A stretch of DNA of 37,987 bases. It comes from an uncultured bacterium (GTDB lineage: Bacteria; Actinomycetota; Actinomycetes; S36-B12; CAIYMF01). The notes beneath the pieces were generated by a model. That model did not search any database and had not been told where the DNA came from. It worked only from the letters and a program-made list of their open reading frames with translations. The stretch covers positions 1-37,987 of the forward strand of contig CAIYMF010000099.1 of the NCBI GenBank assembly GCA_903927265.1, in the 5' to 3' direction. Made by a program: the position numbers and the translations under genes. Position 1 is the first letter of the stretch, and each line of letters starts with the position of its first letter. Below are positions 1 to 37,987 of the stretch, one piece after another.

Positions 1-1
1 G

Positions 2-61
2 CCGCGGGCCATGCGTGGAAGGATGGGTGTTATCTCACCCGCGCTGGAAGGGCACCCATGA
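2..61 (+). CDS. Possible 3' end of an upstream gene (partial)
   Basis: Reading frame 2 is open from the window edge and stops with TGA at 59-61, overlapping the ATG of the next gene by 4 nt (ATGA). This is the packing seen at many junctions in the window, which is the only reason to suspect the C-terminal 19 codons of an upstream operon member, perhaps another histidine-degradation gene. The residues are too few to assign a family, and frame 1 is also open here. Confidence 0.3.
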   Translation, partial: PRAMRGRMGVISPALEGHP

Positions 62-1287
62 CCGCGTCGTTCGACCGTCTGTGGAATGAGCTCGAGCCGC
101 TCGGACGTGAGGCGTCGACAGGCGGCTACCGGCGGTACGCGTTCAATGCGGCGGAATTGGAATGCCGCGAGTGGTTTACCTCCACTGCGCAGGCACGTGG
201 ACTCGATGTCGAAACTGATCGCAACGGCAACCTCTGGGCCTGGTGGATTCCGGCAGGTGTCTCTCCCGATCTGCCAGCGCTGGTGATCGGCTCTCACCTT
301 GACTCGGTTCCTGATGGCGGCGCATTCGACGGGCCGCTCGGAGTGGTGTCGTCGTTCGCGGCGATTGATGCGCTGCGCGAATCGGGCGCCGTGCCCACGC
401 GGCCGGTCGTGCTCGCGGCCTTCGCTGACGAGGAAGGCGCACGATTCGGAATCGCTTGCGCTGGCTCGCGCCTGATGACCGGGCAGCTCGACCCCGACAA
501 GGCGCGCGCCCTAGTGGGCCGCGACGGCCCGACGATGGCCGAGGCAATGTCGGCCGCGGGGCACGATCCGCACGGACTGGGTGCCGACCCCGAGCGAGTC
601 GCGCGCATCGGCGAGTTCATCGAACTGCACATTGAGCAAGGTCGTGGCTTGGTCGAAGGCGAAGCGGCAGTCGGAGTAGCCGAGTCGATCTGGCCGCACG
701 GTCGCTACCGCTTCACATTCCGCGGAGTCGCTGATCACGCGGGCACCACGCGCATGTCCGACCGTCACGATCCGATGCTTGCGTACGCGCGCACGGCGTT
801 GATCGCGGCCGAGTCGGCTCGATCGTCAGGAAGCCGCGCCACGTTCGGACGACTGGAAGTCGAACCCAACGGCACCAATGCCATTCCGTCGGAAGTGCGC
901 GCGTGGCTGGATGCACGGGCGTGCGATGAAACGACGCTCGAGACGTTGGTCGACGCTGTACGGGCGGGCGCGCTGGAAGGCTCGAGTGAGAACGGCACCG
1001 ACGTTGACGTCACCACCGAATCGGTCACGGCCATTCTGACCTTCGACGCGAGTCTGCGCGACCGTGTACGGGCCGCTGTTGATTCCGATCAGGGCGTTGC
1101 CACGCCGGTGTTGCCAACCGCTGCCGGTCATGACGCCGGAATCCTTGCGGCTGCTGGGGTTCCGACTGCAATGCTCTTCGTGCGTAACCCCACCGGCATC
1201 TCACACTCGCCGAGTGAAACGGCCGAGGTCGACGATTGCCATGCAGGAGTAACTGCGCTCACGGCAGTGATGCGAGCGATGCTGTGA
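58..1287 (+). CDS. M20-family amidohydrolase (allantoate/N-carbamoyl-amino-acid amidohydrolase type)
   Basis: A 409-residue cytoplasmic metallohydrolase of the allantoate amidohydrolase / N-carbamoyl-L-amino acid hydrolase branch of M20, which removes ammonia or carbamoyl groups from small amides. The metal-site residues are visible: His80 in GSHLDS, Asp91 in DGPLG, the acidic pair Glu125-Glu126 in DEEGARFG, His191 in ELHIEQG and His383 in ISHSPSE. The length fits the family. A GGAAGGG Shine-Dalgarno at 48-54 precedes the ATG at 58. The stop overlaps the hutF GTG by 4 nt, so the two are translationally coupled. Next to hutF, the likely inferred substrate is a histidine-pathway intermediate such as N-formylglutamate rather than allantoate; the sequence alone does not fix the substrate. 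Confidence 0.85.
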   Translation: MTASFDRLWNELEPLGREASTGGYRRYAFNAAELECREWFTSTAQARGLDVETDRNGNLWAWWIPAGVSPDLPALVIGSHLDSVPDGGAFDGPLGVVSSFAAIDALRESGAVPTRPVVLAAFADEEGARFGIACAGSRLMTGQLDPDKARALVGRDGPTMAEAMSAAGHDPHGLGADPERVARIGEFIELHIEQGRGLVEGEAAVGVAESIWPHGRYRFTFRGVADHAGTTRMSDRHDPMLAYARTALIAAESARSSGSRATFGRLEVEPNGTNAIPSEVRAWLDARACDETTLETLVDAVRAGALEGSSENGTDVDVTTESVTAILTFDASLRDRVRAAVDSDQGVATPVLPTAAGHDAGILAAAGVPTAMLFVRNPTGISHSPSETAEVDDCHAGVTALTAVMRAML

Positions 1288-2624
1288 CGGTCTTTCGATG
1301 TGAGTATGCGTGGGTCGACAGCGGTGTTCGCCCGTCGATTGACATCGCTGTCGTTGACGGTCGCATCGCGTCGGTAGGTCCGGTCGATCACGCGGTGCGT
1401 GACGAGGTTGTCGAACTTGCGGGCGTCGTTCTTCCCGGTTTCGCCAACGCCCACTCGCACGCGTTCCACCGCGCACTGCGTGGACGCTCGCACGCTGACG
1501 GCGGCACGTTCTGGACCTGGCGCGACCAGATGTATCGCGCGGCCTCGGTGCTGACACCCGATCTGTACTACGCACTCGCGCGTGCGGTGTACGGCGAGAT
1601 GGTGGTGGCCGGGGTCACGTGCGTCGGAGAGTTTCACTATGTGCACCACACGGCTGATGGATCGCCCTATGCCGATCCGAATGCGATGGGTGAGGCCTTG
1701 CGCGCGGCCGCCCGTGATGCGGGACTTCGGCTCACGCTGCTCGACACCTGCTACCTCGCGGGAGGCCTCGATGCCAGTGGTTCGCTGCCACTGCGCGCCG
1801 ACCAGCTGCGCTTCAGCGATGGGAATGCCACCGCGTGGGCGCAGCGAGTGTCGCTGCTTAGCGACGATGCGACGACGCGTATTGGCGCGGCCGTGCACTC
1901 GGTACGCGCGGTGCCTCGCGATCAGATCGCGATCGTGGCGCAATGGGCGAACGGTCGGCCCTTGCACGCGCACCTGTCAGAGCAGTTGGGTGAGAACGAG
2001 GCCTGCGAAGCGGCGTACCGGGTAACTCCTACGCAGTTGTTGGCACAGGTCGGAGTTCTCGGCGCGAACGCCACCATGGTGCATGCCACGCACTTGACCA
2101 ACGGTGATGTGGCACTGATCGGTGCCAGTCGCACCTTCAGTTGTTTCTGCCCCACCACCGAGCGCGATCTCGCCGATGGAATCGGGCCCGCGATGCAGTT
2201 GGCGCAGGCTGGATCGCCGTTGTGTCTGGGTTCCGATCAGCACGCCGTGATCGATCTGCTCGAAGAAGCGCGGGCGCTCGAGATGCATGAGCGGTTGGTG
2301 CACCACGAGCGCGGTCGATTCCGGCCGGATGAACTCGTGACGGCACTGTCAGCGGCAGGCCATCGGTCGCTTGGTTGGAATGACGTGGGTGTGCTCGCCA
2401 TCGGTCAGCGCGCCGATCTCGTGGCGGTACGACTCGATACCGTACGCACCGCGGGTTCGGCGCCCGAGCAGGTGCTGCTAGCGGCCTTCGCCGCCGATGT
2501 GGGCACCGTGGTGGTTGACGGAAACGTCGTGGTAGCCAACGGCGTGCATCGCTCGATCGATGTGGCGACCGAACTTGCCGAATCGATCGGTGACGTGTGG
2601 CGGCAGGTCGAGGAGCAGCGGTGA
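1284..2624 (+). CDS. hutF: Formimidoylglutamate deiminase HutF
   Basis: A 446-residue amidohydrolase-superfamily enzyme that hydrolyses N-formimidoyl-L-glutamate to N-formyl-L-glutamate and ammonia, the fourth step of one histidine-degradation route. The HxH metal motif is His57 and His59 in ANAHSHAFHRALRG; further active-site signatures are HAHLSEQ and the late Asp in LGSDQHAVIDLLEEAR. I chose GTG at 1284 over the upstream ATG at 1236 because it gives a 4-nt GTGA overlap with the preceding stop, and because the 16 extra residues of the longer form overlap the M20 gene and look like shadow coding. HutD follows with another GTGA overlap, forming one polycistron. Confidence 0.9.
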   Translation: MTVFRCEYAWVDSGVRPSIDIAVVDGRIASVGPVDHAVRDEVVELAGVVLPGFANAHSHAFHRALRGRSHADGGTFWTWRDQMYRAASVLTPDLYYALARAVYGEMVVAGVTCVGEFHYVHHTADGSPYADPNAMGEALRAAARDAGLRLTLLDTCYLAGGLDASGSLPLRADQLRFSDGNATAWAQRVSLLSDDATTRIGAAVHSVRAVPRDQIAIVAQWANGRPLHAHLSEQLGENEACEAAYRVTPTQLLAQVGVLGANATMVHATHLTNGDVALIGASRTFSCFCPTTERDLADGIGPAMQLAQAGSPLCLGSDQHAVIDLLEEARALEMHERLVHHERGRFRPDELVTALSAAGHRSLGWNDVGVLAIGQRADLVAVRLDTVRTAGSAPEQVLLAAFAADVGTVVVDGNVVVANGVHRSIDVATELAESIGDVWRQVEEQR

Positions 2625-3166
2625 CAGTGTTGCGCGCGGCCGACCATCGGCGGATGCCGTGGGCCAATGGAGGGGGCGTGACCTCGGAAATCGCGGTGTC
2701 GCCGGAAGACGCCGATATGCACGCGTTCGACTGGCGAGTCAGCATGGCCGACATCGCACATTCGGGACCGTTCTCGTCGCTGCCCGGAGTCGATCGCATT
2801 CTGCTGCTGATCGAAGGTGAAGGGATGTCGCTCACGATCGATGGTGCGAGCGTTGAGGTCACCAGCGACGAACCTGTCACATTCCGCGGAGAGTCAGTCG
2901 TCGAAGGCTGGCTCGATGAAGGACCCACGCGCGATCTCAATCTGATGACGCGGCGCGGTCGTTGCCGCGGTGACATGTACCTCGCCACCGACCCGATCGT
3001 CAACGTTGAACTTCTCGCGGACGCGACTCAACTCGTCGTCGTGGTGGCGGGCGAGTGGGCGGTGGCAGGTGAATCGTTCAGCATCGGTGATTGTGTCATC
3101 GTCGACGAACCGTTGGTACTCAACGGAAATGGCCGCCTCGCAGTGGTGACGGTTACTCCGGAGTGA
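2621..3166 (+). CDS. hutD: HutD family protein
   Basis: A 181-residue cupin-fold HutD protein. The family is found in histidine-utilisation operons and has been proposed to modulate pathway flux; it has no firmly established enzymatic activity. The N-terminus (LRAADHRRMPWANGGGVTSEI) and the segment DWRVSMADIAHSGPFSSLPGVDR are typical of the family. The GTG start at 2621 overlaps the hutF stop by 4 nt; the longer form starting at 2597 would lie inside hutF. The 3' end overlaps the convergent ABC exporter gene by 14 nt, so this is the last gene of the hut operon. Confidence 0.88.
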   Translation: MTVLRAADHRRMPWANGGGVTSEIAVSPEDADMHAFDWRVSMADIAHSGPFSSLPGVDRILLLIEGEGMSLTIDGASVEVTSDEPVTFRGESVVEGWLDEGPTRDLNLMTRRGRCRGDMYLATDPIVNVELLADATQLVVVVAGEWAVAGESFSIGDCVIVDEPLVLNGNGRLAVVTVTPE

Positions 3167-5141
3167 AACCGGTGGCAACTTCGTCGGGACTCTCGGTGAA
3201 CTGACTCTCGTAGAGGTCTCGGTAGAAGCCGCCGGCTTCCATGAGTGCTTCGTGGTTGCCCTGCTCGACGATGCTGCCTCGGTTCATCACCAAAATCACG
3301 TCGGCGTTGCGAATCGTTGACAGGCGGTGAGCGATGACGAAACTCGTGCGGCCCTCGCGCAAGTTCGACATCGCACGCTGAATCAGCACCTCGGTTCGCG
3401 TGTCGACCGAACTGGTGGCTTCATCAAGAATCAACACCGCCGGATCGGCAAGGAATGCACGCGCGATAGTGAGCAATTGACGCTCGCCGGCACTGATGTT
3501 TTCGCCTTGCTCGCTGAGCTTCGACTCGTAGCCCTCGGGCAGGGTGCGAATGAAGTGGTCGGCGTACGATGCGCGCGCGGCCGCCTCAACCTCTTCCTGT
3601 GTGGCACTCTCAGCGCCGTAGGCGATGTTGTCGTGAATGGTGCCCTCAAATAGCCAGGTGTCCTGCAGCACCATGCCGAAGCAGCGACGCACGTCTTCGC
3701 GCGTGGCATCGTGGGTGTTGATTCCGTCGATCAGAATGCGACCGGCCTGAATCTCGTAGAACCGCATCAGCAGATTGACCAGCGTGGTCTTGCCAGCACC
3801 TGTCGGACCCACGATCGCAATCGTCTGCCCGGGCTCCACGTCCAGGCTCAAGTCGTCGATGAGCGGGGTGTCTTCGTGGTACCGGAAGCGAATGTTCTCA
3901 AGGGAAATGCGGCCGGCCGGGTCGACGATGCGTGCAGCGTCACTGTCGTCGGGCTCTTCCTCGCTGGCGTCAAGCAGTTCGAAGACGCGCTCGGCCGATG
4001 CCGCACCCGACTGCAACAGGTTGGCGACGCCAGCGATCTGCGTAATCGGCATCGTGAATTGGCGGGAGTACTGAATGAACGCCTGGACATCACCGAGTGA
4101 CATGGCACCGCTAGCCACGCGCATTCCGCCAAATACAGCGATGGCGACATAGTTGAGGTTCGAGACAAAAGTGAGTGCGGGCTGAATCATTCCGGAGATG
4201 AACTGTGCTCGGAAGCTGCTCTCGTACATCTTCTCGTTCGAACTGTCGAAGTCGACGATGGCGGCGTCGCGGTGCCCGTAGACGCGCACGAGTTCGTGAC
4301 CGGAAAACATTTCTTCAACATGCGAGTTCAACGAGCCCGTCCACTTCCATTGACCCACGAAGTGCGGCTTGGACTTACGCGCAATCAACATCGTGACCAC
4401 GAAACTTAGCGGCACGGTCAGCACTGAGATGAGCGCGAGGATCGGACTGATCCAAATCATCATCGCGAGCACACCGATCACCGTGAGCAAGGCCGTCACG
4501 AGTTGGGTGAGGGTTTGCTGCAGCGTGGTTGAGATGTTGTCGATGTCGTTGGTGACGCGGCTGAGCAGATCGCCGCGGGGAGTGGAATCGAAGTAGCTCA
4601 GCGGAAGTCGACCGAGCTTGGCGTCGACCTCCTCGCGCAGGCGGTACATGGTGCGTTGAGTCACTCCGGCCATGAGGTAGTTCTGGGCCCATGACAGCAG
4701 TGAGGCGATGAGGTAGAGCACTGCGGCCAATGCCAGCCAGCGAGCGAGCGCCTCGAAGTCGACTCCTTGGCCGGGCGTCAGCGTCATCGCGGCCACCATG
4801 TCGGCCTGCTCATCTTCACCTTGTGCGCGCAATGCCGCAACGGCCTGATCCTGAGTCATTCCAGCAGGAATGCGCAGCGAGACGATGCCGTCGAAGATGA
4901 CGTTGGTGGCATTACCGAGAATCTTGGGTCCGAGCACCGTGAGGAACACGCTGACACTGCCCAGGACGAACACCGCGACAGCAACACCGCGTTCGGGGCG
5001 CAACCTGTGAGCGAAGCGACGCATTGACGCCTTGAAGTTCTTGGCCTTCTCGGTCGACGGCATCATGCTCATGCCGGGGCCGCCACCCATCGGACCGCGA
5101 GGGGGAGGACCACCGGGTGCACCCGGACGCATCGAGCTCAT
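3153..5141 (-). CDS. ABC exporter half-transporter, catalytic subunit of a heterodimer
   Basis: A 662-residue type IV ABC exporter: a Pro/Gly/Met-rich N-terminal tail (residues 1-30), a six-helix membrane domain (about 50-360) and a nucleotide-binding domain. Walker A is GPTGAGKTT, Walker B is LILDEATSSVD with catalytic Glu574, and the switch His605 is in AHRLST. The signature motif is non-canonical, ISAGERQ (549-555), instead of LSGGQ. With the partner encoded just upstream, this gives the one-canonical, one-degenerate ATP site arrangement known from heterodimeric exporters such as TM287/288 and BmrCD. The start overlaps the partner stop by 4 nt (ATGA). The substrate is unknown; drugs, lipids or peptides are all possible. 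Confidence 0.9.
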   Translation of the reverse strand: MSSMRPGAPGGPPPRGPMGGGPGMSMMPSTEKAKNFKASMRRFAHRLRPERGVAVAVFVLGSVSVFLTVLGPKILGNATNVIFDGIVSLRIPAGMTQDQAVAALRAQGEDEQADMVAAMTLTPGQGVDFEALARWLALAAVLYLIASLLSWAQNYLMAGVTQRTMYRLREEVDAKLGRLPLSYFDSTPRGDLLSRVTNDIDNISTTLQQTLTQLVTALLTVIGVLAMMIWISPILALISVLTVPLSFVVTMLIARKSKPHFVGQWKWTGSLNSHVEEMFSGHELVRVYGHRDAAIVDFDSSNEKMYESSFRAQFISGMIQPALTFVSNLNYVAIAVFGGMRVASGAMSLGDVQAFIQYSRQFTMPITQIAGVANLLQSGAASAERVFELLDASEEEPDDSDAARIVDPAGRISLENIRFRYHEDTPLIDDLSLDVEPGQTIAIVGPTGAGKTTLVNLLMRFYEIQAGRILIDGINTHDATREDVRRCFGMVLQDTWLFEGTIHDNIAYGAESATQEEVEAAARASYADHFIRTLPEGYESKLSEQGENISAGERQLLTIARAFLADPAVLILDEATSSVDTRTEVLIQRAMSNLREGRTSFVIAHRLSTIRNADVILVMNRGSIVEQGNHEALMEAGGFYRDLYESQFTESPDEVATGFTPE

Positions 5142-6865
5142 GACGCCGCCACCTCCAACTGCGAGGCAACAATCTCTCGATACGTCTCACAACTCTCGAG
5201 CAATTCCTCGTGAGTTCCTTGCCCCACCACACGTCCGTAGTCCATCACCACGATGTGATCGGCTGTGACCACCGAACTCACTCGCTGCGCGACGATGATG
5301 ATCGTGGCGCCGGAGATCTCGTCGCTCAACGCTCGACGCAGACGCGCATCGGTGGCGTAGTCGAGAGCCGAGAAGCTGTCATCGAAGATGTACACCTCGG
5401 GATCGCGCACGATCGCTCGAGCAATGGCCAGGCGCTGGCGTTGACCGCCCGAGAAGTTCGCGCCCCCTTGATCAACCGGGGCTTCGAGTGTTTCGGGGAG
5501 TTCGCGCACGAAGTCAGCGGCCTGCGCCACTTCGAGTGCGTGCCAGATCTGCGCGTTGGTGGCGTCGGGCCTTCCGAATCGCATATTGCTCGCGATAGTG
5601 CCGCTGAAGAGAAACGCTTTCTGTGGCACGATGCCGAATCGCTTCCACAGATGCTCTTGAGGTTGCAGGCGCACGTCGTGACCACCGACCAGCACGTCGC
5701 CTTGGGTGGTGTCGAGGAGCCGCGGAATGAGGTTGACGAGCGTGGTCTTGCCCGAGCCCGTTCCGCCGAGAATGGCGTTCGTCGTTCCGGGTTCGAAGGT
5801 GATGGTGATGTCTTGCAGGATCGCTTCCTGCGCACCCGGGTAGCGGAAGTCGACATCGCGGAACTCAACGAGGCCAGGTGTGGTGACGCCGGCAGGATCG
5901 TCGACCTGATCAACGATGTCGGGGTGCGTGGCGAGCACCTCATTGATGCGGTCGGCCGAGGCTGAAGCACGCGGCACCATCATCAGCGTCATCACCGCCA
6001 TCATCACCGACATCAGAATTTGCATGATGTACGCAAGAAAGGCAGTGAGGTTTCCGATCGGCATCGAGCCATCGGCCACGAGGTGCCCGCCGAACCAAAT
6101 CACTGCCACCGACGACAGGTTCATGATCAACATCAGTGCGGGCAGAATCAATGCGAACAGTCGCGTGACGCGTAGTGCGGTGTCAGTCAGGTCGGCGTTA
6201 CTTCCCTCGAAACGCACTTCCTCACGGTCGGTTTGGTTGAACGCACGGATGACGCGAATTCCAGTGAGGTTCTCACGCAGTACCAGATTGACGCGGTCGA
6301 TTTTGGTTTGCATCGCGCGGAACATCGGAATGGCTTTGAACACCATGATCGAGATGACGGCGAGCATCAGCGGAATGACGACGATCAGCAGCAGGGCAAG
6401 CTGCGCATTCTCGCGAATCGCCATGATGATGGCGCCCACGGCCGTGACAGGAGCGAGCACCATCATCGTCAGACCGACCATCACCAGCATCTGCAGTTGC
6501 TGCACGTCGTTGGTGTTGCGAGTGATCAGTGACGGAACTCCGAGGGCATTGACCTGGCCGAGCGACAGTGATTCGACCCGGGTGAACAGATCGCGGCGCA
6601 TATCGCGACCCACACGCATCGCGGTGCGGGCCGAGTAGTAGACGGTGACGATTGATGCAACGCCAAGAATCGCTGAGATGAGCAGCATGACGCCGCCCAC
6701 GCGCACGATGTAGGCGATGTCACCGGTCACCACACCGTTGTTGATGATGTCGGCGTTGAGGTTGGGCAGGTAGAGGTTGGTAAACGCCTGAACGAGCAGC
6801 AGAAGCGAGATTACGACGAGTACTCCGCGGTACGGACGCAGGTACGTGCGGAGTAGAGGAATCAC
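5138..6865 (-). CDS. ABC exporter half-transporter, degenerate-site subunit of a heterodimer
   Basis: A 575-residue ABC exporter with a six-helix N-terminal membrane domain (about 1-310) and a C-terminal nucleotide-binding domain. Walker A is GGTGSGKTT and the signature FSGGQRQR is canonical. Walker B reads FDDSFSALD, with Asp496 in place of the catalytic Glu, and the H-loop is AQRVSS, with Gln527 in place of His. These substitutions complement the altered signature of the partner, so one composite ATP site should be degenerate and the other hydrolytic. The GTG start at 6865 is preceded by TAGAGT with a 6-nt gap, suggesting a leaderless transcript. It is the first gene of a two-gene operon. 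Confidence 0.9.
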   Translation of the reverse strand: MIPLLRTYLRPYRGVLVVISLLLLVQAFTNLYLPNLNADIINNGVVTGDIAYIVRVGGVMLLISAILGVASIVTVYYSARTAMRVGRDMRRDLFTRVESLSLGQVNALGVPSLITRNTNDVQQLQMLVMVGLTMMVLAPVTAVGAIIMAIRENAQLALLLIVVIPLMLAVISIMVFKAIPMFRAMQTKIDRVNLVLRENLTGIRVIRAFNQTDREEVRFEGSNADLTDTALRVTRLFALILPALMLIMNLSSVAVIWFGGHLVADGSMPIGNLTAFLAYIMQILMSVMMAVMTLMMVPRASASADRINEVLATHPDIVDQVDDPAGVTTPGLVEFRDVDFRYPGAQEAILQDITITFEPGTTNAILGGTGSGKTTLVNLIPRLLDTTQGDVLVGGHDVRLQPQEHLWKRFGIVPQKAFLFSGTIASNMRFGRPDATNAQIWHALEVAQAADFVRELPETLEAPVDQGGANFSGGQRQRLAIARAIVRDPEVYIFDDSFSALDYATDARLRRALSDEISGATIIIVAQRVSSVVTADHIVVMDYGRVVGQGTHEELLESCETYREIVASQLEVAAS

Positions 6866-6871
6866 GAACTG

Positions 6872-6877
6872 ACTCTA
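6872..6877 (-). promoter_or_regulatory. Candidate -10 element (TAGAGT), leaderless, for the ABC exporter operon
   Basis: On the minus strand TAGAGT lies exactly 6 nt upstream of the GTG at 6865, so transcription could begin at the start codon. It matches the actinobacterial TANNNT consensus. No good -35 is visible. Confidence 0.4.
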
Positions 6878-6890
6878 ACGCGCGTGCTCA

Positions 6891-7220
6891 TCACGAGTCT
6901 GTGGTGATCACCCAGCCGACGAAGAGCACAAGCGCCGCGGTGAAGATCCAGCCGAGAACGATCGCCGCGAGGGCGAGGCTCATCCCCGACTGATGGCTTC
7001 CGGGGCGTTTGATCTGTCCGCGGGCTGCATACCCGAGAATCAAACCGAGCCAGGGGATGAGGAACGCGGAAACGATGGCCATGATCGCGAGCGCCGACAC
7101 TCGGGGCGCTGAGGTGTCGGCTGGTGGAGGCGGCTCAACCGGCACGCTCCACGCCGTGCCGTTCCAATACAGCATCTGGCCATCGGGCTGCTCGTACCAG
7201 CCGGGCTCGCTGCCGGTCAT
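6891..7220 (-). CDS. DUF2510 / DUF4190 small membrane protein
   Basis: A 109-residue protein. Residues 5-26 (GWYEQPDGQMLYWNGTAW) form a DUF2510 domain, common in actinobacterial membrane proteins. After a Pro-rich linker, residues 42-108 contain two hydrophobic helices separated by a basic loop (RGQIKRPG), as in DUF4190. No enzymatic motif is present; a membrane role is all that can be said. The ATG overlaps the stop of the upstream decarboxylase gene by 4 nt (ATGA), so it is co-expressed with that gene. Confidence 0.8.
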   Translation of the reverse strand: MTGSEPGWYEQPDGQMLYWNGTAWSVPVEPPPPADTSAPRVSALAIMAIVSAFLIPWLGLILGYAARGQIKRPGSHQSGMSLALAAIVLGWIFTAALVLFVGWVITTDS

Positions 7221-8692
7221 GGGGTTGACCCCGCAGCCTCCTCGTCGCCGATGCGCACGACGGTCGGCAAGAACGCCTCAATGAGTGGCCACGTTGCGCG
7301 CGGACTGATGAAGCACGGCCGGATGGTGTACGCGCCCTTTACCACGGTGGTACTCGGGAGAAACTCGGTCTCGCGCACAAGGCGTCGGTGAATGCGGTGG
7401 TTGAGCTCATTGAGTTCGTCGTTGGAATGGGTACCGTCGCCGACATAGCGAATGCACGCAACCGACAGGTCAGGAGTCGTCAGCGATTCGAGTCGCGGAT
7501 CGTCGTTGGCGGTGCGTGCGACATAGGTCGCAAAGTCGTTGTCGCGACGGATTCGTTCGGTGAGGCCCGACACTCCCTGTTCACGCAAGATCGCCCACAC
7601 CTGAATTCCGCGCGAGGGTGCAGTGAGTTCGAGGCCGAAATCGCCATAGGGAATGCCGGGTGAGTCGAGTGATACCCCAATGCGTCCATCGTCGGCGAAC
7701 GAACCTTCAAGGTAGTCAGCGGGGCCTTGCGTGAAAGCGCGCTGCAGAATCGTGCGATCGCGCACAAAGACCACGCCAATTCCTGCGGGTGCACTGAGCC
7801 ACTTGTGCGGATCGATGATGATCGAGTCAGCAAGCTCAAGTCCGTCGTACTTGGGGCGTACTCGTTCATCCAGATAGCCCGGAAGCCCATACGCGCCATC
7901 GATGTGGAACCACACACCGCGCTCGTGAGCGACAGTGGCGACGCCGCGTAACGGATCGATGGTTCCGGTGTTCGTCGCGCCCGCATTGGCGATCACGGCA
8001 ATTGGAAGGACTCCGGCGGCAATGTCAGCGTCGATGGCGTCAGCGAGCAGGTCGGTGCGAATGTGCAGGTTGTCGTCAGCAGGGATTTCGCGCACACTGC
8101 TGCGACCGAATCCGAGCACCGCTGCCGCGCGCTGAATGGTGTGGTGCGTTTCGGGCGAGACATAGAAGGCGCATGGTGTTCCGTTGACTCCGTCAAGCGC
8201 GGGGTCGAGTCCGCGCGCTTCAAAGGCGTGCTGCCGCGCCGCACCCATCGCCACGATGTTCGCGCTCGATCCGCCGCTGGTGTACAGGCCCTTCATGTGC
8301 GCTGGCAGACCGAAGATCTCGCCGAGCCATTCCAATGAACGTTCTTCGATCGCGTTGACCGCTTGGTACCCGTAACGCACGGGTGCGCCGAGTGCGGCCG
8401 CGGTGGCAGCGACCAGCGGCGCAGTGGTGGGGGCGGTGGTGACGAATGCCCAGAAACCCGGATCGCTGACACGTCCGCCGTTGGGGATGAGAAGCGAGAC
8501 GAGTTCGTCGACGAGTGCATCGACGGGAGCCGGTGCGAGCGGCACGGGTTCGTGCGCGAGATGTTCCCACTGCGCGCGATTGAGGTAGGGGTCGCACGGC
8601 GGGTTGTGCACTTTGTCGTCGAGGGAGGCGCCGATGCGGGCTAGTAGTTCAGCGAGGCGCTCGGACTCCGGGTAATACGCCGACTCGTCCAT
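7217..8692 (-). CDS. PLP-dependent group II amino-acid decarboxylase
   Basis: A 491-residue fold-type I PLP enzyme of the aromatic-L-amino-acid / glutamate / tyrosine decarboxylase group. The PLP lysine is Lys297 in IIDPHKWLSAPAG. Other signatures are TSGGSSANIVAM (138-149), the stacking His pair in SPETHHTIQRA (about 183-184), and HIDGAYG (263-269) with the Asp that contacts the PLP ring nitrogen. The length matches the family. The substrate cannot be fixed from sequence; an aromatic amino acid or glutamate is likely. The ATG at 8692 has TATCGT 6 nt upstream, suggesting leaderless transcription. The DUF2510 gene is translationally coupled downstream. Confidence 0.87.
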   Translation of the reverse strand: MDESAYYPESERLAELLARIGASLDDKVHNPPCDPYLNRAQWEHLAHEPVPLAPAPVDALVDELVSLLIPNGGRVSDPGFWAFVTTAPTTAPLVAATAAALGAPVRYGYQAVNAIEERSLEWLGEIFGLPAHMKGLYTSGGSSANIVAMGAARQHAFEARGLDPALDGVNGTPCAFYVSPETHHTIQRAAAVLGFGRSSVREIPADDNLHIRTDLLADAIDADIAAGVLPIAVIANAGATNTGTIDPLRGVATVAHERGVWFHIDGAYGLPGYLDERVRPKYDGLELADSIIIDPHKWLSAPAGIGVVFVRDRTILQRAFTQGPADYLEGSFADDGRIGVSLDSPGIPYGDFGLELTAPSRGIQVWAILREQGVSGLTERIRRDNDFATYVARTANDDPRLESLTTPDLSVACIRYVGDGTHSNDELNELNHRIHRRLVRETEFLPSTTVVKGAYTIRPCFISPRATWPLIEAFLPTVVRIGDEEAAGSTP

Positions 8693-8698
8693 ACTTCG

Positions 8699-8704
8699 AC
8701 GATA
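8699..8704 (-). promoter_or_regulatory. Candidate -10 element (TATCGT), leaderless, for the decarboxylase gene
   Basis: On the minus strand TATCGT lies 6 nt before the ATG at 8692, and no Shine-Dalgarno sequence is visible upstream of that ATG. Both points fit a leaderless mRNA. Confidence 0.42.
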
Positions 8705-8737
8705 GTCCGCCCGCGGATTGGTCAGACGCCGGATCGG

Positions 8738-8836
8738 TCAGCCAGCGAGCCAGGTCATTCCGGCGGCACAAACAACTCCGCATGCTGCCAGAACGCCAGC
8801 CCAGCGGGCGGCACCTCGTACAGCGATCGGGATCAT
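8738..8836 (-). CDS. Possible 32-residue single-span membrane peptide
   Basis: A short minus-strand ORF of 32 codons plus TGA. Residues 9-30 are almost all Ala, Val, Gly, Leu, Cys, Met or Trp, enough for one membrane helix, after an N-terminus with two Arg. GGAGGAA lies directly upstream, but only about 2 nt separate GGAGG and the ATG, which is tight. It sits between iclR and the decarboxylase gene, 45 nt upstream of the latter, in an otherwise empty divergent region. I do not recognise a family. It may be chance. Confidence 0.28.
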   Translation of the reverse strand: MIPIAVRGAARWAGVLAACGVVCAAGMTWLAG

Positions 8837-8853
8837 TTCCTCCGCATCGGGGG

Positions 8854-8871
8854 ACCCCAAGCGCGCTTAGG
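8854..8871. promoter_or_regulatory. Palindrome around AAGCGCGCTT, possible operator
   Basis: AAGCGCGCTT at 8859-8868 is a perfect 10-bp palindrome, flanked by CC on the left and GG on the right after one mismatch, giving a 16-bp near-palindrome. It lies 80 nt upstream of the IclR start in the divergent intergenic region, where autoregulation sites are common. The link to IclR is inference. Confidence 0.25.
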
Positions 8872-8949
8872 AGCCGTTTTTCTTCCCCAACACCACTGTG
8901 TGCAGTCGCGTCGGGCAGTAGCGTTCGTGCATGCGGTAGGAGGTGTTCC

Positions 8950-9705
8950 GTGGAATCGACCGAGCCCACTCTCATTCAGTCTGTCCAGCGCGCGCTTCGA
9001 CTTGTCGAGGCTGTGGGGGCCACGGAAGGCCGGGCCCACGCCAAGGAACTCGCGCGCGCGGTGGGACTGTCGCTGTCGACGACCTACCACCTCTTGCGCA
9101 CGTTGACTCACGAGGGATATTTGCGGCGGCTTGATGATGGGAGTTACGTGCTCGGCCCCGCACTGAGCCAGGTCGTCACGCAAAGCCACATGACCGCGGT
9201 GCTCAGCCGCGCGCGATCGACGATGCAGAGTTTGCGCGATGAACTCAAGGCGCCCGTCTACCTCGCGGTCTATAGCGACGGCGAGATCTCGGTGGTGGAA
9301 ATCGTCGACTCGCCCAAGATTCCGTCGATCGATTTGTGGGTAGGAATTCAGGATTCCGCTCACGCGACCGCGCTCGGCAAGTGCATTCTCGGCGCGCTCG
9401 ATGAGGAAAGGCGCAGCGATTACCTCGCTCGGCATCCTTTGCATGCGCTGACATCGCATACGGTGACCAGTCGTATCGACCTCATGCACGAGATCCACGC
9501 AGGAAGTCCGCTGGCGCGCGACGCTGAGGAATACGCGGTGGGGGTGCATTGCCTCGCGGCACCGGTCGTCGGCCCCGACATTGTGGGAGCAGTCGCCGTG
9601 GCTAGTCGCAGTGCGCGCGCGCCGAGTGACGTTGACGGTCGACTGAAGGCCGCCCTCACCCGCAGTGCCGACCGCATCGCTCGGTCACTCGCGCTCCCTG
9701 CCTGA
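8950..9705 (+). CDS. IclR family transcriptional regulator
   Basis: A 251-residue IclR regulator: an N-terminal winged helix-turn-helix (about residues 8-70, with HAKELARAVGLSLSTTYHLLRTLTHEGYL as helix-turn-helix and wing) and a C-terminal ligand-binding domain with the conserved ATALGKCILGAL segment. I chose GTG at 8950 because AGGAGG lies 5 nt upstream (8939-8944) and the protein then has family-typical length; the upstream extension from 8782 has no homology-like character. It directly precedes the E1 alpha/E1 beta/lipoyl genes and probably controls them. The AT-rich inverted repeat ATTTGAAAT at 9732-9740 before E1 alpha is a candidate target. Confidence 0.88.
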   Translation: MESTEPTLIQSVQRALRLVEAVGATEGRAHAKELARAVGLSLSTTYHLLRTLTHEGYLRRLDDGSYVLGPALSQVVTQSHMTAVLSRARSTMQSLRDELKAPVYLAVYSDGEISVVEIVDSPKIPSIDLWVGIQDSAHATALGKCILGALDEERRSDYLARHPLHALTSHTVTSRIDLMHEIHAGSPLARDAEEYAVGVHCLAAPVVGPDIVGAVAVASRSARAPSDVDGRLKAALTRSADRIARSLALPA

Positions 9706-9841
9706 GCTCACCGCCACTAGAGCGTGCCGCTATTTGAAATTCCTTCCCTTGTCGCGCCCTGCCACCGGGCAGACACTGTCGGTACATGCGGACCAGACGG
9801 TTCGCGCGGACGTTCCTGCACGGATCAATCGAAGGGAATCC

Positions 9842-10822
9842 ATGGTGGACAACAACATGCGATTGGGCTTCTACAAGGAAATGGTTCGGATTCGAACCTA
9901 CGAAGAGGCCATCAGGCGTGACTACCACGCTGATAAGGCGCCCGCGTGGGATATCGGCGCCGGCCTCATCCCTGGTGAAATGCACCTGTCGGCCGGACAA
10001 GAACCGGTTGCGGTCGGACTGTGCGCCAACCTTGTCCAGGGTGACGCCATCACTGGCCCGCACCGCCCGCACCACCTCGCGCTCGCCAAGGGCGTCGACA
10101 TGAAGGCGATGACCGCTGAGATCTTCGGCCGTACAACGGGTCTCGGTAAGGGCAAGGGCGGTCACATGCACTTGTTCGCACCCGAGCAGCACTTCTCCTG
10201 CTCAGGAATCATCGCTGAAGGTTTTCCGGTGGCTGTCGGCCAGGCATTGGCGTTCAAGCGTCGCGGAACCGACAACGTAGCGGTTGCGGTCGCCGGTGAT
10301 GGCGCGGTCAACCAGGGCGCATTCCATGAAGCCCTCAACCTCGCATCGTTGTGGACGATTCCCGTCATCTTCGTCATCGAAGACAACGACTGGGCTATCT
10401 CGGTGCACCGCGACACCTCAACTCCGGTGAAGCACAACGCCGACCGTGCTGCATCGTACGGAATGCCCGCCAAGCGGATTGAAGGCAATGACGTTGAGGC
10501 GATGTACGCGGCCTCGAAGGAAGCCGTGGAGCGCGCACGCGCAGGCGGCGGTCCGAGCTTCATTGAGATTCACACGGTGCGTTTGTGGGGTCACTTCGAA
10601 GGTGATGCACAGGCCTACCGCGGTGACGAGTTAACTGAAGCTGAGTCGCGCGACCCGATTCCGATGTACGCCGAGAAACTGACGAGCGCCGGAATCCTCG
10701 ACGCAGCAACGGAAGCCGACATTAAGCAGCAGGCCAGCGACGAAGTCGAAGCGGCCATCGCGTTTGCCAAGAGCAGCCCGCAGCCCGATCCCAGTGACGC
10801 CTACCTGCACGTGTTCGCGTGA
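9842..10822 (+). CDS. 2-oxoacid/acetoin dehydrogenase E1 component, alpha subunit
   Basis: A 326-residue thiamine-diphosphate-dependent dehydrogenase alpha subunit, the size of AcoA/PdhA. The ThDP-binding motif is AVAGDGAVNQGAFHEALNLASLWTIPVIFVIEDND (GDG to N). The HRPHHLALAKG segment and GKGKGGHMHLF are typical of this family. With E1 beta it would decarboxylate a 2-oxoacid or cleave acetoin and pass the acyl group to a lipoyl domain. The ATG at 9842 is preceded by GAAGGGAA; the upstream in-frame region from 9665 overlaps iclR and is not protein-like. The exact substrate (acetoin, pyruvate or a branched-chain oxoacid) is not resolved; length and neighbours slightly favour the acetoin type. 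Confidence 0.88.
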   Translation: MVDNNMRLGFYKEMVRIRTYEEAIRRDYHADKAPAWDIGAGLIPGEMHLSAGQEPVAVGLCANLVQGDAITGPHRPHHLALAKGVDMKAMTAEIFGRTTGLGKGKGGHMHLFAPEQHFSCSGIIAEGFPVAVGQALAFKRRGTDNVAVAVAGDGAVNQGAFHEALNLASLWTIPVIFVIEDNDWAISVHRDTSTPVKHNADRAASYGMPAKRIEGNDVEAMYAASKEAVERARAGGGPSFIEIHTVRLWGHFEGDAQAYRGDELTEAESRDPIPMYAEKLTSAGILDAATEADIKQQASDEVEAAIAFAKSSPQPDPSDAYLHVFA

Positions 10823-10841
10823 GAAAAGGAGCGACAAGATA

Positions 10842-11864
10842 ATGACTGCAACAACAGCTGACACGCGCCGCGTCACAACGGCCAAGGCGATTTCCGAAGC
10901 AATCGCCCTTGAGATGCGTGCTGACCCTGAAGTGTTTGTGATGGGCGAAGACGTTGGTCCTTACGGCGGCATCTTCGGCTCAACGGGCGGACTGTGGGAT
11001 GAGTTCGGTTCAGAGCGCATCATCGACACACCAATTTCGGAAACCGGATTCATCGGTGCTGGCATCGGTGCTGCGGTTGAGGGAATGCGCCCGGTGGTTG
11101 AACTCATGTTCGTCGACTTCTTCGGCGTGTGTATGGATCAGATCTACAACCACATGGCCAAGATTCACTACGAATCCGGCGGTAATGTCAAGGTTCCGCT
11201 GGTGCTGATGATGGCGGTCGGTGGCGGGTACTCCGACGCGGCCCAGCACTCACAGTGCCTATGGGGCACGTTCGCGCACATGCCGGGGCTGAAGGTCGTC
11301 GCGCCGTCGAATCCGTATGACGCCAAGGGTTTGATGGCCGCGGCAATTCGCGACGACAACCCCGTGCTCTTCCTGTTCCACAAGGGTGTGATGGGTTTGC
11401 CGTGGATGGCGAAGAACCCGCGTTCGATCGGGCCGGTACCCGAAGAGGCGTACACCGTGCCGATCGGGAAGGCCGCGGTGGCTCACGAGGGAAGTGACGT
11501 CACCGTGGTGAGTGTGTCGATGTCGGTGCAGCACTGCCTCGACGTAGCCGAAGCGCTCGAAGGAACGTCCAGTGTCGAAGTGCTCGACTTGCGCACAATT
11601 GCACCCCTCGACCGCGAGGCAATTCTCGCGTCGGTGGGCAAGACGGGCCGACTGGTGATCGTTGACGAGGACTACAAGTCATTTGGTATGAGTGGCGAAG
11701 TCGTGGCAACGATCACTGATCGCGATCCGCGCATGCTCAAGGGTCCGGTGCAGCGAGTGGCGTACCCCGATATTCCGGTGCCCTACTCGCGGATACTGGA
11801 GTACGAAGCCCTTCCGACCCGCGACAAGATTCAGCGGGCTATCGAAGCGGTCATGAAGTTCTAG
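10842..11864 (+). CDS. 2-oxoacid/acetoin dehydrogenase E1 component, beta subunit
   Basis: A 340-residue transketolase-like E1 beta subunit. The N-terminal pyrimidine-binding domain includes VFVMGEDVGPYGGIFGSTGG and DTPISETGFIGAGIGAAVEGMRPVVELMFVDF. The C-terminal transketolase domain includes DLRTIAPLDREAILASVGKTGRLVIVDED. It forms the alpha2beta2 E1 with the preceding subunit. The ATG at 10842 has AAGGAG at 10826-10831. The spacing to E1 alpha (19 nt) implies one operon. The next gene supplies only a lipoyl carrier. Confidence 0.9.
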   Translation: MTATTADTRRVTTAKAISEAIALEMRADPEVFVMGEDVGPYGGIFGSTGGLWDEFGSERIIDTPISETGFIGAGIGAAVEGMRPVVELMFVDFFGVCMDQIYNHMAKIHYESGGNVKVPLVLMMAVGGGYSDAAQHSQCLWGTFAHMPGLKVVAPSNPYDAKGLMAAAIRDDNPVLFLFHKGVMGLPWMAKNPRSIGPVPEEAYTVPIGKAAVAHEGSDVTVVSVSMSVQHCLDVAEALEGTSSVEVLDLRTIAPLDREAILASVGKTGRLVIVDEDYKSFGMSGEVVATITDRDPRMLKGPVQRVAYPDIPVPYSRILEYEALPTRDKIQRAIEAVMKF

Positions 11865-11903
11865 TTGGTGTGAACGAGTCGATGTGAAAGGGGATTCGAA
11901 CAG

Positions 11904-12140
11904 ATGAGTGAGGTCATTACCTTCCCGGTGCTGTCGAAGGATGAGTCAGCCGAGGGGGTGCTCTCGACCTGGTTCGCCCACACGGGCGAGACGGTCAAAG
12001 CCGGTCAGGTCATTGCGGAAGTGATGGTCGACAAGGTGGCCGTTGATGTGGAGGCACCGATTGCCGGTGTCGTTACCTGTCTGGTTGAGGAAGAGGCAGC
12101 CGTTCTCCAGGGCGCACCAATCGCCCAGATCGACGGCTGA
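11904..12140 (+). CDS. Free-standing lipoyl-domain protein
   Basis: A 78-residue protein that is nothing but a biotinyl/lipoyl attachment domain. The predicted lipoylated Lys44 lies in the hairpin turn VMVDKVAVDVEAP, which has the D-K-V/A pattern of E2 lipoyl domains rather than the M-K-M of biotin carriers. A complete E2 would continue for about 300 more residues with a subunit-binding and a catalytic acyltransferase domain; here a stop is followed after 22 nt by a hairpin, and the next 143 nt contain no such domain, so this is not a frameshifted E2. It probably accepts the acyl group from the E1 encoded upstream. AAAGGGG precedes the ATG. Confidence 0.85.
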   Translation: MSEVITFPVLSKDESAEGVLSTWFAHTGETVKAGQVIAEVMVDKVAVDVEAPIAGVVTCLVEEEAAVLQGAPIAQIDG

Positions 12141-12162
12141 CTCGGATCTCACCCCAAAGCGG

Positions 12163-12198
12163 ACCCCCCTGGCTATCCATCCCCCGGGCCAGGGGGGT
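12163..12198 (+). terminator. Hairpin terminator after the E1/lipoyl operon
   Basis: A perfect 11-bp stem: ACCCCCCTGGC (12163-12173) pairs with GCCAGGGGGGT (12188-12198) around a 14-nt loop. It sits 22 nt after the lipoyl gene stop and before the convergent exporter gene. Only a short T run follows, as in many high-GC terminators. Confidence 0.7.
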
Positions 12199-12251
12199 TC
12201 TGCATGTGCGGTGATGTGGTAAGAAAACTGCTTCTATGCGTGCTGAGTGTC

Positions 12252-12283
12252 CCCCCATGCGGAAAAGGGGGAGGGGGAGGGGG
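12252..12283. other. G/C-run element abutting the exporter stop codon
   Basis: Three runs of five G separated by single A (12267-12283) directly touch the minus-strand TAA of the ABC2 gene, and CCCCC at 12252-12256 can pair with the first run. It may act as a terminator hairpin on the minus strand; a G-quadruplex on the plus strand is possible but only three uninterrupted runs exist. Confidence 0.35.
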
Positions 12284-15145
12284 TTAGACGTCAGTCAGTT
12301 GGCGTTCGGCGAGATCGCGGAAATGTCCGGGCACGGCCATCAGTTCCTCAAACGTGCCCTCCTGCTCGACCTTGCCGGCCGCGAGCACAATGATGCGGTC
12401 GGCCGTGCGGATGGTCGACAGGCGATGTGCCACCACGATGCGCGTGAGGCGCATGCGTTCGAGGAAGTCGATGACGATCGCCTGAGTCACGTTGTCGAGC
12501 GCGCTGGTCGCTTCATCGAGAATCAACATGCGCGGTTCGCCAGCCAATGCGCGGGCCAACAGAATGCGTTGACGCTGACCACCCGATACCGTGCCACCGC
12601 CTTCAATGACGGGGGTGTCGAGGCCGAGCCCCATGGCCTGCACTTCTTCGGCAACGCTCGCCGCCTCCAACGCCTTCCACATTTGCGGTGGCGTCAGACC
12701 GCGACCCATGTCGATGTTGTCGCGGATCGTTCCGGGCAGCAGCGTCGACGACTGAAGGACGCAGCCGATCTGACGTCGCACCGAGGGTCGATCAAGTGAG
12801 GCCATGTCTTGACCGTCAACAGTGATAACGCCGGAGGTGGGTTCTTCCAAACCGAGTAGTACGCGCATCAGCGTGGTTTTGCCGCAGCCTGAAGGCCCAA
12901 CGATGGCCACATGCTCACCTGGCTGAACTCTGAACGACACACCGTCGAGTACGGCCGGCCCCGAGGGGTCGTAGCGAAACACGATGTCGGCAGCTGCGAG
13001 TCCGCCACTGATGATGCCCGGGTTCACTCCGTCGCCGAATCCCTCAGGAATTGCCTCCAGCACGGGATCGACCTTGTCGAGTACCGCGCGCGCATTGAGG
13101 ACGGCACCGCCGGACAGCACCGCTGCCGTGACGGAGGCGGTGGCGATGGCGGCGGCAGTTTGTGCCGTCACGAACTGCGCGAACGTGGCACCCGATGCCG
13201 CGGTGACGCCTACGATCAGGATCAACCCCAGTAGCGGAAACATGCCGAGCACGAGTGCGCCCCAGGTGGTGACCTGCCGTAGACGCAGATCGGCCGAGGT
13301 GAGTTTCGCGTGCTCTTGTGCCCATCTCTTGAAGGCGCGATCTTCTGCGCCCGACACTTGCAGCCGATTCACGGCTCGCAAGGTTTCCATGAGGCGGCCT
13401 GTGGCGGCGGCACTCGCGTCGACCCGTGCACGCGTGAGCACGGCGCCCTTCTTCACAATCACGAAGGCAACGACAATCTGCAGCGCGATGAGAAAGGCAG
13501 TAGCCGCGAGCAGGCCGGCATTCGTGGTGGCCACCGCCGTGAGGCTGCCCAGAACGGCAAGTGTGTCGAGCAGGGCGATGATCAGCGTGTCGGGAACAAG
13601 TTCCGCGGCAGTATTGACGGCAGTTGATTGCGTCATGCGTTCACCGAGTGTGTGACCTTCGTGCCACGTCGCGCGAAGGCGCATCATTCGATCCCACACC
13701 GCACCGCTTGCGATGGCCATCGATCGCACGCGCGCTCGCAACAGCGAGGTGCTGCGTACATAGCGCCAGCCGGTTCCGACAATGAGCAGCAGCACCAATG
13801 TGAGTAGCGACGTCACCAGAGTGGAGGGTTCGATGGTGGCGAAACTTCCAGCGATGGCACCAAACACCACCGGCGTGAAGAAACTCAATGCCGCGATGCC
13901 CACGCTGAGTACAAGCACAACGGCGATGTCACGGCCCGAACCTCGGAACGCGAGGTTGCTGAGGTCGCTGATGGTGCGCGGGGGAGCGGGCAGTGTTGGC
14001 GCAAACTCGGTGGCCTTCGACTCGAGAAGTTCGGCGTACTCGGCGTCGACGTGGCTGGGCTCATCGGGAGACGTCGGATCGATAGCAACCCAACCGCGTC
14101 CCTTCCACAGCAGCGCCACCGAACCGCCGCGCTTGAGGTCTGCCACCAGAGGTGGGCCCTCCACGGTGTGCCACGACGGCGCCAGATCGACGGTGCGTGC
14201 ACGTGCCGTGCAGGCCTCGGCAACCGCGTTCACAGCGTCGCGTCCGAGCGAGACCTCGTCAGTGGCACGCAGTCGCGCCTCGTCACTCACAATCAGCCCA
14301 CTGGCGCGCGCGGCCGTGAATCCGGCCGACAGAGTCGAGGTGGCTCGGTCGGTCGGATTTACCGAACGCATGATGGGTCCCACGATTGCGCCCGCGAGCA
14401 GGTCGATCGCTTCCTGAGTGTTGCGCTCGGCCCGCACTTCAGCGTTGACCAGTCGTTGCTCGCGCGCAGTGTCACCGATCGATTGGCGTGCCACTGCCGA
14501 TTGAATGGCCAATCGCCCCATGAGGTCGAGGGTGGCGGCCCATTCCTGTGAATCCGTGGGGGCGACTGATGCCTCGATCCGGCAGCGCAGGCCACTGGTG
14601 ACCCACACTCCGCGGGTCACTGGCACCGCAGCATCGAGTACCCCCACCTGTGCCTGAGACCAACCGCAGTACGAAGCAGAACCTGACGTCACACTCAGCC
14701 AGCCCTGAATGGAGTGATCGGAGGAGGCGATTGCTTCAGTTGAACTCATGACGTTCTCGCCGGGCGCCAAGCGCAGAACCTCATCGCCGGGTGCGACCAC
14801 GCGGTCGACCCACCGGCCGCCGAGACTTGCTTCGCCCAGGGCCCAGATCCAGTGCTCAATGGCGGCTGTGCCATTCGCGGCGACCGAGTGTTCCAGAGCG
14901 CGCCGACGCACGTGCGTTCCGCGCTGTCCGGTCACCAGTAGTCGGTCACCGTTTTCGGTCGGTGCGCACCCCACCATGCACTGGCCCTCAGCGATAGAAG
15001 CCAGTGGAAAGCGTCGCCCGTCGCTGGTGAGCACGAATACCAGGGCGACTCCGTTGACGGTTTCAATCACCTCACGCGAAGCAGGCTCGATCACGTCGGT
15101 GGCAGAAATCGCCACCGACTCCGAATCGGGATTGTCGTTACTCAT
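12284..15145 (-). CDS. NHLM-type bacteriocin system ABC transporter (ABC2, ATP-binding)
   Basis: A 953-residue ABC exporter of the kind found as the second ABC protein in NHLM (nitrile-hydratase-leader microcin) export systems. It has a long N-terminal soluble region (about 1-400) with a cyclic-nucleotide-binding-like fold, as in the family, then a membrane domain (about 415-680) and a C-terminal nucleotide-binding domain: Walker A GPSGCGKTT, signature VSGGQRQR, Walker B MLILDEATSALD and H-loop VVAHRLST. There is no C39 peptidase in this subunit. The ATG overlaps the stop of ABC1 by 4 nt. Last gene of the operon HlyD-ABC1-ABC2. The exported peptide is not encoded next to it. Confidence 0.88.
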   Translation of the reverse strand: MSNDNPDSESVAISATDVIEPASREVIETVNGVALVFVLTSDGRRFPLASIAEGQCMVGCAPTENGDRLLVTGQRGTHVRRRALEHSVAANGTAAIEHWIWALGEASLGGRWVDRVVAPGDEVLRLAPGENVMSSTEAIASSDHSIQGWLSVTSGSASYCGWSQAQVGVLDAAVPVTRGVWVTSGLRCRIEASVAPTDSQEWAATLDLMGRLAIQSAVARQSIGDTAREQRLVNAEVRAERNTQEAIDLLAGAIVGPIMRSVNPTDRATSTLSAGFTAARASGLIVSDEARLRATDEVSLGRDAVNAVAEACTARARTVDLAPSWHTVEGPPLVADLKRGGSVALLWKGRGWVAIDPTSPDEPSHVDAEYAELLESKATEFAPTLPAPPRTISDLSNLAFRGSGRDIAVVLVLSVGIAALSFFTPVVFGAIAGSFATIEPSTLVTSLLTLVLLLIVGTGWRYVRSTSLLRARVRSMAIASGAVWDRMMRLRATWHEGHTLGERMTQSTAVNTAAELVPDTLIIALLDTLAVLGSLTAVATTNAGLLAATAFLIALQIVVAFVIVKKGAVLTRARVDASAAATGRLMETLRAVNRLQVSGAEDRAFKRWAQEHAKLTSADLRLRQVTTWGALVLGMFPLLGLILIVGVTAASGATFAQFVTAQTAAAIATASVTAAVLSGGAVLNARAVLDKVDPVLEAIPEGFGDGVNPGIISGGLAAADIVFRYDPSGPAVLDGVSFRVQPGEHVAIVGPSGCGKTTLMRVLLGLEEPTSGVITVDGQDMASLDRPSVRRQIGCVLQSSTLLPGTIRDNIDMGRGLTPPQMWKALEAASVAEEVQAMGLGLDTPVIEGGGTVSGGQRQRILLARALAGEPRMLILDEATSALDNVTQAIVIDFLERMRLTRIVVAHRLSTIRTADRIIVLAAGKVEQEGTFEELMAVPGHFRDLAERQLTDV

Positions 15146-17355
15146 GCCGACCGCACCAAAGTGGCATACGCGCCCCCGAGGGCCATCAGTTCAGAGTGCG
15201 TGCCCCGTTCAACGACGATGCCCTTGTCAAGCACAACGATTTCGTCACTGTCGCGAATCGTCGACAATCGGTGCGCGATGACTAGGCACGAGATGCCGCG
15301 GCGTCGAAGTGCTTCGTCAATCAGCAGTTCGGTAGCGGGGTCAAGCGCACTGGTGGCTTCGTCGAGCACGAGGAGCGAAGGGCGACGAGCGAGGGCGCGG
15401 GCGATTTCCAATCGCTGGCGTTGGCCGCCCGACAGGTCGGCGCCCATCTCACTGAGGACTGCATCAAGGCCACCCGGACGGTGGGCCACGTCGTTGGCAA
15501 GTTGGGCATCCTCAATGGCCGAAACGATGTCGGCCTCGGGAATGCTCGGATCCCACAGCGTGATGTTTTCGCGAATTGTTCCGGCGAAGATCATCACGTC
15601 TTGGTCAACGAGGGCTATTCCGTCGGTGAGTACTTGAGGTGCGTGACGATTGCGGGTGCGGCCATCAATGAGAATCTGGCCTTCCCACGGTTCGTACAGA
15701 CCGGTCACCAATTTGGAAATCGTTGACTTACCGCAGCCACTGGGACCCACCAATGCCACGCGTCGGCCGGGTGCAAGATGCAGGTTAAGTCCGGTAATTA
15801 CCGGAGGTCCGAGACGGCTGTATCCGAACGTGATGTCGCGCGCCTCAAAGTCGCCGATGATGGTGCTCGGCGCCGGCTCGTCGGTGAACGCCGCTTCGTC
15901 AAGTGGTGCACTCATCACATCGTCGACTTGGTCGAGGGTGGGGCGCAGCATCTGTGCCTGCGTCAGCGCAAGAACCATCGTGCTGACAGGGCCGATCAGG
16001 ATTCCGGTCAGCGCGAGAATAGCGAGCAGCGAACCCGGATCGAGGCGACCTTGAATCACGCCGGCCATTGCCGCACCAGTGATCGCTACGGTCGCGAGCC
16101 CTGTGAGCAATGGCGGGTACACGCTGAGCCCCATCAACCGCATGCCCACGCGCTGATTGGCTTCAAGAAGTCGATTCTGCGCCGCCATGCCCCGCGCGAT
16201 GATGCCATCTTCGGCGCCCGAGGCCTTGATGGATTCGATTTGCGAGAGTGCCGACGCCATCACGCCACCGACTTCAACGGTTTCGACCACGACCTTCGAG
16301 GCTTCGTCCTTCGCCTTGTCCAGCGTGCTGCGAAGCACAAGAGCAATGATGACGGCGACGACCACGGCCACGATGCCCGTGATCGGGTCAATAATCAGCA
16401 GCACGATAGCGGCCGACAGGCTGGTGAGAACGGCAGCGCTCAATGTCATTGTCAGCGCCGACACACTCGTGCTCATGGCGTCGATCAGCAGCGCTCGCTG
16501 CGCGGACGAACTGGGACCGCGTTGGGTGTGGAAGGACGCGGGCAGGTGCAGAAGTCGTTGAACGACTTGCGCTGAGAGGCGCAGCGAAATCTTGGTCGAC
16601 ATCCGAATCGACAGCAGACCTTGCATTCCTTGCAACACGGATTGAACAGCGAGCGCCACGATGAGTCCGAGTAGTGCTGCCGTGGCGCTGATTCCGAGCA
16701 GGCCGTTGAGTTGGTTGCCGTACAAGCTCATGATCTGCGGAACCAGAAGCGTGGGCACCAATAGCAGGAGCGCAATGATCCCGATCATTGCGAGCGCGGG
16801 TCCGACTGTTCCCGCTGAGGCAAGCAGGCGCCCCGCCACACCGGGCCTCTTGCCACCGGCGGTGAAGTCGGGTCCGGGAGTCATCTCGAGCACGACCCCG
16901 GTGAAGTAGCGATCGAACTCGTCGTCGTCGCACGTGCGCGCGCCGCTGCCCGGATCGTTGAGGTACCAACCGCCGGGGAACCAGCCCTCGACCACGATGT
17001 AGTGGTAGAAGCGCCAGTGCACGATCAGCGGGAACGTCATCGTCTTGAGTCGCTCGGGCTCGCGCTTGAACGCCTTGGCCTCGAGTCCGTAGGAGCGCGC
17101 CGCGCCGATCACGTTCTTGGCCGTTGCCCCGTCACGCGAGACCCCGGAGGCGACACGTAATTCATCAAGAGTAACGAAGCGCCCGTAACTTCCGAGCACC
17201 ATGCCAAGGCTGGCGGCGCCACACTCGGTGGCCTCCATCTGCAGCACGGTGGGCACCTTGCTGCGATGACGCTTGGAAGGCTTGACCGGTTTTGGTGGTG
17301 GCGGTGGGGGAGTCGCGCCGGCGGGGGGTGGTGCCGACGTCACGTCAGCGGTCAC
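15142..17355 (-). CDS. NHLM-type bacteriocin system peptidase-ABC transporter (ABC1)
   Basis: A 737-residue peptidase-containing ABC transporter. A Pro-rich tail (residues 8-26) precedes a C39 double-glycine leader peptidase domain (about 33-155) with the catalytic triad Cys45 (MEATECGAAS), His118 (FYHYIVVEG) and Asp134 (LNDPGSG). A six-helix membrane domain (about 180-460) and a nucleotide-binding domain follow: Walker A GPSGCGKST, signature LSGGQRQR, Walker B LLVLDEATSALD and H-loop IAHRLST. All catalytic residues are present, so it should cleave GG-type leaders while exporting. The start overlaps the HlyD-like adaptor gene by 4 nt. Confidence 0.9.
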   Translation of the reverse strand: MTADVTSAPPPAGATPPPPPPKPVKPSKRHRSKVPTVLQMEATECGAASLGMVLGSYGRFVTLDELRVASGVSRDGATAKNVIGAARSYGLEAKAFKREPERLKTMTFPLIVHWRFYHYIVVEGWFPGGWYLNDPGSGARTCDDDEFDRYFTGVVLEMTPGPDFTAGGKRPGVAGRLLASAGTVGPALAMIGIIALLLLVPTLLVPQIMSLYGNQLNGLLGISATAALLGLIVALAVQSVLQGMQGLLSIRMSTKISLRLSAQVVQRLLHLPASFHTQRGPSSSAQRALLIDAMSTSVSALTMTLSAAVLTSLSAAIVLLIIDPITGIVAVVVAVIIALVLRSTLDKAKDEASKVVVETVEVGGVMASALSQIESIKASGAEDGIIARGMAAQNRLLEANQRVGMRLMGLSVYPPLLTGLATVAITGAAMAGVIQGRLDPGSLLAILALTGILIGPVSTMVLALTQAQMLRPTLDQVDDVMSAPLDEAAFTDEPAPSTIIGDFEARDITFGYSRLGPPVITGLNLHLAPGRRVALVGPSGCGKSTISKLVTGLYEPWEGQILIDGRTRNRHAPQVLTDGIALVDQDVMIFAGTIRENITLWDPSIPEADIVSAIEDAQLANDVAHRPGGLDAVLSEMGADLSGGQRQRLEIARALARRPSLLVLDEATSALDPATELLIDEALRRRGISCLVIAHRLSTIRDSDEIVVLDKGIVVERGTHSELMALGGAYATLVRSA

Positions 17356-18185
17356 GAACCGAGGCCCGTCAACTGCTGCAGCAAGGTCTTCTGGCTAATG
17401 ATGATTTGCGCAGTCGCTCCCGCCCCCGCCTCGAGTGGTTCGGCGAGCGTAATTGTCATCGGAAACACTGAGGTGCCTGCCGTCAACGGAACACCGAGCC
17501 GCGCCGACTCAACCTCGGAGGGTTCAGGTGCGGCATCGATGGCGGTGACTGTTCCGGTGGTCTGAGTTTCGCCAGACGTGACGTTGACAGTCAGTCCCGG
17601 GGTAATGCGCGCTTGATCACTTTCTTGCACCGCCACGAGTACGGTCGCGGAACTTGCAGGGGGTAGCACGGTGGCGACCATGTCGCCGGGATGCACCACG
17701 CGGCCCGCAAAACCGACTTGCTGCCAGATCGTGCCGGCGATCGGAGCCGCGATGCGTACGGGGCGACCGTTCTCGTCGACTCCCTCGGCCAGTATTTGCC
17801 CCGCTGTCACCGTGTCACCTTCGGAGACCGAGGCGCTGGTGAGCACGGCGCCGGTGGGTGCCGCGGCGGTCGCCAGCCCGGGTGGGGCCACCACGCGACC
17901 GCTGACGGTAACCGACGAGGTTTGCACCACGCCGGCCGCGTACACCAAGCCGGCGACGATGAGTAAAGCGGCTGCAGCGACAGCGATCCACGCGCGTCGA
18001 GAGGTAATGGGCAGCAAGTTATCGACCTGCGTTGGCAGGTCCATCTGCTCCAGTGCCTTCGCGCGGAACGGTGAGGGCTTGCCCAGTGTCTGCGATTTGG
18101 GCTTGTCGCCCACGACGTCGAAAATTGCATCGAGCACATCTGATTGACGTCGCGAGGATTCGCGTCCTGTTCCTCGGTCAGTCAC
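17352..18185 (-). CDS. NHLM-type secretion adaptor (HlyD-like membrane fusion protein)
   Basis: A 277-residue HlyD-type adaptor: a cytoplasmic N-terminus (1-64), one membrane helix (about 65-87, AWIAVAAAALLIVAGLVYAAGVV), and an extracytoplasmic biotinyl-lipoyl-like and beta-barrel region with GDTVTAGQILAEG and the family-typical APIAGTIWQQVGFAGRVVHPGDMVATV. It would couple to the two ABC proteins encoded downstream. GTG at 18185 is used; AGGAAT lies about 6 nt upstream. It is shorter than Gram-negative HlyD, as in NHLM systems. Divergent from the GntR gene, with a 111-nt shared intergenic region. Confidence 0.87.
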   Translation of the reverse strand: MTDRGTGRESSRRQSDVLDAIFDVVGDKPKSQTLGKPSPFRAKALEQMDLPTQVDNLLPITSRRAWIAVAAAALLIVAGLVYAAGVVQTSSVTVSGRVVAPPGLATAAAPTGAVLTSASVSEGDTVTAGQILAEGVDENGRPVRIAAPIAGTIWQQVGFAGRVVHPGDMVATVLPPASSATVLVAVQESDQARITPGLTVNVTSGETQTTGTVTAIDAAPEPSEVESARLGVPLTAGTSVFPMTITLAEPLEAGAGATAQIIISQKTLLQQLTGLGS

Positions 18186-18284
18186 CTGATATTCCTACTC
18201 TGTTTGAGGCGTGAACGCCAGAAACAAGACCAGATCACACGCGACACCCTGTTGATGCGACTCACGCGCCCCCGTTTGTTCCGG

Positions 18285-18290
18285 TACCGT
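18285..18290 (+). promoter_or_regulatory. Candidate -10 element (TACCGT), leaderless, for the gntR-type gene
   Basis: TACCGT lies exactly 6 nt upstream of the ATG at 18297 and no Shine-Dalgarno is visible, which is the arrangement of a leaderless transcript. No convincing -35. Confidence 0.35.
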
Positions 18291-18296
18291 CCAGTC

Positions 18297-19094
18297 ATGC
18301 CGGATACGGAGGAGCCGCGCAGGTTGCGCTACGAGGTGGTCAAAGACCTCGTCTTGTCGATTATCGATGAGAGCGATCTCAAGCCCGGTGATCGACTACC
18401 AAGTTCGGCTGAACTCGCGGTGTTGTCGGGGGTTAGTCAGATTTCGGTGCGCCGTGCGCTTGATGAACTCGAGCAGGCAGGCCGCATTGTGCGCCATCAG
18501 GGCGTGGGCACCTTTGTCTCCAAGCCCCGCATTGTGGCTACTCCGGCCCGCTCAGGTGACTTGCTTGAAACTCTCGAACACAGCGGCGACAGCGCCGACT
18601 TGGTGACCGAACTGTTGAGTTTGCGCGTGGGAATGCCCGGACCCCCCGTCGCGAAGGCGTTGCGTTTGCAGCACGGCCAGCCAGTCTGGGAGGTCGTGCG
18701 ACGGCGAGTGATGTCCGATCGTCCGGTACTCGTCGAGCGCGCCATTCTTCCTGTGCATCGAGTGCCGGCCCTCGACGAGACCATGCTGGCTGATGGGGGT
18801 TCGCTCTACCGCTATCTCGAGGATGCTTACGGGCTTGTCGACGCCTTCGAAGAGCAGTACCTCGAGGTCACGGTGCCCACCCATGACGTCCGCGGGCTCC
18901 TCGACCTTCCCGCTCGCGAACTGGTCGTGATCGTCAAGGGCCTGAGTTTTAGTAACGACGGTGAGCCTTTCGACTGCTTCGAGCAGGTGTACCCGGCGCG
19001 CCAATTCGCGTTCTATGTCTCAGGAACCCAAGACCGCCGATTGCTTGCGGCGCCTGGTGGGGAGGACTGGACGGTCACGTCTCTGGGTGGTTGA
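18297..19094 (+). CDS. GntR family regulator, HutC/UTRA subfamily
   Basis: A 265-residue regulator with an N-terminal GntR winged helix (about 8-75: LKPGDRLPSSAELAVLSGVSQISVRRALDELEQAGRIVRHQGVGTFV) and a C-terminal UTRA effector domain (about 95-255) of the HutC subfamily. I use the ATG at 18297; the open frame upstream to 18144 overlaps the divergent adaptor gene and is unlike the family. It sits 41 nt before the catabolic operon that begins with the aminotransferase and is the obvious candidate to control it; a 12-bp palindrome lies in that operon's promoter. Confidence 0.85.
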   Translation: MPDTEEPRRLRYEVVKDLVLSIIDESDLKPGDRLPSSAELAVLSGVSQISVRRALDELEQAGRIVRHQGVGTFVSKPRIVATPARSGDLLETLEHSGDSADLVTELLSLRVGMPGPPVAKALRLQHGQPVWEVVRRRVMSDRPVLVERAILPVHRVPALDETMLADGGSLYRYLEDAYGLVDAFEEQYLEVTVPTHDVRGLLDLPARELVVIVKGLSFSNDGEPFDCFEQVYPARQFAFYVSGTQDRRLLAAPGGEDWTVTSLGG

Positions 19095-19103
19095 TCGTTC
19101 TTG

Positions 19104-19127
19104 TCGATTCTGCATGCAGAGTATAAC
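19104..19127 (+). promoter_or_regulatory. Promoter (-10 TATAAC) containing a perfect palindrome TCTGCATGCAGA
   Basis: TATAAC (19122-19127) is a strong -10 placed 8 nt before the ATG at 19136, so the mRNA would be leaderless or nearly so; TTCTTG at 19098-19103 could be the -35 with an 18-bp spacer. The perfect 12-bp palindrome at 19109-19120 occupies the spacer, an ideal repressor operator position. Assignment to the adjacent GntR-type regulator is inference. Confidence 0.55.
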
Positions 19128-19135
19128 GTGACCGC

Positions 19136-20491
19136 ATGACCTCCGAGGACTTTGACGCAGAGTACCGACAGTGGGCCGCCCGCTCGGGCGAACTCTTCGA
19201 ACGCGCCAGCCGCGTAATTCCCGGCGGCGCCGGCAGCAGCGCCCGCACGGTGAAGTTTGGCTGGAAGCCGTACCCCCCGTTCATCGCTGAAGGTCAGGGT
19301 TCACGCATTCGCGATGTCGACGGCCACGAGTACATTGACTACCTGCTGGGTCTGGGTCCGATGATTCTCGGTCACCGCCACCCCGTTGTCACCGCGGCCG
19401 TCACGAACGCGATTGAGTCGTACGGCACCTGCTTCGGCTTGCCGTACGAACTGGAAATCGAGGCTGCCGAAAAGGTGGTCGCCACGGTGCCCGGCATCGA
19501 GATGGTGCGGTTCACCAACTCAGGAAGTGAAGCCGTCGGCTCGGCCATTCGAATCGCGCGCGCGGTCACGCAGCGCCGACTCGTCATTCGTTTCGAGGGG
19601 CACTACCACGGTTGGCAAGACACCGTGTATTGGAGCAACCACGTCGATCCGGCGGCAGCTGGACCTGCCGATCACCCTCGTCCGATTCCGTCAGGCCCCG
19701 GTGTTCCGATCGAACTTGAAGACACGCTGATCGTGCTCTCCTGGAATGACCCCGAAAGTTTTGTACGCGTTATGAACGAGCGGGGACATGAAGTGGCCGC
19801 GGTGATCACTGAGCCCGCGGTGTTCAATACCGGGTGCATCTTGCCCGAGCCTGGCTACCTCGAACTGCTGCGCTCTGAAACCACCAAGCACGGTGCGCTG
19901 CTGATCTTCGATGAGGTCATCACCGGTTTCCGATTCGCTCGCGGATGCGCCCAGGAATGGTTCGGAGTTACTCCCGACATCACCACGTTGGCTAAGGGTC
20001 TCGGTGGGGGCTTCCCCGTCGCTGCCATTGGCGGCAGCAAGGAAGTGATGTCGATCATCGCTGAAGGGCGCTACTCGCATTCGGGTACCTACAACGCCAA
20101 CGTCATTCAGTGCGCGGCCGTCTCGGCGACGATGGATCTGCTCGCAGAGCCCGGTTTGTACGAGCGTCAGCGGGCGCTCGGCTTCCGCCTTGCAGACGGG
20201 ATCACGTCCATTGCTGAGGGCCTGAACATCCCGGTGCGTGTTGAAGGTATCGGCACGGTGTTCCAGTTGTGGTTCAGCGATCAGCCGATTCGCAACTGGC
20301 GTGACGCGGAGAAATTCGCCAGCGAAGAACTGTTCACCACCTGGTACCACGAGATGCTGCTGCGCGGCGTGCTGTTCCACCCGAGCCACCTTGAGAACCT
20401 GTTTGTGTCGTTGGTGCACACTGATGCTGACATCGACACCACTTTGGAGGCAGCGTCTGATGCACTCGCTGTCGTTGCTCGCACCATGTGA
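19136..20491 (+). CDS. Class III aminotransferase (glutamate-1-semialdehyde aminomutase-like)
   Basis: A 451-residue PLP enzyme of the class III aminotransferase group, closest in pattern to glutamate-1-semialdehyde 2,1-aminomutase. Signatures: VIPGGAGSSAR near the N-terminus, FTNSGSEAVGSAIRIAR (126-142), HYHGWQD (156-162), IFDEVITGFR with the PLP-contacting Asp259, and the PLP lysine Lys287 in TTLAKGLGGGFPVAA. Its place at the head of a transport and catabolism operon argues against a role in tetrapyrrole synthesis; it more probably transaminates or isomerises an imported amino compound. Substrate unknown. The start is supported by the promoter directly upstream. Confidence 0.85.
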   Translation: MTSEDFDAEYRQWAARSGELFERASRVIPGGAGSSARTVKFGWKPYPPFIAEGQGSRIRDVDGHEYIDYLLGLGPMILGHRHPVVTAAVTNAIESYGTCFGLPYELEIEAAEKVVATVPGIEMVRFTNSGSEAVGSAIRIARAVTQRRLVIRFEGHYHGWQDTVYWSNHVDPAAAGPADHPRPIPSGPGVPIELEDTLIVLSWNDPESFVRVMNERGHEVAAVITEPAVFNTGCILPEPGYLELLRSETTKHGALLIFDEVITGFRFARGCAQEWFGVTPDITTLAKGLGGGFPVAAIGGSKEVMSIIAEGRYSHSGTYNANVIQCAAVSATMDLLAEPGLYERQRALGFRLADGITSIAEGLNIPVRVEGIGTVFQLWFSDQPIRNWRDAEKFASEELFTTWYHEMLLRGVLFHPSHLENLFVSLVHTDADIDTTLEAASDALAVVARTM

Positions 20492-20524
20492 CCTGGGTCG
20501 TCTCTGCGGTATCCCGGGGTGCTC

Positions 20525-21997
20525 ATGAGCGCGGGTCTGTACGTCGGACTTGATCTCGGCACGTCCGGGCTCAAGGGTGTCGCCATCGACGGTGACGGAC
20601 GACCGGTAGCGCGTTCTCAGGCGTCCTATGTCACACACCGACCCGAGCGCGGTGCTTCCGAGCAAGATCCGGCCGACTGGATCGACGCCATTCACGCAGT
20701 GGTGGCTGAGCTACGTGCTTCGACAGGCGATGCGGAGTGGAGTGCCATCGGACTGTCGGGCATGTTGCCGACGTTGGTGCTGATCGATTCGAACTCGAGG
20801 CCGCTCGGTCGCGCGATCACGTGGGAAGACTCGCGCGCTGAAGCCGAGGGCATGTCACTGCGCGAACTCGTTGACCCCGACGTGGTGTACGCACGCACGG
20901 GCCAATGGATTGATGGGCGGTACCTGCTTCCGATGCTGCTGCGACTGCAGCGCATCGATCCCCACGAGGTTGCCGCGGCAACGATGCTGCTCGGCGCGAA
21001 GGATTATGTGCATGGCTGGTTGACCGGTGAGTTCGTCACTGATCCGAGCACTGCCGCCGGTTTCGGTTGCTTCGACCTGCACACGGGGGCATGGGATCGC
21101 ACCATTCTCTGGGCGTATGCCGAACTCGCGGGCGCACCCGCGCCGGCACTTCCAGCCATTGATGTCTCAACAAGCGCGCGCCCGTTGAGTGGTGAGGCGG
21201 CACTCGCACTCGGGCTGCCCGCCGGCATTCCCGTGTGTCTGGGCGCGGCCGACTCGGTGCTGGGCGCTCATGGCATCGGCGTGAGTCGACCCGGCCAGGC
21301 GGCCTACATCGCCGGCACGAGCACGATCATTCTGGGAATCACTGACCATCCGGTGACCGATGACGCGCACCGCTTTCTCGTGACCCCGATGGCACATCCG
21401 GGCACCTTCGGCCTCGAGATGGATTTGCTGGCCACGGGTAGTGCTGTGCGCTGGCTGGCCACTCTGCTCGGCGGCCTGTCCGAGGCCGAGCTGATGCAAC
21501 TGGCATCGACCGCCGAACCCGACGAAGTTCCGCTCTTCTTGCCGTACCTCGCCCCGGGTGAGCAGGGAGCGCTGTGGGATCCGTCGCTGACCGGAACGCT
21601 GCTCGGTCTGCATGTCGGAACCACGGCGGCCGATATCGCGCGCGGACTCATTGACGGCATCATCGTCGAAAGTCGACGCTGCCTTGGCGTTCTGGCTGAG
21701 TACGGAGCTGCGTCCGACGTGATTCGCGCATCGGGCGCCAGTGCGTCGGATGCGTGGTTCCGGCAGCAACTGGCCGATGCCTGCGGTCGCGATGTGGTGA
21801 TGACCGCTGATGACGAGGTCGATGGCTCGGCGGTGGGTGCGGCACTCGTGGCGGCCGAGGCACTCGGAGCGTCGGTGGCGCCGGTCGACGTGGCCGGTCA
21901 GCGGTCGTCAGCTAACCCATTCGCCAAGAGCGGATGGACTCAACGCGCGGCCGCACTCGATGACGCGCGAGCCCGAGTGGGACGCTCGGTCGAGTAA
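20525..21997 (+). CDS. FGGY-family carbohydrate kinase (xylulokinase-like)
   Basis: A 490-residue sugar kinase of the FGGY family. The N-terminal ATPase domain starts with VGLDLGTSGLKGVAIDGDG (phosphate-binding loop), followed by GLSGMLPTLVLID and AITWEDSRAEAE. The C-terminal half has AYIAGTSTIILG and a GSAVGAALVAAEALG adenosine-binding segment. It phosphorylates a polyol or sugar with ATP; the family is related to xylulokinase, but the substrate is not identifiable. ATG at 20525 is used; GTG at 20519 is an in-frame alternative adding two residues. It follows the aminotransferase by 33 nt, an unusual pairing for a peptide-type import operon. Confidence 0.83.
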   Translation: MSAGLYVGLDLGTSGLKGVAIDGDGRPVARSQASYVTHRPERGASEQDPADWIDAIHAVVAELRASTGDAEWSAIGLSGMLPTLVLIDSNSRPLGRAITWEDSRAEAEGMSLRELVDPDVVYARTGQWIDGRYLLPMLLRLQRIDPHEVAAATMLLGAKDYVHGWLTGEFVTDPSTAAGFGCFDLHTGAWDRTILWAYAELAGAPAPALPAIDVSTSARPLSGEAALALGLPAGIPVCLGAADSVLGAHGIGVSRPGQAAYIAGTSTIILGITDHPVTDDAHRFLVTPMAHPGTFGLEMDLLATGSAVRWLATLLGGLSEAELMQLASTAEPDEVPLFLPYLAPGEQGALWDPSLTGTLLGLHVGTTAADIARGLIDGIIVESRRCLGVLAEYGAASDVIRASGASASDAWFRQQLADACGRDVVMTADDEVDGSAVGAALVAAEALGASVAPVDVAGQRSSANPFAKSGWTQRAAALDDARARVGRSVE

Positions 21998-22036
21998 CGA
22001 CCGGGTTGCTTTCTCGCCACAGTGACGGTCAAATGC

Positions 22037-22065
22037 TTGACGCTCTGGGAAGGGTCTGATTCACT
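22037..22065 (+). promoter_or_regulatory. Candidate promoter for the ABC importer genes
   Basis: TTGACG (22037-22042) is a near-perfect -35; a 17-bp spacer leads to TTCACT (22060-22065), which is 6 nt before the ATG at 22072. The -10 is weak but the spacing again predicts a leaderless mRNA. It would allow the importer genes to be expressed apart from the kinase. Confidence 0.45.
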
Positions 22066-22071
22066 CACGTA

Positions 22072-23805
22072 ATGGTGAGTATAGAGACTGCCCCCACCCC
22101 TGCCCGTCGCTCGCGTCGAGTGCCGCGCGTGGTGTTCGCTGCAGCGGTGGCGCTGAGCATTCCGGCCTTCGTGTCGGCCTGTGCGCCGCCCACCACCAAC
22201 GACAGCACCTCGTCGCCCAGTGCGTCAGCGCCCAGTGGCAGTGCCAGCGGTAGCGCGAGTGCTGCGCTGAGCGACAAGGTCATTCGCGTGGGGTGGAAGT
22301 CCGACATCGACACCCTCAACCCGCTCACCACCACCACGACCGAGGCCATTGAGGTTCAGTCGCTGATCTATGACACCCTGCTCGCATACGGAACCGACCT
22401 CAAGGAAGAGCCGGGACTCGCGTCGAGCGTGAAGCGTGAAGGTAACACCATCACGTACACCCTCCGTGATGGTGTTACCTGGCACGACGGCACTCCGTTC
22501 ACCGCCGACGATGTGGTCTACACCTTCGACCTCATCGGTAAGAACCAGTTGGGTATCAACGCGCAGTACTTCACTAACTACGTCTCAGCCAAGGCCGTGA
22601 GCCCCACCGAGGTGCAGGTCACCTTCAAGCAGCCGCAGGCTTTCGACCCCGGTCTCGTGGTGCCGATTCTGCCCAAGCACATCTGGTCAAAGTTGTCGAT
22701 TGACCAGATGAAGAAGTTCCCCAACGAGAACCCCATCGGAACCGGTCCTTACACGTTCAAGGAACGCAAGCAAGGACAGGTTGTCGCGGTGTCGCGTAAC
22801 CCCAAGTGGTGGGGAACATTGCCAGCGGCTGGGGGAATCAGTTGGACCGTGTTCACCAACGACGACATCGAGGCGCAGGCACTCAAGAATGGTGAGATCG
22901 ACATCATTCCGCAGGTACCGCCGACCGTGTTCGACGGAATGCAGGGTGACAACACCATCACCACCCAGGAACTGCCCTCGTTCTCGTTCCACCACATCGG
23001 CATGAACGTGTCGGCCGACCCCAAGTCGAAGGGCAACCCGTTGCTCAAGGACAAGGCGGTGCGCCAGGCACTGGGCTACGCGTTCGATCGCGAGCAGGTT
23101 GTGCAGTTGGCGTACGCCGGTCACGCATCGGCCGGTGGCAGCATCCTGCCGCCTGCCTTCGGCGACTACTACTGGGAGCCGAGTGCTTCTGAGGCCATCA
23201 ACAACAACCTCGACAAGGCCAACGCACTACTCGATCAGGCCGGTTACACCACCAAGGATGGCGACGGAATTCGTCAGACCAAGGACGGTAAGCCGCTCGA
23301 GTTCCGCATCATCGCGATCGACAGCACCACTACCGATGTGCGCACCGCGCAGTTGTTCCAGGAGACCGCAAAGAAGGCGGGCATCAAGCTCGACTTCTCG
23401 ACGGTTGACTCCGACACCATGGACAGCACCGTCTACAACACCGAAGCCCCCGACTGGGACATGTTCGTCTGGGGTTGGGACTCGGGTACGAACGACCCGA
23501 GTTACCTCCTCGGTGTGCCTCTTACCAGCCAGATCGGTGGCAACAACGATGTCTTCTACTCCAACAAGGAGTACGACGATCTCTACGCCCAGCAAGCGGT
23601 TGAACTCGACCCGGCCAAGCGTCAAGCGCTCGTCAAGCAGATGCAGCAGAAGTTCTACGACGACAGTGCCTACCTCGTGGCCGTGTACCTCAAGAAGTTG
23701 CAGGCTTACCGCACCGACACCTGGACTGGCTGGGTGCCCGCTGACGGTGGCATCATCTTCAACTTCACACGCGACAACTACCTCAAGGCCGTTCCTGCCA
23801 GTTAA
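22072..23805 (+). CDS. Peptide/nickel-type ABC transporter substrate-binding lipoprotein
   Basis: A 577-residue family 5 extracellular solute-binding protein. It has a twin-Arg-containing basic N-region, a hydrophobic h-region and a lipobox VSAC with Cys37 as the lipidated residue, followed by a Ser/Ala/Gly-rich linker (38-65). The mature domain carries GDTLNPL-like DIDTLNPLTTTTTEA and YTLRDGVTWHDGTPFTADDVVYTF, hallmark segments of DppA/OppA/NikA. It captures a small peptide or related solute outside the membrane and delivers it to the permeases encoded next. High in this operon, as usual for binding proteins. Confidence 0.92.
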   Translation: MVSIETAPTPARRSRRVPRVVFAAAVALSIPAFVSACAPPTTNDSTSSPSASAPSGSASGSASAALSDKVIRVGWKSDIDTLNPLTTTTTEAIEVQSLIYDTLLAYGTDLKEEPGLASSVKREGNTITYTLRDGVTWHDGTPFTADDVVYTFDLIGKNQLGINAQYFTNYVSAKAVSPTEVQVTFKQPQAFDPGLVVPILPKHIWSKLSIDQMKKFPNENPIGTGPYTFKERKQGQVVAVSRNPKWWGTLPAAGGISWTVFTNDDIEAQALKNGEIDIIPQVPPTVFDGMQGDNTITTQELPSFSFHHIGMNVSADPKSKGNPLLKDKAVRQALGYAFDREQVVQLAYAGHASAGGSILPPAFGDYYWEPSASEAINNNLDKANALLDQAGYTTKDGDGIRQTKDGKPLEFRIIAIDSTTTDVRTAQLFQETAKKAGIKLDFSTVDSDTMDSTVYNTEAPDWDMFVWGWDSGTNDPSYLLGVPLTSQIGGNNDVFYSNKEYDDLYAQQAVELDPAKRQALVKQMQQKFYDDSAYLVAVYLKKLQAYRTDTWTGWVPADGGIIFNFTRDNYLKAVPAS

Positions 23806-23817
23806 TCTGAAACCCTG

Positions 23818-24786
23818 ATGCGCTCGATCTGGAGCAGGCTGCTCGTCTTACTGGCGATGATCTTTGCTGTCGTCACGTTCAACTTCTTTCTGTTCCACAT
23901 CATCCCGGGCGATCCCATCCTGCTCATTCGGCGATCGCAGAAACTCAGCCCCGAACAGGTTCAGCAACTGCGCATCGACTACGGGCTTGATGGGTCGTTG
24001 CTCGAGCAGTACTGGCGCTACCTGAGCAATCTGCTGCACGGCGACTTGGGGTACTCGTTCAGTCTCAAGGAGCCAGTCGCTGGCGTACTCGGACATGCAC
24101 TCTTGAACACCATCATTTTGCTCACGGTGTCAACGACCATTGTGGTGGCGGTGGGCATTCTCATTGGCGTTTTCGCCGGTGCCCGGCAGGGACGCAAGTC
24201 CGACTCGAGCACCGTGGTCGGTTCACTGGTGCTGTGGAGTCTGCCCACGTTCTGGGTAGGAATTCTGCTGGTCTTCACCTTCAGTGCGTGGTTTCGAGTA
24301 CTTCCCACATCGGGGATCACCACGCCTAATGCCGTGTACGCCAACTCGGCGGTGTATTGGTCAGATGTCGGACGGCATTTGGTGTTGCCCACGATCACGT
24401 TGGTGATCGTCGATATTGCCTTCTTCATCATCATCACGCGCACCTCACTTGTTGAGGCCATGTCTGAGGACTACATGCTCACCGCTCGCGGTAAGGGTTT
24501 GTCGCAGCGGCGGATGGTGTGGCAGCACGCCTTCCGTAACGCGCTCCTTCCGGTACTCACGGCGTCGGTGCTTTACATCAGCGCGCTGGTCGCAGGTGCC
24601 ATTCAGGTAGAAGTGGTGTTCTCGTGGCCCGGAATGGGCCTGCTGACCTACAACTCGGTCCTTGCGCGCGACTATCCGATGCTCGAGGCGTGCTTCCTCA
24701 TCACCGCCATCGCGGTTCTGTTTGCCAACTTCATGGCCGACATCGTCTATCGCTTAGTCGATCCTCGGGTGGGAGCGTCGTCGTGA
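23818..24786 (+). CDS. Dipeptide-type ABC transporter permease (DppB-like)
   Basis: A 322-residue inner-membrane permease of the DppB/OppB type. It has an N-terminal helix (about 8-28), the periplasmic region LLIRRSQKLSPEQVQQLRIDYGLDGSLLEQYWRYL typical of the family, five further helices, and the EAA coupling loop EAMSEDYMLTARGKGLSQRRMVWQHAFRNALLPV. It pairs with the DppC-like permease and two ATPases encoded downstream. The 12-nt gap after the binding-protein gene and the 4-nt overlap with the next gene show one operon. Confidence 0.92.
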   Translation: MRSIWSRLLVLLAMIFAVVTFNFFLFHIIPGDPILLIRRSQKLSPEQVQQLRIDYGLDGSLLEQYWRYLSNLLHGDLGYSFSLKEPVAGVLGHALLNTIILLTVSTTIVVAVGILIGVFAGARQGRKSDSSTVVGSLVLWSLPTFWVGILLVFTFSAWFRVLPTSGITTPNAVYANSAVYWSDVGRHLVLPTITLVIVDIAFFIIITRTSLVEAMSEDYMLTARGKGLSQRRMVWQHAFRNALLPVLTASVLYISALVAGAIQVEVVFSWPGMGLLTYNSVLARDYPMLEACFLITAIAVLFANFMADIVYRLVDPRVGASS

Positions 24787-25682
24787 GCGCCGATACGGGA
24801 GTGCCCGAGCAGGAAGCAGCCACGTCGCGTACGTCGTTGGTACGTAAGGTGTGGAACGACCGTATGGGTCGGGTCGGCATCATCCTGCTCGTCGTCATTG
24901 TGGCGGTGGCCGTCGTCGGCCCGATTCTGTTTCCGTTCAACCCTGCCGAGGTCGGGTCGAGTGCGGCGTCGATTCTCAAGCCTCCGTCAGGTGCTCATTG
25001 GCTCGGAACCGATGAACTCGGCCGCGATGTGCTCAGCCAGTTCATTACCGGCGCTCGTATCTCGCTGTTCGTCGGAATTATGGCGACAGTGATCTCGACC
25101 ATCATCGGTGCTGGAATCGGCATCATCTCCGGTTACTACCGAGGGCCGACCGACACCTCGCTGATGGGCTTCACCGACTTCTTCCTCGTGGTGCCGGCGT
25201 TGCCGCTGATGATCGTGCTCGGCGCGATCTTCGGACAGAGCCTGGGCATCATCATCATTGTCATTGGTGTGCTGAGTTGGGCTCGCACTGCGCGCATCGT
25301 TCGTTCGCAAACTCTGTCGTTGCGTGAACGTCAGTTCATTCCGCGTGCTCGATCACTGGGTGCTTCGAACTGGCGCATCATCCGCACCAACATCGCCCCG
25401 CACCTCTTGCCGCTCATCGTTGCCAACACGGTGTTGGTGGTTGCTGGCTGCATCCTCGCCGAGGCGACATTGAGCTTCATCGGCCTCGGAGACCCCAACC
25501 GCATCTCCTGGGGTTCGATGCTGCACTTCGCGTTTGCGTCCGGGGCCATCGGACGCGGTGCGTGGTGGTACTTCCTGCCTCCGGGCCTCGGCATTCTGTT
25601 CGTGGTGTTGGCTTTCACGTTGATTGGTCATGCGCTCGAGCGCATCACCAACCCACGACTCAAGGGACGTGACCAGTCATGA
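24783..25682 (+). CDS. Dipeptide-type ABC transporter permease (DppC-like)
   Basis: A 299-residue DppC/OppC permease with an N-terminal helix (about 32-54), the conserved [24 protein letters not shown] segment, and the EAA loop region [38 protein letters not shown] chose GTG at 24783, which overlaps the preceding stop by 4 nt; the longer frame from 24624 lies inside the DppB gene. It forms the translocation pore with the DppB-like subunit. Confidence 0.92.
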
Positions 25683-26671
25683 GCCTGTTGGAGATTCGCG
25701 ATCTGTCGGTCACCTATCGAGGCGCTCACGGTGATGTGGTGGCCGTTGACGGAGTCGATTTCACTATCGAACGTGGTGAGTTCGTGGGGCTGGCAGGTGA
25801 GTCGGGGTGCGGTAAGACCACGATGGCGATGGCGATTCCGCAATTGCTGCCATCGTCGGCTGGAATTAGTCGTGGCTCCGTCCTGCTTGATGGTCTTGAC
25901 CTCGCCACACTTGATGAAGATGGTCTGCGCGATGTGCGCTGGAAGCGAGTCTCGGTCATCTTCCAGGGCGCGCTCAACGCACTCAATCCGGTGAAGACCG
26001 TCGGGTGGCAAATCGCTGAACCCATTCGCGTGCACGAACCCGATGTCAGTAACAAGGTCGCCGACGAGCGAGCGGCCGACCTACTTGAGTCAGTCGGAAT
26101 TCCGGCGCGACGTGCAGGAGATTACCCGTATCAATTCAGCGGTGGAATGCGTCAGCGCGTGATGATTGCGATGGCCTTGGCGTGCGAGCCTGAGTTGGTC
26201 ATCGCGGATGAGCCCATCACTGCACTCGACGTGATGACTCAAGCGCAGATTCTCAGCCTTCTGCGCGAACTGTGCGACAACCTGGGCCTGTCGATGTTGC
26301 TGATCTCCCATGACCTCTCGGTACTGGCTGACACCTGCGATCGCGTGGCCGTGATGTACGCCGGACGCGTGGTCGAAAGTGGTGCCGCGCGCGATGTGCT
26401 CGCCTCCGAACACGTCAGTGTGGGCGCCGCTCATCCTTACACGCGCCGTTTGCTGCGCGCGTACCCCGACATCACCCGCGAGCGAACCTTTATCGACGGA
26501 ATTCCGGGGCAGCCGCCCGACCTCGTGCATCCGCCAACGGGTTGTCGATTCCATGAGCGGTGCGACGTTGCGATCGAACGCTGCGCTGTTGACCAGCCGC
26601 TGCTGCAGGAATGCGGTCCCGGTCATCTCGCAGCATGTCACCTGCTCGATCAGCAGGGAGGTGCGCGATGA
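25679..26671 (+). CDS. Dipeptide-type ABC transporter ATP-binding protein (DppD-like)
   Basis: A 330-residue importer ATPase: Walker [11 protein letters not shown]-loop [11 protein letters not shown], signature FSGGMRQRV, Walker [13 protein letters not shown] and H-loop LISHDL. The C-terminal oligopeptide-transporter extension contains the clustered Cys residues (CRFHERC, AIERC, LQEC, AACH) typical of OppD/DppD. ATG overlaps the permease stop by 4 nt. It powers import with the DppF-like partner. Confidence 0.93.
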
Positions 26672-27660
26672 GCGAGCACCTGCTTGTAGTCGAAGACCTC
26701 GAGGTGCAGTACGAGGTGCGAACGCCTGATGGTCGTCAGGTGGCGCGCGCTGTTGATGGCGTGAATCTGCACGTTGATCGCGGCGAGACTCTCGCGCTGG
26801 TGGGCGAGTCGGGAAGCGGAAAGACCTCAACGGCGAATGCGGTCATGCGACTCGTTGAGCCAACGGGTGGCCGCATCGTATTCGAAGGGCGCGATCTCGT
26901 TGCGTTGAGTGGGCGCGAATTGCGCGCCATGCGGCCGCGCTTCCAGATGATCTTTCAAGACCCATTCGAATCACTCGACCCGCGTCGCACCGTGCTCGAC
27001 ACGGTGATTGAGCCACTGAACATCCATGGAATCGGTGCCGACCGCGCTGAGCGTGAAGCGCTGGCGTTGAAGGCTCTCGAGCGGGCTGGGCTCACGCCTC
27101 CGGCCCGCATCGGTGCGCGCTACACCCATCAACTCTCGGGAGGTCAGCGTCAGCGCGTTGCGATCGCGTCGGCGATGATTCTCGAGCCGGCACTCGTGGT
27201 CGCCGACGAGCCAGTGTCGATGCTCGATGTGTCATTACGGGCGGGGATTCTCACGTTGATGGCCGAGATGCGCGACCGTCTGGGTGCGGGCTATCTGTTC
27301 ATCACGCACGACCTGTCGCTCGCCTGGATGTTCGCCGATCGCGTTGCCGTCATGTACCTCGGTCGCATCGTTGAAGAAGGAACGTCAGCGGAAGTCATCG
27401 ACTCACCGGCGCATCCCTATACACAAGCGCTCGTTTCGGTCATTCCGGTGCCCGATACAGGAGGTGCCCGCGAACGCATCGTGCTCACTGGCGAGTCTCC
27501 CAGCCCCCTCGATATTCCGCCCGGCTGCCGTTTTCACCCACGCTGCCCGCTGTACCGCGAACTGGGTGAACCTGAGCGTTGTCGCACCGAAGATCCTGAA
27601 CTGCTGCCATTGTTGTCATCGGGCACCGCGCGGCGCGCGGCATGCCATGAGTCCCACTGA
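26668..27660 (+). CDS. Dipeptide-type ABC transporter ATP-binding protein (DppF-like)
   Basis: A 330-residue importer ATPase with Walker [11 protein letters not shown]-loop [15 protein letters not shown], signature LSGGQRQRV, Walker [20 protein letters not shown] and H-loop FITHDLS, plus the C-terminal [19 protein letters not shown] motif of the family. ATG at 26668 overlaps the previous stop by 4 nt; the frame upstream to 26611 is inside the DppD gene. It completes the five-gene importer. Confidence 0.93.
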
Positions 27661-27675
27661 TCGGCTGGAGGAACC

Positions 27676-28833
27676 ATGCCGGCACAACGCGGGGAAGTCG
27701 TTGCACTGCTTGAAGAACTCGTACGCATTGAGTCGGTCTGCCCGTTGCTAGATACAGCGGCGTCAGGCGAGCGCGAGGTAGTTGACTTCGTGGCAGGCTG
27801 GCTTGCAGGGTCGGGGATTGAGGTTTCGGTCGAGGAGGTCAGTGAAGGTCGGCCCAACCTCATTGCTCGCCTTCGTGGAACGGGGTCTGGCCCCACTCTG
27901 TGCGTCAACGCACATCTCGACACAGCCAACGCGACGTTGTGGGCCGATCGGGCATTCGCGCCCCGTATCGACGGCGACCGCATGTATGCAGTGGGTGTCG
28001 CTGATAACAAGGCCGCGTGCGTGGCAGCGCTCATCGCCATTCGCGACCTTGCATCGGCGCGAGTGCCGCTGCAAGGAGATCTGTTAGTGGCGCTCGTAAC
28101 TGACGGATTCGGTGCGTCATTGGGCACCGAACATCTAGTGGCCAACCACGTGTTTGACGCGGCCATTGTGATTGAACCTCAAGCATTGCCCATCGTTGTC
28201 ACTGAGCATCAGGGATTTGGTTGGATCGAGATCACTGTGTACGGCCGAGCTGCACACGGCTCAACACCACAAGACGGTGTAGACGCCATCGTGCACATGG
28301 CCGAGGTCATCCGGGGGTTGCATGATCTTGACGAAAACGAGTGGCGCGCCAACCCCGACCCGCTCAATGGGCGCACGATGTTTCACACCGGAATGATTAG
28401 CGGTGGCACCGACTACAACACCTACCCCCAGTCGGTGGTTCTTGGCATTGAAGTGGGTACTCAGCCCGGTGAAACGATGGCGCACCGAGTCGCCGAGATT
28501 GAGCAGATCTTTGTCGACGTGACCGCACGATTCCCGCTGTTCCGCGGGGAGGTAACCGTGAAGCTTGATCGCGAGCCCTTCACGGGAGTCGGATTTGATT
28601 CGCTGCTCGCCGCCTTCGATACTGCGTGCCAATCGGTTATTGGAAAGCCGGCCGAACGGCAAGGACGCAATCTGTGGACCGATGCTGCGATCATGCAGGC
28701 GGCCGACATTCCTGCGATTCTCATCGGTTCTCGTGGCGGAAATCTGAGTGCACCTGACGAGTGGATCGACATTCCCGAGTTGGTCGCCTTTACCGATGTT
28801 CTCACCGCCACCGTCAGAGAGTTTCTTACATGA
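27676..28833 (+). CDS. M20-family peptidase-like protein with altered active site
   Basis: A 385-residue protein of the ArgE/DapE/aminoacylase-1 branch of M20. The first-metal ligands are present: His80 in NAHLDT, the bridging Asp110 in GVADNKA and Glu167 in VIEP. So is His194 in AAHGSTP. However, the usual DEE motif reads Asp143-Gly144-Phe145 in VTDGFGASLGTEHL, so both the catalytic Glu and the second-metal Glu are absent, and the C-terminal His ligand is Ser358 (LSAPDEW instead of AHxxDEW). The second metal site and the general base therefore appear lost, while the rest is well preserved. GGAGGAA precedes the ATG, 15 nt after the importer. It may bind rather than hydrolyse, or use a different mechanism. 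Confidence 0.85.
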   Translation: MPAQRGEVVALLEELVRIESVCPLLDTAASGEREVVDFVAGWLAGSGIEVSVEEVSEGRPNLIARLRGTGSGPTLCVNAHLDTANATLWADRAFAPRIDGDRMYAVGVADNKAACVAALIAIRDLASARVPLQGDLLVALVTDGFGASLGTEHLVANHVFDAAIVIEPQALPIVVTEHQGFGWIEITVYGRAAHGSTPQDGVDAIVHMAEVIRGLHDLDENEWRANPDPLNGRTMFHTGMISGGTDYNTYPQSVVLGIEVGTQPGETMAHRVAEIEQIFVDVTARFPLFRGEVTVKLDREPFTGVGFDSLLAAFDTACQSVIGKPAERQGRNLWTDAAIMQAADIPAILIGSRGGNLSAPDEWIDIPELVAFTDVLTATVREFLT

Positions 28834-30467
28834 AGCGAGCGGATATCGCTGCCGAACGACTCTCAGGCTTCATTGCCGAACTCATGCCGTGGTGGCCACT
28901 GCATGGTGGTGCTGTGGCATTGGTCGATCGTGACGGAACTCTCGCCCAGTTCGGATTCGGTCTTTCCGATGCCGAACGTTCGACGGTAGCCACCCCGTGG
29001 CATCTGTTTCAGATTGGCTCGATCAGCAAGACGGTGCTCGGTGTGGTGGTGCAGCAGCTCGTCGATGAAGGCGTCGTCGACCTCGATGAAGCAATGTCGG
29101 TCAGCCTGCCGTGGGTCGAAGTTGGTGGCGAGTCACCGACCTGGCGCGCACTGCTCTCGCACACTGCTGGGCTCATTCTCGGCGGTGACGGTGTTCCCGA
29201 TGACCTCGCGCAACTGTGGGCCTTGCGCGGGCTGATGCGTAGCGATGAAACACATTTCCATTACTCGAACCTCGGCTTCATGTTGCTCGGTCGCGCGTTA
29301 GAGGCGCGCACCGGCCGCACTGTCGCCGAGTTGATTGCGACTCGCGTCCTCGAGCCGCTGGGAATGAGCAGTTCAGCGGGAAGTATCGAGTGGTGGTCGC
29401 GTGAGCGCAGCGCCGTCGGGTACTGGCCTCTGCGCGATGACATTCCGTGGGCACCGGGCGATCGGTTAACCCCGGCCGCATGGTTCCGCATCGATTCGGC
29501 CGACGGGTGCGTGACCTCATCAGCTGCCGACATGGCGCGATTCGTTCGCCTGTTGTTGAGCGAGGGTGAGGTTGACGGAACTCGCGTGATGTCCGCTGAT
29601 GCGATCCAACGCATGGCGACACCCACTGCGATCGATGGCGAAGACATCGTGTCACTTGCCACTGGGCCGCGAGTCACTGGAAGTCAGTACGGACTCGGCG
29701 TCAACGTCGAAACGATCGGCGGCCATACCTGCCTTACCCACGGTGGCGGCATGGTGGGCTTCCAATCGTTCGTGTTGGCCGATCGCACTGAGGGCATCGG
29801 AGTCGTGGTGCTCACCAACGCCAACGGCTGCTATCCGGTCGCGCAAGTGATTGCGCGCGCTGCCTATCAATTGCTGGTCGATCCCGACGCGTCACTTCCT
29901 AGTGCCCGTGATGCTGTCGCGGATAGCCGTCCCGCAGCAGTAGGTGGATCCTTCGCGAGCGTCGCGGATTCATCGCTGGAGGTGAGCGTTGAAGTCGACG
30001 GCGGTGAACTGCGGCTGCGTGGGGGAGATCGGGTCGGACGTCTCACTCGGCTGTGGAACGGGCGCTACGTCACTGACCACGCCGATCTGCGCACGTTCCA
30101 CTGGGATCTATCCGACGACGGCCACACGTGGACCTACGGACCCTTGGTGCTGGGAGCGGGGATCGAATCAGGCGACCGCGCGTTGACTGAAGACGACCAC
30201 GCGATCGTCGGCGACTACCGCAGTTACTCACCGTGGTTTCCGTGGTTGCGCATCATCGCTCGCGACGGTCGTTTGCTTCTGGTTGCCCCCGGTGGCGTCG
30301 AAGCACCGTCGGATGAAGTGGAACTCGTGGCCCTCGGCGATGGGCAATGGCGCGTTGGCAGTGACGACTGGTTGCCCGAACGGCTCGAATGCGGTCCGGT
30401 CGTCGACGGAATGGCGTTATCGGTGCTGCGCGATGGGGTTCCGTACTCACGCACGATGCCCGGCTGA
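28830..30467 (+). CDS. Beta-lactamase-fold serine hydrolase
   Basis: A 545-residue protein with a class C beta-lactamase/DD-peptidase-like domain (about 20-365): nucleophile Ser64 in SISK, Tyr145-Ser-Asn147 (YSN) and a THGGGMVG motif replacing KTG. A C-terminal beta-rich extension (about 390-545) resembles those of D-aminopeptidases and esterases of this family. No signal peptide is evident, so it is probably cytoplasmic and acts on an imported ester or amide, perhaps a D-amino-acid peptide. ATG overlaps the M20 stop by 4 nt. Last gene of the catabolic operon. Confidence 0.85.
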   Translation: MKRADIAAERLSGFIAELMPWWPLHGGAVALVDRDGTLAQFGFGLSDAERSTVATPWHLFQIGSISKTVLGVVVQQLVDEGVVDLDEAMSVSLPWVEVGGESPTWRALLSHTAGLILGGDGVPDDLAQLWALRGLMRSDETHFHYSNLGFMLLGRALEARTGRTVAELIATRVLEPLGMSSSAGSIEWWSRERSAVGYWPLRDDIPWAPGDRLTPAAWFRIDSADGCVTSSAADMARFVRLLLSEGEVDGTRVMSADAIQRMATPTAIDGEDIVSLATGPRVTGSQYGLGVNVETIGGHTCLTHGGGMVGFQSFVLADRTEGIGVVVLTNANGCYPVAQVIARAAYQLLVDPDASLPSARDAVADSRPAAVGGSFASVADSSLEVSVEVDGGELRLRGGDRVGRLTRLWNGRYVTDHADLRTFHWDLSDDGHTWTYGPLVLGAGIESGDRALTEDDHAIVGDYRSYSPWFPWLRIIARDGRLLLVAPGGVEAPSDEVELVALGDGQWRVGSDDWLPERLECGPVVDGMALSVLRDGVPYSRTMPG

Positions 30468-30485
30468 TCGCTCAACGCGCTCTGC

Positions 30486-30491
30486 CACAAT
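30486..30491 (+). promoter_or_regulatory. Candidate -10 element (CACAAT), leaderless, for the lasso cyclase gene
   Basis: CACAAT ends 6 nt before the ATG at 30498, with no Shine-Dalgarno in the 30-nt gap after the serine hydrolase gene. It suggests an own leaderless promoter for the RiPP cluster. Confidence 0.4.
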
Positions 30492-30497
30492 CAGACA

Positions 30498-32192
30498 ATG
30501 ACATCGGGTGCGGCACTGACTGCGCGTGTGACGCGTGGCCCCGAGGGCATCACGGTCGAGGCTCTTTCGGCCCCTATCCACTGTCGCCTCGATGATGGTC
30601 GGCTGTTGTTGGCGATCGCTGGGCCGCACCCCGTGGCTGCCGACGATCTCGCTCGGTGGGTCAGCCGTGGGTGTCCCGATCCCGCGCCCGTGAGGCAGGG
30701 TTTCGCGGCGTGCCTGATTGACCCCCGCAGTGGCGAAGTGACGATGGTGGCGAGTCCACGCAACGAGGTGACGATCTTCTACTCGCAGTCGAGTAGTTCG
30801 CTGTTGCTCAGTACGTACATTCGTGACCTGCTCAACCACGTGACCACCCTTCCGGCACTCAACCTCGACGAACTCGCGGGAATTGCCTCCGTCTCGGATG
30901 CCTCGCATGCGACGGTGTTCGAAGGAATTGAGCGCCTCCCGATCGGGCATCAGGCCATGTGGCGGCCAGGCTCGCAGGCATGGGTGCGCCGTTGGTTCCG
31001 ACCTCACGATGTTGAGCCCTTCGATCGTCGGCGTGATGGCGATGAGGCCGACGTGCTGCGCCAGATCATTCGTGAGGCCGTTGATGAGTCGCTTCCGATG
31101 CGTGGAGACGTCGCGGCGCACCTCTCGGGTGGGCTTGATTCAACAACTGTCGTTGCCACTGCAGCCAGCATCCTGTATCCGCAGGGGCGCACTGTGCATA
31201 CCTTGAGTCACTTGACGGCGCCCGGCGAGTGGCCCGAGTGGTTGCCGGTCGAGTCTGACGACGAGGCCAGCGTGCGCATCGTCAGTGAGCAGGTGCCCGG
31301 AATCGACGCGCATCTCATCTACAACACGGGGCAGACCCCACTCGAAGGCTTGGCATGGATGTTCGACCGCACCGGGTACCCGTTTCTGAACCCGTCGAAC
31401 AGTACGTGGATCCGCGCCTTCGACGAGCGGTCGGCGCAGCAAGGTTTGGGCCTCACTCTCACCGGAGCTCACGGCAGCATTGCGTATTCGGTCTCACGGA
31501 TGACTCAGTACCGGCGCGCGTTGATGCACGGGGATGTGCCGCTGCTCGTAGGCGATATCAAGGCCCGCCGAGCACTCGGTGATGGCGCCTCACTCATCGC
31601 TCATGACGTGCTGCTCGATCTGTCGCCAGCGTTGGTCACCGGTGTGCAACGAGCGCGCGGAACCCGTAGCGACAGCGCCCGTCGATCGCCAGTGCGTTGG
31701 AAGCCGATGCCTCGATCGGCGTGGGAAGGCGCAGTCATCAGCGACCCAGTCGCCCCCACGGTTCTGCAGTATCCGGCTCAGAGTTCATGGTTCAGTGATC
31801 CGCTGAGTGACGGTGAAGTGAGTCGACTGTTGTTTTCATTGCCCGCGAGTGCCTGGCTCGGAGACGGGCGAGACCGCGCACTTGCCAGACGGGTGATGCG
31901 CGGTCTGGTACCCGATGAGGTGCGTCTCCGCACGGCTCGAGGTATGCAGGGACTCGACGCAGCCGTCGCCGTTGCGGCGAATCAACAGCAGTATCGGGAA
32001 GCTCTCGAAAGGGTTGAAGCCTCGAGCACAGCGGCGGCACTACTTGATCTAGATTCGATCCGTGATTCGATGATCGACGGGGTTCCAACTGAAGGGCGCG
32101 AGTCGATGATGTGGCAGTTACATGAGGGTCGCACCCTCGGATTTGGGCTCTTCGTTGCGTGGTACGACGACCTCGTGGCAGCCCGCCGATGA
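30498..32192 (+). CDS. Lasso-peptide cyclase, asparagine-synthetase-like (C protein)
   Basis: A 564-residue asparagine-synthetase homologue. The N-terminal half (about 1-170) resembles a degenerate class II glutaminase domain without an N-terminal Cys. The C-terminal synthetase domain has the ATP-pyrophosphatase loop SGGLDSTT (210-217). In lasso biosynthesis such a protein activates an Asp/Glu side chain with ATP and joins it to the core N-terminus. The setting (three lasso-type precursors, RRE protein, leader peptidase, kinase) supports lasso cyclase rather than asparagine synthesis, and the missing catalytic Cys argues against glutamine use. The stop overlaps the glycosyltransferase start by 4 nt. 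Confidence is high for the family, moderate for the product being a true lasso. Confidence 0.85.
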   Translation: MTSGAALTARVTRGPEGITVEALSAPIHCRLDDGRLLLAIAGPHPVAADDLARWVSRGCPDPAPVRQGFAACLIDPRSGEVTMVASPRNEVTIFYSQSSSSLLLSTYIRDLLNHVTTLPALNLDELAGIASVSDASHATVFEGIERLPIGHQAMWRPGSQAWVRRWFRPHDVEPFDRRRDGDEADVLRQIIREAVDESLPMRGDVAAHLSGGLDSTTVVATAASILYPQGRTVHTLSHLTAPGEWPEWLPVESDDEASVRIVSEQVPGIDAHLIYNTGQTPLEGLAWMFDRTGYPFLNPSNSTWIRAFDERSAQQGLGLTLTGAHGSIAYSVSRMTQYRRALMHGDVPLLVGDIKARRALGDGASLIAHDVLLDLSPALVTGVQRARGTRSDSARRSPVRWKPMPRSAWEGAVISDPVAPTVLQYPAQSSWFSDPLSDGEVSRLLFSLPASAWLGDGRDRALARRVMRGLVPDEVRLRTARGMQGLDAAVAVAANQQQYREALERVEASSTAAALLDLDSIRDSMIDGVPTEGRESMMWQLHEGRTLGFGLFVAWYDDLVAARR

Positions 32193-33160
32193 GCACACCC
32201 ACGCCGGCCGTCTCCATCATCATTCCCATCTACAACCGCATGGAATTCGTTGGCGGAACGCTTGCGAGCATCGTGCGGCAAACATTCCAAGACTTCGAAG
32301 TCGTCATCATCGACGCCGGATCCACTGAACCCGTTCCGGTAGTCGTCAATGAGTACATTGCCGACGATCCACGATTCCGACTGATGATCAGTCCGGTACA
32401 ACTCAACTCGGCACAGGCACGCAATGCCACGCTCTCCGAGGTCAGGGCTCCGATCGTTGCGGTCATCGACAGTGATGACGTGATGGTGCCGCACCGTCTG
32501 GAGCGGCAGGTGCAGGTGCTTGCTGAACGGCCCGACATTGTCGCCGTCGGGGGTTCGATGTCGGCGGTGGATGAGCATGGACTTGGCTGGCGCAAGGGGG
32601 GCGTTACCGATACAGGTGTCGTGCCCGATACCCCGAATCGCGTGCATTGGTTGATGCCCTTTCGGGCGCCGACGCTGAGTTCGACCATCACTGTGCGCAC
32701 TGACGTCTTGCGCGCTGTCGGCGGCTTCGACGAAGACCACCCACTCTGCGACGACTACGGAATGACCTGGCGATTGACCGAGGTTGGCGGATTTCTGATG
32801 CTGCCCGAAATTATGTCGACCTATCGCATTCACTCTAAGCAGGTTTCGTCAACAACTCCTGGTCGTCAAGCGATGCAGGTGGCACTCTTACGGCGGTCCA
32901 TCATGATGAGCCGGCTGAACCGCAGCCTTGATCTCAAACTCGTCATCGCTGCAGCGGGTGGTCCGTCAGCAGACGACGAAACGTCGGCGGCGGCAGAGGC
33001 ACTCTGCAGTGAATTGCTGGCGTGGTTCATCGAACAACGACGGCCCTCGGAGGCCGATGAGCAGTGGGCGCGCCGCGATTACGACCATCGAATTCAGGTG
33101 ATTCGCAACGTGGCTTTCACTCGCTCGGAACCTGCCACCACACTCCCGCCCAGTCAATGA
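32189..33160 (+). CDS. Family 2 glycosyltransferase
   Basis: A 323-residue GT-A-fold glycosyltransferase. The N-terminal nucleotide-binding motif is SIIIPIYNRMEFVGGTLASIVRQTF, and the metal/nucleotide-sugar site is Asp94-Ser-Asp96-Asp97 in AVIDSDD. GFDEDHPLCDDYGMTWRL (about 190-207) is the acceptor-side motif. No membrane helix is predicted. ATG at 32189 overlaps the cyclase stop by 4 nt, which ties it to the RiPP cluster, so it may glycosylate the peptide. Its 3' end overlaps the convergent methyltransferase gene by 44 nt. Confidence 0.87.
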   Translation: MSTPTPAVSIIIPIYNRMEFVGGTLASIVRQTFQDFEVVIIDAGSTEPVPVVVNEYIADDPRFRLMISPVQLNSAQARNATLSEVRAPIVAVIDSDDVMVPHRLERQVQVLAERPDIVAVGGSMSAVDEHGLGWRKGGVTDTGVVPDTPNRVHWLMPFRAPTLSSTITVRTDVLRAVGGFDEDHPLCDDYGMTWRLTEVGGFLMLPEIMSTYRIHSKQVSSTTPGRQAMQVALLRRSIMMSRLNRSLDLKLVIAAAGGPSADDETSAAAEALCSELLAWFIEQRRPSEADEQWARRDYDHRIQVIRNVAFTRSEPATTLPPSQ

Positions 33161-34172
33161 TTTGCAATGGTGCGGTGATTGCGTTTTTCTCGCGGAACTC
33201 GTCGACGGCCAGTTTGCACGAATCGAGGTTGTAGTCATCGATGATGACGTAACCACCGGGGGAGACCTTGGGGTACAGATTCGTCAGCGAATCCATGGTC
33301 GACTCGTACAAGTCACCATCAAGTCGCAACAGAGCGATCTGTTCGATGGGGGCGGTGGGCAGTGACTCACTGAACCAGCCTTTGAGAAACACCACCTGGT
33401 CGTCGAGCAACTGAAGTGAATCGAAGTTGGCGCGCACGTCTTCGAGGCTCACGTTGAGCCAGCCCGCCAGGGGCGACCAGTAGTCATCGGCTGGAAAGCG
33501 AGCGAGGTCAGGCGTCGGCAGGCCTTCAAATGAGTCGGCGACCCACACCCTTCGGTCGGTCACTTGATGAGCAGCGAGGATTCCGCGCATTAAAATGGTG
33601 GCGCCACCGCGCCATACCCCGGTCTCGATAAAGTCGCCAGGCACTGCGTCAACCAGCGCCCGTTCGGCAAGGGCGCGCACGTTGTTCAACCGGAGCAGGC
33701 CAATCATGGTGAACGCTTCTTCGGGGATATCTCGACCATGAATTCGGTGACCGAGATGGAAGGGAGAAACGTAGGTCATCCCTTTCCGATTGTCACGAAT
33801 GGTGAGACCCGAAACAGTGCGGATGAGCAGGTCGAGATACAGATCGATAGCGGTCGGGGCAGCGGTGGGCTTGGCTTCGTATCGGTCGGGCTGTGGCTCG
33901 GCGTCAATGAGTCCTACTGCGGTGAGTTGGATGATGAACTCGTTGAGGTCAGTTTCAAGGGTGGAGCGATCGACTTCGAAGCGAGCCAGCAGAATGTCGA
34001 GGGCTGAGTTGGCGCTGCCGCCATCGAGTAGTGCCTGCCACATCGCAATGCCCACGCGGTCGAGTTCGATGTAATCGAACGTGCTCATGTTGACGACCAT
34101 TCCTTCATCGCCATGAACCTCAGTGACTGTGTCGCGATTGACTGCGATCAGTGTGTCAGGGGACTGGTTCAT
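33117..34172 (-). CDS. RRE (PqqD-like)-TylF-type O-methyltransferase fusion
   Basis: A 351-residue two-domain protein. Residues about 5-92 are a PqqD-like RiPP recognition element (TFDYIELDRVGIAMWQALLDG ... FEVDRSTLETDLNEFIIQL ... GLIDAE), similar in pattern to the B1 protein of this cluster. Residues about 108-351 are a TylF/MycF-type methyltransferase, with SAM motif FIETGVWRGGATI (181-193) and metal-binding acidic residues in RLDGDLYES and IIDDYN. The RRE should dock the leader and bring the peptide to the methyltransferase. I chose ATG at 34172 because GGAAGG lies 6 nt upstream; the 48 residues before it are Arg-rich shadow sequence. It is divergent from the kinase gene. TylF enzymes act on sugar hydroxyls, so the acceptor could be a sugar added by the GT2. 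Confidence 0.85.
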   Translation of the reverse strand: MNQSPDTLIAVNRDTVTEVHGDEGMVVNMSTFDYIELDRVGIAMWQALLDGGSANSALDILLARFEVDRSTLETDLNEFIIQLTAVGLIDAEPQPDRYEAKPTAAPTAIDLYLDLLIRTVSGLTIRDNRKGMTYVSPFHLGHRIHGRDIPEEAFTMIGLLRLNNVRALAERALVDAVPGDFIETGVWRGGATILMRGILAAHQVTDRRVWVADSFEGLPTPDLARFPADDYWSPLAGWLNVSLEDVRANFDSLQLLDDQVVFLKGWFSESLPTAPIEQIALLRLDGDLYESTMDSLTNLYPKVSPGGYVIIDDYNLDSCKLAVDEFREKNAITAPLQIIDWAGVWWQVPSE

Positions 34173-34194
34173 GGGCAGCCTTCCGAGGTATTGG

Positions 34195-34200
34195 CATGAT
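34195..34200 (+). promoter_or_regulatory. Candidate -10 element (CATGAT), leaderless, for the peptide kinase gene
   Basis: CATGAT ends 6 nt before the GTG at 34207. It lies between the divergent methyltransferase and kinase starts and helps choose the kinase start over GTG at 34201. Confidence 0.35.
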
Positions 34201-34206
34201 GTGGCC

Positions 34207-35274
34207 GTGGCGGTAAACAATGAAGCGACGTCGGTACGTCCTGGCGTCCACAATAATGAGGTGAGCGGCCTGCGTCGGTACCGACTCCACGGACTTACAT
34301 TGGCCACAGCACGCATCTTCTCGACGTGGCCGACCGTGACCGACGATGAGCCGACCGTGGGTGACGATGAGTGGCTTCTGACCCTCTGTCCGGGCGAAGG
34401 CCTGACACAGGCCTCGAAGCCGCACGACGATGACTATTACGCCGTATGGAATGTGGTGAAGGGCTCGGCTGAGAACCCTGAGACCGTTGCCTACCGAGTA
34501 AATCTGCCTGACGGTCAACTGGCCTCGGAGTTTGTCATTGATCTGGTGGGGCGGTCGGTCACGGTCTCGTGGGCGACCGACTGGCCCGAGACTCACGAGG
34601 GCGTCGAGTTTCTGCTCGGTAGTCGAGTTCTGCCGGTGGTCGCGCGCCTGTCGCGCGGCGGGCTGCCAGTGCACGCCACTGCCGTGGAGTTCCGAGGCCG
34701 CGCGTTGGTGATCTGCGGGGTTTCTGGAGCCGGTAAGTCAACCCTTACGGTGGCGCTGTTGGCCGCTGGTTGCAGTTTGCTTGGTGACGAGCCAGTCGTC
34801 CTCGACAGCTCGAGTGAGGGTGTCACTGCCTCGCAAAGTTCCTTACTGCTCAGGGTTCACGATGGCTCGACAGCGATGACGCAGTTGGCGCAACTCGGCC
34901 GCGAGGTCGTGGGCAGTCGCGACAAAGTCGCAGGGCTGCCCACCGCGGCCGAAGCCCTCTCGCGGGCGCCACTTCCCGTGGGCGCGATTGTGGTGTTGGG
35001 CCCCCGCAACTCCGACCTCGCGGCGGCGGAATTTGTGCCGCTGGAGGGAATCGAGGCGGTGAATGCCCTGCTCGGGCAGCGTTACAGCGCGCGAGGGCCG
35101 GTGCCTGTGCTGACGGGGGATTTTGAGAGTGCGGCGGCGGTGACAGCCCTCGTTCCAGTGCTGCGCGCCACCCTGCCCGACACAGTCGACTTACTGCCGC
35201 AGTCAGCGGCTCAATTGTTGGCCCGCGCGGGCCTTCAGACTGCTGGACAAGTGGCCTCGAATCAGGTTGGATAA
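34207..35274 (+). CDS. HPr-kinase-like peptide kinase (lasso tailoring)
   Basis: A 355-residue protein with an unrelated N-terminal half (1-150) and an HPr kinase/phosphorylase C-terminal fold: conserved His156 in LPVHATAVE, P-loop GVSGAGKST (171-179) and an acidic pair Asp194-Glu195 in LLGDEPVVL. Such truncated HprK homologues in lasso clusters (ThcoK, PadeK) phosphorylate a Ser at the peptide C-terminus using ATP. Here a Ser is conserved 3 to 5 residues from the precursor ends. No HPr protein is encoded nearby. GTG at 34207 chosen by promoter spacing; 34201 is an alternative. Precursor A1 follows after 28 nt, so it may be co-transcribed. Confidence 0.83.
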   Translation: MAVNNEATSVRPGVHNNEVSGLRRYRLHGLTLATARIFSTWPTVTDDEPTVGDDEWLLTLCPGEGLTQASKPHDDDYYAVWNVVKGSAENPETVAYRVNLPDGQLASEFVIDLVGRSVTVSWATDWPETHEGVEFLLGSRVLPVVARLSRGGLPVHATAVEFRGRALVICGVSGAGKSTLTVALLAAGCSLLGDEPVVLDSSSEGVTASQSSLLLRVHDGSTAMTQLAQLGREVVGSRDKVAGLPTAAEALSRAPLPVGAIVVLGPRNSDLAAAEFVPLEGIEAVNALLGQRYSARGPVPVLTGDFESAAAVTALVPVLRATLPDTVDLLPQSAAQLLARAGLQTAGQVASNQVG

Positions 35275-35292
35275 GGGGAAATCCCGACCACT

Positions 35293-35298
35293 GAGGAG
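35293..35298 (+). promoter_or_regulatory. Shine-Dalgarno GAGGAG of precursor A1
   Basis: All three precursor genes have the same arrangement: (N)AGGAG, exactly 4 nt, then ATGAGC. The sites are GAGGAG at 35293, AAGGAG at 35556 and TAGGAG at 35710. This fixes the starts of these short genes and shows they are strongly translated and duplicated together with their ribosome sites. Confidence 0.75.
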
Positions 35299-35302
35299 TG
35301 TC

Positions 35303-35428
35303 ATGAGCGAGCGCGAGACGTACACCAAGCCTGCCGAACCAGTTCTGGTCGGAAGTGTCGAGATTTCTGAAAACCAGTACGTGACGTCAGGTGGCGTCGA
35401 CTACACCATCTACGCAAGTCTGGCCTGA
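35303..35428 (+). CDS. Lasso-type RiPP precursor A1
   Basis: A 41-residue precursor. The leader has Tyr7, Pro10, Leu15, Gly17-Ser18 (YTKPAEPVLVGSVEISE), which fits the lasso leader pattern Y..P.....LxGS bound by B1. Counting from the GS motif in typical leaders, the core would be QYVTSGGVDYTIYASLA (residues 25-41), with Asp33 at ring position 9. If the core begins at Tyr26 the ring would be 8. The usual Thr at -2 and Gly at +1 are absent. Ser39 near the C-terminus is a possible kinase site. GAGGAG is 4 nt from the ATG. A1 is followed by a terminator hairpin. Family assignment is firm from context; the exact core is inference. Confidence 0.85.
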   Translation: MSERETYTKPAEPVLVGSVEISENQYVTSGGVDYTIYASLA

Positions 35429-35445
35429 CGTAGTCGATTTTCACG

Positions 35446-35487
35446 CACACCACGTGGTCTGATCGCTTGATCCGACCGGGTGGTGTG
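35446..35487 (+). terminator. Hairpin between precursors A1 and A2
   Basis: CACACCAC (35446-35453) pairs with GTGGTGTG (35480-35487); inside it GGTC pairs with GACC and GATC with GATC around a GCTT loop, with two mismatched positions. TTTT follows at 35493-35496. It could end or attenuate transcripts after A1, giving A1 a higher level than the downstream genes. Confidence 0.6.
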
Positions 35488-35522
35488 TGGCGTTTTGGGC
35501 ACGGAGTGAAGCCGGCATCAAG

Positions 35523-35528
35523 TAGGGT
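35523..35528 (+). promoter_or_regulatory. Candidate -10 (TAGGGT) for A2-A3-B1
   Basis: TAGGGT, a good high-GC actinobacterial -10, lies 37 nt upstream of the A2 ATG and 35 nt after the hairpin. No clear -35 is seen. It would restart transcription for A2, A3 and B1. Confidence 0.4.
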
Positions 35529-35565
35529 ATGAGTGTCAATTCCGCAATCGTGACGAAGGAGCAAC

Positions 35566-35691
35566 ATGAGCGAGCGTGAGCCGTACAGCAAGCCCGCAGA
35601 GCCGGTTCTGGTTGGTTCAGTGGGGATGTCAGAGGTTACGTATGCCGGATCAGGCACCGATTTGGGAATCTATTCCAGTCTCGTGACCTAG
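35566..35691 (+). CDS. Lasso-type RiPP precursor A2
   Basis: A 41-residue paralogue of A1. The leader is nearly identical (Tyr7, Pro10, Leu15, Gly17-Ser18) but the core differs most: TYAGSGTDLGIYSSLVT from residue 25, with Asp32 at position 8. The conserved Tyr26, the Asp and the I-Y-x-S-L block align with A1 after one gap. It lacks the GG pair of A1 and A3. Ser37 and Ser38 lie near the C-terminus. AAGGAG is 4 nt from the ATG; a candidate promoter lies upstream and A3 follows after 28 nt. A second product of the same machinery is expected. Confidence 0.85.
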   Translation: MSEREPYSKPAEPVLVGSVGMSEVTYAGSGTDLGIYSSLVT

Positions 35692-35719
35692 GTCGTGCTG
35701 ATGTTCTCGTAGGAGTGCC

Positions 35720-35851
35720 ATGAGCTCGCGTGAGCCTTACACCAAGCCTGGCGAACCGGTTGTGGTCGGAAGTGTCGAGATTTCTGAGAAGCAGTTCGTG
35801 ACGTCTGGTGGCGTCGACTTCACCATCCACGCCAGCACGGCCCCGGGCTAG
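35720..35851 (+). CDS. Lasso-type RiPP precursor A3
   Basis: A 43-residue paralogue, closest to A1. The leader has Tyr7, Pro10, Val15 in place of Leu, and Gly17-Ser18. The predicted core from residue 25 is QFVTSGGVDFTIHASTAPG, with Asp33 at position 9 and Phe26 replacing the Tyr26 of A1. The C-terminus is two residues longer and ends in Pro-Gly. Ser39 is conserved. TAGGAG is 4 nt from the ATG. B1 follows after 48 nt, so A2-A3-B1 are probably one transcript. Confidence 0.85.
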   Translation: MSSREPYTKPGEPVVVGSVEISEKQFVTSGGVDFTIHASTAPG

Positions 35852-35899
35852 TAAGCCGATTTGGTCGTCAAGTTTTCTCTCAGTCAGGTGGTTTCGTTC

Positions 35900-36169
35900 G
35901 TGTCGGTTGTGACTCGTTCACCGGGTGTGGTGACTGCCCACATTGGTGGTCAACTCGTGGCACTGAACGACAAGATGGAGTACGTGGCGCTTGACCCCAT
36001 GGGCGAGGCGATCTTCGCCCTCATCGAGCAGCCCCAATCAGTTGACGACATCGTCGCTGCCGTGACATCACGTTTCGATGTGGATGAACCCACGTGTCGG
36101 GCGGATGTCACCGAGTTCCTTGATCAACTTCAGTCGCGTCGCTTGGTGAGTCTGTCCACTGCGGTGTGA
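35900..36169 (+). CDS. PqqD-like RiPP recognition protein (lasso B1)
   Basis: An 89-residue PqqD-family protein (winged-helix RRE), the size of lasso B1 proteins. Typical features: a beta-strand N-terminus, EYVALDPMGEAIFALIEQPQSVDDIVAAV, and FDVDEPTCRADVTEFLDQLQSRRLV. It binds the precursor leader at the Y..P motif and hands it to the B2 peptidase. I chose GTG at 35900 because AGGTGG (35886-35891) is 8 nt upstream and the length then fits; TTG at 35861 and GTG at 35888 or 35909 are alternatives. Confidence 0.85.
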   Translation: MSVVTRSPGVVTAHIGGQLVALNDKMEYVALDPMGEAIFALIEQPQSVDDIVAAVTSRFDVDEPTCRADVTEFLDQLQSRRLVSLSTAV

Positions 36170-36201
36170 ACTCTGCGCTTTCCTCACCGATCACCGTTCA
36201 C

Positions 36202-36256
36202 CCCTTTCTGTGAGCAAATAGGGCCCGAATCGGGTCGTTCTCGCTCACAGAAAGGG
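36202..36256. repeat. Perfect 14-bp inverted repeat between B1 and nucleotidyltransferase genes
   Basis: CCCTTTCTGTGAGC (36202-36215) and GCTCACAGAAAGGG (36243-36256) are exact reverse complements around a 27-nt loop, which itself contains CCCG-AAT-CGGG. There is no T tract on either side. It may be a terminator lacking a T tract, a regulatory RNA structure, or a remnant of a small mobile repeat. Confidence 0.7.
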
Positions 36257-36293
36257 CATCGTCGTGTGCTGAAGCGACGGCCACGTCACCCGA

Positions 36294-36299
36294 CATAAT
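36294..36299 (+). promoter_or_regulatory. Candidate -10 element (CATAAT), leaderless, for the nucleotidyltransferase gene
   Basis: CATAAT ends exactly 6 nt before the ATG at 36306, with no ribosome site visible. The gene thus seems to have its own leaderless promoter downstream of the inverted repeat. Confidence 0.5.
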
Positions 36300-36305
36300 G
36301 AGCCC

Positions 36306-37487
36306 ATGAGCGCGCCGGCTGGGATGACGAGTGTGTCTCCTCATTTCTCCGTTGCTGACCTCGACAATCTTCGGGGGGTCCTGCGCCAGGTGATGGCCAT
36401 CGAATCCGGCGAAGAGCCTGCGCCTATCGACCTGGCGTGTGTTGATGCTGACAGGTTCGTGCAGAGTGCCTCGCGTCACCGACTGTCGGTGTGCCTGGCC
36501 CCGTACGTCGAATCGCTCAACCTTCCCGATGACGCCCGCGCGCGCATCGCACGACGAACCGCCCGCGAACAGTTAGTTGCCCTGCATTGCGCGGCCGCTC
36601 TTGCTGAGGCGGTGGGCGTGCTGACTGATGACGGCATGCGCATTCTGGCAGTGAAAGGAATTGCGCTGTCGATGCAGACGACTGGTACGGCGGCAGGACG
36701 CGGATCAGGTGACATCGATCTCTGGGTTGCAGAGCCTGACGTCGCTCGCGCGCGCGAACTGCTGGCGGGTATCGGGTACGTCGAGCCGCCTGGCGCGGTG
36801 ACAATGCCCATCTCAGGTCGAGTTGAGAACTACCGCATGTGGTCGGGCTTCGAACTCGAACTCATGCGCGGCAAGTCGCCCCTTGATCTTCATTGGTCGC
36901 TCACCACTCAGCGCGGGCTTCTTCCGACCTTCGACGACGCCTGGAATCGTCGCGAGATCGTCAACATTGCCGGACGTGATGTGCCCACGCTGTCACTCAG
37001 CGATGCGTTCACGCACACCTGCCTGCACGCGTACAAAGACGGCTGGCGATGGCTGCGCAGTCTTGTCGATGTCGATCGCCTTGCACGTCTCATTCCTGCG
37101 AGTGACTTGAAGCGACTTGCTTCGATTTCACCGATCGCACTGAGCGCGCTCATCGCTCACGACGCGACGGGGGGAGCGGCGTTGCAACCGTTGCTATCCG
37201 CCAATGATCGGGCAAGTCAGCGTGCCCGCACCACGGCAGATGCTCAGCAGCGCGCGGATGCATGGACCCTCGACGGATCGAGTGCGCGATCAGCGTGGGT
37301 GTGGCTGCATCAACAACTCGATCTTGCCAGCGGACCACGCGACATCGCGCGCACGCTGTCGTCGTACGCGCTACCTCCGACTTCATTGGGTGTTGCGGCC
37401 GATGGAACCACTCATGGTGCTGGGGCGGCGTTGATGCAGAGATTTACTGCGGTGAGTTCGCGCGTGCGAAAACCGTCGTCGCACTGA
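36306..37487 (+). CDS. Nucleotidyltransferase-fold protein (lasso-associated)
   Basis: A 393-residue protein of the uncharacterised nucleotidyltransferase family (NTP_transf_5 type). The core motif is LAVKGIALSMQ (Lys117-Gly118) followed by GRGSGDIDLWV with Asp136 and Asp138 as metal ligands. A helical C-terminal half contains HLHWSL-like LDLHWSLTTQRG and DAFTHTCLHAYKDGWRWLRSLVDVDRL. Proteins of this family occur in paeninodin-type lasso clusters beside the kinase and have been linked to adding groups to the phosphorylated peptide C-terminus; function here is inferred from that. The 3' end overlaps the convergent B2 gene by 44 nt. Confidence 0.83.
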   Translation: MSAPAGMTSVSPHFSVADLDNLRGVLRQVMAIESGEEPAPIDLACVDADRFVQSASRHRLSVCLAPYVESLNLPDDARARIARRTAREQLVALHCAAALAEAVGVLTDDGMRILAVKGIALSMQTTGTAAGRGSGDIDLWVAEPDVARARELLAGIGYVEPPGAVTMPISGRVENYRMWSGFELELMRGKSPLDLHWSLTTQRGLLPTFDDAWNRREIVNIAGRDVPTLSLSDAFTHTCLHAYKDGWRWLRSLVDVDRLARLIPASDLKRLASISPIALSALIAHDATGGAALQPLLSANDRASQRARTTADAQQRADAWTLDGSSARSAWVWLHQQLDLASGPRDIARTLSSYALPPTSLGVAADGTTHGAGAALMQRFTAVSSRVRKPSSH

Positions 37488-37932
37488 ATCCTGCGGCAGC
37501 GGGTCCACCGGTGAGCGCACCTACGCGCCCGAGTAGCCAAGCGTGCGCTGCCCACACGCCTTCCGGAGTGGGGCGTAGGCCCACGACCACCACTCCCGGC
37601 TCACCGCGGCGTGCCAGCATCACCTGGCCGGCAGCGGCTTCAGCCAGGCAGCTGGGCTTCCATGGAAGTAGGTGCGCACCGCGGGTGATCGCAATGACCA
37701 CGCGGTATTCGGCCAGACTCGCGGCTTCCGTGGTCAGTTGGTCGATCGGCTTGTCGTTCCATTCGGACGGAACCGCGCGAGCAGTTCCGAGTACGCGGGA
37801 CCAACGAGCCATCGGAACCCAACGCTGCGCGGCACTCGTGGCGGTGAGCAGTGTCATGGCCTCAACCAGCATCGCGCGTCCACGCCACCGATTGATTTCG
37901 GTCACGCGGCGCGGTCGCGAGTCGAGGGCCAT
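37444..37932 (-). CDS. Lasso leader peptidase B2 (transglutaminase-like)
   Basis: A 162-residue transglutaminase-fold protease of the lasso B2 type. The N-terminal helix-rich part (INRWRGRAMLVEAMTLLTATSAAQRWVPMARWSRVLG) and the catalytic part with Cys95 in PSCLAEAAAG and His130 in AAHAWLLG match the family. It removes the leader from the B1-bound precursor before cyclisation. ATG at 37932 is preferred over 37944 because TATGCT lies 7 nt upstream (leaderless pattern). It runs on the opposite strand to B1 and the precursors, an unusual split of B1 and B2 genes. Confidence 0.82.
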   Translation of the reverse strand: MALDSRPRRVTEINRWRGRAMLVEAMTLLTATSAAQRWVPMARWSRVLGTARAVPSEWNDKPIDQLTTEAASLAEYRVVIAITRGAHLLPWKPSCLAEAAAGQVMLARRGEPGVVVVGLRPTPEGVWAAHAWLLGRVGALTGGPAAAGFSATTVFARANSPQ

Positions 37933-37939
37933 GTCACGA

Positions 37940-37945
37940 AGCATA
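37940..37945 (-). promoter_or_regulatory. Candidate -10 element (TATGCT) for B2
   Basis: On the minus strand TATGCT lies 7 nt before the ATG at 37932; if used, the ATG at 37944 would fall inside the promoter and could not be the start. No ribosome site is visible for either ATG. Confidence 0.35.
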
Positions 37946-37987
37946 GATGTGCGCGTCCCCCGAATTGGCGACTGCGCAGATGCGCGA

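Follow-up and report, generated by a model that had tools for sequence, protein, structure and literature searches.

A lasso-type peptide cluster with an RRE–methyltransferase fusion and a candidate exchangeable block

What does a short-peptide cluster make when a kinase and a nucleotidyltransferase (NTase) like those of phosphorylated lasso peptides stand beside a glycosyltransferase and a methyltransferase fused to an RRE? What the NTase does in phosphorylated lasso peptides, or in the linear peptides related to them, is not settled; with about ten genes, this cluster makes the question testable. The window analysed here (that is, the entire 37,987-nucleotide contig C99, whose end just upstream of B2 is also the end of the window) comes from a bin, G000, of 3.67 Mb in 353 contigs with 98% completeness and 1.2% contamination. 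We suggest, at a probability of roughly 0.6, that the locus encodes a lasso-type short-peptide family that adds sugar tailoring to the phosphorylated type known from paeninodin, pseudomycoidin and Bsf.

Gene content and its conservation

The cluster spans 30498–37944 and reads C, GT2, methyltransferase (minus strand), kinase, three precursors, B1, NTase and B2 (minus strand). A B2 leader peptidase, a discrete RRE (B1) and an Asn-synthetase-like C, three of the features by which a lasso cluster was tested, were all found. C, a lasso-type macrolactam synthetase of the Asn-synthase family (30498..32192, plus strand; PF00733, 7e-18), has lass_lactam_cya as its top NCBIfam match (67 bits, under the cut-off of that model) and keeps SGGLDS and a C-terminal RG-x-QG-x-D; both motifs occur in an annotated Priestia lasso cyclase, and the second is missing from two AsnB-like relatives of the same order. 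B1 (plus strand, ending at 36169; PF05402, 1.6e-17) matches the PDB entry TbiB1 at 1.2e-9. The transglutaminase-like leader peptidase B2 (37444..37944, minus strand) scores 52.3 bits against NF033537 (lasso_biosyn_B2; curated cut-off, 33), and its catalytic-type residues C99 and H134 are invariant across the 11 sequences aligned, two of which are annotated lasso B2 proteins.

Among the tailoring genes, the family 2 glycosyltransferase GT2 (32189..33160, plus strand; PF00535, 1.9e-26) lies in a frame open from 32159 and probably starts at the ATG at 32189, which forms an ATGA overlap with the stop codon of C. The methyltransferase (33117..34172, minus strand) joins PF05402 (PqqD, 1e-10) and PF05711 (TylF, 1.4e-89) in a single chain; its likely start is 34172, where its ATG overlaps head to head (CATG) with that of the HPrK-like lasso kinase (34171..35274, plus strand; TIGR04352, HprK_rel_A, 3.9e-11). 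The NTase, an NTP_transf_5 protein of the PsmN/LppN-like type (36306..37487, plus strand; PF14907, 3.3e-35), and B2 overlap by 44 bp at their 3′ ends, as do GT2 and the methyltransferase, all of which makes for a tightly packed cluster. Precursors A1 (MSERETYTKPAEPVLVGSVEISENQYVTSGGVDYTIYASLA; 35303..35428), A2 (MSEREPYSKPAEPVLVGSVGMSEVTYAGSGTDLGIYSSLVT; 35566..35691) and A3 (MSSREPYTKPGEPVVVGSVEISEKQFVTSGGVDFTIHASTAPG; 35720..35851), all on the plus strand, were recognised as open reading frames each preceded by a GGAG-type ribosome-binding site (that is, a Shine–Dalgarno sequence). An Rfam search of the window gave 0 matches, and promoter and terminator scans of the window gave site counts not above those of shuffled sequence.

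The first-pass annotation had described lasso core and tailoring genes here, and these are present where it put them, with family matches far beyond chance; of its B1 at 35900 the gene stands but the start is ambiguous (TTG at 35861 or a later GTG, within 35861–35906). The same set recurs in relatives. In G001, an uncultured actinobacterium of the same genus (isolate name LacPavin), it lies on two contig ends, each in the order of the window (C, GT2, methyltransferase, kinase and three precursors on one piece; B1, NTase and B2 on the other). G032, from another family of the order, carries C, B1, kinase, NTase, B2 (minus strand), an ABC exporter, three precursors, GT2 and methyltransferase (minus strand). 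The source genome itself holds a partial second set on contig C313, and GT2 belongs to the cluster in G001, C313 and G032 alike. At a more distant locus, in G030, two C genes stand with an NTase, a kinase, an exporter and B2; no precursor was recognised in that genome. A single-protein search of genome contigs with C returned no match, and a profile search with C returned only same-genus G001 and distant Asn-synthase relatives.

Given that identical gene content recurs in different order, the gene set is best read as one pathway, and the first-pass annotation was right to see here a RiPP cluster of the lasso type that includes kinase, NTase, GT2 and RRE-methyltransferase. The opposite orientation of B1 and B2 is likewise seen, as it is in G001 and G032; the scattered two-strand gene order is real but, being conserved in relatives, is no anomaly peculiar to this contig.

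An alternative block in the same bin

The first 129 bp of contig C313 (5461 bp, five precursors) match window positions 30684–30812 without a difference, and its last 79 bp match 35890–35968 in the same way; between these edges it is about 75% identical to the window where alignable (that is, over the C-to-B1 block). Because the edges are identical and the interior is only about 75% so, this alternative block, which is new, points to cassette exchange between strains, with the putative exchangeable block at 30684..35968 (no strand assigned) delimited by the identical edges and the dS pattern. Between the window and G001, dS is 0.56–0.72 in the flanking genes (a PF00144 hydrolase, NTase and B2) and 1.3–1.7 in C, GT2, methyltransferase, kinase and B1; between C313 and G001 it is 0.58–0.87 in the genes on C313. 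As dS is thus flank-like in C313 and about double in the window block, the lineage's ordinary allele seems to be that of C313, and the window block looks introduced or anciently divergent.

We regard it as doubtful that C313 is instead a complete further cluster at another place in this genome, with no allele from another strain involved. In favour of that reading stand its binning in the same MAG and the occurrence of two C genes in one genome elsewhere (G030); yet G000 has a single B2 and a single close NTase, both edges of C313 match the window exactly with the contig stopping there, and the dS contrast described above also speaks against it. Bin contamination is another possible origin of C313. 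If C313 and the window block are alleles, the presence of two in one MAG suggests selection for product change.

Tailoring enzymes, precursors and the ring

The kinase is the weakest assignment of the cluster, with a Pfam match (PF07475, 6e-4) under the cut-off. In an alignment of nine sequences including a Priestia paeninodin-cluster kinase, H168, K189 (in the P-loop) and D206 are invariant; the second Asp of the His-Lys-Asp-Asp motif of PadeK/ThcoK is replaced by Glu in this kinase clade. At its Priestia paeninodin-family locus, that kinase-like protein carries the annotation aldolase. The NTase is 80% identical to that of G001 and, as is characteristic of PsmN/LppN, places its NTP_transf_5 domain beside a kinase and an RRE. 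PsmN reportedly adds hexose in E. coli. Lasso peptides of kinase/NTase clusters are phosphorylated, and pseudomycoidin bears hexose on phosphoserine (PMC9266682). LppN, the NTase of the linear LPP relatives, had no visible effect in B. subtilis, and the authors of that work proposed that it depends on a partner whose gene lies beyond the core cluster (PMC13381572). In the present system, GT2 and the RRE-tethered, sugar-type methyltransferase stay linked to the NTase in two families.

NovP-type enzymes methylate sugars. The C-terminal 245 residues of the methyltransferase match NovP (1.2e-87) and MycF in the PDB, the TylF/NovP family domain was found with its metal-binding-type DGD and DDY motifs kept, and the N terminus matches the TbiB1 RRE (7.5e-9). 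AlphaFold models from two-row alignments had mean pLDDT values of 32 (kinase) and 36 (methyltransferase), too poor for fold searches. Among 395 genomes of the class, the source genome, G001 and G032 were the only ones with the fusion; among 396 genomes of the phylum, the source genome alone had it. Both sets are samples and no census. Among the matches listed, on plasmids (12 of 23 records) and on viral contigs (66 loci), no TylF relative covers the RRE, and no plasmid record reaches 80% of the query; none of the papers listed in a literature search links lasso peptides with TylF. The fusion of an RRE to a NovP/MycF-type sugar O-methyltransferase is new in the sense that the data searched hold no match outside this genome, G001 and G032, and to our knowledge it would be the first case, in a lasso pathway, of a sugar-methylating enzyme that carries a leader-reading domain of its own.

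GT2 and the fusion might instead modify the peptide independently of the kinase and NTase, for example by glycosylating Tyr or Ser or by methylating a carboxylate, an alternative that we consider improbable, if not strongly so. Ser-glycosylated lasso peptides are cited in PMC13352647, and C-terminal and Asp methylation are known for lasso clusters (PMC9266682); the lasso methyltransferases described there (StspM-like and PIMT-like), however, fall outside the TylF family, and the closest solved relatives of the present enzyme methylate sugars.

A Thr at position −2 and a Gly at core position 1 are usual, not absolute, in lasso precursors, and the acceptor Asp or Glu falls at core positions 7–9. 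Across 14 aligned precursors (3 from the window, 5 from C313, 3 from G001 and 3 from G032), canonical Thr(−2) and Gly1 are absent from all 14, and leader Arg, Tyr, Pro, Pro and Val, followed by Gly, Asp and a Ser at Asp+6, are invariant. An aromatic residue stands 6–7 positions ahead of the invariant Asp; a core beginning at the aromatic or one position earlier (the cleavage site being assumed) would put that Asp at position 7–9. Precursors that have neither Thr(−2) nor Gly1, yet keep an Asp and, six residues on, a Ser that never vary, are a new feature of this family. Two more distant precursors in G106, which share an NN-x-SG-[ST]-G stretch, adjoin a lasso-type C and B2. As the precursors are without canonical Thr(−2) and Gly1, a point absent from the first-pass annotation, lasso topology is not read off the sequence, and we consider it likely.

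An unthreaded, lasso-derived RiPP whose ring is of another sort, C making another macrolactam or acting differently, is an unlikely product. In its favour, besides the precursor features, C scores far under the curated NCBIfam cyclase cut-offs, and linear relatives that have no cyclase are known (LPP, PMC13381572). Against it, the invariant Asp is placed for a 7–9-residue ring, C and B2 are both there with lasso-like motifs, and Thr(−2) is dispensable, a lasso precursor with Ile(−2) having been validated (PMC10368454).

For the favoured lasso-type reading, neutral monoisotopic masses were predicted with the core assumed to start one residue before the aromatic. The ring-closed A1 core (QYVTSGGVDYTIYASLA) would have a mass of 1788.857, rising to 1868.823 with phosphate, 2030.876 with hexose and 2044.892 with methyl; the A2 core (TYAGSGTDLGIYSSLVT) would give 1685.815, 1765.781, 1927.834 and 1941.850, and the A3 core (QFVTSGGVDFTIHASTAPG) 1872.901, 1952.867, 2114.920 and 2128.935, in the same order.

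Proposed pathway and known systems

In the pathway that we propose, the leader motif YxKPxxPVxV would be bound by B1 and by the RRE of the methyltransferase, and the HPrK-like kinase would place phosphate on a conserved Ser, the candidates being one in the ring and the invariant one of the tail at Asp+6. On this phosphate, NTase and GT2 may then build a sugar, which the RRE-TylF fusion would O-methylate with the leader still attached; we place methylation before leader removal because the methyltransferase carries an RRE. Cleavage by B1 and B2 close to the aromatic residue would free the core of its leader, and C would join the new N terminus to the invariant Asp, giving a 7–9-residue ring and a tail of about 8–10 residues. 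Export would probably proceed via an MsbA-like ABC transporter encoded on contig C6, given that the G032 cluster includes an ABC exporter and that this contig of the source genome encodes a 57% identical homologue, beside a GT2 and an NTase-like gene. The substrates, tailoring order, sugar methylation and threading are what we infer from these assignments.

Several observations count against this pathway. The tail Ser is not C-terminal, the core start is uncertain without Thr(−2) and Gly1, the kinase has Asp-Glu in place of Asp-Asp, and no exporter adjoins the cluster in the window. Free sugar nucleotides are also possible substrates of TylF relatives, as CalS11 shows (PMC4760980).

We tentatively extend the proposal, at a lower level of belief than the family assignment, to a leader-guided sugar O-methyltransferase that finishes a phosphate-linked methylated sugar; GT2 and the methyltransferase would then be the missing partners of the NTase, and the precursor-plus-tailoring block would be exchanged between strains as one allele, the NTase and B2 staying put. 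That GT2 and the methyltransferase are bystanders from polysaccharide synthesis is very improbable: such RiPP clusters are frequently found in polysaccharide loci (PMC13381572), but the methyltransferase bears a lasso-type RRE and both genes accompany the cluster in two families, in different gene orders and inside the exchanged block, and on the grounds of RRE and co-inheritance we rejected this role for the methyltransferase.

The general type of this cluster is already known. Lasso clusters with kinase and NTase had been named as known in the first-pass annotation, correctly, since both enzymes are typical of paeninodin-like (including pseudomycoidin) and Bsf clusters (PMC13381572, PMC10368454). 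Its claim that the whole combination is unknown holds for the RRE-TylF fusion, which was not found elsewhere, but not for kinase, NTase and GT2 together: lasso clusters of Butyrivibrio fibrisolvens combine a nucleotidyltransferase, an HPr kinase and a GT2 with the lasso core genes (PMC7533575), although these belong to Bacillota and RRE-TylF is not reported for them.

Pseudomycoidin and paeninodin (Bacillota) share A, B1, B2, C and an HPrK-like kinase with the window, pseudomycoidin also a PsmN-type NTase, and B2 and the kinase of the Priestia paeninodin-family locus align directly with the window proteins. Unlike the window, these systems are without RRE-TylF and have the C-terminal Ser phosphorylated; their precursors carry Thr(−2). 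Paeninodin RREs prefer a Trp-type leader motif (PMC13381572). Bsf of Bradymonas sediminis shares A, B1, B2, C, kinase, NTase and a leader that is not of the Thr(−2) type; its phosphorylated residue, ring Ser3, counts among the likenesses as well. It differs in a Gly1 core and a linked ABC transporter, and is without GT2 or methyltransferase (PMC10368454). LPP shares the Tyr-type YxxP leader, the RRE, the HPrK kinase and the NTase, but an archaeal-type signal peptidase replaces B2 and C is missing (PMC13381572); with both B2 and C present, and no signal-peptidase-like open reading frame among the cluster genes, we rejected an LPP reading of the window. Finally, the NovP/MycF/TylF sugar O-methyltransferases share the catalytic domain and acidic motifs of the fusion, whereas the solved enzymes are without an RRE and take as substrates the deoxysugars of small-molecule antibiotics.

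Candidate export and tailoring loci of the source genome

A candidate exporter for the window peptides is encoded on another contig of the source genome (C6, 152-3428), where an MsbA-like protein that shares 57% identity with the exporter located within the cluster of G032, a genome from another family of the order, is adjoined by a GT2 (glycosyltransferase family 2) and by a separate, weak NTP_transf_5 (nucleotidyltransferase) protein. Within the window, the reverse strand at 12284-18185 encodes a HlyD-like adaptor and two ABC proteins for bacteriocin export of the NHLP type (TIGR03797, 537 bits, and TIGR03796, 776 bits; both below the family cut-offs), and neither an NHLP precursor nor a modifying enzyme was recognised near these genes. 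The source genome also carries a second set of kinase, PqqD (RRE-type domain), GT2 and NTP_transf_5 (contig C11, 98-3490); C and B2 are absent from this 8.7 kb contig, and the set possibly represents a linear phosphorylated-peptide pathway.

Surroundings and hairpins of the window cluster

Immediately upstream of C (22072-30467) lie an oligopeptide ABC importer, an M20 deacylase and a PF00144 serine hydrolase, a group that could serve peptide uptake or turnover. The same-genus genome G001 retains the adjacency of importer and hydrolase, and the deacylase is apparently missing at its corresponding locus. Inside the cluster, the gap separating the A1 and A2 precursor genes contains a strong hairpin (35443-35495) with TTTT after it. 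This hairpin is a possible attenuator, and it is not among the sites returned by a terminator scan of the window. A second hairpin, between B1 and the nucleotidyltransferase gene (36202-36256; 14-bp perfect outer stem, z -3.95), represents a small dispersed repeat, because approximately five similar copies occur at other sites of the genome.

Precursor-like frames in relatives

The G032 locus holds a fourth precursor-like frame (L041, 11587-11764), which is interrupted by a frameshift or sequencing error. In G106, two more distant precursor-like ORFs near a lasso-type C and B2 (L044, 13174-15229) share identical ends, NNISGTGDVDATYSGFPYGYS.
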